A DNA stretch of 64,000 bases from an uncultured Ruminococcus sp. (GTDB lineage: Bacteria; Bacillota; Clostridia; Oscillospirales; Ruminococcaceae): contig CADAGC010000008.1 in assembly GCA_902787365.1 (NCBI GenBank), positions 59,494-123,493 of the forward strand. Reading direction: 5' to 3'. Both the position numbers and the translations under genes were made by a program. Positions 1-64,000 of this stretch are shown piece after piece. The notes beneath the pieces were generated by a model. That model was not told the origin of the DNA and made no database searches. It was given only the letters and a program-made list of their open reading frames with translations. The number at the start of each line of letters is the position of its first letter. Position 1 is the stretch's first letter.

Positions 1-1
1 C

Positions 2-763
2 AAGCACGGCATTCCGCTGATAGTTGACAACACATTCGCAACACCTTACCTTGTAAGACCTATTGAATACGGCGCTGACGTGGTAGTTCACTCGGCAACT
101 AAGTTCATAGGCGGCCACGGTACAACAATAGGCGGCGTTATCGTTGATTCGGGCAAGTTCGACTGGGCAAAGAGCGACAAGTTCCCCTGGCTGACAGAGC
201 CCAACGTTTCCTACCACGGCGTAAGCTTTGCAAGAGACACAGCACCTGCTGCATTCGTAACATACATCAGAGCTATTCTTCTTCGTGACACAGGCTCGAC
301 ACTTTCGCCCGTACACGCATTCGTGTTCTTACAGGGCCTTGAGACACTCTCTTTAAGAGTTGAGCGTCACCGTGAGAATGCCCTTAAGGTAGTTGAGTTC
401 TTAAAGAACCACCCCAAGGTCGCAAAGGTAAACCACCCCTCTGTATCTGACAACGCAGAGCAGCAGGCACTTTATAAGAAGTATTTCCCCGAGGGCGGCG
501 GCTCTATCTTCACATTTGAAGTAAAGGGCGGCGCAGCCGAGGCACAGAAATTCATTGACAACTTACAGCTTTTCTCGCTGCTTGCCAATGTAGCAGATGT
601 AAAGAGCCTTGCAATTCACCCCGCTTCCACCACTCACTCAGAGTGCAACGAGCAGGAACTTGCAGATCAGGGAATCAAGCCCAACACAGTAAGACTCTCG
701 ATAGGCACAGAGCATATCGACGACATACTGTTCGACATCAAGGAAGCACTTGAAGCAGTTTAA
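2..763 (+). CDS. metY: O-acetylhomoserine sulfhydrylase, C-terminal part
   Basis: This is the last 253 codons of a PLP-dependent Cys/Met-metabolism enzyme; its start lies left of the window. The frame is open from base 2. The motif [13 protein letters not shown] contains the lysine that binds PLP in this family, and the later block [15 protein letters not shown] is typical of the O-acetylhomoserine aminocarboxypropyltransferase branch, which makes homocysteine from O-acetylhomoserine and sulfide. The C-terminus is complete and is followed by two hairpins. Cystathionine gamma-synthase-like enzymes share the fold, but the long insertion and the [11 protein letters not shown] ending favour MetY. 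Confidence 0.93.
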
Positions 764-770
764 CAGCAAA

Positions 771-803
771 AAAGAGGCAAGACCCAGCCAATCTTACCTC
801 TTT
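771..803 (+). terminator. Hairpin after metY
   Basis: A 12-base stem (771-782 with 792-803, one G-T pair) sits 7 bases after the metY stop. It lacks a clear T tract, so it may only protect the 3' end of the transcript. Confidence 0.4.
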
Positions 804-870
804 CAATATATCTAAATCCTACCTCCTCAATAATAGGATAACAAGATAATAATATATTTCCATTAAGAAA

Positions 871-914
871 TCTCCCCTCCGGAATAAGCCGCCGGAGGGG
901 AGAACTCTTTTTAA
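871..914. terminator. Bidirectional intrinsic terminator between metY and bioY
   Basis: A perfect 12-bp GC-rich stem (871-882 with 892-903) is followed by CTCTTTTT on the plus strand and TTTCTT on the minus strand. It can end both metY and the convergent bioY. Confidence 0.75.
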
Positions 915-919
915 CAGGT

Positions 920-1003
920 AAAAGTTAACAGTTAACAGTTAACAGTTGAGGTGTCCTGCGCAGCAGGGCGCAATAATTATGCATTATGAATTATGAATTA
1001 TGC
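920..1003. repeat. Heptamer repeats with a GC hairpin (locus 1)
   Basis: Three AGTTAAC heptamers are followed by a small palindrome (CCTGCGCAGCAGG, about 954-966) and then by TTATGCA/TTATGAA-type heptamers. The same composite recurs at 6963, 16137, 39197 and 51785. The last codons and the stop of bioY lie inside it. Confidence 0.6.
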
Positions 1004-1614
1004 ATTGATTTTAGCGGTGCTTCCAGCGCAGAAGCTGTCATGGCGGCGAGAACGCATTTTACAATGTCTGTCGGCAGAAATGCCAGCGCAAAGGGAAATA
1101 TGGCCTCTTTAAGACCCATTTTGGTGTAATACATTCCATGTATAAGCCCGGGGATATCTACTGCGAGAATGCCTATGACTATGGCAAGAGCGAGATACGC
1201 CACGAAATGCACGTTTCGGCGGGCAAGGCCTGTGTATTTCTTATCGACTGCGGCGAAAATGGGCGCTTTTGCAAGGGCTATGAGCAGAGGGGCTATGTAG
1301 AAGCCGATGATATAACCGCCGCCTGCCGTGGGAAAGCGTGTATAAAGCGTGCCGAAGCCCGACATAACGGGCAGCCCCACAACGCCCAGCATCATATAGA
1401 CTACCCCGACCAAAAAGGCATCGGCGGGGCTTAACAGCAGCCCTGCAAGTATTACGCCGAAGGTCTGCAAGGTGAAGCTAACCCCCGCAGAGAACGGGTT
1501 TGGCACGGCTATCCAGGAGCAGATGCAGATGAGAGCTGCAAACATCGCCACAAAGGCTATCCGCTGAGGGGTGAAGCGGTTTTTGCGTGTTTTTATTGTT
1601 TTTGTGTTTTCCAT
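991..1614 (-). CDS. bioY: Biotin transporter substrate-binding subunit BioY
   Basis: A 207-aa hydrophobic protein with about six membrane segments. It carries the BioY pattern GVSFTLQTFGVILAGLLL followed by a glycine-rich FPTAGGGYIIGF block. BioY is the S-component of an ECF vitamin importer that binds biotin in the membrane; no ECF ATPase is next to it, so it probably shares a general module. The start at 1614 is preceded by AGGTG; a longer reading upstream lacks a ribosome site. The C-terminal residues after APLK are encoded by a heptamer repeat, so the natural end of the gene seems to have been replaced or extended by that repeat. Confidence 0.9.
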   Translation of the reverse strand: MENTKTIKTRKNRFTPQRIAFVAMFAALICICSWIAVPNPFSAGVSFTLQTFGVILAGLLLSPADAFLVGVVYMMLGVVGLPVMSGFGTLYTRFPTAGGGYIIGFYIAPLLIALAKAPIFAAVDKKYTGLARRNVHFVAYLALAIVIGILAVDIPGLIHGMYYTKMGLKEAIFPFALAFLPTDIVKCVLAAMTASALEAPLKSMHNS

Positions 1615-1653
1615 ATATGTCACCTTTCTAAAAATAATTTGTTGACATAAGAC

Positions 1654-1682
1654 AGTATAGCACATCTTCCGCTATTTGTCAA
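1654..1682 (-). promoter_or_regulatory. bioY promoter
   Basis: On the minus strand, TTGACA (1677-1682) and TATACT (1654-1659) are separated by 17 bases. A GTTGACA/TGTCAAC inverted repeat (1641-1647 and 1677-1683) brackets the promoter and might bind a regulator. Confidence 0.75.
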
Positions 1683-1715
1683 CCCCTAATCTTAAAAGCG
1701 GTAAACAATGCTTGC

Positions 1716-1744
1716 TTGACTTTAGTTTGCAGATATGGTATAAT
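1716..1744 (+). promoter_or_regulatory. Promoter of the EAL gene
   Basis: TTGACT and TATAAT with a 17-base spacer, divergent from the bioY promoter and 44 bases before the chosen start. Confidence 0.75.
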
Positions 1745-1787
1745 TAATCTGTATAACTATGCTTTTCTGTGGAAAGGGGGTCTGCTT

Positions 1788-3734
1788 ATGTATCATGACG
1801 GCGTTGAACTGATAAGAACGATGCATTTTGACTACTGCGCCTGCATACTCCTTGCTATGATACTCGTTTCTACCATTATGCGTAAAATGACCAAGGGCAG
1901 GCTCAATATTCTTTTCATAGTGCTGACGGTAACGGCGTTGTGTTGTACGGCGGCCGACAGCATAGCTATTTCTCACGACAATGTGCTTTACGCAAACCGA
2001 GCCATAAGAATGCTCTGGCATGAGGTGTATTTCTTCTTCCACGTATCTACAACACCGCTTTTCTGTATGTATGCGGTAGAGCTTACCGACACAAAGCACC
2101 TTATAAAAGGGCGCAAGGTATTGATACACCTGTTAGCGCTGCCGTATATGCTGGCGCTGGGGGCGCTTATTGTCAACCCGATAAACAAAAAGACCTTTTA
2201 CTTTGATGAGACATTGCACTACACAAGGGGCGAATGGTTCTGGCTGTTATATGTTACAGCGGCGATATATATAGTGTATCTTGTATACATTCTTATTCGC
2301 TTCAGGCGCTCGGTAAGCACAAAGCGGTGGGCATCATTACTGCTCTTGCTTGCTTGCATGGTGGGGGCTGTAGCGATGCAGATGGTATTCCCGAGATACC
2401 CGGTCGAGATGTTTGCAACGGCTGTAGGGCTGTTGTTTATCTCGGTAATGGTGCAGCGCCCTGAGGAGATAATGGACGTTGAATCGGGGGCAAAGAGCCG
2501 AAATGCCTTTGCTGAGGATATGCAGCGCTCGTTTTTGAACAGAAAGAACTTTGACATAATAGTTATAAGGGTAAGCAATCTTCACTCATTCGGCGACTTA
2601 TTAAGCTATGACGAGCGGGTTGAGATATTAAAGCGTGTTATAGACTCTGCCGAGAAGCAGAGTATGCAGCTTGGCACATACTGCGAAGTTTACTATCTGC
2701 GTGGCGGCGTGTTTGCGCTGACCCTTGAAGAGAAAGACAAGGGCAAGACCCGGCAGCTTGCACAGAATGTATCTGACGACCTCTCACGCCCGATAAAGGT
2801 AAGCTCTATGCACATAAACCTTATAACCTATGTGTGCTACATACATTGTCCTGTGGATATAGACAACAACAAGTCGCTTTCCGACTTTATCAACAAGGCT
2901 ATACCCTCTGAGACAGGCATATCGAGCGCCGAGGAGATACTAAGCTCGGGCAGATACGATATGCTGGTAGATATGGATTCTATCATAAGCAGCGCCATTT
3001 CGGAAAACAGGCTGGAGGTCTACTATCAGCCGATATATTCGATAAACGACGGGCGCTTCAATTCTGCCGAGGCTCTTATAAGGCTTAAGGACGAGAAATA
3101 CGGCTTCGTGCCGCCTGACTTGTTTATACCCGAGGCGGAGAAAACGGGGCAGATTCACAAGATAGGCAAGTTTGTGTTCGAGAACGTGTGCGACCTTATC
3201 GCAAGTGATGAATTCAAGGGGCTGGGGCTTGACTATATCGAGATTAACCTCTCGGTGGTAGAGTGTATGAGAGAGACTCTTGCTGACGAGATAATCGACA
3301 CCCTTGCACGCTTCGGCATATCACACGACAAGATAAACTTAGAGATAACCGAGACATTTGCCGCCACTTCGCAGAGCGTTATGGAGGCAAACATAAAGAA
3401 GCTCACCGAGGCGGGCATATCATTCTCGCTTGATGATTTCGGCACGGGGTATTCAAATATGCAGAGCATAGCCCTGCTGCCCCTTGCGATAACAAAGCTT
3501 GACAAGACCTTTGCGGCCCTTGAAGACAATCAGAAGATGACCCTTGTGGTAGAGCATTCGATAGACCTTATAAAAGCGCTTCAGATGAAGATAGTCGTCG
3601 AGGGCGTTGAAACAAAGGAAATGCTCGAGCGCTTCTCTACCTTAGGGTGTGAGTACATACAGGGCTATTACTTCTCAAAGCCCTTGCCGAGGGAAGAGTT
3701 CATTAAATTTATAAATGCCAAGAACAACGGCTGA
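1788..3734 (+). CDS. Membrane-anchored cyclic-di-GMP phosphodiesterase (EAL)
   Basis: A 648-aa protein with seven or eight predicted membrane helices in residues 15-235, a degenerate GGDEF domain (about 245-390) and a complete EAL domain (about 405-645). The GGDEF site reads RGGVF (near 305), so it should not make c-di-GMP. The EAL domain keeps the catalytic set: EALIR (near 427), EINLS, EITET, DDFGTGYS (near 549), EGVET (near 605) and QGYYFSKP. It should therefore hydrolyse c-di-GMP in the cytoplasm in response to a signal sensed by the membrane domain. The start at 1788 has AAAGGGGG upstream. It stands alone and may oppose the GGDEF protein at 8870. Confidence 0.9.
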   Translation: MYHDGVELIRTMHFDYCACILLAMILVSTIMRKMTKGRLNILFIVLTVTALCCTAADSIAISHDNVLYANRAIRMLWHEVYFFFHVSTTPLFCMYAVELTDTKHLIKGRKVLIHLLALPYMLALGALIVNPINKKTFYFDETLHYTRGEWFWLLYVTAAIYIVYLVYILIRFRRSVSTKRWASLLLLLACMVGAVAMQMVFPRYPVEMFATAVGLLFISVMVQRPEEIMDVESGAKSRNAFAEDMQRSFLNRKNFDIIVIRVSNLHSFGDLLSYDERVEILKRVIDSAEKQSMQLGTYCEVYYLRGGVFALTLEEKDKGKTRQLAQNVSDDLSRPIKVSSMHINLITYVCYIHCPVDIDNNKSLSDFINKAIPSETGISSAEEILSSGRYDMLVDMDSIISSAISENRLEVYYQPIYSINDGRFNSAEALIRLKDEKYGFVPPDLFIPEAEKTGQIHKIGKFVFENVCDLIASDEFKGLGLDYIEINLSVVECMRETLADEIIDTLARFGISHDKINLEITETFAATSQSVMEANIKKLTEAGISFSLDDFGTGYSNMQSIALLPLAITKLDKTFAALEDNQKMTLVVEHSIDLIKALQMKIVVEGVETKEMLERFSTLGCEYIQGYYFSKPLPREEFIKFINAKNNG

Positions 3735-3750
3735 TGCCGCTTATAGAATA

Positions 3751-3847
3751 AAGGCAACACCGCACAACCAACGGCTTACGCCTTTGTATGCCATATGCTT
3801 GAAAATTTTCCGTCATATCGCCCAAATCCACCTTGTCTTACGCCATT
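3751..3847 (+). repeat. MITE-like element copy A (truncated)
   Basis: It matches copies at 8409 and 41711 from AAGGCAACACCGCACAACCA through the interior to CTTACGCCATTTG, then the right inverted repeat is missing except perhaps ATGGTC. It sits between the EAL gene and the next gene and supplies most of the latter's upstream DNA. Confidence 0.8.
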
Positions 3848-3867
3848 TGGAGATGGTCACTTTGATT

Positions 3868-4245
3868 ATGAATTTTGTAGAGTCTAATATGCAGAACGTC
3901 TACACGCCTTTGAATTTTATGCCGCACCTGGTATTCTGTATCATTGCGACGGTTGTATACTGCACCCAGTATTACAGAAAGCATTCGGCGCATTATCTGC
4001 TGCTTGCACTTGCGGTGGACGGAACTTTTCTTACACAGCTCAACACCGATTCGATATTCATAACCCTGCTCGGGCTGTTTGAGCTGGCTATGCTCATAGC
4101 AGCAGGCGTTATGGCGCACAAGTTCTCTAAAGAGCAAAAGGCAGCCGAGCAGGCAGCCGCCCCCGAAAGTGCTGCAAAGACCGAGGAGGAGCACACACCG
4201 CCCACAGAGAAAGAGGACGCTGTAGAAAAGGCATTTGATGACTGA
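3868..4245 (+). CDS. Small membrane protein of unknown function
   Basis: About 125 aa with three hydrophobic stretches (residues 17-32, 41-55, 62-85) and a charged C-terminal tail rich in Ala and Glu (KEQKAAEQAAAPESAAKTEEE). I do not recognise the family. The start is uncertain: ATG at 3853, 3868 or 3889 are all in frame and none has an ideal ribosome site, partly because the repeat at 3751-3847 occupies the upstream region. Reading further upstream only translates that repeat. The stop overlaps the start of the dehydrogenase gene by 8 bases, which suggests coupled translation. Confidence 0.6.
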   Translation: MNFVESNMQNVYTPLNFMPHLVFCIIATVVYCTQYYRKHSAHYLLLALAVDGTFLTQLNTDSIFITLLGLFELAMLIAAGVMAHKFSKEQKAAEQAAAPESAAKTEEEHTPPTEKEDAVEKAFDD

Positions 4246-5197
4246 TATGAAGATATGTATTCTTGATGCCGAGACAGTCACCCGTGATGACGTCAAGCTC
4301 GATGCGATAACCGAGCTTGGCGAGGCGAGGGTATTCGGCTTTACGAAAAATGAAGACATAGCAGCAGCCATAGGCGATGCTGATGCGGTGATATGCAACA
4401 AATGCCTTATCACCGAGGAGGTGTTTTCAGCCTGCCCGAATTTAAAATACGTGGGGCTGTTCGCTACGGGCTACAACAACATTGACCTCAAAGCCGCCAC
4501 AAGGCACGGCGCAGCTGTCTGCAACGTGCCGAGCTATTCGACAGATGCGGTGGCGCAGCACACATTTGCGTTCATACTCGAATATTACTCGAAGATATCA
4601 AAATATATAAAAATGACCGCAGACGGCGGCTGGATAAACTACAAGCTGTTTTCAAATTTTTGCATACCCACAGCAGAGCTTGCAGGGCGCACGATAGGCA
4701 TTGTGGGCTACGGCAGCATCGGGCGAAAGGTTGCAGCAATAGCAAGGGCGTTCGGAATGAATGTGATAACCCACACCCGCACCCCTGCGAGGGTAACTGA
4801 CGGCACAGAATGTGTGGCGCTTGAAGAGCTTTTAAAGCGCTCGGACATCGTGTCGCTGCATTGTCCTTTGACGGAGGATAATGACAAGATGATAAACGAG
4901 CAGACGCTCTCTATAATGAAGCCCGATGCGCTGCTTGTAAACACAGCCCGTGGCGGGCTGATAGACGAGCCTGCTTTGGCGAAAGCGCTTAAAGGCGGCG
5001 TTATTGCCGCAGCCTGCATAGATGCGCTGACATTAGAGCCTATGCGAGAGGGGTGTGTTTTGCAGGGGCTTGACAACTGCTTTATAACGCCGCACGTTGC
5101 GTGGGCGCCGAGGGAGACAAGGGAGCGCTTGATAGAGCGTGTTGCCGAAAACCTCAGAGCGTGGCGTGACGGCAAACCTATAAACGTAGTCAACTGA
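4238..5197 (+). CDS. D-2-hydroxyacid dehydrogenase, NAD-dependent
   Basis: A 319-aa enzyme of the D-isomer 2-hydroxyacid dehydrogenase family, cytoplasmic. The Rossmann motif GYGSIG begins near residue 158. The catalytic triad is seen as Arg in VNTARGG, Glu in the EPM block and His in PHVAW (near 285). The closest groups by pattern are hydroxypyruvate/glycerate dehydrogenases (TGYNNIDL, VPSYSTDAVAQHT), so glycerate or another 2-keto acid is a likely substrate, but this is inference. The start at 4238 has AAAGG about 5 bases upstream; 4247 is an alternative. It opens a tightly packed run of genes that ends with proA. Confidence 0.88.
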   Translation: MTDMKICILDAETVTRDDVKLDAITELGEARVFGFTKNEDIAAAIGDADAVICNKCLITEEVFSACPNLKYVGLFATGYNNIDLKAATRHGAAVCNVPSYSTDAVAQHTFAFILEYYSKISKYIKMTADGGWINYKLFSNFCIPTAELAGRTIGIVGYGSIGRKVAAIARAFGMNVITHTRTPARVTDGTECVALEELLKRSDIVSLHCPLTEDNDKMINEQTLSIMKPDALLVNTARGGLIDEPALAKALKGGVIAAACIDALTLEPMREGCVLQGLDNCFITPHVAWAPRETRERLIERVAENLRAWRDGKPINVVN

Positions 5198-5208
5198 CGG
5201 AGGTATAT

Positions 5209-5631
5209 ATGAGACTTGACGGCTTTGGCATATTCGTTAAGGATATGGGCGAGATGATAAGGTTTTACCGTGATGTGCTGGGCTTTGAGATAAAAGAGCC
5301 TGAGGACACGAAGAACGTCTACCTTATCAAGGACGGCACGCTGTTTATGTTCTACGGGCGTGATGATTTTGAGAAGATGACCTCCCGAAAATACGAATAC
5401 GTCAGGGGCTTGAACGGCCATGCTGAGCTTGCTTTGTATGTTGACACCTTTGAAGAGGTGGATAAGCAGTACAAAGCGGCGGTAGACAAGGGCGCAGTTT
5501 CGGTATTGGAGCCGACCACCGAGCCCTGGGGGCAGCGCACCTGCTACATTGCAGACCCCGAGGGAAACCTTATCGAGATAGGCTCGTTTAACAGGCCGTT
5601 TGAGCAAAGAGACCCGACAAAAGGAGAATAA
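5209..5631 (+). CDS. VOC (glyoxalase/bleomycin-resistance fold) protein
   Basis: A 140-aa single-domain protein with the paired beta-alpha-beta units of the vicinal oxygen chelate superfamily: FGIFVKDMGEMIRFYRDVLGF at the N-terminus, HAELALYV near the middle and YIADPEGNLIEIGSF near the C-terminus. The final Glu of NLIEIG is a usual metal ligand. The substrate cannot be told from sequence. GGAGG precedes the start by 6 bases; it lies 11 bases after the dehydrogenase. Confidence 0.85.
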   Translation: MRLDGFGIFVKDMGEMIRFYRDVLGFEIKEPEDTKNVYLIKDGTLFMFYGRDDFEKMTSRKYEYVRGLNGHAELALYVDTFEEVDKQYKAAVDKGAVSVLEPTTEPWGQRTCYIADPEGNLIEIGSFNRPFEQRDPTKGE

Positions 5632-5636
5632 CAGAT

Positions 5637-6155
5637 ATGCCCGAATACTGGGACTTATACGACAGGCAGCTTATGCCGCTTGGAAAGAAATACGAGCGTG
5701 ATGACAGCAAAAGAATGCCAAAGGGCGAGTTTCATATTGTTGTAGACATACTCTCGCAAAACAAAGAGGGCAGGCTGCTTATAACCAAGCGCTATGAGGG
5801 CAAGCCCTACGGCGGAATGTGGGAAATATCGGGCGGCTCGGTGCTTTCGGGCGAGAAGCCTATCGACGGCGCTGTGAGAGAGCTTTGCGAGGAAACAGGC
5901 CTTAAGGCGACACCTGATGAGCTTCGCTATATGGGGCAGATAATAAGAGAAGCCTCGGGCTGTGTGCATAATTTCTACCTCTATGAGGGTGATTTTGATG
6001 AGAGTGACATCACCTTGCAGGAGGGGGAAACGGTAGACTTCAAGCTCGTGACCCCGCAGGAAATTGAGAAAATGTCGCAAAACGGCGAATTCTTAGACTT
6101 TTTATATAACCGCATAAGGGCGGTTTATGGAGATATATTTTTCTATCACAAATAG
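5637..6155 (+). CDS. NUDIX hydrolase
   Basis: A 172-aa protein with a perfect Nudix box, G-x5-E-x7-REL-x-EE-x-GL, around residues 65-87. The N-terminal leader (PEYWDLYDRQLMPLGK) is typical of isopentenyl-diphosphate isomerase-like/YfcD-like Nudix proteins seen in Firmicutes. It should cleave a nucleoside or other diphosphate in the cytoplasm; the substrate is unknown. It starts 5 bases after the VOC gene and is followed 20 bases later by proB. Confidence 0.88.
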   Translation: MPEYWDLYDRQLMPLGKKYERDDSKRMPKGEFHIVVDILSQNKEGRLLITKRYEGKPYGGMWEISGGSVLSGEKPIDGAVRELCEETGLKATPDELRYMGQIIREASGCVHNFYLYEGDFDESDITLQEGETVDFKLVTPQEIEKMSQNGEFLDFLYNRIRAVYGDIFFYHK

Positions 6156-6175
6156 AACAGGAGAGGAAAGACAAA

Positions 6176-6973
6176 ATGTCATACTTAAAGGAAAAAAAGA
6201 GAGTAGTAGTAAAGCTCGGCACATCGACGCTTACCCATAGAACGGGCAGGCTCAACATAAGGCGTGTCGAGGGGCTTGTGAAAAACCTTGCCGACCTGCA
6301 AAACGCAGGGCATGAGATAATCCTCGTGTCAAGCGGTGCGGTGGGCTTAGGCGTTGCGAAATTAGGCCTTGCCGAAAAGCCCAAGGACACACCCTCAAAG
6401 CAGGCGTGTGCGGCAGTCGGCCAATGCGAGCTTATGTATCTTTACGACAAGCTCTTTTCGGAATACAGCTTGAATGTAGCGCAGATGCTGCTGACAAAAT
6501 TTATGCTGCTCGAAGACAGGCGGCAGAATGTCAAGAATGCCCTTGAAAAGATAATAGAGCACGGCGTTATTCCCGTAATAAACGAGAATGACACGGTGGC
6601 TATAGACGAGCTGGAATTAGAGGTGGGCGAGAACGATTCGCTGGCGGCGACCGTGGCAGCCCTTGCAGATGCAGACCTTTTGATAATCATGTCAGACATC
6701 GACGGCCTTTATGACGGCGACCCGAGGAAAGAGGGGGGTGCTAAGCTCATACCCGTAGTCGAGGAGATAACCGACGAGATAAGAGGGCTTGCAGGCGGAA
6801 GCGGCACAGCCCTCGGCACAGGCGGTATGCGCACCAAGATAAACGCCGCCGAGATAGCTAACAAAAACGGCATAGATATGATAATCATAAACGGCAAGAA
6901 CCCCGACAACCTCTACTGGCTCTTTGAGACAGGGGATATGGGAACGACTTTTAAGGCGAAGCATAATGCATAA
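6176..6973 (+). CDS. proB: Glutamate 5-kinase
   Basis: A 265-aa amino-acid kinase that phosphorylates glutamate in the first step of proline synthesis. It shows RVVVKLGTSTL, LVSSGAVGLG, VIPVINENDTVA and GTGGMRTKINAA, all standard for ProB. It lacks the C-terminal PUA domain of the E. coli enzyme, as in many Firmicutes. GGAGAGGAAAG precedes the start. The final residues KHNA and the stop fall inside a heptamer repeat array, so its C-terminal end has been set by the repeat. Confidence 0.96.
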   Translation: MSYLKEKKRVVVKLGTSTLTHRTGRLNIRRVEGLVKNLADLQNAGHEIILVSSGAVGLGVAKLGLAEKPKDTPSKQACAAVGQCELMYLYDKLFSEYSLNVAQMLLTKFMLLEDRRQNVKNALEKIIEHGVIPVINENDTVAIDELELEVGENDSLAATVAALADADLLIIMSDIDGLYDGDPRKEGGAKLIPVVEEITDEIRGLAGGSGTALGTGGMRTKINAAEIANKNGIDMIIINGKNPDNLYWLFETGDMGTTFKAKHNA

Positions 6974-7135
6974 TGCATAATTATTGTGCGGCTGCGCCGC
7001 AATCGGATTTGTTTTGGCGGCGCTTTCGCTTTGTTTTGCTATTTGCCTTCGGGGTATTAAATTAAAAATCCGTCCGCCGAAGGCGGACACCTTCATTATG
7101 CATTTTGCATTATGCATTTTGCATTTAATATGTGC
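6963..7135. repeat. Heptamer repeats and hairpins between proB and proA (locus 2)
   Basis: GCATAAT heptamers at the proB stop, a TGCGGCTGCGCCGCA hairpin, a hairpin CGTCCGCCGAAGGCGGAC (about 7071-7088), and then TTATGCATTTTGCA heptamers up to proA. The array separates two genes that are otherwise adjacent. Confidence 0.65.
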
Positions 7136-7155
7136 ATTGAAAAGGGGAATGACTT

Positions 7156-8409
7156 ATGCTAAACTACATCGAACAGTTAGGTTACAACGCAAGCAAGTGC
7201 AAGGTGACACTTGCGAGTGCGACCACAGAGGAGAAGAATGCGGCTCTTATGGAGCTGGCAAATGTTCTTCGCCGCTACAAGAACGAGATAATCTCACAAA
7301 ACGAGATAGACCTTGAAAACGGCAGAAGACGTGGGCTTTCAGACGCTCTGCTTGACAGACTTATGCTCAACGATAAGCGCATAGAGGCTATGGCGAACGC
7401 CTGCGAGCACCTGTGCATTCTCGAAGACCCGGTAGGCGCTGTTGACGGCGGGCATCTTACGCCCAAGGGTATGCGCATACTCAAAACAAGAGTTCCGCTG
7501 GGTGTTATAGGCATAATCTTTGAATCCCGCCCGAATGTTACCATTGATGCAGGCGCACTCTGCCTTAAGTCGGGCAACTGCTGCATACTGCGTGGCGGCA
7601 AAGAGGCTATAAACACAAACATCACCCTCTGCGCACTTATGAGAAAGGCGCTCAAAAACACAGGCCTGCCCGAGGACTGCATACAGCTCGTCGAGAACAC
7701 CGAGCGTGAAATGGCTGTGCTTATGATGAAGTGCAACGAGTATATAGACGTGCTTATCCCGAGAGGAAGCGCAAGGCTCATTCAGGCGGTAGTTAAGCAG
7801 GCAACTGTTCCCGTTATAGAAACAGGTGCGGGCAACTGCCATGTTTACGTTGACTCTACTGCCGAGCTTGATATGGCTGTTGATATAGTTGACAACGGCA
7901 AGACGCAGCGCCCCAGCGTGTGCAACGCTATCGAAACGGTGCTTATCCACAGAGATGTTGCAGAGGACTTCCTGCCCAAGATGAAAAAGCGCCTTGACGA
8001 GCATAATGTGGAGCTTCGTGGCGACGAGATGACAAAGATGATACTCGGCGACTGCGTTGTGCCCGTAACAGATGACGACTACGCCGCAGAGTTCGGCGAC
8101 TATATTCTTGCTGTAAGGGTAGTTGACAGCCTGGGCGAAGCTATCGAGCACATTCAGAAATACTCAACAGGCCACTCCGAGTGCATAGTCACCGAGAGTC
8201 TGTTTGCGGCTGATGAGTTCCAGAAGAGAGTCGATGCAGCGGCAGTATATGTAAACTGCTCTACACGCTTTACCGACGGCGAGGAGTTCGGCCTTGGCGC
8301 AGAGATAGGCATATCCACCCAGAAGCTTCACACAAGAGGGCCTATGGGGCTTAAGGAGCTGACTACCGTTAAGTACCTCATAAACGGCAGCGGGCAGATA
8401 AGAGAGTAA
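7156..8409 (+). CDS. proA: Gamma-glutamyl phosphate reductase
   Basis: A 417-aa member of the aldehyde dehydrogenase superfamily that reduces gamma-glutamyl phosphate to the semialdehyde. The catalytic Cys256 is in TQRPSVCNAIET; IFESRPNVTIDAG, GGKEAINTN and the C-terminal GPMGLKELTTVKY are standard ProA blocks. It is downstream of proB with AAAGGGG before the start. No proC is present in the window. The stop codon abuts a MITE-like element. Confidence 0.97.
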   Translation: MLNYIEQLGYNASKCKVTLASATTEEKNAALMELANVLRRYKNEIISQNEIDLENGRRRGLSDALLDRLMLNDKRIEAMANACEHLCILEDPVGAVDGGHLTPKGMRILKTRVPLGVIGIIFESRPNVTIDAGALCLKSGNCCILRGGKEAINTNITLCALMRKALKNTGLPEDCIQLVENTEREMAVLMMKCNEYIDVLIPRGSARLIQAVVKQATVPVIETGAGNCHVYVDSTAELDMAVDIVDNGKTQRPSVCNAIETVLIHRDVAEDFLPKMKKRLDEHNVELRGDEMTKMILGDCVVPVTDDDYAAEFGDYILAVRVVDSLGEAIEHIQKYSTGHSECIVTESLFAADEFQKRVDAAAVYVNCSTRFTDGEEFGLGAEIGISTQKLHTRGPMGLKELTTVKYLINGSGQIRE

Positions 8410-8546
8410 AGGCAACACCGCACAACCAACGGCTTACGCCTTTGTATGCCATATGCTTGAAAATTTTCCGTCATATCGCCCAAATCCACCTTGTCTTACG
8501 CCATTTGTCAGCGCATCTGACATACAATGGTCGTGCGGTATTGCCT
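8409..8546 (+). repeat. MITE-like element copy B
   Basis: 138 bp with imperfect terminal inverted repeats (AAGGCAACACCGCACAACCA and, inverted, AGGCAATACCGCACGACCA). The interior matches copies A and C, with 20 extra bases (TCAGCGCATCTGACATA) near the right end. The left end touches the proA stop codon. Confidence 0.85.
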
Positions 8547-8550
8547 AAAG

Positions 8551-8627
8551 CGGGTGCTCGGCCGCACGGGTCAAGTACCGCCGATGAAGCGTTTTGATTT
8601 AGGCAAGGTGTGGCACGGCGGTGTCGG
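8551..8627 (+). repeat. Structured repeat, copy 1
   Basis: The segment starting CGGGTGCTCGGCCGCACGGG is nearly identical to 49931-50004. Arms ACCGCCG (8577-8583) and CGGCGGT (8616-8622) can pair; the second copy has GCCGCCG and CGGCGGC at the same spacing, so the outer pair covaries (A-T to G-C). It lies upstream of a GGDEF gene. It could be a structured RNA or a small mobile repeat. Confidence 0.7.
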
Positions 8628-8695
8628 ATGTTTTGATTGCCGGGCTGAACAATGACGCTTTAAAAGGATAGCCACATAAGAAAACAAAACTTGGC

Positions 8696-8740
8696 GCCTG
8701 CGGCGATGATGCTGAAAATCATCGCTGCGGGCGATTTTGT
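8696..8740 (+). terminator. Hairpin upstream of the GGDEF operon
   Basis: A 15-base stem with two mismatches (8696-8710 with 8718-8732) is followed by GATTTTGTT. It could end transcription from the proBA side or act in a leader. The rest of 8628-8869 shows only a TATAAT (8813-8818) with a poor -35 region. Confidence 0.5.
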
Positions 8741-8869
8741 TCGTTATAGGAAATTAAATGATTTATTGCCCTTTATTCATTAATTTTCATAACTTTTTTA
8801 ATCTTAATATGTTATAATTTAGAATGCGCTAAGTATGTGCGCATATCTTAAAATAACGGTGAATAAAGA

Positions 8870-10369
8870 ATGAAAAATAATCCGACTTCACATATAAAAA
8901 ACACAAGAAATGTGCTTATAATATCAAACTGTGTCATACTTATATGCGTGCTGGTAATGGCGTTTTATCTGATGTATTCAAGTATGATAGAGTCAAAGGA
9001 TAAGAACATCAGCAGTATGACTTCCTTTGCAAGCTCGCTGCTCAAAGAGCGTATGACTGACTATATGGGCTACACCGAGAAAAACTGCGAGAGCTTTTTC
9101 AGGTGCGAGCATAAGAAATTCTACCCCGACGAGCGCATTATGGATATCTCGGAGATACACAAGCAGCAGGACGAGATATCGGCAGAGCTTTTAGAGCTGA
9201 GCCTTGGTGACTATTATGCCGATTTCGGTATCGCATATGATGACGGCAGTACTGCGGGCATTATAACCGACAGCACGAGAGACGTTTTCGGCGGCGAGGT
9301 GTATACGGCGCTTGAAAGCTTTCTTAAAAACGGCAAAAAGCAAAACTGGGGCACGGGCTACAAGGGCAACTACGAAAAGCTCTACTTTGTCAAGAGGGTC
9401 AACGACCATGCCATAATGACTGTATCGCTCTACACCAAAGAGGTAGAACGAAGAATTAAGGACGTTAACGGTATGGCTGAGACCACCACCTCTATTATCG
9501 ACAGAGACGGCAACATCATCTGCTCGGCGGACTCTGAGCTTAACGATATGGCCGGCAAGCAGATAGAGAACGACAAGATAGCTCTTATAGCAGATGTGCA
9601 TGATATAACCATATCCAACGAGGATTACTATATCGCAACAGACGATATAACCGACGACTGGCGCACGGTGTGCTGCTTCTCGAAGGAGCGCTTCAAGACG
9701 GATAACAAGAGGCAGACCTTTACCCTTGTGATGATAGGCGTGGGCGCTATGCTCTTAAGCTCTGTGATATCATTCTACATCACAAGGAAGATGTCGAATG
9801 CGGCGCTTACACAGCTTTATGCCGCAGGCCTTGACGGCGTTGACAGGCTGACAAAGCTCACCAACAAATTCTCCACCGAGGATATGATAATCGAAACGCT
9901 TGAATCAAGCCCTATGGGCAGCTGCTACGGCCTTGTGCTCATAGATATCGACAACCTTAAGGACATAAACGACAATCTCGGAAGAACAAAGGGCGACGAT
10001 ACGATACTCAGAGTTTCGGCGATTATAAGGACTGTGTTCGGTGAGAGCGCAGTTATCGGCAGGCTCGGCGGCGACAAGTTTGAAACGCTTGCCGATGTGA
10101 CGGATTTTGACCTGTTCAAGTGCCTTTCCACCCTAGAGCACAAGTGTGCCGAGCTGTGTGAGAGCCTTAACAGCACCTATGCCGATGAAGACAGAAGATA
10201 CAAGATAACCGTTAGCGTCGGTGCGGCGCTCTACCCGCTGTCGAGCGACAGCTACGAGGGGCTTCTGAACAACGCAGACGAAGCGCTGCGCATATCAAAG
10301 CAAAAGGGCGGCGGCTGCTTTACAGTATACAGGCGCACCGAATCCAAGAAGGACGGTGATGACAGATGA
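8870..10369 (+). CDS. Membrane sensor protein with altered GGDEF domain
   Basis: A 499-aa protein: one membrane helix (about 15-37), an extracytoplasmic sensor region of Cache type (about 40-285), a second helix (about 287-308), and a GGDEF domain (about 330-490). The active site reads RLGGDKF (398-404), so the fourth motif residue is Lys instead of Glu; the metal-binding Asp is kept. It may have weak or no diguanylate cyclase activity. The start is supported by GGTGAATAAAG upstream. Its stop overlaps the next gene (ATGA), so sensor and binding protein are made together; the lipoprotein may present a ligand to the sensor domain (inference). Confidence 0.85.
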   Translation: MKNNPTSHIKNTRNVLIISNCVILICVLVMAFYLMYSSMIESKDKNISSMTSFASSLLKERMTDYMGYTEKNCESFFRCEHKKFYPDERIMDISEIHKQQDEISAELLELSLGDYYADFGIAYDDGSTAGIITDSTRDVFGGEVYTALESFLKNGKKQNWGTGYKGNYEKLYFVKRVNDHAIMTVSLYTKEVERRIKDVNGMAETTTSIIDRDGNIICSADSELNDMAGKQIENDKIALIADVHDITISNEDYYIATDDITDDWRTVCCFSKERFKTDNKRQTFTLVMIGVGAMLLSSVISFYITRKMSNAALTQLYAAGLDGVDRLTKLTNKFSTEDMIIETLESSPMGSCYGLVLIDIDNLKDINDNLGRTKGDDTILRVSAIIRTVFGESAVIGRLGGDKFETLADVTDFDLFKCLSTLEHKCAELCESLNSTYADEDRRYKITVSVGAALYPLSSDSYEGLLNNADEALRISKQKGGGCFTVYRRTESKKDGDDR

Positions 10370-11637
10370 GGCGGCTGAGAAAAGCTGCGGCGGCAGCAGG
10401 CATCGCCGCTGTTATGACCTTTTGCTCCTGCGGCGGCAGCACTATAAACTATGACCATGCCTCAAACATCAGGATCTCCTTTTCCTGGTGGGGCAAGGAC
10501 GTAAGGCATAAATACACCACCGAGGCGATAGAGATATTTGAAGAGCAGAACGAGGGCATCTACGTTACCCCACGCTATGCCGAATGGGCAGGCTTCAAGG
10601 AGAGAATGGACGCCAAGATAGGCTCGGGCAGCGAAGCTGACGTTATGCAGATAAACTTCAGCTGGCTGTATGAATACACAAACGAAGGCAACGAGTTCTA
10701 CGACCTCGGTGAACTCAGCGACATAATAAACCTCAACAGCTTTGACTCAAAGGTGCTCGAATACGGCATGATAGACGGCAAGCTGCTGGCTATACCGATA
10801 TCAATGAACGCACAGACGGTGTATATAAACAAGACGTTGTTTGACAAATACTCGCTGCCTGTTCCAAAGACATGGGAGGAATATTTCAAGGCGGCAGAGG
10901 TCATGAGCAAGGACGGGGTATACGTTCTTCGCCTTTCAAAAAGCTCTGCGTGGCATTTCTGCATAGCATATGCCGAGCAGGCGGTGGGCAAGAGGCTGCT
11001 CAACCAGAAGGGCGATATAGGCTTTGATGATAAGGACTTCGAGGTGTTGTTTGATTTCTACAAGCAGATGATAGACAAGGGCGTTACCAAGCTCATAGAC
11101 GACCGTGACAGGAAGGATTTTGAGAACGGAAATGCCGCAGGCACGGTAATGTGGATATCAGATGCGGCGTATTATGTTGCACCGTGCAGAGACAATGGCA
11201 ACGAGATAGCGGTGGCTGATTATCCTATCAGGGAAAATGCGGCGGTCTACGGGTGGTATGCAAAGCCCACGTCGCTTTACGCCATAAGCGCCAACACAGA
11301 AAACCCGCAGGAGGCGGCAAAGCTTGTTGAGTTTCTTTTGAGCTCGCAGGAAATGACGATGCTGCGAGGCCTTGAAAACGGCGTGCCCGCCAGCAAGAGC
11401 GCACTTGAGGTGCTTGAAGCAAATGATATGATAGACGGTATACAGCTTGAGGCTGACGAGATGAGAAAGAAATATGCACTCAAAGTCGATCTGCTCTCGC
11501 CCTATACCGAAACTTCGGAATTCATAGATAACTTTGATGAGCTTATAAGACAGATATGCAGCGGTGATACAGACATACCCGCCGCCGCAAAGCAGATGAG
11601 GGCTTCTATGATCGAGATACTCGAAAAGAATAAATAA
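10366..11637 (+). CDS. Extracellular solute-binding lipoprotein (family 1)
   Basis: A 423-aa sugar-type solute-binding protein. The N-terminus has an Arg/Lys-rich start, a hydrophobic core and a Cys pair (FCSCGG), probably the lipidation site although the lipobox is not canonical. Blocks ISFSWWGKDVRHKYT, the DVMQINFSWLYEY region and IPISMNAQTVYINKTLFDKY match the carbohydrate-binding family. No permease or ATPase genes are nearby. It overlaps the GGDEF sensor gene by 4 bases and so is more likely a sensory partner than a transport subunit; this is inferred from context. Confidence 0.88.
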   Translation: MRRLRKAAAAAGIAAVMTFCSCGGSTINYDHASNIRISFSWWGKDVRHKYTTEAIEIFEEQNEGIYVTPRYAEWAGFKERMDAKIGSGSEADVMQINFSWLYEYTNEGNEFYDLGELSDIINLNSFDSKVLEYGMIDGKLLAIPISMNAQTVYINKTLFDKYSLPVPKTWEEYFKAAEVMSKDGVYVLRLSKSSAWHFCIAYAEQAVGKRLLNQKGDIGFDDKDFEVLFDFYKQMIDKGVTKLIDDRDRKDFENGNAAGTVMWISDAAYYVAPCRDNGNEIAVADYPIRENAAVYGWYAKPTSLYAISANTENPQEAAKLVEFLLSSQEMTMLRGLENGVPASKSALEVLEANDMIDGIQLEADEMRKKYALKVDLLSPYTETSEFIDNFDELIRQICSGDTDIPAAAKQMRASMIEILEKNK

Positions 11638-11665
11638 TTGTGAAAATATTTGGAGGTCAAGACTA

Positions 11666-13983
11666 ATGGCAAAAAACCAGATACCTGTGAGTAAGACACT
11701 CACGCAGAATATGGCTGCTAAAGCGAGAAAAAAGAGAATAATACTCTCAACAGCGGCTTTGGTTGTTGTGGCAGGTATTATCGTATCTATCGTGACAGTA
11801 AAGCAGAACAGGGAAAGGGACAGGATCGAAAAGGCCAAGAACGCCGTGCTTCTGCTTGAAACGAATATGCTCATAGGCGAGCCCGACTTCCCCGATGACG
11901 GTGACTGGGACGGCGACGGTGTGACGAACAAGAGGACACCGACGGCGACGGCATAAGCGACGGCGACGAGCTTGCAGTAGGCACAGACCCGCTGAAAAAC
12001 GACACCGACAACGATACCCTGCTTGACGGCTATGAGCTTATGGTGGGCTTGAACCCCCGCAGCAGCTCGACAGACGGCGAGAACGATTCGCAGAAGGAAG
12101 TTACTATCGAGCGAAAGGTCGGCCAGATAACAGTAGAGCTTAAAGGCAACGCAAACATATGCAACACCACAGTCGAGGAGCTGGAGCTTTTCGGTATTGC
12201 GGTAAACGGCTCTATCGTGAGCAAGGCTTATGATATCTATGCAGAGTACCCATTCAAGAACGCCAAGGTGACTTTTGATCTTGATGAGGAAAAGATAAAG
12301 AACATGGGCTATAAGCCCGAGGATCTGACGGTGCTCAGCTTCGATTCGCAGTCGCTCAAATACGATAAGGTCGATTCGACATATGACAAGGCAAACAACA
12401 CCATATCTGCCGACATCACAAAGTTCACCACATACGTTGTAGGTGTTGAAAAGACCGCAAACCAGGAAGCTACCACAAGGATAGCATTCCTCGTAGACGA
12501 TTCAGGCTCGATGTATTCAAAGAAGTTCGTTCAGAACGGCTTTACCACACCTGAAAATGACGTTGATTTCAAGAGAATAGACTTTGCAAACTCGCTTATC
12601 GGCATGATAGAGGATAACGTTGAGATAATGATAAGCAAGTACACAGCACAGTATACAAGGCTCGTGCCCTTTACCACCGACAAGAAGAGCGCATCTGCCG
12701 CCCTTGAAAAGATAAAGAACGAAACACTTTATGAGAAGAACTTCAACGGCACCTACAGCCAGCAGGCAATCGAGAGATGTATCGCAGAGTTTGCACAGAG
12801 CGGCAACGGCTCTTACAGGAATATGCTTGTAATGCTCACAGACGGCCAGTCTGACGAGGTAAACCCCAAGACCGCAAAGCAGCTCGCAGCACTTGCAAAG
12901 AAGAAGAACATCATAATCCTTACTGTAGGCCTTGGCAAGGACGTTGACAGAGAATGGCTCCAGGAGATGGCAAGCGAGACAGGCGGCAAGTACTTTACAG
13001 CATCTGACGCAAGCTCGCTCAATGATGTTTACGACCAGATAGTTACAGCACTCAACTACGATATAGTAAACTACAACGACACCACCGACAGCGTAAGGGG
13101 CTACTCGCTCTACAACACAAACTTCGCTCCCTCGGTCAACGGCTTCACATTCAAGAATTTCAGAACTACCACCACAAGAAATATGGACTTCGGCATGGCG
13201 CTCATGGCAAGAGACTGGTATATCGGCAATCTCAGACTTTCGATGCCCGGCGTTGACCCTAAGGATGATGCCAAGGATAAGGTCAGCACAGACGGCTATG
13301 ACCTCACAGGCACAGAAGCAGCCGAAAAGTATAACTCCAATGTCCCGATGAGCAAGGTGACTATCTCGGCGCTCAGCAGCAAGTATGCAGATGTTTCGGA
13401 ATATCTTGACTATGAGAGCGACGGCTCGGTACTGCAGGTTGAGCCTTCGGTCAAGCAGGATGCAGAGGACAGCGGCTGGAAGGCTATCGAGTACGAGACT
13501 GAGGGTCTTGAATGGTCCAAGGTCGAGTTCCTCGCAATTGACATAGCAAACGGCGCTGATAAGATAGCAAAGGCTTATTCAAAGGACGACCTTGAAATGC
13601 TCAAGGCGCTGTATCACTACAACGCTATGCAGTGGGACGACAAAAACGACGAGTATAACCTTGTAGGCGGCAGCGAGGGCTTTGAAAGGCTTCAAGCTCA
13701 GCTCAGCAAGGGTGTGCCCGTAGTTACAATGATAGACAACAGCCACGCTGTAAACGCTATCGGCCTTATTCAGGATTCTGACAACCACAACGAGTATGTG
13801 CTCCAGATATACGATTCAAACTACCCCAACGATATCCAGAAGATATACATCACAAAGAACATCGGCGGCGTGTTTGACATCTCGGGCGATACAGCAACAT
13901 TCAAGGATACAAAGTTCACCTTTAATGCCACATACGAGGGCAAGCAGGTAGGCCTTTCCTTTACGGATGTTAAGGTTCACTGA
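11666..13983 (+). pseudogene. von Willebrand factor A domain surface protein, frameshifted
   Basis: Two overlapping frames make one protein. The first (from ATG 11666, with TTGGAGG upstream) has an N-terminal membrane anchor (about residues 25-45) and stops at 11956. The second is open from about 11932 to 13983. Joining them near 11930-11936 by restoring one base gives NKEDTDGDGISDGDEL and NDTDNDTLLDGYEL, calcium-binding repeats of thrombospondin type 3. After these comes a vWA domain with MIDAS motif DDSGSM and TDGQSDE, then a C-terminal part with SHAVNAIGL and YDSNYP that resembles a papain/C39-like fold without a clear Cys. It is exported or membrane-bound and follows the sensor operon by 28 bases. 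It is either a true mutation or a sequencing error. Confidence 0.8.
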
Positions 13984-14002
13984 TAAAAACGCATAAATAA
14001 CA

Positions 14003-14045
14003 AACAGAGGTATCACAGTTAAGTGGTACCTCTGTTATTTTTATT
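14003..14045. terminator. Bidirectional terminator between vWA gene and glgX
   Basis: A 14-bp stem (14003-14016 with 14023-14036) is followed by ATTTTTATT on the plus strand and by A/T-rich sequence on the minus strand. Confidence 0.8.
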
Positions 14046-16119
14046 ATTGCTGCAAAACAAGTATTATGGCAGTTCTCGGCGCCAAGGTGAGCCTGTTGTA
14101 TCTAAGGCCTACAGCGTCTGCAAAGTCAGCGTTCTTGTTGTAGCGAATGCCCGTGTATACGGCCACTTTCCAGCTGAAGCCCGTAAGCTCGGGCAGGGTT
14201 ATGTCTACGCTCTCCCAGTAGGTGTTTAGCGCAAAATACACCGCATCATCAGCCCCCTGCTTGTTCTTGCCCGAGTACATTATGCCTATAACGTGGTCGT
14301 GCTCCGAGAGCTGGTCGTTCCACGGCCTGCCGTGGTGGAATGTTATATTCGGGTAGCCCAGCGATATCGGCTGGGTGTCTTTTCTTATGCAGCGGTGCTT
14401 CTTTCTTATGGCGATAAGGTCTTTTACAAGGAATGCCATTTCGTTGTATTTGTTTATCCTCGTCCAGTCAAGCCATGAGATAATGTTGTCCTGACAGTAG
14501 GGGTTGTTGTTGCCGTACTGGGTGTTGCACATCTCATCGCCCGCAAGGAACATCACAGCGCCCCTTGACATCATCAGCGTGCAGAATGCGTTCTTGACCA
14601 TTCTTATGCGCAGATTTTCTATGTCGCAGTTTTCTGTCTCGCCCTCTTCACCGCAGTTCCAGCTGTAGTTATCGTCAGCGCCGTCGGTGTTGTTCCAGCC
14701 GTTTGCCTCGTTGTGCTTTTCGTTGTAGGCATACAGGTCATACAGCGTAAAGCCGTCGTGGCAGGTGAGGAAGTTGACCGACACGTTGACGCCACGCTCG
14801 TTGGTGTCGTAGATATCAAGCGAGCCTGTTATCCTGTTGACTGCCGCCTGTGCAAGGCCGCTGTCGCCCTTAAGGAAGCGCCGCAGGTCGTCACGGTAGC
14901 GGCCGTTCCATTCCGCCCAGCGCCCGTATGCAGGGAACGAGCCTACCTGATAAAGCCCGCCTGCGTCCCACGCCTCGGCTATGAGCTTTACCTTGCTGAG
15001 TATCGGGTCGTATGCAAGGCTTTCAAGCAGCGGCGGGTCTTTCATCGGCGAGCCGTCTTCGTTCCGCCCGAGAATGGCCGCAAGGTCGAATCTGAAACCG
15101 TCAACTCTGTATTCAACTACCCAGTAGCGCAGGCAGTCAAGAATAAAGTCACGCACGACAGGGTGGTTGCAGTTGAATGTGTTGCCGCAGCCCGAGAAGT
15201 TGAAATACTTGCCGTCGGGGGTGAGCATATAATACACGCTGTTGTCAAGCCCCTTGAATGTGAATGCCGTGCCGTGCTCGTCACCCTCTGAGGTGTGGTT
15301 GAACACAACGTCTAGGAACACGCCTATGTTGTTTTCGTGAAGCGTCTTTATAAGCTGCTTTAGCTCGTCGCCCTCACGGTTGTATTCAACGGCGGAGGCG
15401 TAGCTGGTGTTCGGCGCAAAGAAGCAGGTCGGGCTGTAGCCCCAGTAGTTTAAAAGCTGCTTGCCATCATATTCTCTGGCACCGTCAAGCTCGTCAAACT
15501 CAAATATCGGCATAAGCTCAATGACGTTGACGCCCAGCTTTTTGAGGTAGGGTATCTTTTCGATTATGCCTGCAAATGTGCCCGGGTACTGCACGCCCGA
15601 TGAGCTGTCGTTGGTAAAGCCCCTTACGTGCATTTCGTAGATAACAAGGTCCTGGAACTTGACGTTCGGCTGCTTGAAATCCCCCCAGTCGAAGAGGTCG
15701 GCGTGAACTCTTGCGTGGTAGCTGCCGTCGCCCTTGGGCTTGACGCCCCACACGCTCTGCCCCGTCACGGCCTTGGCGTAGATGTCGAGTACGTTTCTTG
15801 ACTTGTCGAATATCAGCCCCTTGTGCGGCTCATAAGGGCCGTCAAGGCGGTAGCAGTATTCAAATTCATATATATCAAGCCCGAATATGATTATGCTCCA
15901 GGTATCGCCTATGCGGAATGATTCGGGTATGGGTATCACGGCGTAGGGTTTTGTCTCGGTGCGTCTGAAAAGCGCCACCGAGCAGGCTGTGGCGTTTGAT
16001 GAGTGAATGGTGAAGTTCACGGCATTATCAAGCGCCGTGGCGCCGTTTAGGTCATAAAAACCGGGGCGCACGTCAAAGCCTTTTATCTTTCTTGTGGGCA
16101 TAAGGTTTCGTTTTTTCAA
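14044..16119 (-). CDS. glgX: Glycogen debranching enzyme (GlgX/isoamylase type)
   Basis: About 691 aa of the GH13 family, cutting alpha-1,6 branches in glycogen or starch. The N-terminal CBM48-like region precedes the catalytic barrel: VIYEMHVRGFT, DVVFNHTSEG (region I), GFRFDLAAI with the nucleophile Asp near residue 340 (region II), IAEAWDAGG with the acid Glu near 380 (region III), and FLTCHDGFTL near 452 (region IV). No signal peptide, so it is cytoplasmic and fits with the glycogen phosphorylase at 42556. The start is probably TTG at 16119, 6 bases after GGTGGTG; GTG at 16131 and ATG at 16101 are alternatives. Confidence 0.92.
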   Translation of the reverse strand: MKKRNLMPTRKIKGFDVRPGFYDLNGATALDNAVNFTIHSSNATACSVALFRRTETKPYAVIPIPESFRIGDTWSIIIFGLDIYEFEYCYRLDGPYEPHKGLIFDKSRNVLDIYAKAVTGQSVWGVKPKGDGSYHARVHADLFDWGDFKQPNVKFQDLVIYEMHVRGFTNDSSSGVQYPGTFAGIIEKIPYLKKLGVNVIELMPIFEFDELDGAREYDGKQLLNYWGYSPTCFFAPNTSYASAVEYNREGDELKQLIKTLHENNIGVFLDVVFNHTSEGDEHGTAFTFKGLDNSVYYMLTPDGKYFNFSGCGNTFNCNHPVVRDFILDCLRYWVVEYRVDGFRFDLAAILGRNEDGSPMKDPPLLESLAYDPILSKVKLIAEAWDAGGLYQVGSFPAYGRWAEWNGRYRDDLRRFLKGDSGLAQAAVNRITGSLDIYDTNERGVNVSVNFLTCHDGFTLYDLYAYNEKHNEANGWNNTDGADDNYSWNCGEEGETENCDIENLRIRMVKNAFCTLMMSRGAVMFLAGDEMCNTQYGNNNPYCQDNIISWLDWTRINKYNEMAFLVKDLIAIRKKHRCIRKDTQPISLGYPNITFHHGRPWNDQLSEHDHVIGIMYSGKNKQGADDAVYFALNTYWESVDITLPELTGFSWKVAVYTGIRYNKNADFADAVGLRYNRLTLAPRTAIILVLQQ

Positions 16120-16136
16120 ATCAGTCACCACCAGTA

Positions 16137-16175
16137 TAATTCATAGTGCATAATTATGTAGTCGCATACAGCGAC
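16137..16175. repeat. Heptamer repeat relic with hairpin (locus 3)
   Basis: TTCATAGTGCATAATTATG next to the hairpin GTCGCATACAGCGAC, a short form of the composite repeat seen at 39197 and 51785. Confidence 0.45.
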
Positions 16176-16180
16176 ATTTA

Positions 16181-16963
16181 TTAATATGGGAAACTGCCTA
16201 CCAGCAGCGCATGGCGTTTCATTCTGCGCTCGAAACGCTCAAGCAGCTGCTTGTCCTTGGTCTTGGCAAGGCAGAGGAAGAACTTGCGGTAATCCTCAAA
16301 TACATATCTTGCGTCAAATGGGGCTTGTATGCTCTCGGCAAAGCGCTTGGCCTTGCTCTCGCCCGTGCCGAAGAGGTTGAACACCACCGCAGAATTCTGC
16401 CTGCAAAGGGCATATAGGTCATCGGTAAAGCTCTGCGAGAAGATGCTTGAATGTATCTTCTCGGCCACAAAGATATCAACGAAAATAAGGTCGAAGCTCT
16501 CACGCTCGGCCTCTTTCACATACATAAAGGCATCATCGTTCACTATCTCAAAGCGCTCACTCATCTTATCGGTGATAAAGTGCTTTCTGGCGATGCCGAT
16601 AAGCTGTGATGAATACTCGACCCCCGTGACAACGCATCCGTCATAGCGGTTTATCAGAAACCTCGGCAGCGTGCAGCCTGCGCAGCCCAGCACCAGCGCA
16701 CGGTCGGGTGCGTTGTCTTTGAAATAGCAGTCGGCTATCCTCTGGGCGCAGGGGTACATAGGCTGAAAGGTGCGCTTATCGCTAAGATATACAGATGAGT
16801 AAAGAAAGCTCTCACCGTTTTGAAATTCTATACGCCTTATATCATCTTTTTTGCAAAAGGGGTGTTTATAGTCGGCCACCACGAATTTTACGGGCGCACC
16901 CGTTTCCTCGTCCTTAAAGCTCTCGATGATAGTTTTTGTCTCTATGCTGCTTAGTATTCCCAT
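16181..16963 (-). CDS. Spermidine-synthase-like methyltransferase-fold protein
   Basis: A 260-aa protein with the SAM-type Rossmann fold of the polyamine synthase family. VLGCAGCTLPRFL (near 88) is the nucleotide-binding glycine loop in altered form, VTGVEYSSQLIGIAR contains the acidic residue expected to bind ribose, and DAFMYV and DLIFVDIF follow in the usual order. The spermidine synthase gatekeeper and amine-site residues are not clear, so it may be a methyltransferase of unknown target. It lies downstream of the YegP-like gene and upstream of glgX, all on the minus strand. Confidence 0.65.
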   Translation of the reverse strand: MGILSSIETKTIIESFKDEETGAPVKFVVADYKHPFCKKDDIRRIEFQNGESFLYSSVYLSDKRTFQPMYPCAQRIADCYFKDNAPDRALVLGCAGCTLPRFLINRYDGCVVTGVEYSSQLIGIARKHFITDKMSERFEIVNDDAFMYVKEAERESFDLIFVDIFVAEKIHSSIFSQSFTDDLYALCRQNSAVVFNLFGTGESKAKRFAESIQAPFDARYVFEDYRKFFLCLAKTKDKQLLERFERRMKRHALLVGSFPY

Positions 16964-16981
16964 AACTGTGCCTTACAAATA

Positions 16982-17006
16982 ACGGGCGGTGCTTTGAGCC
17001 GCCCGT
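16982..17006 (-). terminator. Terminator after the YegP-like gene
   Basis: Stem ACGGGCGG/CCGCCCGT with a 9-base loop; the minus strand then reads TATTTGT. Confidence 0.6.
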
Positions 17007-17018
17007 ATATTTATTGCC

Positions 17019-17396
17019 TTAGTCCTTTATTTCCTCAATGGGAGCGTCTGCTGCATTCTTGCGCACGCTCTCTATGCCGTTCTTGCAGGCGGCCTTGCTG
17101 GTGTAGCCCTCGCTGGCGGCTATGACCTGACCGTTTGTGGCCTTTAGGCGGAAGCGTGTCTCGCCCTTTTTGTCGGTATATATCTCAAACTTAGGGCACT
17201 TGGCACTCTCAAAGCCCTCGGCTGTCTGGTCTTCAAGATTTGCCACGGGGGCATTCTTTGCAACGCTCTCGCAGCCGCCCTTTGCCGAAGCCAAAGTATT
17301 GAACACCTCGCCGCCTATAGCGATTATCTCGCCGTTTCCTGCCTTAAGCGACCATGTAAAGCCTGTAGCTGTCTTTTTAACAACAAATTTTCCCAT
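17019..17396 (-). CDS. YegP family protein (two DUF1508 repeats)
   Basis: A 125-aa cytoplasmic protein made of two tandem YegP/DUF1508 units: MGKFVVKKTATGFTWSLKAGNGEIIA and FEIYTDKKGETRFRLKATNGQVIAASEGY, each followed by a GIESV/GCESV helix. The function of the family is unknown; members are small and often stress-linked. It has its own promoter, a ribosome site AGGCAGGG, and a terminator, so it is a single-gene unit. Confidence 0.85.
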   Translation of the reverse strand: MGKFVVKKTATGFTWSLKAGNGEIIAIGGEVFNTLASAKGGCESVAKNAPVANLEDQTAEGFESAKCPKFEIYTDKKGETRFRLKATNGQVIAASEGYTSKAACKNGIESVRKNAADAPIEEIKD

Positions 17397-17445
17397 TGAT
17401 ATTCCCTGCCTTTCAAATATTCTTCAGGCGCTAAGCCTTGATACT

Positions 17446-17474
17446 ATTATAATACACTTATAGGCTTTTGTCAA
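17446..17474 (-). promoter_or_regulatory. Promoter of the YegP-like gene
   Basis: Minus-strand TTGACA (17469-17474) and TATAAT (17446-17451) with a 17-base spacer: a consensus promoter. A short AGGC/GCCT hairpin lies in the leader. Confidence 0.85.
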
Positions 17475-17640
17475 TAATTATGCAAGATGTTGTATACTTT
17501 TGTGCAAAATCAGCATTCGGAATTATTTATTGTGACAAACAAATCGGCACAGCTCAAAAACAGCCTTGCGGCTATTTAATTTTCATTTTCCCTGCCGATA
17601 ACTATTATGTAAGCTATAGCTATGCGAAGGGGGTGGTCTT

Positions 17641-18648
17641 ATGCAGATTAACGCAGTATCAGGTGGGCGGCCTGTCTACGGTGCAGGGCTTCGCTCTAAA
17701 CCCGTGCCCTCAGAAGGCGGCGAGGTGCAGCACCCTTTGAGCGATAAGGTCGAGATATCCGAAGACAGCAAGGCGAGGTATGCGCAGAGCGTTTCAGCTG
17801 ATAACAAGACCGCCGCAGGCTATGAGGAATATCTTAAAGACCTGCAAGGCTATGCGCCCTATATGAAGCTGCAAGTCGGCGGCGCTGTTAATACCCAAAA
17901 CGACGGCAGGGTGAACACCCTTGATATAAACCCGAAGCTGCTTGATAAAATGAAGAGCGACCCCGAATTTGCACAGAAGATGACAGGGAAGCTTGGCGAT
18001 ATCGAGCGGGCGCACAGGCTCGTTGACAGCTATATGAAAGCCACGGGCAGCACGGTGGTTTGCAGCCATGCTTATCTTGACGAGGAGGGCAATTACTGCT
18101 GCTTTGCCGTGACCGAGCGCAAGGACGAGCTGAATGAGGAACTGCGTGCGCAGGCGCAGGAGAACGCCGAGAAGCTTATGAACGCCGTGCGTGAGAAAAA
18201 CGCCGCCGCCGCCGACAAGCTGACGGAGCTTTTCTCGCAGGCCGAGGAAAAGGGCGTGCTGCTGCTCGATGATGAGGACTTAAAAGTCTTGAACGAGGCG
18301 GCAAAGGCACTTGAAGCGGGCGAAAGCGGCGAAGCAGAAGAAGCTGCAGACGAGGACGAACTTGAAAGCACCTCGGTAGGCGGCTGTATGGGCATAAATG
18401 CGCAAAAACTTGCACGTATGCTCGCCGCCGCTAAGACACGCTCGCAGGTGCAGTCGGTAATAGCTATGATACAGTCGGATATCAAGGAGTGCGACCAAGG
18501 GGCGGCAAACGGCTATGACGTTGACGAGGCGTCATACAAGGCGGCAGAGCAGCTCTTGCAGCAGGCAAAGTCACAGCTCGCCTCGGCCGACGACCGAGAA
18601 GCCACTCCGCAGGAAGAAATGGCACAGGCGTTGGCAGCGCTTATGTAA
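17641..18648 (+). CDS. Unrecognised 335-aa soluble protein
   Basis: No family recognised. It has no signal peptide or membrane segment. The N-terminus (MQINAVSGGRPVYG) resembles the unstructured starts of proteins handled by the flagellar apparatus, but this is only a hint. Residues 165-250 are very rich in Glu, Lys and Ala and probably form a coiled coil (LRAQAQENAEKLMNAVREK). Two cysteines lie in VGGCMG and IKECDQG. GGGGTGG precedes the start. A near copy of its last 24 bases occurs 118 bases downstream. The next gene is of similar character, so the two may act together. Confidence 0.6.
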   Translation: MQINAVSGGRPVYGAGLRSKPVPSEGGEVQHPLSDKVEISEDSKARYAQSVSADNKTAAGYEEYLKDLQGYAPYMKLQVGGAVNTQNDGRVNTLDINPKLLDKMKSDPEFAQKMTGKLGDIERAHRLVDSYMKATGSTVVCSHAYLDEEGNYCCFAVTERKDELNEELRAQAQENAEKLMNAVREKNAAAADKLTELFSQAEEKGVLLLDDEDLKVLNEAAKALEAGESGEAEEAADEDELESTSVGGCMGINAQKLARMLAAAKTRSQVQSVIAMIQSDIKECDQGAANGYDVDEASYKAAEQLLQQAKSQLASADDREATPQEEMAQALAALM

Positions 18649-18759
18649 GAGACGACCCCGAGGTGGTTCCAAGCCTCAACAAGCGCCGAGCGGGTCGGCT
18701 CGGGGGTATGGGGGCCATGCCCCATTAGGAATAGCAATGGCGCAGGCGTCGGCAGCGCT
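18618..18759. repeat. Short direct duplication flanking a 94-base insert
   Basis: 18618-18641 and 18736-18759 match at 22 of 24 bases (AATGGCRCAGGCGTYGGC and on). The first encodes the end of the 335-aa protein, the second would encode MAQASAALF and a stop. The segment between holds hairpins CCGAGC/GCTCGG (18686-18703) and ATGGGG/CCCCAT. Confidence 0.6.
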
Positions 18760-18828
18760 GTTTTAAAAACTCAAAAGCAATAAAATCCAATATATGCTGA
18801 AAAATGATTTTACAGGGAGGTGAAATTT

Positions 18829-19452
18829 ATGGAGGTAGGCGGTGTATTCTTTAGCACGAATGCAAAGACTGTCATGAAGACGGGTGAGGCGCTTGCGAAT
18901 TTCGAGAAGTATGAGGAGAAAGTCGAGAGCGAGGAACAGGCTTCCTCCACGGCAGTCAAGCAGGACACTTACACCAAGAGCGAGGAGCAGGTAAGCTCCG
19001 ACAGCGGCATCTACTCAAAGGAGACTATACAAAAGACCGTTGAGCAGATGGAAGAGCAGCGTGCTCAGGCCATGCAGTCGATGATACAGGAGATGCTGGG
19101 CGAGCAGGCAAAGGCCGCAGGGCTGAAATATTTCGGCCCCGATAAGACGCTTTCGCTGTCAGATATCACGCAGGAGGATATCGAAGAGGCGCAGAAGTCT
19201 ATCGAGGATGGCGGCTATTGGTCGGTAGACAGCGTTGCCACAAGGATAATGGATATGGCAAAGCTGCTTGCAGGCAACGACCCGAGCAAGCTTTCCATGC
19301 TCAAGGATTCTGTTATCAAGGGCTTCGGAAGTGCCGCAGAGCTGCTTGGCAAGAGTGGCCTTGACGATATGCCCGACATCACAAGGCAGACCTATGACGA
19401 GGTAATGAAGCGCTTTGATGACTGGGAGGCAGAGCTTAACGGCGGCGAATGA
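18829..19452 (+). CDS. Unrecognised 207-aa soluble protein
   Basis: No family recognised. Start at ATG 18829 with GGGAGGTG upstream. Residues 20-95 are low-complexity and charged (EEKVESEEQASS), and residues 65-100 (EQMEEQRAQAMQSMIQEMLGEQAK) look helical or coiled coil. The C-terminal half is more globular (DITQEDIEEAQKSIEDGGYW). No membrane segment or signal. It is followed by a strong terminator and lies 180 bases after the 335-aa gene, probably in the same operon. Confidence 0.6.
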   Translation: MEVGGVFFSTNAKTVMKTGEALANFEKYEEKVESEEQASSTAVKQDTYTKSEEQVSSDSGIYSKETIQKTVEQMEEQRAQAMQSMIQEMLGEQAKAAGLKYFGPDKTLSLSDITQEDIEEAQKSIEDGGYWSVDSVATRIMDMAKLLAGNDPSKLSMLKDSVIKGFGSAAELLGKSGLDDMPDITRQTYDEVMKRFDDWEAELNGGE

Positions 19453-19467
19453 TGATACTGACTTATA

Positions 19468-19506
19468 AAACACGCAGGGTGATCGACGACCCCTGCGTGT
19501 TTTTGC
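19468..19506 (+). terminator. Intrinsic terminator
   Basis: A 10-bp stem (19470-19479 with 19491-19500) followed by TTTTGCTTTG. Confidence 0.85.
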
Positions 19507-19539
19507 TTTGATTTGATAAGTGTAGTATAGGATATGCTA

Positions 19540-19569
19540 TTGTCAAGCCTGCGGGTTTTGTGGTAAAAT
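19540..19569 (+). promoter_or_regulatory. Probable GH3 promoter
   Basis: TTGTCA (19540-19545) and TAAAAT (19564-19569), 18-base spacer. Confidence 0.5.
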
Positions 19570-19602
19570 ATTAGCAAGGCTGAATCTAAGGAGGACAACG
19601 CT

Positions 19603-22350
19603 ATGCTTAATGATGATATATTTCTCTCCCGAGCAAGGGAGCTTGTTTCAAAGCTGACAGATGACGAAAAGCTGGGGCTGCTCACCACACACCACGAGGC
19701 GGTGGAGCGGCTGGGGCTTAAGGAGTTTTTTATCGGCACAGAGGTCGCCCGTGGCTATGTGGGGCGTGAGAGGGAGAAAGTGTCTACTGTTTTCCCGCAG
19801 CCTGTGGGGCTGGCATCAACTTTTGACAAGGAGCTGATGTTAAAGCTTGGCGAGATAGCAGGCCGTGAAGCCCGTGCATATTATAACGAGAATAAGAAGA
19901 TAGGCATTACCCTCTGGGGGCCTACTGTTGATATGGTGAGAGACCCACGCTGGGGCAGAACGGAAGAAGCCTACGGCGAGGACGTCTGCCTGACAGGTGA
20001 GCTTTCCGCCGCCTACACAAAGGGTATGGCAGGGGAGAACGCCGAGGGGTATTATATGACAGTTCCTACCCTTAAGCACTTTTGCGCCAATAATAACGAA
20101 GAACACAGAGGCGACTGCTCGGCATTTCTCACCCCACGCCAAAGGCACGAATATTACTACGCCGCATTTGAGAACGCCATTCGCCACGGCGGCGCTAAGA
20201 GCATAATGGCCGCCTACAACGAGCTAAACGGCCTGCCCGCCATAATGAATAAGGACATTCGTGATATCTTAAAGGACGAGTGGGGCTTGTGGTTTGTGGT
20301 GAGCGACGGCGGCGATTTTTCGCAGAATGTGGTGGCGCACGAGTTCACCGAAACGCACAGCGAAGCCTACGCCCTCTGCCTTGAAGCGGGCTGCGACACA
20401 ATGACCGATGAGGACAGTCTTGTAAAAGCCGCCGCAAAGGAAGCGCTCGAAAAGGGGCTTATCACATGGGCTGATATTGACGAGAGCATAACAAACACCC
20501 TCTACGCTCGCCTGCGTCTTGGAATGCTTGACAAGACGGCGTTTGATGATATTGATAAGAGCGATATCGACACCGAGCAGAGCCGTGAGGTCAATCTTCG
20601 TGCTGCCTGCGAGGGGGTAACGCTGCTCAAAAACAGCGGCCTGCTGCCGCTTGCTGACAAGGGGCAGACTATCGCCGTGGTAGGTGCGCTGGCTGATGAC
20701 TGCCTTATGGACTGGTACACAGGCTACAGCTCATACGAGCACACGGTGCTTGACGGCGTGAGGGAGGAATTCTCGGGCGAGGTGCTTTATGATTCGCTAT
20801 GGGATATCGTGGCAGTAAAAGCCCCCAACGGCAAATACCTCTGCGCACACGATGACGGCAGTATAAGAGCAGACGCAGACACCCCGACAGACGGCGCACT
20901 TTTTGAGCTTCAGGACTGGGGCGAGAACTGGCAGAACCTCTTCTCCTGCAAGTATAAAAAGTATATAAGATTTTGCGAAGACGGCAGCTTAAAGCTTCAC
21001 AACAGGCGTATTTATGACTGGTTCACAAGAGAGACATTCAACCTCTTTGACTACTGCGGCGTGACGCTTATAGAAGAATTTCTGCACCATAAAAGGCTTA
21101 CAGCAGACAGCGAGGGCGAGCTTTCGTTCACGGCACAGCGTGGCGTGAGCGATGATATGCGCTTTGCGATCGAAACACAGAGCAGGGGCGCAGACAGAGC
21201 CGCCGAGATTGCGAAAAAGGCCGATACGGTGGTCTACTGCGTGGGCAATTACCCCGTGCAGACGGCTAAGGAATGCTACGACAGAAAGACCCTTGTGCTT
21301 AATATTCAGCAGGGCATGACCCAGACCCTTGCAGCAGCAAACCCGAACACTATCCTCACTATTATATCAAGCTACCCTTATTCTATAGTAGATGAGAGCA
21401 AGGCAGCGGCGGCGGTCATCTACACCTCGCACGCAGGGGCAGAGCTTGGGCGTGCAGTCGCCTACACTCTAAGCGGCGAAAACAACCCCGCAGGCAGAAC
21501 GCCCCTTACCTGGTATCGCTCAGAGCACGAGCTTTCTGATATTATGGATTATGACATAGAAAGCTCGGGGGCTACTTATATGTACTTTAAGGGCAAGCCG
21601 CTTTATCCTTTCGGGTATGGGCTTTCCTACTCACAGTTTGAATATGATGATATGACCCTCACCCCCGATACTCACGGCATAAAGGCAGAGATAACTGTCA
21701 AAAACACATCAGACACAGCAGGCGATGAGGTGATAGAACTTTACTTTACCCTCAAAGACAGCGCCGTGACCCGCCCGATAAAAAAGCTCTGCGGCTTTGA
21801 GCGTGTGCATTTTAATGCAGGGGAGAAAAAGACCGTGCAGATAGACATTCCCCTTGACATATTGCGTATATTTGATGTGCGCTCAGGCAAGATGATAGTC
21901 GAGGGCGGCGTTTACACCTTTATGGCAGGGGCATCGTTGCAGGATATACGTCTTAGCGGTGAGTGCGAGGTCAAGGGCGAGGCGCTCTCAATGCGTGGCG
22001 ACTGCTTCAAAGCGGCGATGTTTGACAGCTGCACAGGCGCAAAGCTTGCCTACAGCAAAAGGCTTTGCGGCGAGTATGTGCGTGCCGCAGGCTGGGTAAA
22101 CGAGCTTAGCTACGGCGGAGTAAACCTTAACGGCGCAAAGGCGCTTATCATAACCGCAGGCAGTATGCTGGGCGAACGCCCTATGACGGTAAAAGCAGGC
22201 GGCAGGGAGTATGAGCTGACCCTTAAAGCAGGCAGCGCCCTTGACGGTTTTGAAGATTACGAGATACCCCTTGACAGCACCGAGGGCGACAGGGTTGAGA
22301 TAAGTATGAGAGAGTTTACAACACTTTATAAGATAAAAATAGTGAGGTAA
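19603..22350 (+). CDS. Glycoside hydrolase family 3 enzyme with beta-trefoil-like insert
   Basis: A 915-aa GH3 enzyme, probably a beta-glucosidase or beta-xylosidase. The N-terminal barrel has NKKIGITLWGPTVDMVRDPRWGR and the nucleophile Asp in VVSDGGD (near residue 233). The second alpha/beta domain begins near 320 (GVTLLKNSGLLPL). It is interrupted at about 396-510 by a stretch like a fascin/beta-trefoil domain (VAVKAPNGKYLCAHDDGSI, FELQDWGENWQNLFSC). A fibronectin III-like domain follows at about 690-770, then an unassigned C-terminal region. No signal peptide, so it acts in the cytoplasm on imported oligosaccharides. TAAGGAGG precedes the start. Confidence 0.9.
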   Translation: MLNDDIFLSRARELVSKLTDDEKLGLLTTHHEAVERLGLKEFFIGTEVARGYVGREREKVSTVFPQPVGLASTFDKELMLKLGEIAGREARAYYNENKKIGITLWGPTVDMVRDPRWGRTEEAYGEDVCLTGELSAAYTKGMAGENAEGYYMTVPTLKHFCANNNEEHRGDCSAFLTPRQRHEYYYAAFENAIRHGGAKSIMAAYNELNGLPAIMNKDIRDILKDEWGLWFVVSDGGDFSQNVVAHEFTETHSEAYALCLEAGCDTMTDEDSLVKAAAKEALEKGLITWADIDESITNTLYARLRLGMLDKTAFDDIDKSDIDTEQSREVNLRAACEGVTLLKNSGLLPLADKGQTIAVVGALADDCLMDWYTGYSSYEHTVLDGVREEFSGEVLYDSLWDIVAVKAPNGKYLCAHDDGSIRADADTPTDGALFELQDWGENWQNLFSCKYKKYIRFCEDGSLKLHNRRIYDWFTRETFNLFDYCGVTLIEEFLHHKRLTADSEGELSFTAQRGVSDDMRFAIETQSRGADRAAEIAKKADTVVYCVGNYPVQTAKECYDRKTLVLNIQQGMTQTLAAANPNTILTIISSYPYSIVDESKAAAAVIYTSHAGAELGRAVAYTLSGENNPAGRTPLTWYRSEHELSDIMDYDIESSGATYMYFKGKPLYPFGYGLSYSQFEYDDMTLTPDTHGIKAEITVKNTSDTAGDEVIELYFTLKDSAVTRPIKKLCGFERVHFNAGEKKTVQIDIPLDILRIFDVRSGKMIVEGGVYTFMAGASLQDIRLSGECEVKGEALSMRGDCFKAAMFDSCTGAKLAYSKRLCGEYVRAAGWVNELSYGGVNLNGAKALIITAGSMLGERPMTVKAGGREYELTLKAGSALDGFEDYEIPLDSTEGDRVEISMREFTTLYKIKIVR

Positions 22351-22354
22351 ACTA

Positions 22355-22383
22355 TTTACAATCTTCCTGCGATATGGTATAAT
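22355..22383 (+). promoter_or_regulatory. Promoter of the 167-aa gene
   Basis: TTTACA and TATAAT with a 17-base spacer, 5 bases after the GH3 stop. Confidence 0.7.
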
Positions 22384-22432
22384 TGTTTTATAAGAAAAGG
22401 TCATTTGTGACGCATAAAAAGGAGTGGATATC

Positions 22433-22936
22433 ATGGGATTTTTAGGCAGGCTTTTCGGTGATGACGATATTGAAAAAAAGGCAAAGAGCTTTTTTGGCGG
22501 CCTTGCAAACAGCAATCAGGCACAGCCGACTACACCGCAGCCCGTGCAGCAGTCGCCCTCATACTACAGCGCACCTACACAGAGCAGCGCACCCTCGGGC
22601 GTTTCCTGGGGCGAGAATATGCCCGCCGAGGAAAACCAGTTCAACTCGGGGCTTAAGTATTACGAGTATTTCGAGAAGATATACCGTGAGGAGTTTCCCG
22701 AATATCAGGTGACAAAAGAGTTCCCTTACGGCGAGGGCAGATGTATATTCACATTCATAAGCGGCAGCAGGATAGCCCTTAAAGTCGAGGTGATGTCGCA
22801 GCGGTGCAGCGTATACAAGCTGAGAAACGACTGCCGCTCGAACGGCATCGGCTACACACGCTTCTACCACGACCACCACGGCTGGTGGAACACCCGCAGC
22901 TATGTCATAGAGCGCACAAGAAATGCGATAAGATAA
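22433..22936 (+). CDS. Unrecognised 167-aa protein
   Basis: No family recognised. Three parts can be seen: a short amphipathic start (MGFLGRLFGDDDIEKKAKSF), a low-complexity linker rich in Gln, Pro, Ser and Tyr (about 25-60), and a compact C-terminal domain (about 70-167) with many aromatic and His residues (GYTRFYHDHHGWWN). There is no signal peptide. AAAAGGAG lies 8 bases before ATG 22433. It has its own promoter. Confidence 0.65.
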   Translation: MGFLGRLFGDDDIEKKAKSFFGGLANSNQAQPTTPQPVQQSPSYYSAPTQSSAPSGVSWGENMPAEENQFNSGLKYYEYFEKIYREEFPEYQVTKEFPYGEGRCIFTFISGSRIALKVEVMSQRCSVYKLRNDCRSNGIGYTRFYHDHHGWWNTRSYVIERTRNAIR

Positions 22937-22965
22937 GCCGCTAATGCTGATAATGCAAAGAGAAT

Positions 22966-23050
22966 GCGCAGGTGATGAGCCTGTGCGTCTGCGGCGGGCA
23001 AGGCAGGGGGCGCAGGGCAGGTTGTGCCTTAAAGTCTCGCAGACGGCTGC
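22966..23050 (+). ncRNA. Possible structured RNA upstream of the reverse transcriptase
   Basis: Nested inverted repeats: a hairpin GCGCAGG/CCTGTGC (22966-22972 with 22980-22986), an 8-bp outer helix CGTCTGCG/CGCAGACG (22986-22993 with 23038-23045) and inside it AAGGCA/TGCCTT (23000-23005 with 23025-23030). No ORF of note covers it. It lies 350 bases before a reverse transcriptase gene. Promoter and ends are not visible, so this is tentative. Confidence 0.35.
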
Positions 23051-23112
23051 CCCTTGTACGGTCTTGTAAATCCAAGAATTTTCTTGGATTTAATATCTTC
23101 TCTTTGCTGTTC

Positions 23113-23140
23113 TTCCCCTCCCAAGCGGAGGGGAAAATAT
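23113..23140 (+). terminator. Hairpin downstream of the structured segment
   Basis: A 9-bp stem (23113-23121 with 23127-23135) followed by AATATTTTA. A second hairpin (AAATCCAAGA with TCTTGGATTT) lies at about 23067-23091. Confidence 0.5.
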
Positions 23141-23195
23141 TTTATGCGCAATTCGGCGAAGATCAATACTTTTTTATAGGAAACGGAGAAACAGT

Positions 23196-23369
23196 GTGAG
23201 ACATATTATTGTAATAATACTTTGTGTGCTTGGTAGTGTCTGTGAGATTTATTTGTTTACTAAAGATAAGAACAAGTCGGCTAAAAAATGGGCTATAGTG
23301 ATCACTTTTTGTATGGTTGAAGCTATAGTGATACTATTATCGATCTGGAGTCTGATAATCGGGAATTAA
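23196..23369 (+). CDS. 57-aa two-helix membrane peptide
   Basis: GTG start at 23196 with GGAAACGGAG upstream; 57 codons, then TAA. Two hydrophobic helices (VIILCVLGSVCEIYLF and AIVITFCMVEAIVILLSIW) are joined by a basic loop (TKDKNKSAKKW), so both ends should face outward and the loop inward. I do not recognise the family. It is more A+T-rich than its neighbours and sits 33 bases before the reverse transcriptase, so the two may be cotranscribed; a link in function is inference. Confidence 0.6.
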   Translation: MRHIIVIILCVLGSVCEIYLFTKDKNKSAKKWAIVITFCMVEAIVILLSIWSLIIGN

Positions 23370-23402
23370 ACTTCGTCAGTTATGATAAAAAGAGGTGAGG
23401 GA

Positions 23403-24602
23403 ATGTCGCTTATTGATAAGCTTGCAGACAAAAACTGCTGGGAGAGGTTTTATGAATACAAGACCTCGCTTTGCTGCGACAAGGCGTTTAATAAAGAACT
23501 GCGTGAGTTTATCGACAGCGAGGGGTATCTGCCCGTGTGTGATGGCATAAAATGCGGCATGCCTTTTCCCCTGCCGAAAAAGAGCCTTGTGTCAAAGCTC
23601 GGCAAGGAAAAAAAGCGCACCGTCTACACCTACCCAAAGGCCGAGAATATGGTGCTAAAGCTGCTAACCCATCTGCTTTTGCGGGAGTATGATAAGCTCT
23701 TTGCAAGGGGGCTTTATTCCTTCCGCCCGGGCAGAACGGCAAAGGACGCAGTAAGGCTTATATCCCGTCATCACGGGATAGATAAGCTCTATGCCTACAA
23801 GGCCGACATCAGCAATTATTTCAACTCGGTGCCTGTTGATAAGCTTTTGCCGATGCTTGAAAACGCCGTTGCAGACAGCGGGCTTTACAGTTTTCTCTCA
23901 CGGCTGTTGAATGAAAAGCACGTCATAAGCGGCGGCAAGGCAATAGCCGAGCAAAAGGGCATAATGGCGGGCACGCCGCTGTCGGCGTTTTACGCAAATC
24001 TCTATCTCAGCGGGCTTGATAAGGAGTTTGAGCGTGAGGGCGTGCTGTATGCGAGGTATTCGGACGATATAATAGTATTTGCCGAGAGCGAGGAGCAGGT
24101 GAAAGAGTACGCCGAGAGGATAAAGGCACACCTGCGCCAAAAAGGCCTTGCGATAAACCCCGACAAGGAGATATTCTACACCCCCGCCGAGGGGTGGACG
24201 TTCTTAGGATTTGAGTACAGGCAGGGGGTCATAGACATAGCGCCCGTGACCGTCAGAAAGCTTAAGAAGAAAATGAAGCGCAAGTGTGATGCCCTTATCC
24301 GCTGGGCAAAGCGCACGGGTGCGCCGAGAGAAAAGGCCGCCGCCGCTTTTATCAGGATATTCAACGCAAAGCTTTTAGAGCAAAGCAGCGACAACGAGCT
24401 TAGCTGGGCGCTATGGTTTTTCCCCGTGATAAATACAGACAAGAGCCTTAAGGTGATTGACGCCTATATGCAGGAATGCCTGCGATTTATCATAAGCGGG
24501 CGGCGCACCAAAAAGCGCTTTGATGTGCGGTACAGGCAGATCAAAGCGCTGGGGTATAGGTGTTTGGTGAATGAGTATTATAAAGTGAAGAAGAACGGGT
24601 GA
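23403..24602 (+). CDS. Free-standing reverse transcriptase
   Basis: A 399-aa reverse transcriptase. The catalytic triad is visible: Asp in YKADISNYF and the pair in ARYSDDIIVFAE. GLYSFRPGRTAKDAV and QKGIMAGTPLSAFYANLYL correspond to the group II intron-type fingers and palm, and WTFLGFEY plus a basic helix (VRKLKKKMKRK) follow as in thumb regions. The C-terminal 100 residues (NELSWALWFFPVINTDKSL and later GYRCLVNEYYKVKK) are not a maturase DNA-binding/HNH domain, and no intron RNA ends were noticed. It is therefore a domesticated or defence-type RT rather than an intron. GAGGTGAGGGA precedes ATG 23403. Which unknown-group family it belongs to cannot be told by eye. Confidence 0.85.
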   Translation: MSLIDKLADKNCWERFYEYKTSLCCDKAFNKELREFIDSEGYLPVCDGIKCGMPFPLPKKSLVSKLGKEKKRTVYTYPKAENMVLKLLTHLLLREYDKLFARGLYSFRPGRTAKDAVRLISRHHGIDKLYAYKADISNYFNSVPVDKLLPMLENAVADSGLYSFLSRLLNEKHVISGGKAIAEQKGIMAGTPLSAFYANLYLSGLDKEFEREGVLYARYSDDIIVFAESEEQVKEYAERIKAHLRQKGLAINPDKEIFYTPAEGWTFLGFEYRQGVIDIAPVTVRKLKKKMKRKCDALIRWAKRTGAPREKAAAAFIRIFNAKLLEQSSDNELSWALWFFPVINTDKSLKVIDAYMQECLRFIISGRRTKKRFDVRYRQIKALGYRCLVNEYYKVKKNG

Positions 24603-24632
24603 TTGATTTTTCTGGTTTAAGTGTGATATAAT
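24603..24632 (+). promoter_or_regulatory. Promoter of the PD-(D/E)XK-like gene
   Basis: TTGATT (24603-24608) and TATAAT (24627-24632), 18-base spacer, directly after the RT stop. Confidence 0.5.
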
Positions 24633-24680
24633 GATAATGGCAGGAAAAAATCCCAGCAAATGTTGTGAGGAGGTAGTATT

Positions 24681-25574
24681 ATGATAAATGAGGATACGAA
24701 TGAAAGACAGGAAGAATATCTTAGTGTGACAGCACGTGCAAAAATGGTACAACAACCACGAGGTGGGTATGTAAGCATACGTAAATTTGATAAGATAGTT
24801 TTTGATGACGGAATTGCATTGTTTGAAGAAGAAAATGTGCATGGCTCTATAGTGGGTATGGCGGTAGATTATTTGTCGAGGTTTATGGCGGGAGATAGTG
24901 CTGAAAGAGCATTTGGCATATCGCTTTTAGGAGCGAGGCGTGCTGAAAATGAATATGACAGAGACGGATATATAGCCGTATCACAGGAACTGTTATCGGG
25001 CATTGATAGAAAGCTTGATGATAAGACAATAGAAAATGCCTGCAAGCTTGTAACATTTGATGTGTGGTTAAGAGACCCTTCGTGGGGCGCTTTCAGTAAG
25101 TCGTATAATGAAACTAACTGCGACGGCGATACGATTCATAACATACGCACGATGGTGAAAAGGGCTGAAAGCTTTTGGAAAAAATATGGTCCTGTTATTG
25201 AAACGGAGTTCGTTTTCAGAGACCGTGATTCCGAGCTTGAATACAAAGTTGGAATGACTGATGCAGAGTTTGAGGAGATGTTAAGAAAAAACAGAGGAGG
25301 TTATACCCAAACGGTAATATCGGGTGACGGCGATTATCTGACTAAAGATACTATGTGGGATTTTAAAGTTATAAGAAGAACTCCTAATAAAGACAATACA
25401 TTACAAATGTTAATGTATTGGATAATGGGACAACATTCTGGGCTAAAGATGTTTGAGGGTATAACTAAAGTTGGCATTTTCAACCCACGATACAATGTTG
25501 CATATCAGCTTGATATGACAAATGTGGATAAAGAAATTATCAAAGAAATAGAAGATAAGGTAATATGCTATTAA
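24681..25574 (+). CDS. PD-(D/E)XK nuclease-like protein
   Basis: A 297-aa cytoplasmic protein. The C-terminal third reads GDGDYLTKDTMWDFKVIRR and then LQMLMYWIMGQHSG, which fits the D-(x)n-(D/E)xK plus Gln-helix layout of RecB/Cas4-like nucleases. An acidic residue upstream (ETEFVFRDRDSELEYKVGM) could complete the site. The N-terminal 150 residues are unassigned. The gene is visibly more A+T-rich than guaA next to it, a sign of transfer. GAGGAGG precedes the start. It lies 78 bases after the RT with its own promoter; a shared role is possible but not shown. Confidence 0.6.
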   Translation: MINEDTNERQEEYLSVTARAKMVQQPRGGYVSIRKFDKIVFDDGIALFEEENVHGSIVGMAVDYLSRFMAGDSAERAFGISLLGARRAENEYDRDGYIAVSQELLSGIDRKLDDKTIENACKLVTFDVWLRDPSWGAFSKSYNETNCDGDTIHNIRTMVKRAESFWKKYGPVIETEFVFRDRDSELEYKVGMTDAEFEEMLRKNRGGYTQTVISGDGDYLTKDTMWDFKVIRRTPNKDNTLQMLMYWIMGQHSGLKMFEGITKVGIFNPRYNVAYQLDMTNVDKEIIKEIEDKVICY

Positions 25575-25597
25575 CCCTTAACAATCTGTAAACCCCC

Positions 25598-25626
25598 TTG
25601 CAAAACAAGCGGGAATATGCTATAAT
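25598..25626 (+). promoter_or_regulatory. guaA promoter
   Basis: TTGCAA (25598-25603) and TATAAT (25621-25626) with a 17-base spacer. Confidence 0.7.
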
Positions 25627-25628
25627 AA

Positions 25629-25659
25629 AATCAGCACCCGAATGAGTTGGGTGCTGATT
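25629..25659 (+). promoter_or_regulatory. Hairpin at the 5' end of the guaA leader
   Basis: A perfect 11-bp stem (25629-25639 with 25649-25659, 9-base loop) begins within a few bases of the predicted transcription start, 42 bases before the guaA start codon. It may stabilise the mRNA end or regulate initiation. Confidence 0.5.
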
Positions 25660-25700
25660 TGGTTTATGATGAGTTTATATCAAACGAAAGGAACTTGCCT

Positions 25701-27239
25701 ATGTCATTTGAAAAGATACTCGTCCTCGATTTCGGGGGGCAGTACAACCAGCTTATCGCAAGGCGTGTGCGTGACGAGAGCGTGTATGCCGAGATAAAAA
25801 GCTTTGAGACGCCGCTTGATGAGATAAAGGCGGCAGGCTATAAGGGCATAATCTTCACGGGCGGCCCCAACTCTGTTTATGACGAGAGCTCGCCCCACTA
25901 CACTAAGGATATACTTGACCTCGGCGTGCCCGTGCTGGGCATTTGCTACGGCGCACAGCTCATGGCATGGATGGGCGGCGGCAAGGTGCAAAGCTGTATC
26001 AAGAGCGAATACGGCAAGATAGAGATAGAAAACACCAAGCGTGAGAGCCTGCTCTTTAAGGGCGTGGACGCTAAGAGCATAGTGTGGATGAGCCACACAG
26101 ACTTTATAGCCGAGCCGCCTGCCGGCTTTGAGATAACCTCGCACTCGGCAGACTGCCCCTGCGCTTCTATGGAGAATGTGGGCAAAAAGCTCTACGCCGT
26201 GCAGTTCCACCCCGAGGTGACACACTCGCAGTTCGGCAAGCAGTTTCTGCATAACTTCCTATTTGAGGTTTGCGGCTGTAAGGGCGACTGGGTGATGGAC
26301 GACTTCATCGAGCGCACAGTTGAGAGCCTGCGTGAGCAGATAGGCGACAAAAAGGTAGTGCTCGGTCTTTCGGGAGGCGTTGACTCTTCCGTTGCGGCAG
26401 GTCTTTTGAGCCGTGCGGTAGGCAAACAGCTCACCTGCGTGTTTGTTGACCAGGGTCTTATGCGCAAGGACGAGGGCGACTTCGTTGAAGAAACATTCAC
26501 ACGCCTTTTTGACATGAACTTTGTGCGTGTCAACTGCGGCGCACAGTTTATAAGCAAGCTTAAGGGCATAACCGATCCCGAGCAGAAGCGCAAGACTATC
26601 GGCTCGGAGTTCTACAAGGTCTTCTGGGACGAGATAAGAAAGCAGGCTGACGGCGGATTTTTCGCACAGGGCACTATCTACCCTGACAGGATAGAGAGCG
26701 GCAAGGGCGACGCTGCAACCATTAAGACCCACCACAACCAGGTAAAAATGCCCGAGGACATAACATTTGACGGCGTTATCGAGCCGTTGGGCGACCTGTT
26801 CAAGGACGAGGTAAGGCGTGTGGGCGAGAAGCTCGGCATACCCAAAGAGCTTGTCTGGAGACAGCCTTTCCCGGGCCCGGGCTTAGGCGTGCGCATAATC
26901 GGAGAGATAACCGAGGAGAAGATAAAGGTGCTTCAGGAAGCCGATGCGGTATTCCGTGACGAGATAAAGAAGAGCGGCATCGAGGATCAGCTCAGCCAGT
27001 TCTTTGCAGTTCTGCCCGATGTGCAGACGGTAGGCGTTATGGGCGACCACCGCACCTACGACCACCTGATAGCCATTCGTGCGGTAACGACTGACGACTT
27101 CATGACCGCCGACTGGGCAAAGATACCCTATGACATTTTAGCCCGCATATCCAACCGCCTCACAAACGAGGTAGACCACGTCAACAGAGTAGTGTATGAC
27201 ATCACCTCCAAGCCGCCGGGAACGGTGGAGTGGGAGTGA
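25701..27239 (+). CDS. guaA: GMP synthase (glutamine-hydrolysing)
   Basis: A 512-aa two-domain enzyme converting XMP to GMP. The class I glutaminase domain has the nucleophile Cys82 in GICYGAQLMAW and His/Glu in QFHPEVTHS. The synthetase domain has the PP-loop LSGGVDSSVAAGL (near 220), GTIYPDRIESG and QPFPGPGLGVRIIGE. The C-terminus PPGTVEWE is intact. The start at 25701 has GAAAGGAA upstream; the earlier in-frame ATG is within the leader. Its 3' end is a known insertion site for mobile elements and appears to be used as one here. Confidence 0.97.
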   Translation: MSFEKILVLDFGGQYNQLIARRVRDESVYAEIKSFETPLDEIKAAGYKGIIFTGGPNSVYDESSPHYTKDILDLGVPVLGICYGAQLMAWMGGGKVQSCIKSEYGKIEIENTKRESLLFKGVDAKSIVWMSHTDFIAEPPAGFEITSHSADCPCASMENVGKKLYAVQFHPEVTHSQFGKQFLHNFLFEVCGCKGDWVMDDFIERTVESLREQIGDKKVVLGLSGGVDSSVAAGLLSRAVGKQLTCVFVDQGLMRKDEGDFVEETFTRLFDMNFVRVNCGAQFISKLKGITDPEQKRKTIGSEFYKVFWDEIRKQADGGFFAQGTIYPDRIESGKGDAATIKTHHNQVKMPEDITFDGVIEPLGDLFKDEVRRVGEKLGIPKELVWRQPFPGPGLGVRIIGEITEEKIKVLQEADAVFRDEIKKSGIEDQLSQFFAVLPDVQTVGVMGDHRTYDHLIAIRAVTTDDFMTADWAKIPYDILARISNRLTNEVDHVNRVVYDITSKPPGTVEWE

Positions 27240-27240
27240 T
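27227..27240 (+). other. Candidate left attachment site
   Basis: GGAGTGGGAGTGAT at the guaA stop codon. It matches 37664-37677 at 12 of 14 bases, 9 of them contiguous. Confidence 0.4.
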
Positions 27241-27376
27241 ACCACGCACTCCATAAACCACGCACCAGCGCAGTTTACGCCACTTAGTTCACCCCTCTGA
27301 TAACAATTTGATAACACTTCCAAACTTAGTATTATTCTGTATCTCAAACGGTTATGAGGTACAACAGCTTAGTTTG

Positions 27377-27416
27377 AAAAGACCTTGCCTGACGGTGTCG
27401 GGCAAGGTCTTTTTTA
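27377..27416 (+). terminator. Strong terminator downstream of guaA
   Basis: An 11-bp perfect stem (27379-27389 with 27401-27411), then TTTTATT. The stretch 27241-27376 has no gene; it contains a GATAACAATTTGATAAC direct repeat that might be an integrase arm site. Confidence 0.85.
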
Positions 27417-27437
27417 TTATGCCTAAAAAAGGAGGTG

Positions 27438-27917
27438 TCAGTCTGATGAAACGATCTTCTTAAACGTGCCGGACTCGTCGGAGTTCGGGTAGTTGTACCG
27501 CCAGTTGTCGTAGTCCTCCTGGGTGATCTCACCTGAGCGAAGCTGCTCGGCTTTGGTTTCCCACGCTCTGAACATTTCAAGCATTGTGAGATAGTCCTTG
27601 CTTTCCTTGTCAAGGCGAATGCAGACCTCACCGCTTAGCTTGTCGATCTTCAAGCCGTAATTGTCCTCAAGGGCAAACAGCGTGTGCATAACTCCGAGGT
27701 AATTCTCAATGTTCGGCACATCAAGCGCTTCTGGTGCAACCGCTAATACATCTGCAATTTGCTTGGTCAGGTCAGATTTTGGGGAACGTGTTCCCTTTTC
27801 GTATTGTGCCATTCTTACATCGGCATTGTTTGCCGGGAAGCCTACAGCCTCGCCCAAGTATTTGAGGGTCATACCACGCATATTGCGTATTCTTCTGATT
27901 CTTTCACCAATTGCCAT
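27438..27917 (-). CDS. XRE-family repressor of the mobile element
   Basis: A 159-aa protein with an N-terminal helix-turn-helix (IGERIRRIRNMRGMTLKYLG through AQYEKGTRSPKSDLTKQIADVL, residues 1-60) and a C-terminal part of about 100 residues (NYGLKIDKLSGEVCIRLD) typical of ICE and transposon regulators. AAGGAGGAG precedes ATG 27917. It is divergent from the excisionase-integrase genes and probably represses them. Confidence 0.85.
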   Translation of the reverse strand: MAIGERIRRIRNMRGMTLKYLGEAVGFPANNADVRMAQYEKGTRSPKSDLTKQIADVLAVAPEALDVPNIENYLGVMHTLFALEDNYGLKIDKLSGEVCIRLDKESKDYLTMLEMFRAWETKAEQLRSGEITQEDYDNWRYNYPNSDESGTFKKIVSSD

Positions 27918-27960
27918 AATAATGCACTCCTCCTTAAATATCAAAAATAGTGTTTTTACT

Positions 27961-27990
27961 ATTATAGCATATTTGTTTAGGAAAAGTCAA
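27961..27990 (-). promoter_or_regulatory. Repressor promoter
   Basis: Minus-strand TTGACT (27985-27990) and TATAAT (27961-27966), 18-base spacer. Confidence 0.7.
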
Positions 27991-28033
27991 GAGATATTTA
28001 ACAAAAAAGTTTAAATATTTTGTGAGAAAGGGG

Positions 28034-28062
28034 TTGACAATAGCAAAAAAGCTTAGTATAAT
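28034..28062 (+). promoter_or_regulatory. Promoter of the excision-integration genes
   Basis: TTGACA and TATAAT with a 17-base spacer, facing away from the repressor. Confidence 0.85.
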
Positions 28063-28073
28063 ATAATTGCAGA

Positions 28074-28095
28074 CGTTAAGCATATATGCTTAACG
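28074..28095. promoter_or_regulatory. Perfect 22-bp palindrome, candidate operator
   Basis: CGTTAAGCATA followed by its exact inverse, 11 bases after the -10 box and so in the initial transcribed region. A likely binding site for the repressor or the excisionase. Confidence 0.6.
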
Positions 28096-28134
28096 CAAAT
28101 GAAAACAGATATAAAAATGAAAGGGGAAATGAAA

Positions 28135-28347
28135 ATGAAACAATCGTTATTTATGAGAGTGGAGGAGGTCGCAGAGGTGATGGAGGTATCGGTACCTTAT
28201 GCCTACAAGCTGATACGAAAGCTCAACAAGGAGTTGGAAAAGACGGGGTGTATAACTATCTCCGGCAGGATCGACAGGAAGTTTTTCTATGAACACTTTT
28301 ACGGAACACGAAAGGAGGGTGACGCTGATGGCAGCGTTCAAGAATAA
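28135..28347 (+). CDS. Excisionase-like helix-turn-helix protein
   Basis: About 70 aa: MRVEEVAEVMEVSVPYAYKLI is a winged-helix DNA-binding unit as in Tn916-type excisionases, followed by LNKELEKTGCITISGRIDRKF. Start chosen at 28135, 8 bases after AGGGG; 28129 is possible. It overlaps the integrase gene by 20 bases. It probably directs excision together with the integrase. Confidence 0.75.
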   Translation: MKQSLFMRVEEVAEVMEVSVPYAYKLIRKLNKELEKTGCITISGRIDRKFFYEHFYGTRKEGDADGSVQE

Positions 28348-29422
28348 GAATGGCACATGGTATGTGCAGTTTCGCTATACTGATTGGAAGGGAGAAAAAC
28401 AGCAGAAGCTAAAGCGAGGGTTTGCTACTAAAAAGGAAGCTCAGGAATGGGAGAGGCAGTTTTTCATGCAGAAACGTGCCGACATCAATATGACCTTTGA
28501 GAGCTTTGTTAAGCTCTACGAAAAGGACATAAGACCGAGGCTGAAAGAGAATACATGGCTTAGCAAGGAATGTATAATTGAGTGTAAGATACTGCCGTAC
28601 TTTGGCGGTCGAAAGCTTTGTGACATTACCCCTGCCGATGTTATTGCGTGGCAAAACGAGATAATGAAGCAGACTACAAAAGACGGGAAAAAGCTGTCGG
28701 GCTGTTATCTTAAGAACGTACATAGTCAGTTGTCATGCATATTCAACCATGCGATAAGATACTACGGGTTAAGCAGCAATCCCGCATCAAAGGCCGGGAA
28801 TATGGGTAAGGAAGAACACAAGGAAATGCTGTTCTGGACTCTGGAAGAATATCAGAAATTCTCTGAAGCAATAATGGATAAGCCAATGTCATACTATGCC
28901 TTTGAAATGCTTTATTGGTGTGGCATCCGTGAGGGGGAGCTGCTCGCATTGACAGCAAATGATTTTGATTTTACGGCGGGTACGGTGACTATAAATAAAT
29001 CATATCAGCGGCTCAAAAGGCAGGACGTTATCACTACTCCGAAAACACCAAAAAGCAACCGCACGATAACCATGCCCAAAATACTTACAGAGGAAATGCA
29101 GGATTATTTAAAGATGTTCTATTCCTCGGCTGAAAATGAGCGCATATTTCCTGTGACCAAGCACTTTTTATCGCATGAAATGGAGCGAGGCTGCAAGGAG
29201 AGCGGTGTGAAAAGGATACGCATACACGATCTGCGCCACTCACACGTTTCGCTTTTGATCGAGCTTGGATTTTCCGCACTTGCGATAGCAGATCGTGTAG
29301 GGCACGAGAGTATTGACATAACATATAGGTATGCTCATCTGTTCCCCTCAAAGCAAAAGGAAATGGCAGAGCAGCTTGATATGGAGAGGTTAAAGAAGGA
29401 AGGTATTGATAATGTCAGCTAA
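28328..29422 (+). CDS. int: Tyrosine integrase
   Basis: A 364-aa phage/ICE-type integrase. The N-terminal arm-binding region (NKNGTWYVQFRYTDWKGEKQ) and a SAM-like core-binding domain (about 55-160) precede the catalytic domain, which has Arg in CGIREGELLAL, HDLRHSHVSLL, GHESIDITYRYAH with the nucleophile Tyr. AAAGGAGGGTGA precedes ATG 28328. It should cut and rejoin the attachment sites at guaA. Confidence 0.93.
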   Translation: MAAFKNKNGTWYVQFRYTDWKGEKQQKLKRGFATKKEAQEWERQFFMQKRADINMTFESFVKLYEKDIRPRLKENTWLSKECIIECKILPYFGGRKLCDITPADVIAWQNEIMKQTTKDGKKLSGCYLKNVHSQLSCIFNHAIRYYGLSSNPASKAGNMGKEEHKEMLFWTLEEYQKFSEAIMDKPMSYYAFEMLYWCGIREGELLALTANDFDFTAGTVTINKSYQRLKRQDVITTPKTPKSNRTITMPKILTEEMQDYLKMFYSSAENERIFPVTKHFLSHEMERGCKESGVKRIRIHDLRHSHVSLLIELGFSALAIADRVGHESIDITYRYAHLFPSKQKEMAEQLDMERLKKEGIDNVS

Positions 29423-29735
29423 AAACCTGGATAATAAGGGTAGGTTCCGTTCACGCACTGTCGGTTTCAGAGTATCACCCGAAGAGGATAGGCAAATCAA
29501 TATTGCAGTTTCTTTATCGGGTTTGACGAAGCAGGACTATATTGTGAAGCGTCTGATGTGTAAGGATATTGTGGTGCAAGGCAATCCGAGAGTATATAAG
29601 GCTTTAAAGAATCAGTTGGCTGCGGTGCTTAATGAACTGAGTCGTATCGAGAACGGCGCAGAGGTGGACGAAGAATTGCTCGAAACAATAAACCTAATCA
29701 CTGTCACCCTCGACGGAATGAAGCAGGAAAGCTAA
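29412..29735 (+). CDS. MobC-like relaxosome accessory protein
   Basis: A 107-aa protein with the ribbon-helix-helix start RTVGFRVSPEEDRQINIAVSL and a GLTKQDYIVKRLM helix, as in mobilization accessory proteins that bind oriT. It overlaps the end of the integrase gene by 11 bases and precedes the relaxase. Confidence 0.7.
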   Translation: MSAKNLDNKGRFRSRTVGFRVSPEEDRQINIAVSLSGLTKQDYIVKRLMCKDIVVQGNPRVYKALKNQLAAVLNELSRIENGAEVDEELLETINLITVTLDGMKQES

Positions 29736-29822
29736 TTATACAGCCATAGGACATATATCCAAACTTGTTTTACGAGCGACAGTTCAAGGAAAAGGGGTGC
29801 AGAGGAACCGCTGCCGCAAAGG

Positions 29823-29853
29823 CTTTTGTCGCTCCGCTTAGGAGTGACAAAAG
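29823..29853 (+). other. Candidate origin of transfer (oriT)
   Basis: A 13-bp inverted repeat with one mismatch (29823-29835 and 29841-29853, loop GCTTA), just upstream of the relaxase gene, followed by TATCTTTGCG. The gene-free stretch 29736-29916 around it suits an oriT. The nick site cannot be read off. Confidence 0.5.
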
Positions 29854-29916
29854 TATCTTTGCGTTATTAGTGTCACAAGAATTACGTAATTACCGCGTAC
29901 CCCCACGAAAGGAGAA

Positions 29917-31242
29917 ATGCATATAAAAAGAAGTATAAGCGGACGCATCGACAAAGGCAGTATCGGTCACAACAACCGAGTGTTCATAGCCCCGAACGTC
30001 GATAAGAGCCGCACGCACGAAAATATCATACTGGTCAAAGATGATATACAGCAGGTATATCACGAGCTTTTCGATAGGGCGCTTGATGAATACAACGCTC
30101 GGCAGAAGCGAAAAGACCGCTGTATCAAAAACTATTATGAACACATAAACCGTAGCAAGCAGGAGAAGCTGTTTTATGAAGTGATTTTCCAAATTGGTAA
30201 CACCGAAGATACCCACTGTGGGACGGCAGAGGCAGCCATAGCAACCAAAGCCCTCAAGGATTTTGTCGAGGGATTTCAGAAACGTAATCCACATATCCGA
30301 GTGTTTAATGCTGTCATTCACTTGGACGAGGAAACGCCGCACGTCCATATAAACTTTGTTCCGTTTGCAACGGAACAGAAGAGGGGGCTTTCCACACGCA
30401 ACTCACTGTCGAAGGCTTTGGAACAGCAGGAGTTTATAGGAGAGGGCAAGACTAATACCTGCACAAAACAATGGGTGGAGTATGAAAAGGAACAACTTGC
30501 TGCCGTTATGCAAAGCTATGGTATCGAATGGGAGCAGCTCGGCACACATGAGCAGCACCTTGATGTCCTCGATTACAAAAAGAAAATGCGGGCGCATGAA
30601 GTTGAGAAGCTGGAAAACAAGGTAGAGTGTACGCAACACCAGTTGGAGAACACCCAAATGATTTTAGGTGATGCTAAAAAAGTTTTGAAAAAGCTGGACA
30701 GCGAATATGCTAAAAAATCTGACGCTGTGGAAAATCTTGATTTGGCTCTTGCTGATAAAAATGCCGAGCTTTCAGATGTTGAGGAAAAATTGGCGGTTGG
30801 TCAGCAGATGATACAAACCTCTGCGGAAAAAGTGACTACCTTAATAGAAATAGACGCTATCAAGGTCAAGCACAAGGCGCTGGGTGATAAGGTCACTCTC
30901 TCGGCTGATGATTATGAAAAAGTCGCTGACCTTGCTCGAAAGCAGGTAGCGACTGAAAATGATAATTCTGAAATGGCAGAGGCTATTGATAAACTGACCT
31001 TGGAGAATGATGAGCTGTTGCAGAATGTTGCTATGCTGCGTGAGATAAACAAGACTTTGATTTCGGAGAAGTCGTCATTACAGAAGGCTATGAACAGGCT
31101 TGAAGATACGCTTAGGTCGGTGCAGGAGGAGGTTGGTTACTGGAAAGGAAAATTTAACAAGGTTATGGAATTTTTGGAAAAGAATAGTTTGAGGAAAAAG
31201 TGGGAGGAGCGGGTAAGGCCGAAGAAGAATAGGACGAGATAA
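29917..31242 (+). CDS. MobV-family relaxase
   Basis: A 441-aa mobilization protein of the Pre/Mob type. The three-His motif HLDEETPHVHINF starts at residue 135. The N-terminus (SISGRIDKGSIGHNNR) and RGLSTRNSL are also typical. Residues 225-420 form a long coiled coil (VEKLENKVECTQHQLENTQ). AAAGGAG precedes the start. It nicks oriT and leads the DNA strand into a recipient using another element's secretion system. Confidence 0.9.
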   Translation: MHIKRSISGRIDKGSIGHNNRVFIAPNVDKSRTHENIILVKDDIQQVYHELFDRALDEYNARQKRKDRCIKNYYEHINRSKQEKLFYEVIFQIGNTEDTHCGTAEAAIATKALKDFVEGFQKRNPHIRVFNAVIHLDEETPHVHINFVPFATEQKRGLSTRNSLSKALEQQEFIGEGKTNTCTKQWVEYEKEQLAAVMQSYGIEWEQLGTHEQHLDVLDYKKKMRAHEVEKLENKVECTQHQLENTQMILGDAKKVLKKLDSEYAKKSDAVENLDLALADKNAELSDVEEKLAVGQQMIQTSAEKVTTLIEIDAIKVKHKALGDKVTLSADDYEKVADLARKQVATENDNSEMAEAIDKLTLENDELLQNVAMLREINKTLISEKSSLQKAMNRLEDTLRSVQEEVGYWKGKFNKVMEFLEKNSLRKKWEERVRPKKNRTR

Positions 31243-31261
31243 CAAGAAATTATCAAAACAA

Positions 31262-31924
31262 TTATACTATTCTTCCGTCAGAGATCTCAATGATCCGCCC
31301 GCACTGCTCTGCTACTTTGGGGTCGTGCGTAACAATAACAATAGTCCTGCCCTGCTCATTGAGCGACTTGAAAAGCTCCATTATCTCACCCGATGTCTTT
31401 GTATCAAGCGCACCTGTCGGCTCGTCGGCAAGGATCATTGATGGTTCATTTACAATAGCACGGGCTATCGCCACACGCTGCTTCTGACCGCCCGAGAGCT
31501 TGTTGCAGGGCTTTTTGGCAAGGTCTTCAATGCCTACCGAGCGCAGGGCGGCAAGGGCTTTTTCCTTTTTGCCCTTTATCTTTTTCTTTGAGAAGTTGAG
31601 TGGTATCATCACGTTTTCAAGGGCTGTGAAGTCCTCGACAAGTGCAAAATCCTGCATTACCATGCCTATCTTCTCATTCCTGATACGGGCATATTTTCGC
31701 TCGGAAAGCCCTTTTACAAACGTATCGTCTATCCTGTATTCCCCGTCCTGATAACTGTCGATGCAGGCGAGGATATGCAGAAGCGTGCTCTTGCCTGCGC
31801 CCGACTTGCCTATGATAGCCACAAGCTCGCCGTCCTTTATCTCGGCAGATACTCCGTGCAGAGCCTCGAATTCGTTTGCTTTACCTGGGTTGTATATCTT
31901 TTTGATGCCGTTTAGAATGATCAT
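31262..31924 (-). CDS. ABC transporter ATP-binding protein (MacB/LolD type)
   Basis: A 220-aa ATPase with Walker A GKSGAGKSTL, signature LSGGQKQRVAIARA, Walker B MILADEPTGALD and His in VTHDPK. The family powers FtsX-type permeases that move peptides, antibiotics or lipids rather than importing solutes. It is probably the ATPase for the permeases at 33614 and 34872, though it is transcribed the other way. AGAGGTG precedes the start. The stop lies 19 bases from the relaxase stop with no terminator between. Confidence 0.9.
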   Translation of the reverse strand: MIILNGIKKIYNPGKANEFEALHGVSAEIKDGELVAIIGKSGAGKSTLLHILACIDSYQDGEYRIDDTFVKGLSERKYARIRNEKIGMVMQDFALVEDFTALENVMIPLNFSKKKIKGKKEKALAALRSVGIEDLAKKPCNKLSGGQKQRVAIARAIVNEPSMILADEPTGALDTKTSGEIMELFKSLNEQGRTIVIVTHDPKVAEQCGRIIEISDGRIV

Positions 31925-32037
31925 TTATATCACCTCTTTTCTAAATACGAACAAGTCAGGCAAAACTATGCATTAAAGAGGTAATAACGTAAGATTGTAT
32001 AAATAATTGCAATCATTGTTGTGCATATCACTAAATC

Positions 32038-32066
32038 TTGTAATATCCAAAATGATTTGATATAAT
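32038..32066 (+). promoter_or_regulatory. Promoter of the sigma factor operon
   Basis: TTGTAA and TATAAT, 17-base spacer, in the 207-base region between the ATPase and sigma genes. Confidence 0.6.
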
Positions 32067-32131
32067 ATTAGTGCACATTTTTTGCCCTTTCATTCGTATA
32101 TATAATGAGGATTCTGAGAGGAGGAGTGCTT

Positions 32132-32608
32132 TTGGAAAGAAAAAAACTGGCAGAGCTCTATGAAATGCACGCTGATACAGTAACAAGGGCAGCATGGCAT
32201 TATACAGGCAGCTTTCATACTGCGCAGGACTGTGCCGAAGAAGCATTCCTTCGGCTTATGCATCAGGAAGATATGGAGGAAGGACACATTCTTCCCTGGC
32301 TGATAAGAACTGCGGTGAATATTGCAAAGGATATTATAAAATCTCACGAGCATAGCAAAACAGTTCCGCTTGATGAGCTTGACGAAACTGCAACAGATGA
32401 CAGACTAACACTTGCAGAGCGTGCCGCTATGAGGGCTATGCTGTCACTTGATGAAAAATACAGGCTTCCGCTGTACCTTAATCTGGCACAGGGCTATACC
32501 ATTTTGGAAACATCAAGGATCATAGGAAAGGGCTTTAACACTACAGCCTCACTTATACGCAGGGGCAAAAAGCTTCTGGTGAAAAAATATCAGGAGGAGG
32601 AATTATAA
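32132..32608 (+). CDS. ECF-type RNA polymerase sigma factor
   Basis: A 158-aa protein with region 2 (LAELYEMHADTVTRAAWHYT, AQDCAEEAFLRLM, PWLIRTAVNIAKD) and region 4 (LSLDEKYRLPLYLNLAQGY, then ETSRIIGKGFNTTASLIRRG). The start is probably TTG at 32132 after GAGGAGG; the upstream ATG at 32105 has no ribosome site. Its stop overlaps the next start by one base (TAATG), as sigma/anti-sigma pairs often do. It may control the ABC genes of the cargo. Confidence 0.85.
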   Translation: MERKKLAELYEMHADTVTRAAWHYTGSFHTAQDCAEEAFLRLMHQEDMEEGHILPWLIRTAVNIAKDIIKSHEHSKTVPLDELDETATDDRLTLAERAAMRAMLSLDEKYRLPLYLNLAQGYTILETSRIIGKGFNTTASLIRRGKKLLVKKYQEEEL

Positions 32609-33387
32609 TGCGCAGTAACGATATTGTAAGCAGTTATATAAGCGGTATAAACAAGCTGTCAAGCCGAGACAATCCTTTTAATGATAATGACGATAATGAT
32701 ATAACAGATGACAGCATTTCATATATCCCGGCAGCACGCTTTAAGCGGAGATATGGTTTTTATGCTGCTGCGGTCATTATGTTTGTTTTTATATCGGTAG
32801 GAATCGTGTTTATAAGAGCAGATATAGATACATACCCCTTCTTTTCTTCTTTTCTGTCAGATAACGAAAGGATCTCCTCCGCCATAAGCGATTATAACGA
32901 TGCCCAACGTGAAAAGCAAGGTCTATACAAAGAACTGTATGAGCGTATCATAGCAGGTGAGGACAGAGCTGCCTTAAAAGCAGAAATAAACGAAAAGCGC
33001 GCACCCGTAAATGAACGGCTTGACAAGGCAGCAAAACAGTTGGCCTCATATTCAAGCGATAAGAGAGTTTTATTCCTGTCTGTACTTTACTGTGAGAAAA
33101 ACGAGACCACTTACCTTTCGGTCATGAACAAGACGAGACAAAATATAACAGTAGGGCGTATCGGCAAAACTGACAGCGGCAAGACCTTTGGTGTTTTATC
33201 ACCTGTTATTCTAAAACCCGATGAGATAGCCGTTATTGCAATCAATACTCATTTTATCGGCAAAGAAAAGCTCTGTCTTTCTTCATATGATGAGAAAGAT
33301 ATCATTTTTGAATATGACCCCTCCAAAGCAATAAACACTCTTCCGCCCGATATAACAGATCGCCTTGATGAGTTTTTGCAAAACTGA
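32608..33387 (+). CDS. Membrane protein, probable anti-sigma factor
   Basis: A 259-aa protein with one membrane helix (YGFYAAAVIMFVFISVGIVF, about 49-70), a cytoplasmic N-terminus of about 48 residues rich in Asp and Asn, and an external domain (about 72-259) with a helical part (AQREKQGLYKELYERI) and a beta-rich C-terminal part. I do not recognise the family. The position directly after a sigma factor and the topology suggest an anti-sigma role. AGGAGGAGG precedes the start. Confidence 0.6.
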   Translation: MRSNDIVSSYISGINKLSSRDNPFNDNDDNDITDDSISYIPAARFKRRYGFYAAAVIMFVFISVGIVFIRADIDTYPFFSSFLSDNERISSAISDYNDAQREKQGLYKELYERIIAGEDRAALKAEINEKRAPVNERLDKAAKQLASYSSDKRVLFLSVLYCEKNETTYLSVMNKTRQNITVGRIGKTDSGKTFGVLSPVILKPDEIAVIAINTHFIGKEKLCLSSYDEKDIIFEYDPSKAINTLPPDITDRLDEFLQN

Positions 33388-33416
33388 CTGCACAAATATT
33401 GCCCCCTCATTCGTAT

Positions 33417-33596
33417 TTAAGGTAACACCGCACAAAGACCGCCTGTCGGCTTTGTACGCATCTTGCTTGCATATTTTCCGCCATATAGCACATCTTTTCC
33501 TTGAAATACGGTAGTATTCCTTCGGAAAACCTGTACTATCTGACTAAAAATCTGACTGCGCAATCTGCGCACAATCTTTGTGCGGTGTTACCTTAA
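33417..33596 (+). repeat. MITE-like element copy D (divergent, intact)
   Basis: 180 bp bounded by perfect 22-bp terminal inverted repeats (TTAAGGTAACACCGCACAA and on). The interior shares TTTTCCGYCATAT with the other copies but is longer. It separates the probable anti-sigma gene from the first permease gene. Confidence 0.85.
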
Positions 33597-33613
33597 AATA
33601 AGGGGGCGATTTA

Positions 33614-34867
33614 ATGGTTCAAAAAAATCTCAGAGGTCTTATAAAAAACGAGACTGCACTGTTTATAATAATGCTGATATGTATTTTTTCATCAAGCCTT
33701 ATACTGTATTTTGCTTACGGGCTTTACCAAAATTTTAACGTAAAGCTTATCGAAACTAATGAGGAATACAAGGAATTAGCACTAAAAGTAAACGAAGGGC
33801 AGACACTTACAAAGTATAAGCTTTGTGCTTTTATCGAAGCGCTGCCCGAGTCTGCGGCGAATAACACGGAAATATTCCTTGTTTCGGCAAGGGCGGGCAG
33901 TATTGTATCTCACAGAGAGGTGGACAAAGCACTTAAAGAGAAAATAGAAGAACGCTTTGGCGGTCAGGTGATGACTGATGATAAAGGAAATGAACTCATA
34001 TTTGATGAAAACACCGATCTTACCGATTGGGACGGCTCACAGTTTACTTTTCGTTTCAGATACATTGACGGCAATTATAAATATATTGACATACCAGAGA
34101 AAGCACTAAACGACGGAAAAACGCTTGTAAGCGGCAGGCTTTACTCAGATGATGAGTATAACAGCGGTGCAGATGTCGTAATAGGGTTAAGCAGACCTGA
34201 AAGCTATACGGCAGGGCTTTTATACGAAGGTGACAAGGTGCGGCTCTGGGGGAAAAGCTTTGAAGTAATAGGTCAGGCAGGTGGGATCTCTGTTCCGACA
34301 CCGCCGATAACCGCAGCACCTGATGAGCTTGCTCTTGAGCCATATCTTAATATATATCTTGCAAGCGCTCTTACAAAGGAGCAATATCAAAGTTTTAAGA
34401 ATACAGCAGATAACATACTTCCGGGAATGTTTTACTTTGAAGATATATCCTTCCCCGACAGCGAGAGTATATATGTGTATAACAATATAATGATCATCTC
34501 TGTTCTGATAGCAGTAATGTCAGGTATAAACTTTGTTATGCTTTACCGCAGTATTTTAAAACGCCGCAGCCGTACATATGCAATACTGCGACTGTGCGGC
34601 TGCAGCAGGCAGAGAACTATACTGAGCTGTATCACCGAAGGGCTTATAATTGGTGTACCTGCATTTTTATCGGGGCTTTTGCTGTATATCCCGCTGATGA
34701 GGTATAAGCTCTCGGATATATTTCCATTTATGGTGGCTTCATACAGTTTAAAGGTCTACTTAGGCATCTTTCTTATCTATATCACTGTACTGCTTTTTAT
34801 GCTTATAGCTATGTGTACGGCAAGCTCACATGACAGTATAAAGGCACAGCTTAAAGGAAAGAGGTGA
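33614..34867 (+). CDS. FtsX/MacB-type ABC permease 1
   Basis: A 417-aa permease: one membrane helix near residues 15-36, a large external domain (about 40-290), then three helices (about 292-312, 340-365, 378-405). The helix pair around ILRLCGCSRQRTILSCITEGL matches the FtsX domain. GGGGGCG precedes the start. It is followed after 4 bases by a second permease of the same plan, so the transporter is probably two permeases and the ATPase at 31262. Lantibiotic or antimicrobial peptide handling is a guess from the family. Confidence 0.8.
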   Translation: MVQKNLRGLIKNETALFIIMLICIFSSSLILYFAYGLYQNFNVKLIETNEEYKELALKVNEGQTLTKYKLCAFIEALPESAANNTEIFLVSARAGSIVSHREVDKALKEKIEERFGGQVMTDDKGNELIFDENTDLTDWDGSQFTFRFRYIDGNYKYIDIPEKALNDGKTLVSGRLYSDDEYNSGADVVIGLSRPESYTAGLLYEGDKVRLWGKSFEVIGQAGGISVPTPPITAAPDELALEPYLNIYLASALTKEQYQSFKNTADNILPGMFYFEDISFPDSESIYVYNNIMIISVLIAVMSGINFVMLYRSILKRRSRTYAILRLCGCSRQRTILSCITEGLIIGVPAFLSGLLLYIPLMRYKLSDIFPFMVASYSLKVYLGIFLIYITVLLFMLIAMCTASSHDSIKAQLKGKR

Positions 34868-34871
34868 CAGT

Positions 34872-36065
34872 ATGCTTTTTAAGTATTCACTAAAGTCATT
34901 CAGAAGATACCTTTTCCAGAATACACTTACCACACTCCAGCTCTCGGCAGCGCTTTTGATAGCTGCATTTATGCTTAGCGCTGTTTATCTGCGGCTTTCA
35001 AGATATTTGCCGTTTTATGAGGAGTTCACAAGCGAGGGGAAGCTTGCGGTATTTACAGGCTTTGCATATAACGGCGACCTTTCGAGCGATTACAAAGCTA
35101 TTGATAACAGCAGTGATATGAGCGAGCTGCTTGGCATTAAAGTAAAAACGCTTGGTGTGCATAACTGTGGAGCTTTCATACAAGGCAGGGAAAACGAAAT
35201 TGCCGTTATTTCTGCCGATGATGAACTTATAGAGCGCTACACACCGCCGCTTGCATCGGGCAAATGGTTTGAAGGGGAAAGGATATGTGCTGCCGTTTCG
35301 GCTGACAGCGGGTATTCCTTGGGAGACAGTGTCAGGCTCAAATATTATACATCAGAGGGCAGCGAGCAGACATTTTCGGCAACTATAACAGCGCTTATCA
35401 AGGAAGATGCCAAAATTGCAGGCCTTAGCGGAGAAAACAACGGCGAGCAAAAGGATACCTTTGAGCTTTTCTATCAAAGCTCTGTAAAGCAGGATAAAAG
35501 CAGTGTTCTGCTGTTAAAACAAAGTGATCTTCCAAGCAGCAAACAGTCGGCATATACAGGTACTGTACTGATAACCGGCAGCGGTCTTGAAACATCGGAT
35601 ATAACAAAGAAGCTTTCAAAAAGCGGGTGTATCTATTCCGTTTCAATGCGTGAACTTGACAAGGCAAGCCGCAGGTATCTTTTACTAAAGCTATATGAGC
35701 TATTGCCTATCATACTTATACTTTGCATTATGTCATTTATTACAAGCATAAGCACATCGGCTTTATCTTCAAGAGAACAGATAAATGATTATGCTGCGTT
35801 TACACTTTGCGGTCTTGAGAAGAATAAATGTATTATCATAGGCCTGATACAGAGCATCATCTGCTTATGTTCAGCGCTTGTCATATGCATAGCTGCTGCT
35901 TCGGTTTTAATAAGGCTTTATCCCGAAAGATTCTATATTGAGCCGAATGCTTTTCTATTATCAGGCGACGCAGGAATAATGCTTATCTATATCATCATAG
36001 CCACCGCAGTTCCTGCCGCAATGATAGGGAGAACCACGGTAAAGGATATGCTTGGGAGCTTATAA
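34872..36065 (+). CDS. FtsX/MacB-type ABC permease 2
   Basis: A 397-aa partner of permease 1 with the same layout: helix near 17-37, external domain (about 40-270), and three C-terminal helices including FTLCGLEKNKCIIIGLIQSII, the FtsX-domain pattern. AAAGAGGTGA overlaps the end of the previous gene. No terminator is seen directly after it. Confidence 0.8.
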   Translation: MLFKYSLKSFRRYLFQNTLTTLQLSAALLIAAFMLSAVYLRLSRYLPFYEEFTSEGKLAVFTGFAYNGDLSSDYKAIDNSSDMSELLGIKVKTLGVHNCGAFIQGRENEIAVISADDELIERYTPPLASGKWFEGERICAAVSADSGYSLGDSVRLKYYTSEGSEQTFSATITALIKEDAKIAGLSGENNGEQKDTFELFYQSSVKQDKSSVLLLKQSDLPSSKQSAYTGTVLITGSGLETSDITKKLSKSGCIYSVSMRELDKASRRYLLLKLYELLPIILILCIMSFITSISTSALSSREQINDYAAFTLCGLEKNKCIIIGLIQSIICLCSALVICIAAASVLIRLYPERFYIEPNAFLLSGDAGIMLIYIIIATAVPAAMIGRTTVKDMLGSL

Positions 36066-36092
36066 ATAGTATAAATGTAAGGGGTTTATATT

Positions 36093-36182
36093 ATACTCTG
36101 GCACGCAGACGGCAAGACCGTTCCGGAGAATTTGCAGATGCTTTGCAGGAATTGTAATTTGAAGAAGTCGGGGCAGGAATAA
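36093..36182 (+). pseudogene. Remnant of an HNH endonuclease (C-terminal end)
   Basis: Twenty-nine codons then a stop: LWHADGKTVPENLQMLCR followed by NCNLKKSGQE. The NLQxLCxxCN-xK pattern is the end of an HNH domain. A stop codon lies just upstream and no start is present, so only the tail remains. Confidence 0.6.
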
Positions 36183-36214
36183 TAGAATATATAGGATAAA
36201 AAGAATAGCCCCCC

Positions 36215-36243
36215 TTGAAAAGATTATTAAAAAATGATATAAT
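36215..36243 (+). promoter_or_regulatory. Promoter of the Abi-alpha pair
   Basis: TTGAAA and TATAAT with a 17-base spacer, 25 bases before the first start codon. Confidence 0.7.
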
Positions 36244-36268
36244 CTTTAAAAAAGGAGGAGGAACAAAA

Positions 36269-36451
36269 ATGGCTGATTGGGTTGTAAATTTAATCGTTGG
36301 TGGAATAACAGCAGTATTAGGCTTTATTAGTGGGTTTATAACTAAAACATATCAAATCAAAATCAAACAAAATGCAAAAGGCAACAACATAATACAGAAA
36401 ATCGAGGGTATACACAATGGAGAACAAAAAACAGATAGCAAAAGGAGATAA
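36269..36451 (+). CDS. 60-aa membrane protein paired with Abi-alpha
   Basis: Start at 36269 after AAAGGAGGAGG. A membrane helix (VVNLIVGGITAVLGFISGFI, residues 4-23) is followed by a basic tail with KIKQNAKGNNIIQKIEG. The motif KxxxAKGxNIxQ recurs at the start of the next protein, which overlaps by 35 bases, so the two may share an interaction element. The family is not known to me. Codon use is very A+T-rich. Confidence 0.65.
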   Translation: MADWVVNLIVGGITAVLGFISGFITKTYQIKIKQNAKGNNIIQKIEGIHNGEQKTDSKRR

Positions 36452-37166
36452 TATAGTTCAAAGTAATATCAACGTACAAGGTGATTATATAGTAGGAATA
36501 CAAGAAGAAAGAGTAATGGAACTAATAAAAACACACTGTACTGTAAATAAAGAAGAGATAATTGAATTGGTAAAGAAAACAATAGAAGAAATACCGGATG
36601 AAAAATTCATTCTTCCACAAAAAAGGATATTTGTGCCTGTAATTCAAAAATTGTCATATTCTACAGATGAAGATATTATAAAAAGTGCCTATTTAAAACT
36701 ATTAGAATCCTCAATGACAAAAGAAAAAAGTTTTACAGTACATCCTTCTTTTGTGAGAATAATTGATGAGTTATGTCCTGATGAGATAAAAATATTAAAT
36801 GAAGTACCACTATTTGTATCATCATATAAACCTTTGATTGACCTTAGAATGATAATAGGAGAGCAAGAAGGAAACGGAATAATACAAGTGTCAAATTTTA
36901 CTGATATAGGATACGGAATTTGTGAGTATCCAAATAAAATATGTGATTACATAGAGAATATGGAACGTTTAAAGATTATAGAAATACCATCTATGCGCAC
37001 ACTAATAAATAAAGAGAAGTATCAATCTTTAGAGAACCATCCTGCAATCTTAGAAGTAATGGAAAAAAACATTTCAACGGATTCAATTAAAATATCATAT
37101 AAATTTGATGAAAAATGCTTTTCATTAACTTCATTTGGTGCGTCTTTTTTAAAATGTTGTAAATGA
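36417..37166 (+). CDS. Abi-alpha (DUF4393) family protein
   Basis: A 249-aa protein. The block from IQKLSYSTDEDIIKSAYLKLL through ESSMTKEKSFTVHPSFVRII to DELCPDEIKIL is the hallmark of the Abi-alpha/DUF4393 family, whose namesake is linked to abortive phage infection. The N-terminal KQIAKGDNIVQSNINVQGDY is a short repeat-like linker. No membrane helix; the upstream 60-aa protein may anchor it. GAGGG lies 8 bases before the start. A phage-defence role is inferred from the family and from its place as mobile-element cargo. Confidence 0.75.
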   Translation: MENKKQIAKGDNIVQSNINVQGDYIVGIQEERVMELIKTHCTVNKEEIIELVKKTIEEIPDEKFILPQKRIFVPVIQKLSYSTDEDIIKSAYLKLLESSMTKEKSFTVHPSFVRIIDELCPDEIKILNEVPLFVSSYKPLIDLRMIIGEQEGNGIIQVSNFTDIGYGICEYPNKICDYIENMERLKIIEIPSMRTLINKEKYQSLENHPAILEVMEKNISTDSIKISYKFDEKCFSLTSFGASFLKCCK

Positions 37167-37170
37167 CACT

Positions 37171-37458
37171 TTATTCAATACGGTAATAAGTAAATATCTT
37201 CCAAGCAGTTCGCTTTCTTTAAAACACGAGCTTGACGGCTGCGGAACTCTTGACTTCAGAAAAGACCGTGTGCTGACAATGGAAGGCAAAGGCAGAGCAA
37301 CGTGGAATGAATATGAGTTTCTGAAGCCTGAGCACGTTTATGGTAATAAGAAGAATTCTGCTAAAGGCGAGGGCTTATATTACAGCGGCATCTGGCAGGA
37401 GCTTGTTGTATTTGAGTCAGAAGGCTTGCTTGATTGGGTAAAGAGTATTCTTACATAA
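37171..37458 (+). pseudogene. Remnant of an Nmad3-like nucleotide-modification protein
   Basis: An open frame without a usable start at its 5' end; the tail reads LDGCGTLDFRKDRVLTMEG, GRATWNEYEFLKPEHVYGN and WQELVVFESEGLLDWVKSIL. This order resembles the C-terminus of nucleotide modification associated domain 3 proteins as I remember them. The N-terminal part is missing. An ATG at 37270 would give a 62-aa product of doubtful function. Confidence 0.4.
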
Positions 37459-37504
37459 TAACTTTTTCCCCTTGCCTTTTTTGCAAATCTATGCTATAAT
37501 GAAT

Positions 37505-37554
37505 AAAAGCTACCACATAAGACTAAAACTGATAGCATTTCGGTGATAGCTTTT
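37505..37554 (+). other. Hairpin near the right end of the element
   Basis: A 12-base stem with one mismatch (37505-37516 with 37543-37554) followed by TGATAGC, downstream of a TATAAT at about 37495. The stretch 37459-37862 has no gene; it otherwise holds the candidate attR and a terminator. Confidence 0.4.
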
Positions 37555-37663
37555 TGATAGCAGAAGTCGTTATAGCCAATAGATTAGTGACACTGTATAT
37601 CAAATCGGCTCACTACGGATCATATTCTCTATACAAATCTGTTTAGAATTCGATTTTTAGTGA

Positions 37664-37677
37664 GGAGTGGGAATAAT
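37664..37677 (+). other. Candidate right attachment site
   Basis: GGAGTGGGAATAAT, which would read E-W-E-stop as at the guaA end. The match to 27227-27240 is short, so this is tentative. Confidence 0.4.
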
Positions 37678-37818
37678 GCAAACGTTTGCTGAAATGGCGT
37701 AATACCGTACCTTTCGTGGTTTAGTTAAGCCGAATGGCAACGATTTGGCAACATTTCTTGCCGTGCGTCAGCTAAGGCGGTTATCGGCAACAGTATAAAA
37801 ATAATTGTCTGAAAAGAT

Positions 37819-37865
37819 AAGAGCTATCTGATTCAATTTAGAATCGGATAGCTCTTTTTGTTTTA
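37819..37865. terminator. Bidirectional terminator
   Basis: A 16-bp stem with one mismatch (37819-37834 with 37841-37856), then TTTGTTTTA. It ends the minus-strand kinase operon and shields the element. Confidence 0.85.
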
Positions 37866-38144
37866 TTCTGACGATTTTAAGATTTTTTCCAAATCAGGTT
37901 TATGTGCTATGCGGCACATAAGGATTATTTCAAAAGCTGCAAGCCAGCTTCTTTCTTGCGGACCGTCAAGCATAAATCTAAACCTTTGATAAATTGGGGC
38001 ATATTCTATTACAATTTTCCTCAGAGCTATATTGTTTAGTCCTTCAAGTTTTTTTGGGTTCATAACAAAGGCAAGTAGGTTTTTGGATATATCTATACCT
38101 GTTTCTTCCTTAATATAGTGCTGAATAGATTGTTGTTTATTCAT
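37863..38144 (-). CDS. Unrecognised 93-aa protein downstream of the kinase
   Basis: A small soluble protein (NKQQSIQHYIKEETGIDISK, then FMLDGPQERSWLAAFEIILM) with no recognised family. It overlaps the end of the PfkB kinase gene by 8 bases, so it is cotranscribed and coupled. Mostly helical by appearance. Confidence 0.6.
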   Translation of the reverse strand: MNKQQSIQHYIKEETGIDISKNLLAFVMNPKKLEGLNNIALRKIVIEYAPIYQRFRFMLDGPQERSWLAAFEIILMCRIAHKPDLEKILKSSE

Positions 38145-39084
38145 TACTATCCTCTTTCAATGCTCTGCGTTCAGCTTCATTCCACTCCATTCCCATAACC
38201 CCCTCAACCTCCCCGATCTTCGGCGGATCAAGCGGCAAAGGAAACCGTGATATCGCCACAGCCGAGCAGGCGGCGGCAAAGCACACAGTCTCCTCGTCGC
38301 TCATGCCGTGTAACAGGGCGTAAACGCAGCCCGCTTTGAATGTGTCGCCTGCGCCGAGGGTGCTTCTGACCTTGACGGGGAAAGCTGCCATACGCTTTAT
38401 CTCGCCGCCACGCCGCCCGTAGAGCATCTCGCCGCCGCCCTGCGTGATTATCGTCAGCCCCTGCGTGCTTTGCTGCATCAGCGCCATTACCTCCTCAGGC
38501 GACTTGCCGGGATAGCGCATATCAATGCATTCGTGGGATATAACATCTATCGCCGCAGCCTTGTGCAGAGGACTTTCGTGGGGGCAGTCGATCGTCACAA
38601 AGGGTATGCCGTGCCGAGTGCATATCTCGGCGGCAAGCAGCGACTCCTCGCCAAAGTATGGGTCAATGCCCGCAGCCTTGCAGCCCTTTATGTCCTCCTC
38701 TTTCGGAATACCCCACCAGCGCTTTCCCGATGAGAAAAGCGTCTGAAAGCTGCCCATTGGCGAGCGTATGTCGTCCGCTATTATCACCGTGTCGGTAACG
38801 CCTGCATCATCGGTGTAGGTGAGACTTGACAGGTCAACGCTCTTGTCCTTGTAGAAGTCTTTGAGCACGGGTGCGACTTCACGCCCTATGTGCGTGCCGT
38901 CCATTATCACCGATACGCCTAAGGAACTCAGCACAGTCGCCGCCGTGCCAGTCTCGCCGCCGGGAAGAAAATACTGCTCGCTTATCTCGGAGTATTCGTC
39001 GGGCTTTAAAAACCCGTCACGCAGCAGTATCGAGCGTGTGGCGAGTATCTGCCCGAAAAGATATACCTCAGCTTGCTTGTTCAT
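38137..39084 (-). CDS. PfkB-family carbohydrate kinase
   Basis: A 315-aa ribokinase-like kinase. The C-terminal signature STLGAGDTFKAGCVYALL holds the catalytic Asp in GAGD; the N-terminal part has FLPGGETGTAATVLSSLG, the sugar-binding glycine block. The substrate (a sugar or nucleoside) cannot be told. The start is ATG 39084 with AAGGGGTG upstream. It has a consensus promoter embedded in a large inverted repeat. Confidence 0.85.
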   Translation of the reverse strand: MNKQAEVYLFGQILATRSILLRDGFLKPDEYSEISEQYFLPGGETGTAATVLSSLGVSVIMDGTHIGREVAPVLKDFYKDKSVDLSSLTYTDDAGVTDTVIIADDIRSPMGSFQTLFSSGKRWWGIPKEEDIKGCKAAGIDPYFGEESLLAAEICTRHGIPFVTIDCPHESPLHKAAAIDVISHECIDMRYPGKSPEEVMALMQQSTQGLTIITQGGGEMLYGRRGGEIKRMAAFPVKVRSTLGAGDTFKAGCVYALLHGMSDEETVCFAAACSAVAISRFPLPLDPPKIGEVEGVMGMEWNEAERRALKEDSNE

Positions 39085-39092
39085 AAAAATCA

Positions 39093-39148
39093 CCCCTTGC
39101 CTTTATAATGCTTTGTTACATTATAGCAAGGCAAGGGGGAGTTGTCAA
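39093..39148 (-). promoter_or_regulatory. Kinase promoter inside an inverted repeat
   Basis: Minus-strand TTGACA (39143-39148) and TATAAT (39120-39125), 17-base spacer. Arms 39093-39110 and 39119-39138 are inverse copies apart from a 2-base bulge. One arm spans the spacer and -10, the other lies in the leader next to the ribosome site. Confidence 0.7.
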
Positions 39149-39196
39149 GGGGCGAACCCCTTTGGCGTTAGCGGTTAGATAAATCGGGGTTTATCA

Positions 39197-39382
39197 ATGC
39201 ACAATTAGGCAATGCACAATGCACAATTGAGGTGTCGCCCATTCGGGCGACGAATTAAAAGTAGGGTGATGCACACCCGAAGGGGTGTGGGTGGCGCTGG
39301 TGTCAACAGAGTTGACACCGAAAGCCCCCACATAGCCTCCCCTGAAAGGGGAGGGGGACCGCCGACACTCGCAGAGTGGCGG
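39197..39382. repeat. Heptamer array followed by five GC-rich hairpins (locus 4)
   Basis: ATGCACAATTAGGCAATGC heptamers, then hairpins at 39234-39251 (GTCGCCC), 39272-39289 (CACACCC), 39299-39319 (GGTGTCAAC, 9 bp perfect), 39336-39354 (CCTCCCCT) and 39359-39382 (CCGCC with CACTC inside). No plausible gene occupies 39149-39445. Confidence 0.7.
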
Positions 39383-39445
39383 TGGTGGAGGGGTTCCGCC
39401 CGAGCACCAAATACCGATTTATCGTGCTAAGTTATTGCGTGATAA

Positions 39446-40036
39446 TCATTTTCCGATCTCCTGATAAAGCAGCCCGTCTTTTGTGCTGTACCATACCAGC
39501 CTGCCTGTCCTGTAGAGGGGCAGGCGTGCCTGTAAACTCCATTCTGGGTACTGCCTTGCCATTATCAGCGTGCTCTCGTTTAAGTATGCCACAAATGCTA
39601 TGTAGCACTCCTTGGTCATCTCGTGAGCTGATGTGATGTAAAGCTCGCCGTCAGTTTCCTCGACATTCAGCTGCTGACTGTCATTCGCTTTCTGCGGAGT
39701 AAGTGCAGTCAGCCTGCTGCCGCAGCAGCTTATCGCCGCATCGTTTGCAGCGGTTATTATGTTGCCGCAGCTGCGGCATATGTAAAAGCTTGTTTTCTTC
39801 ATGTTTCCTTCCTCCCTTTCGTTTTCGTTTTTTTGCCCCGAAAGCAGCGTCTGCGTGTCGGTGCAAAGCACCTTTGCAAGCTCTTCTATGAGCGATATGT
39901 CGGGGCAGCCGCCGCCGCACTCCCATTTTGATACTGCCTTGTCACTTACGTTTATCATCTCGGCAAGCTGCTTTTGTGTAAGCCCCTTTTCCTGCCGAAG
40001 CTGCCTTATTATCATTCCCGTGTTCTCAATTCCCAT
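39446..40036 (-). CDS. XRE transcription regulator with zinc-ribbon-like tail
   Basis: A 196-aa protein. Residues 5-65 form a helix-turn-helix (IIRQLRQEKGLTQKQLAEMI, NVSDKAVSKWECG). Residues 80-115 carry CRSCGN and SCCGSRL, a four-Cys metal-binding ribbon like those in desulfoferrodoxin N-termini. The C-terminal 80 residues (ELYITSAHEMTKECYIAFVA) may sense a ligand. AAAGGGGGCG precedes the start. Target genes are unknown. Confidence 0.8.
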   Translation of the reverse strand: MGIENTGMIIRQLRQEKGLTQKQLAEMINVSDKAVSKWECGGGCPDISLIEELAKVLCTDTQTLLSGQKNENEREEGNMKKTSFYICRSCGNIITAANDAAISCCGSRLTALTPQKANDSQQLNVEETDGELYITSAHEMTKECYIAFVAYLNESTLIMARQYPEWSLQARLPLYRTGRLVWYSTKDGLLYQEIGK

Positions 40037-40062
40037 AGCATAAGCGCCCCCTTTACAAAGAT

Positions 40063-40091
40063 ATTGTAACCTATATCGCCCCTCTTGTCAA
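40063..40091 (-). promoter_or_regulatory. Promoter of the XRE regulator
   Basis: Minus-strand TTGACA (40086-40091) and TACAAT (40063-40068), 17-base spacer. Confidence 0.75.
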
Positions 40092-40183
40092 TCCACGCTT
40101 AGTAGAGAGGGATAAGGGGGCTTTTTTTACAAAAATCACGCAGCCTGTTTATAATAAATCTACATCTGCCGTCCGCTGTTTCG

Positions 40184-40212
40184 TTGACAAACAGCCTTAA
40201 ATATGGTATTAT
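40184..40212 (+). promoter_or_regulatory. Promoter of the PurF-like gene
   Basis: TTGACA and TATTAT, 17-base spacer. Confidence 0.75.
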
Positions 40213-40258
40213 AATATTGTATGCTTTTATATAATCTTTATTGGGAGGATTTTTAAAA

Positions 40259-41665
40259 ATGGGCGGATTTTTTGGTGCAGTTTCCAAGACTAACTGCGTA
40301 TTCGATCTTTTCTATGGAACAGACTATCATTCTCACCTCGGTACAAGGCGTGCAGGCCTTGCAGTATACGGCGATAAGGGCTTTGACCGCTCGATACATA
40401 ATATCGAGAATTCCCCTTTTCGTACAAAGTTCCAGGACGAAGTTGATAAAATGGAGGGCTATTTCGGCATAGGCTGTATATCCGACTATGAGCCGCAGCC
40501 CCTTATTGTAAGAAGCCACCTCGGCACATACGCCATAACTACCGTCGGCAAGATAAACAATACCGATGAGCTGGTAGAGAGCGTCTATAAGGGCGGTACG
40601 TCGCACTTTTTGGAGATGAGCGGCGGCGATATCAACCCCACAGAGCTTGTGGCTGCCCTTATCAATCAGAAAGACAGTATCGCAGAGGGTATAAAGTATG
40701 TTCAGGAGAGCGTTGACGGCTCTATGACCCTGCTCGTTATGACCCCTAAGGGCATATACGCTGCCCGTGACAGGCTCGGCAGAACGCCCTGCGTTTTAGG
40801 CCGGAAAGAAGACGGCTACTGCGTTTCCTTTGAAAGCTTTGCATACCTTAACCTCGGCTACACACACTATAAAGAGTTAGGCCCTTCGGAGATAGTTCTT
40901 CTCACCCCCGACGGCGTTGAGCAGATAGCCGAGCCTAAGAAGAAAATGAAGATATGCTCGTTTTTGTGGATATACTACGGCTACCCCTGCTCGAGCTATG
41001 AGGGTCTGTCGGTAGAGGAGATGCGCTATAACTGCGGCAAGCTGCTCGCAAAGCGTGACGATGTAAAGCCTGACCTCGTTGCAGGTGTTCCCGATTCGGG
41101 CACGGCTCACGCAATAGGCTACGCAAACGAATCGGGCGTGCCGTTCTCAAGGCCTTTTATAAAGTATACCCCCACATGGCCCCGCTCGTTCATGCCCACT
41201 AACCAGTCAAAGAGAAACGTTATCGCTAAGATGAAGATGCTGCCCGTTGAAGCGCTCATCAAGGATAAGAGCCTGCTTTTGATAGACGACTCTATCGTTC
41301 GTGGCACACAGCTGCGAGAAACTACCGAGTACCTCTACGCCAGCGGCGCTAAGGAAGTGCATATCCGCCCTGCCTGCCCGCCCCTGCTTTTTGGTTGTAA
41401 GTATCTTAACTTCTCCCGTTCAAGCTCGGAGATGGACCTTATCACAAGGCGCATAATCAGAGAGCGTGAGGGCGATGATGTTTCAATGGAAACACTTAAG
41501 GACTACGCTGACCCCGAGAGCCGGAACTATAAGGAAATGCTCGACGAGATATGCAAGCAGTTAAACTTCACGACACTTCGCTACCATAGACTTGACGATA
41601 TGATAGAGTCTATCGGCATGGATAAGTGCGACCTTTGCACCTATTGCTGGGACGGCGAGGAATAA
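40259..41665 (+). CDS. PurF-like amidophosphoribosyltransferase without the N-terminal Cys
   Basis: A 468-aa homologue of glutamine PRPP amidotransferase. The PRTase domain is intact: LLIDDSIVRGTQ binds PRPP, with VAGVPDSGTAHAIGYA and GAKEVHIRPACPPL. The N-terminal class II glutaminase domain starts MGGFFGAVSKTNC, where true PurF has Cys directly after Met; the nucleophile is thus Gly here. A Cys cluster (CDLCTYC) ends the protein, as Fe-S-type enzymes have. It could use ammonia, depend on another amidotransferase, or be regulatory. GGGAGG precedes ATG 40259; the earlier TTG is not needed. Confidence 0.85.
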   Translation: MGGFFGAVSKTNCVFDLFYGTDYHSHLGTRRAGLAVYGDKGFDRSIHNIENSPFRTKFQDEVDKMEGYFGIGCISDYEPQPLIVRSHLGTYAITTVGKINNTDELVESVYKGGTSHFLEMSGGDINPTELVAALINQKDSIAEGIKYVQESVDGSMTLLVMTPKGIYAARDRLGRTPCVLGRKEDGYCVSFESFAYLNLGYTHYKELGPSEIVLLTPDGVEQIAEPKKKMKICSFLWIYYGYPCSSYEGLSVEEMRYNCGKLLAKRDDVKPDLVAGVPDSGTAHAIGYANESGVPFSRPFIKYTPTWPRSFMPTNQSKRNVIAKMKMLPVEALIKDKSLLLIDDSIVRGTQLRETTEYLYASGAKEVHIRPACPPLLFGCKYLNFSRSSSEMDLITRRIIREREGDDVSMETLKDYADPESRNYKEMLDEICKQLNFTTLRYHRLDDMIESIGMDKCDLCTYCWDGEE

Positions 41666-41679
41666 CGAATAAACAATAC

Positions 41680-41708
41680 TTAAGGTGTCGGCTATGCCGG
41701 TATCTTAA
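41680..41708 (+). terminator. Hairpin after the PurF-like gene
   Basis: A 13-bp stem with three G-U pairs (41680-41692 with 41696-41708), loop TAT, then ATTT. Confidence 0.5.
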
Positions 41709-41710
41709 AT

Positions 41711-41831
41711 TTAAGGCAACACCGCACAACCAACGGCTTACGCCTTTGTATGCCATATGCTTGAAAATTTTCCGTCATATCGCCCAAATCCACCTTGTCT
41801 TACGCCCAATGGTCGTGCGGTATTGCCTTAA
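41711..41831 (+). repeat. MITE-like element copy C (intact)
   Basis: 121 bp with 22-bp terminal inverted repeats differing at two positions, beginning TTAAGGCAACACCGCACAA. It ends 19 bases before the next start codon and probably supplies its upstream DNA. Confidence 0.88.
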
Positions 41832-41849
41832 TAGACAGAGGGTGTGCCG

Positions 41850-42563
41850 ATGATACTGAAAAACAGAATAAAGCGCCTTGCGGCATTTATGCTGTCGGCG
41901 GTGATGTCGGTTACACTTTGTGCGGCCGTCTTTGCAGATGATGAGGGCGGCGACCCCGAGGTGGAGCTTATCGCTGAGTTTGACAGCGAGGTGTTTGATG
42001 ATGACACACAGCCGTCATTTACCTGTGCATTCGGCACTCACGAGAAAAGCCCCGAGGGCACCAGCGCCAAGCTTACCTTTGACACCGAGGGCTGTGAGCT
42101 TATATCGAGCGAGCAGTTCGGCTATTCGACCATAGCCATTGATAAATACGTCTGCAAGCAGAGCCAGAACGGCGGCTTCTACCCCAACTACGGCGAGACG
42201 GTGACTTTTGAGCCGCAGGCCGACAAAGGTGTTGTAAAGGCGCACCTTGAGATCAAGGACGCAGATAATAATACCACCCACCAAAAAGATCTGAACGTTT
42301 GGTTTATAAAGCGTGATAAAGTCATAGCCATAAGCGACGAGGGCTATGACGGCTGCGAAAAAGCCCTTGACAAGCCGCTTTATAAGGTGCTGCTGTTTAT
42401 GAGAACGCCCCTCGGCACGGTGACGAAGATAGTGCTTTTGATACTTATCGGCGGCGGTATGTACTGTCTTTTGCACCATAAGGATATAAAACGGCGCTTC
42501 AAGGCAAGAAAGGCGCTTAAACTGGAGAAGAAAAATAATAAGGGAGGAACCGATAATGGATAA
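41850..42563 (+). CDS. Exported protein with C-terminal membrane anchor
   Basis: A 237-aa protein with a signal peptide (LKNRIKRLAAFMLSAVMSVT, cleavage likely after VFA near residue 29), an external beta-rich domain (about 30-180), a membrane helix (TVTKIVLLILIGGGMYCLL, about 193-212) and a basic cytoplasmic tail. No family recognised. AGAGGG lies before ATG 41850. Its stop overlaps the glgP start by 8 bases, an unusual pairing of a surface protein with a cytoplasmic phosphorylase. Confidence 0.7.
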   Translation: MILKNRIKRLAAFMLSAVMSVTLCAAVFADDEGGDPEVELIAEFDSEVFDDDTQPSFTCAFGTHEKSPEGTSAKLTFDTEGCELISSEQFGYSTIAIDKYVCKQSQNGGFYPNYGETVTFEPQADKGVVKAHLEIKDADNNTTHQKDLNVWFIKRDKVIAISDEGYDGCEKALDKPLYKVLLFMRTPLGTVTKIVLLILIGGGMYCLLHHKDIKRRFKARKALKLEKKNNKGGTDNG

Positions 42564-44937
42564 GAACGTATTTTTGGCAGAACTTAAGGAAACGCTTAAG
42601 AACAAATTCGGCAGCGATATAAAGAACGCCCCCTCGTGGCAGCTGCACGATGCGGTTTCCGACGCTGTGATGAATATTATTGACGACAACTGGTGCAAGA
42701 GCCGTGTCGCACACCTTGACAGCAGGCGTGCTTGCTACCTGTCTATGGAATTTCTGGTGGGCAGGGCAGTTTTCAATAACCTCCTCTGCCTTGGCATCAA
42801 GGACGAGGTTGACGAGATTCTCAAAGAAAACGGCCGCAGCCTTGCCGATATGGAGGATATTCAGGATGCAGCTTTGGGCAACGGCGGTCTTGGCAGACTT
42901 GCAGCCTGCTTTCTTGACTCGGCGGCAGCCCACGACCTGCCCCTTGACGGCTACGGCATAAGGTATAAATATGGCCTTTTCAGGCAGACGATAGAGGACG
43001 GCTTCCAGCGTGAGTATGCCGATGACTGGCAGAAATATGGCGACCCGTGGAGCAGGCGCAACGACACGCAGGCTGTTGATGTAGTCTACAGCGATATGAC
43101 GGTCAAGGCTGTGCCCTACGATATGCCGATAATCGGCTTTGGCACTAAGAACGTAGGCACTCTGCGCCTCTGGCAGGCTGAGGCTGAAGATGAGTTTGAC
43201 TTCTCGCTCTTTAACGACGGCAAGTTTGAGGAGGCTGTAAAGGCCAAGACACAGGCCGAGAACATCTCAAAGGTGCTCTACCCCAACGATAACTTTGACG
43301 AGGGCAAGGTGCTCAGACTCAGGCAGGAATATTTCTTCTCGGCGGCGTCACTTGCTGACATAACAAACAAACATAAGGCAAAGCACGGCACGCTTGATAA
43401 TCTTTATGACTATGTGACCATACAGCTCAATGACACTCACCCCGTTATCTCTATCTTGGAGCTTATGCGAATACTTGTTGACGAGAACGGCTATGACTTT
43501 GAAAAGGCCTTTGAGATAACCTGCAAGACATTCAACTACACAAACCATACAGTAATGCAGGAGGCGCTTGAAAAATGGAGCACCAAGCTTGTTGAAAAGC
43601 TTCTGCCGAGAGTTTTCAAGTTCGCACTTATGATAAATGAGCGCTTCTACTGCGAGATGTATAAAAAAGGCAAGGATAAGAAGTTTATCAAGACCCTTGC
43701 CCCCGTCGAGGGCGGCCAGCTCAAAATGGCTAACCTTGCGGTCTATGCGTCAAGCTATACAAACGGCGTTGCGCAGATACACACCGAGATACTCAAAGCC
43801 GACACCCTTAAGGGCTGGTATGAGCTTTACCCCGAGAGGTTCCAGAACAAGACCAACGGCATAACCCAGCGCCGCTGGCTGGCTCTTTGCAACGAGGAGC
43901 TCTCGGCACTCATCACAAGGCTTTTAGGCAATGATACGTGGGTAAAGAACTTGGACGAGCTTAAAAAGCTTGCTAAATATGCAGATGACGACGCCGTAAT
44001 CGACGAATTTATCAAGATAAAGCAGCTCAAAAAGCAGCAGCTTGCTGACTACATCTTCGCCCACGACGGCATTAAGATAGACCCGAACACTATATTTGAT
44101 ACCCAGATAAAGAGACTTCACGAGTACAAGAGACAGCTTTTAAATGCATTCTCTATCCTCTATATCTACTTCGGCATCAAGGACGGCTCTATCAAGGACT
44201 TTACGCCCACGACATTCATCTTCGGCGCTAAGTCCGCCCCCGGCTATCGCCGTGCAAAGGCAGTTATCAAGCTGATAAACGAGATTGCAAGAGTGGTAGA
44301 GAGCGACCCCGCCACAAAAGACCTTATCAAGGTGGTCTTCGTTTCAAACTATAACGTTTCCTACGCTGAGAAGCTTGTGGCAGGCTCTGATGTTTCCGAG
44401 CAGATATCCACAGCAGGCACCGAGGCAAGCGGCACGGGCAATATGAAGCTCATGCTCAACGGCACAGTCACCCTCGGCACATACGACGGCGCAAATATCG
44501 AGATAGCCGAGGAGGCAGGCGAGGATAACAACTACATCTTCGGCGCAAGAGTTGAGGATTTAGAAAAGATAATGCCCGACTACGACCCGAGAAAGCTTGC
44601 ATTTGAGAACGAGAAGATAAACCGTGTTATCAACGTGCTGATAAACGGCCTTGTGACCGACGGCGGCGTTCCTTCCGACGAAGAGGGCAGCTTTGAGGAG
44701 CTTTATAAAGCCCTCACAGACGGCGCAAGCTGGCACGTGCCCGACCATTACTACCTGCTTGGCGACCTTGAAGACTATGTTGCCACAAAGCTTAAGGTGA
44801 ATAAAGACTTCACCGACAAAAAGGCCTTTGCAAGAAAATGCTGGCTGAATATGTGCAACGCAGGCAAGTTCTCATCAGACAGAACTATCAAGGACTACGC
44901 CGAGAATATATGGAAGATAAAGCCCGTAACAGTATGA
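42556..44937 (+). CDS. glgP: Glycogen phosphorylase
   Basis: A 793-aa GT35 enzyme releasing glucose-1-phosphate from glycogen. ALGNGGLGRLAACFLDS near the N-terminus, ITNKHKAKHGTLDNLYDYV in the middle, and TEASGTGNMKLMLNGTVTLG with the PLP lysine near residue 631 are diagnostic. GAGGAACC precedes the start within the upstream gene. It would work with GlgX (14044) in degrading stored glycogen or imported maltodextrin. Confidence 0.97.
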   Translation: MDKNVFLAELKETLKNKFGSDIKNAPSWQLHDAVSDAVMNIIDDNWCKSRVAHLDSRRACYLSMEFLVGRAVFNNLLCLGIKDEVDEILKENGRSLADMEDIQDAALGNGGLGRLAACFLDSAAAHDLPLDGYGIRYKYGLFRQTIEDGFQREYADDWQKYGDPWSRRNDTQAVDVVYSDMTVKAVPYDMPIIGFGTKNVGTLRLWQAEAEDEFDFSLFNDGKFEEAVKAKTQAENISKVLYPNDNFDEGKVLRLRQEYFFSAASLADITNKHKAKHGTLDNLYDYVTIQLNDTHPVISILELMRILVDENGYDFEKAFEITCKTFNYTNHTVMQEALEKWSTKLVEKLLPRVFKFALMINERFYCEMYKKGKDKKFIKTLAPVEGGQLKMANLAVYASSYTNGVAQIHTEILKADTLKGWYELYPERFQNKTNGITQRRWLALCNEELSALITRLLGNDTWVKNLDELKKLAKYADDDAVIDEFIKIKQLKKQQLADYIFAHDGIKIDPNTIFDTQIKRLHEYKRQLLNAFSILYIYFGIKDGSIKDFTPTTFIFGAKSAPGYRRAKAVIKLINEIARVVESDPATKDLIKVVFVSNYNVSYAEKLVAGSDVSEQISTAGTEASGTGNMKLMLNGTVTLGTYDGANIEIAEEAGEDNNYIFGARVEDLEKIMPDYDPRKLAFENEKINRVINVLINGLVTDGGVPSDEEGSFEELYKALTDGASWHVPDHYYLLGDLEDYVATKLKVNKDFTDKKAFARKCWLNMCNAGKFSSDRTIKDYAENIWKIKPVTV

Positions 44938-45611
44938 ACACACCCGAGCAGATAGAAAACTCTATCGTCAAGAAATACAAAAAGACTATCTGGCACCGCT
45001 TTATCAAGGCAGGGCGTGAATACAGCCTTGTGAATGACGGCGACAGGATAGCCGTGGCAGTATGCGGCGATATACGCTCGCTGCTGCTTGCCAAGTGCTA
45101 TGAGCGGCTACATAAATACAGCGAAACACGCTTTGATATCGCTTTTGTAGGCGATAGCACAGGGGCGCCTGCTTTCGGCCTTGATGTGACCGAAACTGAC
45201 GACCCCGAGGGCTTTGCGAGAGATAACGGCTTTAACAAGCTCGCCCTGCCCGACTGCTTTGATGACTGCACCGAGCATATTCTAAGCACGCAGCTCTACG
45301 AGGGGCGGCTTGAAGCCCTGCCCCCCTGCGAGGTGTGCGAGGGGCTTACCCTTATCAGGGCAGGAATGCTGATAAGGCGTGAGGATATTGCGGCCTTTGC
45401 AAGATACAACGCCCTTGAAGATATCGCCCCCGTATCGGCAGCGGCTCAGACTGCGCCGATACTAAAAGCAAGAGCGCTTATAGCCGAGCTTGCGCCTGAT
45501 AACAAGAATCTGGAGATAAACATTCTTCGCTCCTGCGAGGAGGTCAATCTCGAAACGGTGCTTTCATACGTCAAAGACGGTGAGATAAAAAGCGTGCTTG
45601 ATGATTTTTAA
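44934..45611 (+). CDS. TtcA-like PP-loop protein lacking its catalytic motifs
   Basis: About 225 aa, aligned by eye with TtcA tRNA 2-thiocytidine synthase: KKYKKTIWHRFIKAGREYSLVNDGDRIAV, DCFDDCTEHIL, LTLIRAGMLIRREDIAAFAR and EEVNLETVLSY keep the family framework. However, the ATP-binding SGGKDS is CGDIRS, the CxxC pair that holds the Fe-S cluster (usual CYLC) is absent as such (PPCEVCEG remains), and the GHH before FDD is LPDC. It looks like a pseudoenzyme. ATG 44934 overlaps the glgP stop; 44910 is an alternative start. Confidence 0.7.
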   Translation: MNTPEQIENSIVKKYKKTIWHRFIKAGREYSLVNDGDRIAVAVCGDIRSLLLAKCYERLHKYSETRFDIAFVGDSTGAPAFGLDVTETDDPEGFARDNGFNKLALPDCFDDCTEHILSTQLYEGRLEALPPCEVCEGLTLIRAGMLIRREDIAAFARYNALEDIAPVSAAAQTAPILKARALIAELAPDNKNLEINILRSCEEVNLETVLSYVKDGEIKSVLDDF

Positions 45612-45628
45612 ACAAACGAGGATTATAT

Positions 45629-46336
45629 ATGGACAACAGATTTGCACGAGCCGAGCTTATATACGGCGACGCTCTTTATAAACTAAGAACTAAGCGTGTG
45701 GCCGTGTTCGGCATAGGCGGCGTGGGCAGCTATGCTGCCGAAGCCCTTGCAAGAAGCGGCATAGGGGCGATAGATCTTATAGACAGCGACACGGTGGATA
45801 TAACAAACATCAACCGCCAGCTCTACGCCCTTACAAGCACTATCGGCAAATATAAGACCGATGTTGCAAAAGAGCGCATACTCGATATCAACCCCGATTG
45901 CAGGGTGACGGCGCATACCTTTTTCTACAGCGCCGAAACGGCCGACAGCATACCCCTTAAGACCTATGACTACGTGATAGACGCTATCGACTCGGTGACG
46001 TCAAAGCTGCTGCTCATCGAGCGTGCTAAGGCAGAAAATGTCAACATCATATCATCAATGGGCACGGGCAATAAGACAGACCCCTCACGCCTTGAGATAA
46101 CCGATGTTTTTGAAACGAGCGTCTGCCCACTTGCAAGGGTCATGCGCCATGAGCTTAAAAAGCGAGGTATCAGCGGCCTTACCGTCTGCTGCTCAAAGGA
46201 AGAGCCTGTAAAGGCTGCCCCGCAGGAGGACGAAGTGGGCGATAAGCGTCCCGTTCCCGGCTCAACATCATTCGTGCCGCCCGTTGCAGGCATGATGATA
46301 GCAGGCAGAGTCATAAATGAACTGGTCTTTTGCTAA
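45629..46336 (+). CDS. tcdA: tRNA threonylcarbamoyladenosine dehydratase (TcdA/CsdL type)
   Basis: A 235-aa member of the E1/ThiF superfamily. The ATP-binding FGIGGVGSYAAEALARSGIG is followed by DSDTVDITNINRQ and by VIDAIDSVTSKLLLI. It cyclises t6A37 in tRNA in an ATP-dependent step. Cys in CPLARVMR and PGSTSFVPPVAGM are typical. It follows the TtcA-like gene by 17 bases and ends at a strong terminator. Confidence 0.9.
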   Translation: MDNRFARAELIYGDALYKLRTKRVAVFGIGGVGSYAAEALARSGIGAIDLIDSDTVDITNINRQLYALTSTIGKYKTDVAKERILDINPDCRVTAHTFFYSAETADSIPLKTYDYVIDAIDSVTSKLLLIERAKAENVNIISSMGTGNKTDPSRLEITDVFETSVCPLARVMRHELKKRGISGLTVCCSKEEPVKAAPQEDEVGDKRPVPGSTSFVPPVAGMMIAGRVINELVFC

Positions 46337-46346
46337 GATAAAAATC

Positions 46347-46391
46347 AAGCCCGAAAGCGGTCGTTTGATACCGCTTTCGGGCTTTGTTTTA
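46347..46391. terminator. Bidirectional terminator
   Basis: A perfect 15-bp stem (46347-46361 with 46370-46384), then TGTTTTA. It serves tcdA and the convergent gene. Confidence 0.9.
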
Positions 46392-46395
46392 TGCG

Positions 46396-47961
46396 TTATT
46401 TCTTTTTCTTTGCAGCCTTTTCTCTTTCAGCCTGCTTTTTCTCCTTGGGGGAGAGAACTTTCTTTTCGCCGTATATCACCATCATGCCTACGCACAGATA
46501 CATATAGTATGTTGATGTGCAGCCGCTGGTATTCCAGAACATAGATGCAAGATAAGCTATAAAGCCTGCCAGCGCCGCTGCGCCGTAGAAAGGCTGCTGC
46601 TTTTTAAAGAATGCAAGCGTTGCCTTTATGCCGCTGTAAAGTGCAAACAGCAGGAATATGCAGTAGGATATAAAGGGGATTATCCCTCGCTGGAGCAGCG
46701 TGTCAAGATAATCGTTATACAGCCTGTCAGTTCTGAAGCCCTGTATCACGCCGAAGAATGAGCTGAGATAATCCTGCCCGACGCCGAAGAACTTGCTGTT
46801 GTCAAGCTCGTTTGTAAACGCCGACGAGCCTACGCTTCTGTAGTCGGCATATATCTCAACATCTGTGTTCGCTCTGTTGTGGTAGCTTGATGAGAGCCTT
46901 ACGAATGACTCGGTGAAGATGACCTCTTCGTCATAGAACTTAAGCCCGCCGCCTATCTTTAAACCTACAAAAGCGCAGGCGGTGACTGCTATCGTTATTA
47001 TGCAGCACACAAGGGCGTTTTCAAGGGGCTTTTTGTTCCAAAGCACGTTTTTGCGTATCAGCCTTATTATCTCGATTATGAGCAGAACGCCAAGTACGCA
47101 GGGAATGCCTACCACGCCTGACACGATGTGTGTCAGCCCGCTTGCAACCGCCATAAGAGCGCAGGCGATAAGGTATAACACCTTTCTCTTTGTGCCCTTT
47201 GCATACATAACGCCTGCCGCAGCGAATGCGAATATGACCGTGAGCACAGCCGCAAGAGCCTGCGGCGAGCACATAAGACCCGATGCGCAGGTCTGGTCTC
47301 TCATAACATAGCCGAACTCGTTAACTTCCTCGGTGGTAAAGCCTGCGGGGAAGCCATTGAACAGCTCGTTAAAGAAGTTGGGCACGTTGGGGCTTATGCA
47401 CTGTGCGATACCGAAAAGCGCCTCAAATGCGCCGATAGCCACAATGTTGTCGCAAAGCCTGCTTCTCCATTTGTCGCCCGTAACTATAATGCCTATGAAT
47501 ATAAACCCGCATGACGCTAAAAACTGAAGATAGCCGTCGTTTCGGTAGCTGTGGCCGAAGAATGCGGTGTCTTTATCGCTGCTCATCAGCATTGTCACAA
47601 GGCTCAGCAAGATGTATGCGCCAAGTGTTATGATAAGCCCTTTTTTGTTTTTGAGGGTCGCCTGGTTCTTCATATTTGCTATAAGGAACATCAGCACGCA
47701 GAAGAAACCTATCGCCACGAGCACCGATGACATTATAGCTATGGTGTTCTCGGTGTAGTAGTGTGTTACCGAAAGACCGTCTGACTCCTCGACCATTTTG
47801 ACCGAGTTTTTTGTCAGATAGTAGGGGAGAGCACATACTGCCAGTATCCACATAGAGATTATGCTGAACATTCCCATCAGCTTCTGTGCGCCCTCTTGTG
47901 ACATATTAAGTATAAAATCAGATTTTTCGGATGAGCCGAACAAATGCTTTTTTGTTTCCAT
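46396..47961 (-). CDS. Polytopic membrane protein, O-antigen ligase/Wzy-like
   Basis: A 521-aa protein with about twelve membrane segments and a long external loop (about 330-415). FFGVGQDYLSSFF in the loop followed by DYLDTLLQRGIIPFISYCIF matches the order seen in O-antigen ligase and polymerase proteins. The C-terminus is a Lys/Glu-rich tail (KEKKQAEREKAAKKKK). It probably acts on a surface polysaccharide or glycan lipid; no glycosyltransferases are adjacent. AAAGGAG precedes the start. Confidence 0.7.
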   Translation of the reverse strand: METKKHLFGSSEKSDFILNMSQEGAQKLMGMFSIISMWILAVCALPYYLTKNSVKMVEESDGLSVTHYYTENTIAIMSSVLVAIGFFCVLMFLIANMKNQATLKNKKGLIITLGAYILLSLVTMLMSSDKDTAFFGHSYRNDGYLQFLASCGFIFIGIIVTGDKWRSRLCDNIVAIGAFEALFGIAQCISPNVPNFFNELFNGFPAGFTTEEVNEFGYVMRDQTCASGLMCSPQALAAVLTVIFAFAAAGVMYAKGTKRKVLYLIACALMAVASGLTHIVSGVVGIPCVLGVLLIIEIIRLIRKNVLWNKKPLENALVCCIITIAVTACAFVGLKIGGGLKFYDEEVIFTESFVRLSSSYHNRANTDVEIYADYRSVGSSAFTNELDNSKFFGVGQDYLSSFFGVIQGFRTDRLYNDYLDTLLQRGIIPFISYCIFLLFALYSGIKATLAFFKKQQPFYGAAALAGFIAYLASMFWNTSGCTSTYYMYLCVGMMVIYGEKKVLSPKEKKQAEREKAAKKKK

Positions 47962-48038
47962 ACATTATCTCCTTTTGATGCAGGAAATAAGACTCAGCAC
48001 CGGCCGGGCGGCATGGTGCTTTTGTGCATCGTTATATT

Positions 48039-48066
48039 TTTCCCCCGCCGTTGCCGACAGGGGAAT
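48039..48066 (-). terminator. Terminator after rny
   Basis: On the minus strand TTCCCC and GGGGGAA pair with CGG/CCG inside, followed by AAAATATAAC; a second hairpin AGCACC/GGTGCT lies at 47996-48020. Confidence 0.5.
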
Positions 48067-48071
48067 AAGAA

Positions 48072-49637
48072 TTATTTTGCGTATTCGACTACTCTGCTCT
48101 CTCTGATAAGGTTTACCTTTATCTGACCCGGGTAGTCCATCTCCTCTTCGATACGCTTTGCGATCTCCCTTGCAACAAGGGTCATCTTCTCATCGTTTAT
48201 CTTCTCGGGCGAGATCATTATTCTGACCTCTCTGCCCGCCTGAATAGCGTAAGATTTCTCTACGCCGTCATACGATGTGCATATCTCTTCGAGCTTTTGC
48301 AGTCTCTTTATGTAGTTTTCGTAGTTTTCGCTTCTTGCGCCCGGTCTTGCTGCCGAGATTGCATCGGCTGCCTGAACGAGTGCCGCTACGACAGTTCTTA
48401 TCTCAACGTCGCCGTGGTGTGCTTCTATTGCGTGCAGCACCTCGGGGCTTTCCTTGTATTTCTTGCATACATCAACGCCTATCTGAACGTGTGAGCCTTC
48501 TATCTCGTAGCTTAAAGCCTTACCTATATCGTGCAGAAGTCCTGCTCTTCTTGCAAGGTTTGCATCAACGCCAAGCTCTGACGCCATCATACCTGCAAGG
48601 TGTGCCACTTCTATCGAGTGGTCTAATACGTTTTGCTTATATGAGGTTCTGAACCTCAGTCTGCCAAGCAGCTTAACAAGCTCGTGGTTGAGCCCGTGAA
48701 CGTTAGTCTCAAGTACTGCACGCTCGCCTTCCTGCTTGATCTTATACTCAACCTCTCGTCTTGCCTTATCGACCATTTCCTCAATTCTTGTGGGGTGTAT
48801 CCTGCCGTCCTGAATGAGTTTTTCGAGAGCTATTCTTGCTATCTCTCGTCTTACCTGGTCATAGCATGAGAGTGTAATTGCCTCGGGAGTGTCATCTATT
48901 ATCAAATCGACGCCTGTCAATGTTTCGATAGTTCTGATATTTCTTCCCTCTCGGCCGATTATTCTTCCCTTCATCTCATCGCTGGGAAGTGCAACGACCG
49001 ATACCGCCGTTTCAGATACCTGATCTGCGGCACATCTTGAAATTGCCAGTGAAATGTACTGTCTTGCCTTAGCCTCACATTCTTCCTTGATCTGAGCCTC
49101 ATACGCTGCGATCCTTACCGCCTTGTCATGCGTAAGCTCGGTATCAAGGCTTGAAAGAAGGTATTCCTTTGCCTGCTCTACCGTGAATTCCGAGATCTTT
49201 TCCAACATATCGAGCTGGCTCTTCTTTATCCTGTCAGCCTCCTCGACCTTTTCGTCAGCAGCCTTGAGCTTTTGCTGGAGTGTCTCCTCCTTTTTCTCTA
49301 AGTTGTCAAGCTTTCTGTCAACGTTCTCTTCCTTTTGCGAGATACGTCTCTCCTGCCTTGACACCTCGGCTCTTCTGTCCTTGATCTCTTTCTCGGATTC
49401 CTGCCTTGCCTTGTAGATCTCGTCTTTGGCTTCGACGAGGGCTTCTTTCTTCAGACTTTCTGCTTTTTCCTTAGCTTCGTCAACGATCTTTTCGGCTTCC
49501 TGTTCTGCCGAGCCTATCGCTGCCTCAGCCGTTTTCATTCTGTGGTTTATGCCCTGCTTGAAGCAGATAAATCCGCTCGCTGCCGCACCGACGGCAAACG
49601 TGAGCACACACAGAATTATGGCTGTTACCATTTCCAT
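48072..49637 (-). CDS. rny: Ribonuclease Y
   Basis: A 521-aa membrane-anchored endoribonuclease that starts mRNA decay in Firmicutes. One N-terminal membrane helix (about 5-25), a long coiled coil (about 35-210), a KH domain with [19 protein letters not shown], and an HD domain with [12 protein letters not shown] and EAHHGDVE. The length is standard. AAGGAGGAAGG precedes ATG 49637. Its leader is about 155 bases long. Confidence 0.97.
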
Positions 49638-49799
49638 AGTTTAAGCCTTCCTCCTTCTTAGAAAGTACGGATATAAGTGTGTTTATGACGCAAAACACGC
49701 CTATCTCCGCCGATATTAAATTGTAAAGATACAAATAGCATAAATTATTTTATCTAAAAGCGACAATGCGCCCTTATAAAAATTATAATGCATAATACT

Positions 49800-49828
49800 A
49801 TTGTATAATAATTTAGTAAAAAAGTCAA
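49800..49828 (-). promoter_or_regulatory. Probable rny promoter
   Basis: Minus-strand TTGACT (49823-49828) and TACAAT (49800-49805), 17-base spacer. Confidence 0.6.
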
Positions 49829-49930
49829 GAGCATTTTAGAGATATTTACAAAAAAGGTCAAATTTTCTTCCCCCGCTTGACATCGGGGCGGTAAAATGAT
49901 AAGCTATTTATAGTAATATATCGTATAAAT

Positions 49931-50004
49931 CGGGTGCTCGGCCGCACGGGTCAAGTGCCGCCGATGAAGCGTTTGGCTTAAGGTAAGGTATGGCACGGCG
50001 GCGT
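49931..50004 (+). repeat. Structured repeat, copy 2
   Basis: Near-identical to 8551-8624. Arms GCCGCCG (49957-49963) and CGGCGGC (49996-50002) keep the 32-base spacing of copy 1 with one compensatory pair change. It lies 100 bases upstream of a small membrane protein gene. Confidence 0.7.
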
Positions 50005-50103
50005 CGAACAATATGATTACTGAAACGTATGTAAAGGTGGCAAGCCCCTTCGGACACAAACCCCGATTATTCTTCCCAACTCTATACCACGAGGTGAACC
50101 AAA

Positions 50104-50445
50104 ATGTCAAAGAAGAGCTTCTATACACGCCTTGTGCTCTCCGTTCTGTTTATGCTTGTATGCATAGGCGGTGCGGCGGCTGAGGGGGTATACTATTATA
50201 TGTGCCGCACCGAGAAAATCCCCTATATGCAGGGCTTTCTTATGGCTATACCTACAGCGATAATCATATTCTGGGGGTCGTGTTTCTTCGATGCGGCTTC
50301 CCTCGATAAGTCGGGCGATAAAAAGCGGTATGTCATCAAGCGTGTGCCGAGAAAGGTGCTGGGTACGCTGTTTACGCTGTTCTGCTCGGGTGCGGTGCTT
50401 TTCTGGCTTTATGTCTATCATACCAATATCGCCAAGCTGTTTTGA
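50104..50445 (+). CDS. Small membrane protein (113 aa)
   Basis: Three hydrophobic segments (about 8-30, 38-58, 88-108) and basic loops (SGDKKRYVIKRVPRKV). No family recognised. GAGGTG precedes the start. It lies 17 bases before the lipase gene and so probably shares its transcript; it may help fold or anchor the lipase, but nothing shows this directly. Confidence 0.65.
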   Translation: MSKKSFYTRLVLSVLFMLVCIGGAAAEGVYYYMCRTEKIPYMQGFLMAIPTAIIIFWGSCFFDAASLDKSGDKKRYVIKRVPRKVLGTLFTLFCSGAVLFWLYVYHTNIAKLF

Positions 50446-50462
50446 AAAAGAGGTAATGTGTC

Positions 50463-51785
50463 ATGGGTGTTTCTCTGATAATAAAGGCGCTTCTCGCAAT
50501 AGCTGCTACTAACAGCTATGCCCTCACGCTTATGTATGTAAGCTCTCTGCCGCTTAAGATACTTGCTATCGCTGCGGCTGTCATATTTGTCCTTGTGATA
50601 AGCATATACCCCTGCAAGTCGAAAGAGGGCGGCAGGCTCGGGCGAATTCACAGGGGCAGCTGCCTTATGAAGTTTTTCCTGCTCTCCCTCGTCGCCGATA
50701 CGGCTTTTGATATATACCTCGGCGTGTCGGGCAAGGGCTGGCAGACGGTGCTTATAAACAGCCTTATTGCCGCAGTTCTGCTGGCTTTGATGTTCGTGGT
50801 TTCAGGGGTCAGGCTCTATACAGGCTCGGTGCAGCTGGGCATCAGGTGGCGTGCGGTGGGGCTTATGCTCGCTCTTGTGCCCATAGTGAATATCATAGTG
50901 CTTGTGCGTATGCTCTCGGTAGTTGATGAGGAGTATAGCTTTGAGTGCAAAAAGGTCGCCCTTGACCGCAGCAGAGCCGCCGAAAAGGTCTGCGCTACGA
51001 AATACCCGCTGCTTATGGTGCATGGGGTGTTTTTCAGGGATATTGAGCTTTTGAACTACTGGGGCAGGATACCTGCCGAGCTTGAGAAAAACGGCGCTAA
51101 GATATTCTACGGCAAGCAGCAGTCGGCCGACTCGGTCGAGGGCTGTGCCAAAGAGCTTGTAGAGCGTATAAATGAAATAGTCGAGAAAGAGGGCTGCGGC
51201 AAGGTCAATATCATAGCCCACTCAAAGGGCGGGCTTGACTCACGCTATGCAATATCGCTGCTTGGCGCTGATGAAAAGGTCGCAAGCCTTACCACAATAA
51301 ACACGCCCCACCACGGCTGCCAGTTTGCCGACTATCTGCTCGGCAAGGCGCCCGAGGGCTTTAAGAACGCAGTCGCTAACAAGTATAACGCCGCTTTGAA
51401 AAGGCTTGGCGATAACGAGCCTGATTTTATATCGGCTGTGACAGACCTTACCGCCTCGGCCTGCGCCGAGATGAATAAGATTTGTGAGGACAGCCCGAAA
51501 GTCAGCTACCGAAGCATCGGCTCACGCTCGGTGTCGGCGCTCGGCGGGCGCTTCCCGATGAACCTTTCATACCTCTTCGTCAAACACTTTGACGGCCCGA
51601 ATGACGGGCTTGTGTCGGTGGAGTCGATGAAGTGGGGCGATGATTTCCGCTTTATCGAGCCGACAGGCAAGCGTGGCATAACCCACGCCGATGTCATTGA
51701 CCTTAACCGTGAGAATATAGACGGCTTTGATGTCAGAGAATTCTATGTCAGCCTTGTCAGCGAACTCAAAGAGAAAGGCTTCTAA
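50463..51785 (+). CDS. Membrane-anchored alpha/beta-hydrolase, lipase-like
   Basis: A 440-aa protein. The N-terminal 150 residues hold four or five membrane helices. The hydrolase domain begins at YPLLMVHGVFFRD (oxyanion region), with the nucleophile Ser in IAHSKGGLDSRYA (near 254), Asp in GPNDGLVSVES and His in ITHADVIDL. This is the triacylglycerol lipase pattern with AHSKG instead of GHSxG, as in several Firmicute lipases. The catalytic domain probably faces outward, depending on the helix count. AGAGGTAA precedes the start. Confidence 0.82.
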   Translation: MGVSLIIKALLAIAATNSYALTLMYVSSLPLKILAIAAAVIFVLVISIYPCKSKEGGRLGRIHRGSCLMKFFLLSLVADTAFDIYLGVSGKGWQTVLINSLIAAVLLALMFVVSGVRLYTGSVQLGIRWRAVGLMLALVPIVNIIVLVRMLSVVDEEYSFECKKVALDRSRAAEKVCATKYPLLMVHGVFFRDIELLNYWGRIPAELEKNGAKIFYGKQQSADSVEGCAKELVERINEIVEKEGCGKVNIIAHSKGGLDSRYAISLLGADEKVASLTTINTPHHGCQFADYLLGKAPEGFKNAVANKYNAALKRLGDNEPDFISAVTDLTASACAEMNKICEDSPKVSYRSIGSRSVSALGGRFPMNLSYLFVKHFDGPNDGLVSVESMKWGDDFRFIEPTGKRGITHADVIDLNRENIDGFDVREFYVSLVSELKEKGF

Positions 51786-51867
51786 CGCCCGAATGGGCAT
51801 CTATCCGCCGTAAGGCGACACCACAATTATGCATTATGCATTATGAATTATGAATTATGAATTATAA
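51785..51867. repeat. Heptamer repeats with hairpins (locus 5)
   Basis: Hairpins CGCCCGAATGGGC and CGCCGTAAGGCG, then ATTATGCATTATGCATTATG and TTATGAA heptamers. On the minus strand it reads like 39217-39251 (GTGTCGCC next to heptamers). Confidence 0.65.
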
Positions 51868-51883
51868 AAGGGGGGGTCACACC

Positions 51884-52459
51884 ATGCAGAGTATACTTAT
51901 AGTTTCGGGCGATAAGGCTTTTGTAGGGCGCTTTGCCGCAATTCTTGCGGATATATATCCCGCAGCTGAAGTCTCGTCTGCTCTCTGCTGCGCCGATGCA
52001 AAGGGCGCTGTGCAGGGCGGCTGTGACCTTGTTATCATAGACGGCACGCTGTCAGAAACGGCGGCGGGTGAGCTTATGGCCGATATCACCGAAAAGACCG
52101 ATTCGGGCTGCATAGTCATAGCCCCAGACGGGCAGGAGGAAGCCCTTGCCGATAAGCTGGAAGATATGGGCATACTCGTGCTGCCGCAGCAGGCAGACAC
52201 AAAGCTTGTGCGCTGTACGGTAAAGCTTATAAGCGCATCACGAAAGCGCATACGTGGCTATGCTAAGGAAAACCTGCGGCTGCACCGCCGCCTTGATGAG
52301 ATAAAGGCCGTCAACCGTGCAAAGCTGGTGCTTATGCAGTATCTTAAGTTCTCGGAGAGCCAGGCACACAAGTATATCGAAAAGCAGGCTATGGATTTGC
52401 GTATGACCCGCTATGAGATAGCTATGAAGATAATCAAGACTTACGACCTTGACGCATAA
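51884..52459 (+). CDS. ANTAR-domain RNA-binding antiterminator
   Basis: A 191-aa response-regulator-like protein. Residues 1-120 form a receiver-like fold with the possible phosphorylation Asp in LVIIDGTLS but otherwise degenerate. Residues 130-190 are an ANTAR domain (LHRRLDEIKAVNRAKLVLMQ, SESQAHKYIEKQAMDLRM), which binds paired hexaloop hairpins in mRNA leaders. AAAGGGGGGG precedes the start. Targets are unknown; no glutamine synthetase or ethanolamine gene is in the window. Confidence 0.85.
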   Translation: MQSILIVSGDKAFVGRFAAILADIYPAAEVSSALCCADAKGAVQGGCDLVIIDGTLSETAAGELMADITEKTDSGCIVIAPDGQEEALADKLEDMGILVLPQQADTKLVRCTVKLISASRKRIRGYAKENLRLHRRLDEIKAVNRAKLVLMQYLKFSESQAHKYIEKQAMDLRMTRYEIAMKIIKTYDLDA

Positions 52460-52499
52460 AAACTCCCTTGTTCAGCATAGAACAGGGGAGTTTTTGCTT
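52459..52499. terminator. Bidirectional terminator
   Basis: A 15-base stem with one mismatch (52459-52473 with 52480-52494), then TGCTTTTG, between the ANTAR gene and the convergent queT. Confidence 0.85.
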
Positions 52500-52505
52500 T
52501 TGTAT

Positions 52506-53015
52506 TCAGAGTTTTTTCGATATTTTTTGTATAAGCTCCTGGTTTCGCCCGAGAAGCTTGAAAATAGCAGTTCCGAGGATAGTCACACAGACAAGCTCGC
52601 CTAACGCAACGCCGCCTGCCATTATCCAGAATGATACAGGCTCTTCTGACAGCAGGGTTATCTCGGCGCCCACCATCAGGGCGTTGAAGATAACGGGGAA
52701 GAACGAGCATAAAAGCAGCCGTGTCGAGCTGCCCTCCTTGCGGCAAAGATATATGCATATTCCCGCAAGCGCCGTGGCCGAGGTGCCTAATATCGTATCT
52801 ATAGCGCCGACAGTCGAGAAGATATTCGCCAGAAAGCACCCTATCGACAAAGAAGCGATGTAGTCCTTGTTGTAAAAGCAAAGAAGCATTAGCGCTTCGG
52901 ATATTCGAAACTGCACGCTCTGATATGCTATCGGTGCGCCTATAAGAGTAATTGCCGCATACATCGCAGCCACAAGGCCTATGCGTGTTATCCGCCTTGA
53001 ACTGAAATTCTCCAT
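52506..53015 (-). CDS. queT: QueT-family ECF transporter substrate-binding protein
   Basis: A 169-aa protein with about five membrane helices. VAAMYAAITLIGAPIAYQSV and QFRISEALMLLCFYNKDYIA resemble QueT, the S-component thought to import queuosine precursors through a shared ECF module. I do not see a preQ1 riboswitch in its leader; the upstream hairpin looks like the fba terminator. AGAGGGA precedes the start. Confidence 0.75.
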   Translation of the reverse strand: MENFSSRRITRIGLVAAMYAAITLIGAPIAYQSVQFRISEALMLLCFYNKDYIASLSIGCFLANIFSTVGAIDTILGTSATALAGICIYLCRKEGSSTRLLLCSFFPVIFNALMVGAEITLLSEEPVSFWIMAGGVALGELVCVTILGTAIFKLLGRNQELIQKISKKL

Positions 53016-53030
53016 ATAAAATCCCTCTTA

Positions 53031-53063
53031 AAAACAGGGTGCGCCTGCACGCAGACACACCCT
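53031..53063 (-). terminator. Terminator after fba
   Basis: On the minus strand a 28-base hairpin (arms AGGGTGTG and CGCACCCT with CTGC/GCAG inside) is followed by GTTTTT. It lies in what would be the queT leader, so queT may depend on read-through. Confidence 0.7.
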
Positions 53064-53088
53064 TGATACATTCGTGTATATTATGTAA

Positions 53089-53952
53089 TTATGCCTTGCC
53101 TACGGAACCGAAGAGCTCCATCTTTTCCTTGACCTTAGCCTTGATAGCCTCTACGCCGGGAGCTAAAAGCTTTCTGGGGTAGAAGCCCTTGCCCTGCTTG
53201 TCCTTGCCTGCCTCAACGTAGCCTCTTGTAGCCTCAGCGAATACGAGCTGGCACTCTGTGTTAACGTTTATCTTAGCAACGCCGAGAGAGATAGCCTTTG
53301 TGATCATATCGTCGGGGATACCTGTGCCGCCGTGGAGAACGAGGGGCATCTCGCCTACTGTCTTGTTGATAGCTTCGAGTGTCTCAAAGCTTAAGCCTTC
53401 CCAGTTGTCGGGATATACGCCGTGGATGTTGCCGATACCTGCTGCGAGGAAGTCAACACCAAGGTCAGCTATCTGCTTGCACTCTGCGGGGTCAGCGCAC
53501 TCGCCCTTGCCGATAACGCCGTCCTCTTCGCCGCCGATAGCGCCTACCTCAGCCTCGATAGAAAGACCGAGACCGTGTGCAACGTTAACGAGCTCTGTTG
53601 TCTTAGCAACGTTCTCGTCGATCGGGAAGTGTGAACCGTCGAACATTATAGATGTAAAGCCTGCCTTGATGCACTTGTAGCAGCCCTCATAGGAGCCGTG
53701 GTCAAGGTGAAGAGCAACGGGAACTGTGATGCCTAAGCTCTTGTCCATAGCTGCAACCATAGCTGCAACTGTCTCAAAGCCGCACATATACTTGCCTGCG
53801 CCCTCGGAAACACCAAGGATAACGGGAGACTGAAGCTCCTGTGCTGTCTGGAGTATAGCCTTTGTCCACTCAAGGTTGTTGATGTTGAACTGACCTACTG
53901 CGTATTTGCCTTCTCTTGCCTTTTTGAGCATTTCTGTAGCTGAAACTAACAT
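53089..53952 (-). CDS. fba: Class II fructose-bisphosphate aldolase
   Basis: A 287-aa zinc-dependent glycolytic enzyme. ALHLDHGSYEGCYKCI supplies the zinc-binding His and the catalytic Asp, SIMFDGSHFPIDEN and EAEVGAIGGEEDGV follow, and VLHGGTGIPDDMI carries another zinc His and the phosphate loop. ATGGAGG lies before the start. A strong promoter and compact leader point to high expression. Confidence 0.97.
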   Translation of the reverse strand: MLVSATEMLKKAREGKYAVGQFNINNLEWTKAILQTAQELQSPVILGVSEGAGKYMCGFETVAAMVAAMDKSLGITVPVALHLDHGSYEGCYKCIKAGFTSIMFDGSHFPIDENVAKTTELVNVAHGLGLSIEAEVGAIGGEEDGVIGKGECADPAECKQIADLGVDFLAAGIGNIHGVYPDNWEGLSFETLEAINKTVGEMPLVLHGGTGIPDDMITKAISLGVAKINVNTECQLVFAEATRGYVEAGKDKQGKGFYPRKLLAPGVEAIKAKVKEKMELFGSVGKA

Positions 53953-54012
53953 AATTACAAATCCTCCATATCAAACATTTGGGGCGTTGTCTGAGGAAGC
54001 CCCATTAAGTTA

Positions 54013-54041
54013 ATTATACTCCGTTTTCCCCCATATTGCAA
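54013..54041 (-). promoter_or_regulatory. fba promoter
   Basis: Minus-strand TTGCAA (54036-54041) and TATAAT (54013-54018), 17-base spacer. A TGGGGC/GCCCCA hairpin lies in the leader (about 53981-54005). Confidence 0.75.
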
Positions 54042-54131
54042 TAAGCTGCCGCATTTTTTACATATTGTTAAAATTTTGGCGAAGGGGAGGAGAGGGGCTT
54101 TTTTGGGGGCAAGGCAAAATGCACAAAATAA

Positions 54132-54219
54132 TAGTTCGATATCGAAGCATATTTATCACTTGGAGTATTGACGAAAGAGCGAAAATGGGGTATAATATAA
54201 TTAGTTAGATATCAAACTA
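54132..54219 (+). promoter_or_regulatory. marR promoter with two operator-like palindromes
   Basis: TTGACG (54168-54173) and TATAAT (54191-54196), 17-base spacer. Palindromes TAGTTCGATATCGAAGCA (54132-54149) and TAGTTAGATATCAAACTA (54202-54219) share TAGTT-GATATC-AA; one is upstream of the promoter, the other over the start of transcription. Confidence 0.75.
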
Positions 54220-54237
54220 TTATTTGGGAGGTGTGAG

Positions 54238-54753
54238 ATGAAAACTGATAACACTGCAGGGCATCGGCGCAGAATGACAGAGCAGGAGCTGATAAGAAAA
54301 AAGCCCGTTATGCTTGACTTTATCGCCCATAAGCTCGATGTTTATAATAACAGACAGCTCGCTCCGTTCGGGGTGACTCATTCGCAGGCAAAGCTTTTGG
54401 TGCGCATATCTCACTCGCAGGGCGGCAAGATAGCGCAGAGCGAACTTAAGGCTTTCGGGCGGCAGGGGTCAACGATAACCTCGCTGCTTGCAAACCTCGA
54501 AAAGAACGGCTTTATCTACCGTGAGTCGAGCGAGACTGATGCGAGGGCAAAATATGTGTGCCTAACCGAAAGCGGTATGCAGGTGGCCGATGTGGCTAAT
54601 GAAAACATCATAAAGCTCGATGAGCTGATAGATTCATCACTATCTAAAAAAGAGGCTGACACCTTGCACAGCCTGCTTGCAAAGGTCTGCGACACACTTC
54701 ACGACAGACTCTCAGATGAAGCATTTACAGAAGAAAGGAATGATAACACTTGA
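54238..54753 (+). CDS. MarR-family regulator of the ABC exporter
   Basis: A 171-aa winged-helix regulator: GVTHSQAKLLVRISHSQGGK, QSELKAFGRQGSTITSLLANLEKNGFIYRE and ARAKYVCLTESG form the DNA-binding domain. It leads an operon with two ABC half-transporters (4-base overlap) and almost surely binds the GATATC palindromes upstream, repressing itself and the exporter until a drug-like ligand binds. GGGAGGTG precedes the start. Confidence 0.92.
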   Translation: MKTDNTAGHRRRMTEQELIRKKPVMLDFIAHKLDVYNNRQLAPFGVTHSQAKLLVRISHSQGGKIAQSELKAFGRQGSTITSLLANLEKNGFIYRESSETDARAKYVCLTESGMQVADVANENIIKLDELIDSSLSKKEADTLHSLLAKVCDTLHDRLSDEAFTEERNDNT

Positions 54754-56480
54754 TAAAGAAGCTTTTTCCGTGTATCAAGGGCTATGAAAAATATACTCTG
54801 CTCACGCCGCTCGTTATGATTGGCGAGGTGGGTATGGAGGTGCTTATCCCCCTTGTTATGGCAAAGATAGTCGATGTGGGTATCGAGGGCAGCGGCGGCA
54901 CGTCATATACCGTCAAAATGGGTATACTTATGGTGGTAATGGCCTGCGTTTCGATGATGTTCGGCTCGCTGGGCGCATATTTCGGCGCAAAGGCCAGCAT
55001 GGGCTTTTCAAAGAACTTAAGAAACCGCCTTTTTAATAAGGTGCAGGATTTCTCTTTCAAGAATATCGACAAGTTCTCGACAGCGTCGCTTGTCACAAGA
55101 CTGACGACCGACGTAAATATGGTGCAGAACTCGTTCCTGATGTTCATCAAAATGGCTTTCCGTGCGCCTGTTATGCTAATAGGTGCGCTTATAATGGCTA
55201 TCAACGTAAAGCCCGACCTCTCGGTGGTGTTCTTAGTGGCTGTGCCGATACTCGGCCTTTCAATGGTGCTGATAATGACCCACGCACACCCCCGCTTCAA
55301 GCTTATGCTCGAACGCTATGATAAAATGAACTCTGACGTTCAGGAAAACCTTATCGGCATACGTGCAGTCAAGGCTTTTGTAAGAGAGGACTATGAGAAC
55401 AAGAAGTTCACCACGGGCGCTGACCTTGTAAGAAGAGCACAGGTGGCGGCAGAAAAGATAGTTATCCTCACACAGCCTATAATGCAGATAACTATGTATG
55501 CTACGATAGTTTCGGTGCTCTGGTTCGGCGGCAATATGGTCATCGGCGGCGATATGCTCATAGGCGAGCTTTCGACCTTTATCACCTACATAAACCAGAT
55601 CCTCGGCTCGCTGATGATGATATCCATGATATTTATGATGCTGGTTATTTCAAGGGCTTCTATGACAAGAATAGTTGAGGTCCTCGAAGAAGACCCCGAC
55701 ATAACAGACGATAACGCTACAGATGTCAAGGTGGAGAACGGCTCTATTGAGTTTAAGAACGTTTCGTTCAGCTATAAGGAATCGGCAGAAGAAGCGGTGC
55801 TCAGAAATATCGACCTGAAGATCGCTTCGGGCGAGACTATAGGCATCATCGGTGCTACAGGCTCAGCAAAGACTACACTCATATCCCTTATACCGAGACT
55901 TTATGATGTCACCTCGGGCGAGGTGCTCGTAGGCGGCAGAAATGTCAAGGACTATAAGCTTGCAAATCTGCGTGACGAGGTTTCGGTAGTATTACAGAAA
56001 AACGTGCTCTTCTCGGGCACTATCAGAGAAAACCTGCGCTGGGGCGACTTTGAGGCTACAGATGAAGAGATAGAAAAAGCCTGCGAGGCGGCCTGCGCTG
56101 ATGAGTTTATCAACTCATTCCCCGACGGGTATGAAACAGACCTCGGCCAGGGCGGCGTTAACGTATCGGGCGGCCAGAAGCAGAGACTTTGTATCGCAAG
56201 AGCGCTTATCAAAAAGCCTAAGATACTTATTCTTGATGACTCGACAAGTGCTGTTGATACAGCGACAGATGCCAAGATAAGAAAAGCTTTCAAGGAACAG
56301 CTTGACGATACCACTACTATTATAATAGCACAGCGTATATCTTCGGTAAAGGACGCTGACAGGATAATAGTTCTTGAAGACGGCGAGATAGACGGCATAG
56401 GCACACACGATGAACTGCTAAAAACAAATGCCGTTTATAAAGAAGTCTATGATTCACAGCAGAAGGGAGATGAGGACTGA
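54750..56480 (+). CDS. ABC exporter half-transporter, degenerate ATPase site
   Basis: A 576-aa protein with six membrane helices (about 15-320) and an ATPase domain. Walker A is GATGSAKTT (near 367), with Ala in place of the usual Gly before Lys. The signature VSGGQKQRL is good, but Walker B ends LILDDSTSAVD, with Asp in place of the catalytic Glu. This is the degenerate partner pattern of heterodimeric exporters such as BmrC/D or TM287/288. The start is probably TTG at 54750, overlapping the marR stop, with AAAGGA upstream. Confidence 0.92.
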   Translation: MIKKLFPCIKGYEKYTLLTPLVMIGEVGMEVLIPLVMAKIVDVGIEGSGGTSYTVKMGILMVVMACVSMMFGSLGAYFGAKASMGFSKNLRNRLFNKVQDFSFKNIDKFSTASLVTRLTTDVNMVQNSFLMFIKMAFRAPVMLIGALIMAINVKPDLSVVFLVAVPILGLSMVLIMTHAHPRFKLMLERYDKMNSDVQENLIGIRAVKAFVREDYENKKFTTGADLVRRAQVAAEKIVILTQPIMQITMYATIVSVLWFGGNMVIGGDMLIGELSTFITYINQILGSLMMISMIFMMLVISRASMTRIVEVLEEDPDITDDNATDVKVENGSIEFKNVSFSYKESAEEAVLRNIDLKIASGETIGIIGATGSAKTTLISLIPRLYDVTSGEVLVGGRNVKDYKLANLRDEVSVVLQKNVLFSGTIRENLRWGDFEATDEEIEKACEAACADEFINSFPDGYETDLGQGGVNVSGGQKQRLCIARALIKKPKILILDDSTSAVDTATDAKIRKAFKEQLDDTTTIIIAQRISSVKDADRIIVLEDGEIDGIGTHDELLKTNAVYKEVYDSQQKGDED

Positions 56481-58411
56481 TGGCAGGACCCAGAGGAGGC
56501 GGCCCCGGCGGCAGAGGGCAAAAGCCGCTTGAAAAGCCCAAGAACGTGGGCGTGACTATCAGGCGCATATTCTCCTATATGAAGGAATACAAGCCGATGA
56601 TAATACTCGTTGTGGTGTTTATCATAATATCGGCACTTGCCTCGGTAATAGGCACATCATTCCTCAAAAAGGTGATAGACGACTGCATAAAGCCCATGAT
56701 TGACGGCAAGACGGACGAGGGCATGAGCAAATTCATAAAGACCCTTACTGTTATGAGCATAGTATATGTGATAGGTGCGGCATCTACATTCTGCTATGCA
56801 AGGATAATGCTCAATATCTCCACCAAGGCGCTTTACAAGATAAGGGTAGACCTTTTCACGAAAATGGAAGCGCTGCCCATACGCTTTTTTGACACCCACA
56901 CCCACGGCGAGGTTATGAGCCGCTACACCAATGATGTTGACACCCTGCGTGAGATGCTCTCAAACTCTCTTGCAAGCTTCATCTCGGCATTCATCACCGT
57001 AACGGGCGTGTTCGTTATGATGATATACTACAGCTGGCAGCTCACGCTTATAGTTATACTGCTTTTCTTTGTTATAGTTAAGCTCACAGCCTTTATCGGC
57101 TCACGCTCGGGAGCGTATTTCAAGGAGCAGCAGAAAAACGTAGGCCGTGCCAACGGCTATATCGAGGAAATGATAGAGGGCGTCAAGGTAGTCAAGGTCT
57201 TCTGCCACGAGCAGAAAGCCAAGAACGAGTTTGACGTGATAAACGACGACCTGAGAAAGGCAGCCACCAAGGCAAACACCTTTGCAAGCATCATGGGGCC
57301 TCTGATGAATAACCTCTCATATATCCACTATGCGATAACCGCTATCATCGGCGGCATAATGGCTATAAAGGGCGTTCACACATTCAGCGGCGTGTTCACG
57401 GTTGGTACGGTAATTGCTTTCTTGCAGTATACAAGAAACTTCGCTATGCCCATTCAGCAGATATCCCAGCAGTTCAACTCGGTGCTCTCGGCTCTGGCTG
57501 GTGCTGAGAGGGTGCTCTCGATAATCGACGAGACTCCCGAGGTTGACGACGGCTATGTTACACTTGTCAACGCCAAGATCGACGAGAACGGCAACATCAC
57601 CGAATCCGATAAGAGAACAGGCATCTGGGCTTGGAAGCACCCCCACCAGGCAACAGGCGAGGTGACTTACACCAAGCTCGAGGGCAGGGTTGAGTTTGAC
57701 GACGTAACTTTCGGCTATGAGCCTGAAAAGACAGTCCTCAATGGTATAACCCTTTACGCCAAGGCGGGGCAGAAGATAGCCTTTGTCGGCTCGACAGGTG
57801 CAGGCAAGACGACTATCACAAACCTCATAAACCGCTTCTACGATGTGCCCGACGGCAAGATACGCTATGACGGCATAAACATCAACAAAATAAAGAAAGC
57901 AGACCTCAGACGCTCGCTTTCAATGGTTTTGCAGGACACCCACCTTTTCACGGGAACTGTAATGGACAACATTCGCTTCGGCAAGCTTGACGCTTCTGAT
58001 GACGACTGCATAAAGGCCGCAAAGCTTGCAAACGCACACAGCTTCATCAAGCACCTGCCCGAGGGGTATAACACAGTCATCACTGGCGACGGCGCCAATC
58101 TCTCGCAGGGTCAGAGGCAGCTTTTAGCGATAGCAAGAGCCGCAGTTGCCGACCCGCCCGTGCTTATCCTCGACGAAGCGACCTCGTCGATAGACACGAG
58201 AACAGAAGCTCTCATCGAAAAGGGCATGGACTCGCTTATGGCAGGCAGAACGGTATTCGTTATCGCCCACAGGCTCTCGACCGTCCGCAACTCAAACGCT
58301 ATTATGGTGCTCGAGCACGGCAAGATAATCGAGCGTGGCGACCACGACGACCTTATCGCCCAGAAAGGCAAGTACTACCAGCTCTATACGGGTATGTTTG
58401 AGCTTAGTTGA
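56480..58411 (+). CDS. ABC exporter half-transporter, catalytically complete
   Basis: A 643-aa partner of the preceding protein. It begins with a Gly/Arg-rich tail (GPRGGGPGGRG), has six membrane helices (about 35-345) and an ATPase with Walker A GSTGAGKTT (near 437), Walker B LILDEATSSIDTR and H-loop AHRLSTV. The signature is LSQGQRQLL rather than LSGGQ, as expected for this half of the heterodimer. A 50-residue insert lies before the ATPase domain (about 360-410). The pair probably exports drugs or amphiphiles. The ATG overlaps the previous stop by one base. Confidence 0.93.
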   Translation: MAGPRGGGPGGRGQKPLEKPKNVGVTIRRIFSYMKEYKPMIILVVVFIIISALASVIGTSFLKKVIDDCIKPMIDGKTDEGMSKFIKTLTVMSIVYVIGAASTFCYARIMLNISTKALYKIRVDLFTKMEALPIRFFDTHTHGEVMSRYTNDVDTLREMLSNSLASFISAFITVTGVFVMMIYYSWQLTLIVILLFFVIVKLTAFIGSRSGAYFKEQQKNVGRANGYIEEMIEGVKVVKVFCHEQKAKNEFDVINDDLRKAATKANTFASIMGPLMNNLSYIHYAITAIIGGIMAIKGVHTFSGVFTVGTVIAFLQYTRNFAMPIQQISQQFNSVLSALAGAERVLSIIDETPEVDDGYVTLVNAKIDENGNITESDKRTGIWAWKHPHQATGEVTYTKLEGRVEFDDVTFGYEPEKTVLNGITLYAKAGQKIAFVGSTGAGKTTITNLINRFYDVPDGKIRYDGININKIKKADLRRSLSMVLQDTHLFTGTVMDNIRFGKLDASDDDCIKAAKLANAHSFIKHLPEGYNTVITGDGANLSQGQRQLLAIARAAVADPPVLILDEATSSIDTRTEALIEKGMDSLMAGRTVFVIAHRLSTVRNSNAIMVLEHGKIIERGDHDDLIAQKGKYYQLYTGMFELS

Positions 58412-58420
58412 TATATGCAT

Positions 58421-58455
58421 AACGCCCTCCGGCTTCGGAGGGCGTTGACTTTTAT
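58421..58455 (+). terminator. Terminator after the exporter operon
   Basis: A perfect 11-bp stem (58421-58431 with 58436-58446), then GACTTTTATG. Confidence 0.8.
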
Positions 58456-58485
58456 GTTCTCATATTTATTTTAACAAACTCCCCC

Positions 58486-58514
58486 TTGCATTTCTCCCTC
58501 ATTCGTGATATAAT
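58486..58514 (+). promoter_or_regulatory. hisS promoter
   Basis: TTGCAT and TATAAT, 17-base spacer, 51 bases before the hisS start; too little room for a T-box leader. Confidence 0.65.
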
Positions 58515-58565
58515 AGTAAAATAAGCGAATTATGCATAATTTTCAGACGAAAGGACGTATAAATA

Positions 58566-59876
58566 ATGGCTTTGATTGCAAAAAGACCAAACGGAACAAT
58601 GGACGTTACACCTAACGAGGTATATAAATGGCATACAGTCGAGAACGTGGTTAAGGAAACCGCCGAGCAGTTCGGCTTTAAGGAGATAAGAATACCCACT
58701 TTTGAGGATACAGGGCTTTTTGTAAGAGGCGTTGGCGATACTACCGACGTTGTGCAAAAGGAGATGTATACAGTTTCCTCAACAGGCGATAAGACCTATA
58801 CCCTGCGCCCCGAGGGCACAGCAGGTACGGTAAGAGCCGTGCTTGAAAACGGTATACTCAACGACGGCCTGCCGCAGAAACTTTTCTATATCCTCTCCTG
58901 CTTCCGCCACGAAAAGGCGCAAAAGGGCAGACTGCGTGAATTTCACCAGTTCGGCTGTGAGATGTTCGGCTCGCCCTCGCCCCTTGCAGATGCAGAGGTA
59001 ATATCCCTTGCATATAGCGTTATAACAAGGCTCGGCCTTAAGAATACCGAGCTTAATATAAACTCTATCGGCTGCCCCGAGTGTAGGGCAAAGTACCGTG
59101 AGGCGCTCAAAGCCTACTTCGAGCCTCACCGTGATGAGCTTTGCGATACCTGTAAGGAAAGGCTCGATAAGAACCCTATGCGCCTGCTCGACTGTAAGTC
59201 TAAGGAGGATCAGGAGATAGCAAAGGACGCACCGCTTATCACAGAATACCTCTGCGACGAGTGTGCCGACCACTTTGGTAAGGTCAAGGAATACCTCGGC
59301 CTTATGGGTATCGAGTATAAGATAAACCCCAAGATCGTAAGAGGTCTTGACTACTATACACGTACTGTTTTTGAGTTCCTGACTACCGATATCGGCTCGC
59401 AGGCAGCAGTCTGCGCAGGCGGTCGCTATGACGGCCTTGTAGAGTCGCTCGGCGGTAAGCCCACACCTGCGCTCGGCTTCGGTATGGGTCTTGAAAGAAT
59501 AATCCTCACTATGGAGAGCCAGGGTCTTGACTTTGCACAGGACGGCGGCTGTGAGCTTTATATCGCACCTATGGGTGATAAGGCAGCAGCCTATGCGGCA
59601 GGCCTTATAGCGAAACTGCGTGATATGGGCGTTTACGCCGAGTATGACCTTATAGGCCGCTCGCTCAAAGCGCAGATGAAGTATGCCGATAAGATAGGCG
59701 CAAAGTTCGTTATCGTGCTCGGCGATAACGAGATAGAGCAGGGCAAGATTAACGTCAAGAAAATGGCAACAGGCGAGCAGACAGCCTTTGATGTTGATGA
59801 CAGCTTCCCCGAGAGACTTTCCGATTTCATAATGGCAAGCCTTGTTGAGGAGCTTGATATGGAGGGACTTTTATAA
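58566..59876 (+). CDS. hisS: Histidyl-tRNA synthetase
   Basis: A 436-aa class II synthetase. Motif 2 reads CFRHEKAQKGRLREFHQFG, the histidine-binding block is VRGLDYYTRTVFEF, and motif 3 is PALGFGMGLERI. The anticodon-binding domain is at the C-terminus (ELYIAPMGDKAAAYAAGLIA onward). GAAAGGA precedes the start. The next gene overlaps its stop by one base. Confidence 0.97.
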   Translation: MALIAKRPNGTMDVTPNEVYKWHTVENVVKETAEQFGFKEIRIPTFEDTGLFVRGVGDTTDVVQKEMYTVSSTGDKTYTLRPEGTAGTVRAVLENGILNDGLPQKLFYILSCFRHEKAQKGRLREFHQFGCEMFGSPSPLADAEVISLAYSVITRLGLKNTELNINSIGCPECRAKYREALKAYFEPHRDELCDTCKERLDKNPMRLLDCKSKEDQEIAKDAPLITEYLCDECADHFGKVKEYLGLMGIEYKINPKIVRGLDYYTRTVFEFLTTDIGSQAAVCAGGRYDGLVESLGGKPTPALGFGMGLERIILTMESQGLDFAQDGGCELYIAPMGDKAAAYAAGLIAKLRDMGVYAEYDLIGRSLKAQMKYADKIGAKFVIVLGDNEIEQGKINVKKMATGEQTAFDVDDSFPERLSDFIMASLVEELDMEGLL

Positions 59877-60190
59877 TGAGATGTCCGATTTGCGAAAACA
59901 TTCCGCTTATTGAGTTTACAAACCCGCTTGAGTATATGATGGCGGTAAATGCCGTGACCAATATGCTGGTTCAGGGCAATATTGAGATGATTTACCAGAC
60001 CTGCCCCCTCGACCAGGTGGTGGATAAGGACGGCAAGTTCTATTCCGGCAGGATATTCCACCAGTTTTCCTGTGCTATGTGCGGCACTATATATGGTATG
60101 CTTGCAAATCCCCTTGCAGGCGGTGGTGAGATAAGGATAAACGATAAGCCTTTCCGCCCCGAGGATTACGAAGATAAGGATAAGGAATAA
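59876..60190 (+). CDS. Unrecognised 104-aa protein with Cys pairs
   Basis: MRCPICENIP at the start and FSCAMCGTIYGM near residue 65 give two CxxC units that could bind zinc, with CPLDQVV between them. No membrane segment. The start overlaps the hisS stop (TAATG) and its own stop overlaps the next start, so the three genes are coupled. I do not recognise the family. Confidence 0.65.
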   Translation: MRCPICENIPLIEFTNPLEYMMAVNAVTNMLVQGNIEMIYQTCPLDQVVDKDGKFYSGRIFHQFSCAMCGTIYGMLANPLAGGGEIRINDKPFRPEDYEDKDKE

Positions 60191-60675
60191 TGCTTGTTAT
60201 ACTACCCATATCCTTTGAGTATGAGAGCAGCGCCACGCCGAAGCGTATAGCAAGGCGGCTCGACGGCGAGCTTATACAAAAGCGCCCCAGCGCCAATGTT
60301 ATGGCAAACTCAAAGTTCATAAAGAAATATAAGACCCAGTCGGTATTCTACGGCTGCCGCAGCGGTGAAGATAAATTCAGCGTTTTCTACCACGAGGCAG
60401 GCAGGCGTGATACTGGGTCACTGGGCTTTTACGGCAGGCTTGAAAAGTCGGGCAAGGGCACTAAGATATCGGGGCATTTCAGAAAGCCCCTTTCCGCCTA
60501 TATTTTCGGGGCGGTGTGGGTGCTCATCACCTTTATGTTCTCACTCATAGCCCTCTCCCTTGATAATATGGGCGCCTGCATATGCGGCGCTGTGCTGTTG
60601 CTTTTGGGAGTGTTTATCCTTTTCTTTGACAAGGGCAAGAAAAAAGTGATAAGGGCGTTTATCGAGTCGCTGTGA
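60190..60675 (+). CDS. Unrecognised 161-aa membrane protein
   Basis: A soluble N-terminal domain (about 1-95; SSATPKRIARRLDGELIQKR, then KYKTQSVFYGCRSGEDKF) and two C-terminal membrane helices (about 103-122 and 127-146) ending in a basic tail (DKGKKKVIRAFIESL). No family recognised. It follows the CxxC protein with a one-base overlap. Confidence 0.6.
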   Translation: MLVILPISFEYESSATPKRIARRLDGELIQKRPSANVMANSKFIKKYKTQSVFYGCRSGEDKFSVFYHEAGRRDTGSLGFYGRLEKSGKGTKISGHFRKPLSAYIFGAVWVLITFMFSLIALSLDNMGACICGAVLLLLGVFILFFDKGKKKVIRAFIESL

Positions 60676-60715
60676 AGCTGTGTTAAAGCGGCTTTTGAAA
60701 GATATATGATGTAAT

Positions 60716-60755
60716 TTGACAAAATAAAACACCTGTGGTATAATAATCACAGGTG
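60716..60755 (+). promoter_or_regulatory. Toxin-like gene promoter (locus 1) with palindrome
   Basis: TTGACA (60716-60721) and TATAAT (60739-60744), 17-base spacer. The 8-bp arms CACCTGTG (60730-60737) and CACAGGTG (60748-60755) bracket the -10 box and may be an operator. Confidence 0.85.
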
Positions 60756-60815
60756 CTTGCACTTAGCGTAGGCGGTCAAATCTAACCTCCGATTTCTAAA
60801 GGAGGTGAGCAGAAA

Positions 60816-60950
60816 ATGACGGTAATTGAAGTATTGACTTTACTTATACTGATAACCAATGTCATAGCTCTTGTCGAGATATCTGCGGCAAAAAGAAATA
60901 ACCGCCTTACCCCAAATAAGACGGTTAAACATTTAAAAACCATTTCTTAG
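60816..60950 (+). CDS. 44-aa membrane peptide, candidate type I toxin
   Basis: ATG 60816 with AAAGGAGGTGAGC upstream. The peptide has one membrane helix (VLTLLILITNVIALVEI, residues 6-22) and a basic tail (AAKRNNRLTPNKTVKHLKTI), like small holin-like or TxpA/Fst-type toxins. The ribosome site is in a hairpin: ACCTCC (60785-60790) pairs with GGAGGT (60801-60806). A strong promoter lies upstream, and a consensus promoter and terminator on the other strand would make an antisense RNA over its 3' half. Toxic activity is inferred from this layout; the exact family is not certain. Confidence 0.75.
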   Translation: MTVIEVLTLLILITNVIALVEISAAKRNNRLTPNKTVKHLKTIS

Positions 60951-60982
60951 GAGGAGACCGCTTACAGCGAGCACCTCTTTGT
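60888..60982 (-). ncRNA. Candidate antisense antitoxin RNA (locus 1)
   Basis: About 95 bases from the predicted start near 60982 to a terminator in the toxin ORF: the minus-strand stem (60917-60926 with 60900-60909, one G-U pair) is followed by ATTTCTTTTT. It would pair with codons 25-44 and the 3' region of the toxin mRNA. Confidence 0.75.
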
Positions 60983-60988
60983 ATGTAT

Positions 60989-61017
60989 ATTATAGCACAC
61001 AAACACAAGATTGTCAA
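60989..61017 (-). promoter_or_regulatory. Promoter of the antisense RNA (locus 1)
   Basis: Minus-strand TTGACA (61012-61017) and TATAAT (60989-60994) with exactly 17 bases between: a full consensus promoter pointing back into the toxin gene. Confidence 0.88.
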
Positions 61018-61044
61018 TAGTTTACCGAAAGGAAGTAAATAGAA

Positions 61045-62817
61045 ATGAATGACACTATGAAGGGTCTAAAAAGAACACACTACTGCGGCGAGGTGCCGAA
61101 TACCGAGCAGGAGGTAGTTGTCTGCGGCTTTACCGATAGAGTAAGGGATATGGGCAACCTTATCTTCATAAACCTGCGTGACAGAACTGGCCTTGTGCAG
61201 CTGACATTCGGTGATAATACCGACAGGGAGATATTCGCTAAGGCTCAGACAGTAAGAGCAGAAGACGTGCTTATGGTAAAGGGCGACGTCAGAAAGCGTG
61301 AGAGCGTAAACGATAAGCTCAAAACAGGCCAGATAGAGATACACGTTACCGACCTGCGTATTCTCTCCCGTGCAGAGACAACACCTTTTGAGGTCACAAA
61401 TTCCGATAAGGTCAATGAGGAGCTTAAGCTTCGCTACCGCTACCTTGACCTTAGAAACCCCAGACTCCAGAACAATATCATCACCCGCCACAATATTGCT
61501 AAAGTCGCAAGAGATTATTTCTATGAGAACGGCTTTATCGAAATAGAAACACCTATGTTTATGAAGTCTACCCCCGAGGGTGCGAGAGACTACCTCGTGC
61601 CGTCGAGAGTTCACCCGGGCAAGTTCTACGCTCTGCCCCAGTCGCCCCAGATATATAAGCAGCTGCTTATGATATCGGGCTTTGACCGCTATATCCAGCT
61701 TGCAAGATGCTTCAGAGATGAAGACCTGCGTGCTGACAGACAGCCCGAGTTCACACAGATAGACTTAGAAATGTCATTCGTTGACCAGGAGGATATACAG
61801 TCCTGCGTTGAGGGCTTTGTAAGCAGGCTTTTCAAGGATATCCTCGGTGAGGAGATAGCTCTCCCGCTGCCGAGACTGACCTTTGCAGACGCTATGAACC
61901 GCTACGGCTCCGATAAGCCCGACACCCGCTTTGGTATGGAGATTCAGGATATCTCCGACTGGGCAGGCAAGACGGATTTCGTGGTATTCAAGGGCGCAAT
62001 AGAAAACGGCGGCTCTGTTCGTGCGATAGTTGCAAAGAACGCAGCTTCCGTTTATACAAGAAAAGAGATAGACAAGCTCACCGAGCACGCAAAGGGCATA
62101 GGCGCTAAGGGTCTTGCCTACGTGCGCTGGGTAGAGGACGCACCCAACTGCTCATTCGCTAAGTTCTTAAAAGAGGGCGAGCTTGATGAGCTGCTCACCA
62201 AGCTGGGAGCTGAAAAGGGCGACGTTGTTATAATAGTTGCCGATAAGGATAAGGTGACTCTTCCCACCCTCGGCGCACTCCGTCTTATCATGGGCAAGCG
62301 CCTTGAGCTTATCGACGAGAGCAAGCACAACTTCCTGTGGATAACCGAAATGCCCTTCTTTGAGTATGACGAGGAGAGCGGCACATGGGTTGCTATGCAC
62401 CACCCCTTCACAATGCCTATGGACGAGTGCGTTGCGTACCTGGAGAGCGACCCCGAAAAGGTAAGAGCGCAGGCCTGGGACTTAGTACTCAACGGCGTCG
62501 AGCTTTCATCAGGCTCAATGAGAATAACCGACTGCGCACTTCAGGAGAAGATGTTCGAGCTTCTCGGCATGGGCAAAGAGGAGATAGAGCAGAAGTTCGG
62601 CTTCCTTGTTGACGCATATAAGTACGCAGCACCCCCTCACGGCGGCATGGGCATAGGCCTTGACAGAATTGCTATGATAATCTGCGGCGCACAGAGCCTG
62701 CGAGATGTTACAGCGTTCCCCAAGGTGCAGAATGCAAGCGAGCTTATGAGCCAGTGCCCCGCTGTGGTAGACGACAAGCAGCTTGAAGAGCTTCACATAA
62801 AGACAGTAGCAGAATAA
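61045..62817 (+). CDS. aspS: Aspartyl-tRNA synthetase
   Basis: A 590-aa bacterial-type class II synthetase. An OB-fold anticodon domain (VVVCGFTDRVRDMGNLIFIN) comes first; motif 2 contains CFRDEDLRADRQPEFTQIDLE; the bacterial GAD insert lies at about 280-420; motif 3 is GGMGIGLDRIAMII. GAAAGGAAG precedes the start. The antisense promoter of locus 1 lies directly upstream on the other strand. No T-box is seen. Confidence 0.97.
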   Translation: MNDTMKGLKRTHYCGEVPNTEQEVVVCGFTDRVRDMGNLIFINLRDRTGLVQLTFGDNTDREIFAKAQTVRAEDVLMVKGDVRKRESVNDKLKTGQIEIHVTDLRILSRAETTPFEVTNSDKVNEELKLRYRYLDLRNPRLQNNIITRHNIAKVARDYFYENGFIEIETPMFMKSTPEGARDYLVPSRVHPGKFYALPQSPQIYKQLLMISGFDRYIQLARCFRDEDLRADRQPEFTQIDLEMSFVDQEDIQSCVEGFVSRLFKDILGEEIALPLPRLTFADAMNRYGSDKPDTRFGMEIQDISDWAGKTDFVVFKGAIENGGSVRAIVAKNAASVYTRKEIDKLTEHAKGIGAKGLAYVRWVEDAPNCSFAKFLKEGELDELLTKLGAEKGDVVIIVADKDKVTLPTLGALRLIMGKRLELIDESKHNFLWITEMPFFEYDEESGTWVAMHHPFTMPMDECVAYLESDPEKVRAQAWDLVLNGVELSSGSMRITDCALQEKMFELLGMGKEEIEQKFGFLVDAYKYAAPPHGGMGIGLDRIAMIICGAQSLRDVTAFPKVQNASELMSQCPAVVDDKQLEELHIKTVAE

Positions 62818-62849
62818 CAACACCATTTGAAACGGAAAGGAAAAGCACT

Positions 62850-63224
62850 ATGGCACTAAGAAAATCCGGCGAAGATTATCTCGAGGCTATCCTTGTGATA
62901 GGCAAGCGCAAGGCGCAGGTTAGATCAATTGACGTGGCAAACGAGCTTGGCTTTTCAAAGCCCTCAGTCAGCCGTGCCATGTCGCTTTTAAAGGAGGGCG
63001 GCTTTATCACCGTCGATAAGGACGGCTCGCTCAACCTTACAGACGTAGGCCGTGAAAAGGCCGAGGACGTTTACGGCAGGCATTGTCTGCTCACCGAGTT
63101 TTTCAGAGATATTCTCGGTGTCAGCGAGGAAAACGCCGCCGAAGACGCCTGCCAGGTCGAGCACGTTATCTCGGCCGAGACTTTTGACAAGCTCACGGGG
63201 TTTGTTAAGAAGTATACCAAGTGA
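62850..63224 (+). CDS. DtxR/MntR-family metal-dependent regulator
   Basis: A 124-aa protein with a winged-helix domain (SIDVANELGFSKPSVSRAMS) and the metal/dimer domain. Ligand positions of the MntR type are visible: SGEDYLEAI (Asp9, Glu12), H in GRHCLLTEFF, and EDACQVEHVIS. There is no third SH3-like domain, which favours the MntR-like short form; Mn or Fe sensing is inferred. GAAAGGAAAAG precedes the start. It is followed by a strong terminator. Confidence 0.9.
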   Translation: MALRKSGEDYLEAILVIGKRKAQVRSIDVANELGFSKPSVSRAMSLLKEGGFITVDKDGSLNLTDVGREKAEDVYGRHCLLTEFFRDILGVSEENAAEDACQVEHVISAETFDKLTGFVKKYTK

Positions 63225-63231
63225 GCAGTAT

Positions 63232-63266
63232 AAAAAGCCCCTTGCTTTGTCAAGGGGCTTTTTATG
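63232..63266. terminator. Terminator after the DtxR/MntR gene
   Basis: A perfect 13-bp stem (63232-63244 with 63251-63263), AAAAAGCCCCTTG and inverse, ending in a T run. Confidence 0.92.
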
Positions 63267-63274
63267 TGCGGGCG

Positions 63275-63303
63275 TTGACTTTCCGGAAACTATGTGCTAT
63301 AAT
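63275..63303 (+). promoter_or_regulatory. Toxin-like gene promoter (locus 2)
   Basis: TTGACT and TATAAT with a 17-base spacer, 65 bases before the start codon. Confidence 0.82.
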
Positions 63304-63368
63304 ATACCCATAGTCTGAGTTCGGTAACGAAGATTGGCGGTCTCCTTAGAGATAAGGAGGTGGTAGTA

Positions 63369-63464
63369 ATGGAATACATAACCTTTACAGACTTGGTTAT
63401 TTACACCGAGATGCTCGTGGGTGTGATTACCCTCTGCTACCTGCTCTTCCACAAGAAGAAATAG
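63369..63464 (+). CDS. 31-aa membrane peptide, candidate type I toxin
   Basis: ATG 63369 after AAGGAGGTGG. The product has one membrane helix (LVIYTEMLVGVITLCYLLF) and a Lys-rich end (HKKK), as in Fst/holin-like toxins. The ribosome site is closed by a 7-bp hairpin CTCCTTA-GAGA-TAAGGAG (63342-63359). Downstream, a shared hairpin terminator and a convergent consensus promoter give the arrangement of the plasmid pAD1 par (Fst/RNAII) system. The resemblance is structural; toxicity is inferred. Confidence 0.72.
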   Translation: MEYITFTDLVIYTEMLVGVITLCYLLFHKKK

Positions 63465-63504
63465 TTAGTACTTAGAGAAACCTTTTAAAAGGGGACAACA
63501 AGGA

Positions 63505-63616
63505 AAACACCGCCAAAACTCTGAATAGGTTGGCGGTGTTTATTCACACAATACTTACAAGGAGTGCCGCTTTTATCCCGAGGGGGTGCAACCCCTTGGG
63601 GCCCAGGCTATTCCTT
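63505..63616 (-). ncRNA. Candidate convergent antitoxin RNA (locus 2)
   Basis: About 110 bases from the predicted start near 63616 to the shared hairpin. It contains a stem-loop with arms 63577-63585 and 63592-63600 (CCCGAGGGG/CCCCTTGGG). It does not cover the toxin ORF but would overlap the 3' part of the toxin mRNA. Confidence 0.6.
63506..63540. terminator. Shared hairpin between toxin mRNA and convergent RNA (locus 2)
   Basis: A perfect 11-bp stem AACACCGCCAA (63506-63516) with its inverse (63530-63540), 13-base loop. T tracts on both sides are short. Confidence 0.6.
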
Positions 63617-63622
63617 TCCTAT

Positions 63623-63651
63623 AGTATACCACACCCTTGGCATTTTGTCAA
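63623..63651 (-). promoter_or_regulatory. Promoter of the convergent RNA (locus 2)
   Basis: Minus-strand TTGACA (63646-63651) and TATACT (63623-63628), 17-base spacer. The plus strand of 63634-63663 also forms a CCCTTG/CAAGGG hairpin followed by GGCTTTTTT, a plus-strand terminator. Confidence 0.8.
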
Positions 63652-63824
63652 GGGGCTTTTTTGCCGCCGCTTTTTCCATTTCTGCCCCATTTTTGTGCAC
63701 CTCGCTACAAAACACCCCTCAACATTTGTGAAACATTACCCCTTTAAAACTCTCAAAACCGTGCGATGTATATAACGTAAGCGGCAAGGAGTTAGCGCAC
63801 AGCTCCAAGCCAAACAAAACCATA

Positions 63825-63842
63825 CACGGCAAGGAAGCCGTG
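63825..63842 (+). promoter_or_regulatory. CsrA-type hairpin in the flagellin leader
   Basis: Stem CACGGC/GCCGTG with loop AAGGAA, so a GGA is presented in the loop. A second GGA lies in the ribosome site ATGGAGGT (63861-63868). This matches the two-site CsrA arrangement known for the Bacillus hag leader. Confidence 0.55.
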
Positions 63843-63875
63843 AACAAAATTTTATAATACATGGAGGTATTTATT

Positions 63876-64000
63876 ATGAGTATGGTAGTAAGAACTAATT
63901 CAATGGCAATGAGCGCAAACAGTGCACTCAACAAGAACAACTCAACAGTAGCAGGTAACCTGCAGAAGCTTTCCACAGGCTTCAGAATCAACCGTGCAGC
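63876..64000 (+). CDS. Flagellin, N-terminal part
   Basis: The first 41 codons of a flagellin, cut by the window edge. VVRTNSMAMSANSALNKNNS and LQKLSTGFRINRA form the conserved D0 helix that packs in the filament core. GGAGG lies 8 bases before ATG 63876. A leader of at least 90 bases carries a CsrA-like hairpin. The preceding 225 bases (63652-63875) hold no gene; I could not find a well-spaced sigma-28 promoter. Confidence 0.92.
   Translation, partial: MSMVVRTNSMAMSANSALNKNNSTVAGNLQKLSTGFRINRA

Follow-up and report, generated by a model that had tools for sequence, protein, structure and literature searches.

A small, unannotated gene pair lies between a membrane protein gene and aspS in the genome of an uncultured Ruminococcus sp. 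(assembly GCA_902787365.1, contig CADAGC010000008.1). It occupies positions 60716-61017 of the window, by which we mean the whole 64,000-nt stretch of DNA analysed (contig positions 59,494-123,493, forward strand). Its features, in window coordinates, are as follows.

60716-60744, plus strand: promoter of the toxin mRNA, TTGACA-N17-TATAAT, 12/12 consensus; predicted start near 60751
60730-60737 and 60748-60755, no strand assigned: arms CACCTGTG and CACAGGTG of an inverted repeat (dyad) over the plus-strand -10 box
60751-60760, plus strand: leader segment 1, AGGTGCTTGC, pairing with 60967-60976 in the minimum free energy (MFE) fold
60768-60777, plus strand: leader segment 2, GTAGGCGGTC, pairing with 60956-60965 in the MFE fold
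60785-60790, plus strand: anti-Shine-Dalgarno (anti-SD) ACCTCC, pairing with the SD at 60801-60806 (MFE) or, through 60786-60790, with GGAGG at 60950-60954 (duplex prediction)
60801-60806, plus strand: Shine-Dalgarno (SD) GGAGGT, sequestered in the MFE fold
60816-60950, plus strand: toxin gene, 44-aa frame; first ~20 codons conserved, with a single hydrophobic stretch; C-terminal tail shifted
60899-60901, plus strand: TAA serving as the stop codon in most relatives of the aspS-locus alignment, out of frame in the window
60950-60976, plus strand: 3' end of the mRNA, GGAGGAGACCGCTTACAGCGAGCACCT, partner of the leader, followed by CTTTGT
60899-60927, minus strand (read 60927-60899): terminator-like hairpin of the antitoxin, with a T-rich tail; the toxin mRNA forms a hairpin here as well
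60889-60982, minus strand: predicted antitoxin RNA, ~94 nt, complementary to the last ~94 nt of the mRNA
60989-61017, minus strand (read 61017-60989): promoter of the antitoxin, TTGACA-N17-TATAAT, 12/12 consensus

The two promoters converge, each matching the sigma-70 consensus at all 12 positions around a 17-nt spacer; pairs of perfect hexamers 16-18 nt apart occur at five sites in the whole 64-kb window. The first-pass annotation had already recognized both promoters, the palindrome over the -10 box (60730-60755) and the hairpin closing the ribosome site (ACCTCC on GGAGGT), and all are present where it put them; its minus-strand RNA of about 95 nt, with a terminator inside the peptide gene, agrees with the ~94 nt predicted here. 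A search for the peptide reading frame at a lax threshold gave 75 matches, a few of them clearly false (L087, L096, L097). The best minus promoter is 12/12 at 62 of these matches, the best plus promoter at 34 and both at 28, as against none in 750 mononucleotide shuffles for either promoter. Fourteen matches without a plus promoter of at least 9/12 or a minus promoter of at least 10/12 in place were dropped, leaving 61 cassettes, and three more without the leader motif, leaving 58; the promoter requirement biases both sets towards intact cassettes. The family counts include groups of related cassettes; in the test of leader pairing a non-redundant set of 22 members gave the same answer.

In cassettes of the genus the -10 dyad has arms of 8-14 bp, G-T pairs allowed, in 14 of 19 cases, with letters that vary between copies and an A-rich flank on the left; on the minus strand this gives a stem with a T-rich tract after it. 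Outside the genus, arms reach 6-11 bp in 15 of 39 cassettes and fall below 6 bp in 24. The dyad is perhaps, to judge from its form, a terminator stopping antisense read-through, or less probably a protein-binding site; the terminator scan, whose loop limit is 8, does not list it. Because of this minus-strand terminator form in the genus and the short arms outside it, we provisionally rejected a dedicated repressor site as first choice.

The predicted toxin mRNA, from ~60751 to 60982 (~232 nt), folds with a z-score of -5.2, none of 200 shuffles being as stable. The ~40 nt at its start pair with the ~35 nt at its end, an interaction that shows strong covariation and had escaped the first-pass annotation. 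In an alignment of 33 mRNAs, chosen among the 58 and none with long leader inserts, the helix made by segment 1 is paired in 82.5% of cells and has double changes in all eight of its pairs; that made by segment 2 is paired in 97% of cells, with double changes in two of eight. RNAalifold recovered both unaided, double changes affecting 14 of the 27 pairs of the whole structure, and its covariation score, 0.311, compares with 0.173 in shuffles (0/500) and with 0.07-0.13 when slid. The 3' stem at 60950-60976 is absent from the terminator scan; it is probably, on its sequence, the terminator of the toxin mRNA. The leaders of L002, L016, L109, L105 and L106 keep the pairing segments and have long extra hairpins, inserted either downstream of segment 2 or between it and segment 1.

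The third pairing segment of the leader is the anti-SD itself. When leaders were set against the last 50 nt of their mRNAs, 52 of 61 cassettes beat all 100 shuffles; the nine that did not include a copy on another contig (C5) of the same genome, which has a long leader insert and whose leader was cut at 70 nt. Pairing is specific to the cognate partner: in the 58 cassettes segment 1 pairs at -19.0 kcal/mol with its own 3' end and at -9.9 with non-cognate ones, segment 3 at -13.0 and -9.5, and anti-SD with SD at -11.2 and -9.7 (0/5000 permutations in each case). The non-redundant set gave 0/5000 for each of segments 1 and 3 and 1/5000 for the SD hairpin. The anti-SD region pairs better with the 3' segment in 40 of the 58 cassettes and with the SD in 18; both the RNAalifold consensus and the MFE fold of the window copy place it on the SD, not on the 3' end.

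On the other strand, the sequence has the parts of an antisense RNA gene: a promoter and a terminator of its own, and an overlap with the mRNA. The antitoxin hairpin is helix 4 of the 33-mRNA alignment, paired in 95.7% of cells and doubly changed in three of seven pairs, and the antitoxin as a whole folds with a z-score of -2.8, equalled by 4 of 200 shuffles. In its 5' third the antitoxin is similar to the leader of the toxin mRNA. This is necessarily so, since the antitoxin complements the mRNA 3' end, which pairs with the leader, and the likeness is no independent evidence; the antitoxin 5' part can, judging by its sequence, compete with the leader for the mRNA 3' end.

The predicted cost of opening the SD suggests the consequence of this competition. 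Over the 58 cassettes the full mRNA has a median cost of 5.2 kcal/mol, little more than half of the 9.5 predicted when the last 60 nt are missing. Blocking the last 52 nt, to mimic bound antitoxin, gives 9.2, while exchanging the 3' ends between cassettes gives 7.8 and scrambling them 9.4. Taken cassette by cassette, the full mRNA has the lower cost in 54 (higher in 2) against the form lacking the last 60 nt, in 49 (higher in 1) against the blocked form, in 44 (higher in 10) against swapped and in 54 (higher in 1) against scrambled 3' ends. The window copy is predicted to switch weakly, at 7.0 kcal/mol full, 9.4 without the last 60 nt and 8.5 blocked; with swapped 3' ends its cost is lower still, at 5.8. 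The plain unpaired probability of the SD, which is less informative than the opening cost, averages 0.16 in the full and 0.11 in the blocked form, rising by more than 0.1 in 11 of 61 cassettes and falling in 2. Since the SD is mostly paired in every predicted state, the mRNA 3' end would, by prediction, loosen the lock on the ribosome site without opening it. Members of one subfamily (such as L079, L082, L085 and L117) carry an extra C-rich/G-rich leader pair before the SD; in L079 the 3' end lowers the opening cost from 13.2 to 4.4 kcal/mol, and the on/off sense seems, in these models, to be kept.

The mechanism that we propose runs as follows. The plus promoter would yield an mRNA of ~232 nt for a hydrophobic, basic-ended peptide, and the convergent promoter an antisense RNA of ~94 nt complementary to the last ~94 nt of that mRNA. 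Once finished, the mRNA 3' end would fold back on the leader as a panhandle, compete for the anti-SD and so loosen the lock. The antitoxin, leader-like in its 5' part, would take the 3' end away; the ribosome site would therefore close again, and the duplex would lie open to RNase III. Transcription, toxicity of the peptide, the direction of the switch and the role of RNase III are what we infer in this scheme.

The main rival keeps the family and reverses the switch, after the model of hok and AapA. In this reading the full-length panhandle would be inert, nuclease trimming of the 3' end would activate it, and the antitoxin would stop the trimmed form. A stable 5'-3' interaction together with SD hairpins is indeed the design of AapA3, in which, according to PMC6733600, the interaction locks the mRNA and translation takes place from the form that has lost its last 35 nt; and here too the SD is mostly closed at full length. 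Trimming is nevertheless predicted to leave our mRNAs more closed rather than less (the 9.5 against 5.2 kcal/mol above, with the full form lower in 54 of 58 and higher in 2), and the 3' segment outcompetes the SD for the anti-SD region in 40 cassettes against 18, so that we regard the reversed switch as unlikely, while ranking it ahead of the other alternatives.

The closest known systems are bsrG/SR4, bsrE/SR5 and AapA/IsoA. Like the present family, bsrG/SR4 of Bacillus subtilis has an antitoxin overlapping the mRNA 3' end, an SD in a short stem and a small hydrophobic toxin; the stem enclosing the SD grows from 4 to 8 bp when the antitoxin binds far away, BsrG being 38 aa and SR4 180 nt long (PMC6562991, PMC7430163 and PMC4147584). 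The predicted switch would follow the logic described there, that antitoxin binding extends the SD stem. It differs in the shorter antitoxin (~94 against 180 nt), in peptides of mostly 24-30 aa against 38, in a score for the Hol_Tox family below the cut-off, and perhaps in the extensive, covarying leader/3'-end pairing that the antitoxin imitates. The bsrE/SR5 and bsrH systems of B. subtilis resemble the family in toxin size (30 and 29 aa) and in their convergent, 3'-overlapping antitoxins; SR5 is longer (163 against ~94 nt) and leaves the structure of the ribosome site unaltered (PMC7430163). With AapA/IsoA of Helicobacter pylori and hok/Sok the family shares SD hairpins and the long-distance 5'-3' interaction of the mRNA (PMC6733600), here predicted and covarying; in those systems the mRNA is locked by its 3' end and activated by trimming, whereas here the 3' end is predicted to loosen the lock. 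Fst/par of pAD1 likewise has convergent RNAs and a small hydrophobic toxin, but its RNAs have a common terminator and interact via direct repeats (PMC4147584), whereas the antitoxin hairpin at 60899-60927 and the presumed mRNA stem at 60950-60976 are separate, and the antitoxin has a sequence similar to that of our leader, not complementary to it. Fst-type membership was rejected on these two grounds, and of the three likenesses drawn in the first-pass annotation, to TxpA, BsrG and Fst, the better comparison is the TxpA/BsrG/BsrE one.

The peptide of the window copy departs from those of its relatives. Its frame tracks the aspS-locus relatives to ~60873, where the alignment shows a net one-base frame change ahead of an AAAAAG run; the TAA at 60899-60901 is consequently out of frame, and translation would continue through the antitoxin terminator to 60950. 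Family peptides are mostly 24-30 aa long, and 57 of the 58 comparable cassettes have 18-33 aa, the lone exception being the window with 44; at the aspS locus of six genus genomes, six of seven toxin genes have 27-29 aa. A 29-column alignment of twelve short forms has the consensus MSVIEVLTLLLLITNIIALxVEIYNxKKK. Over the first 20 codons dN is below dS in all 174 usable pairs (126 of the 300 pairs compared have no usable dS), with a ratio of sums of 0.17, and on this measure the family peptide is under purifying selection. The single-helix, basic-tailed peptide of 44 aa noted in the first-pass annotation does exist as a reading frame, and its first 20 codons are conserved in relatives; beyond about codon 20 the window's frame is not, and the 44-aa form is not the conserved product. 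The first-pass annotation had named a peptide frame not kept in close relatives, next to conserved flanks, as evidence against itself; this holds for the part after about codon 20 and not for the part before it.

The window's 44-aa form could itself be functional, as a variant whose basic tail is longer: both promoters are intact, the tail keeps its basic character after the shift, with many K and R residues, and the first 20 codons have diverged from L015 with dN 0.07 and dS 0.39. This we think improbable, given the lengths found in the other 57 cassettes, a frame that runs through the antitoxin terminator, and signs of toxin decay elsewhere, namely a deletion remnant on C5 of the same genome (near 9660), which retains a stretch resembling the antitoxin promoter, and inserts in the toxin genes of two relatives. 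Since the frameshift has replaced the last residues, the window toxin is probably weakened or dead, by its sequence, with the antitoxin half looking intact; the layout is in this respect probably less than complete, its RNA parts excepted. The frameshift may also be an assembly error. The inserts, in L110 (~560-780) and L038 (minus strand, ~1260-1430), which belong to different species, are similar and small, with inverted ends AAGGCAATACC.../...GGTATTGCCTT (one variant letter), and resemble a miniature transposable element; such breakage is expected if the toxin is costly. Among rnc suppressor strains of B. subtilis, one had a frameshift in txpA (PMC3531473).

Database matches to these elements are sparse. 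The 44-aa peptide matched nothing convincing in Pfam or NCBIfam, and PHROGs and NCBIfam gave weak matches only. Nine of the 12 members of the short-form alignment A1 match Hol_Tox (PF16935) weakly, the best with an E-value of 0.017, and the highest score, 22.0 bits (E 1.5e-4), belongs to the L163 peptide; the cut-off of 23.3 bits was reached by no sequence scanned, nor in any of 21 genomes, and the window peptide had no match. Rfam at gathering score found nothing in window positions 50000-64000 or in ten representative loci, and a lax scan of 60600-61100 gave two weak, unrelated matches only. We found no earlier description of the cassette family among titles and abstract openings in the open-access literature.

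The peptide was matched in all seven genus genomes. In the six in which aspS was found the cassette lies directly upstream of it, once as a tandem pair, making seven toxin genes; this constancy would suit a role as aspS leader or attenuator in place of a toxin-antitoxin pair. We rejected such a role, and consider it most improbable, on the other genomic sites of the cassette: it also occurs beside genes that we take, from their translations judged by eye, to be mnmG-like and rsmG-like, as well as in tandem and in a phage record, and its peptide is under purifying selection. A second complete cassette of the same genome lies on C5, at about 8577-8951. Contig C66 of this genome (L010, 1480-1640) carries a promoter with dyad and hairpin, without toxin or antitoxin, a remnant of a lost copy; it lies upstream of an rsmG-like gene, a place where another species has a full cassette (L037). 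Beyond the genus, 37 of 297 genomes of the bacterial family match the peptide at E 0.1 or better, some by chance. A separate search gave 11 named loci, several of them from ruminant gut; they belong to Ruminococcus sp. and to uncultured Clostridiales bins.

The antitoxin RNA reaches further. A covariance model, R1, was built from 38 antitoxins, that of the window (82.4 bits) among them; it has nine base pairs only, its last positions overlap the last codons of the toxin, and its calibration was short, which makes the E-values rough. It matches 37 of 100 relatives at E 0.01, 68 of 245 genomes of the order at E 0.01, with at most 17 matches per genome, and, as an RNA-model match alone, 64 of 341 genomes of the class at E 0.001. 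Two genomes, G069 and G287, have 17 matches each at E 0.01, several of them clustered, some with a spacing of roughly 330-370 nt. Of 42 R1 loci 35 were read, the seven of the genus being left out as known; one, L141, is the locus of the model member L024, and another, L137, was already known through its peptide. Opposite the match, 28 of the 35 have a hydrophobic peptide of 21-35 aa, many unlike the window's, as against 27 of 1400 control positions elsewhere in these loci under the same rule, and 7 have no hydrophobic ORF by that rule; leader/3'-end pairing beats all 100 mononucleotide shuffles at 24 of the 35 (two not computed). Since these peptides are often unlike the window's and the pairing persists at 24 loci, the antitoxin RNA is, at the level of sequence, better conserved than the peptide. 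L157 and L160, R1 matches without a hydrophobic ORF by the rule, are possible orphan antitoxins.

A human-faecal phage record, MT837839.1, contains a complete cassette (L128, 3000-3310) with a short peptide and both promoters. It sits between phage ORFs, presumably tail-module genes by our own reading, in a record without annotation, and leader/3'-end complementarity is visible by eye. Searches of phage and plasmid proteins with the C5 peptide of the window's genome, of phage proteins with one divergent family peptide and of plasmid DNA for the cassette found none; among viral contigs, alignment gave 55 pattern stretches, none confirmed, and the leader pattern gave none.

Chance convergence of promoter-like and hairpin-like intergenic sequence, single motifs of which are cheap (about four promoter-like sites are expected in 3.5 kb), is refuted by the conserved and covarying elements of dozens of cassettes, and its likelihood is negligible.

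Our preferred reading is that the cassette belongs to a Clostridia-wide family of type I toxin-antitoxin systems in which the mRNA 3' end loosens the lock on the ribosome site and the antitoxin recloses it, the window's toxin being degenerate; to this whole statement we give a probability of about 0.6. That there is such a type I family is, taken by itself, highly probable; the whole ranks lower since it includes the direction of the switch, and two folds lack the anti-SD on the 3' end. The elements, their conservation, the covariation, the selection on the peptide and the predicted energies all come from the sequence, and it is conservation, purifying selection and RNA covariation that bear out, for the family, the type I assignment which the first-pass annotation had made from anatomy; the window's own toxin, being probably degenerate, falls short of it. 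A broader proposal, to which we would give somewhat under an even chance, is that of an undescribed Clostridia-wide RNA chassis serving many dissimilar short hydrophobic peptides, with the 3' end as a cis-activator that would draw the anti-SD away from the ribosome site and the antitoxin as a leader decoy winning that 3' end, the subfamily with the extra leader pair keeping the same on/off sense.

For the window itself the outcome is the more modest one of a copy whose toxin has probably been lost. For the family, if the reading is true, Clostridia would gain a large set of toxin genes so short that they are easily missed, together with their antitoxin RNAs, many of them from ruminant guts and one copy in a faecal phage record; the antitoxin RNA model finds loci whose peptides are too short or divergent to be recognized; and the switch would have a clear design, that of one 3' end with two competing partners.
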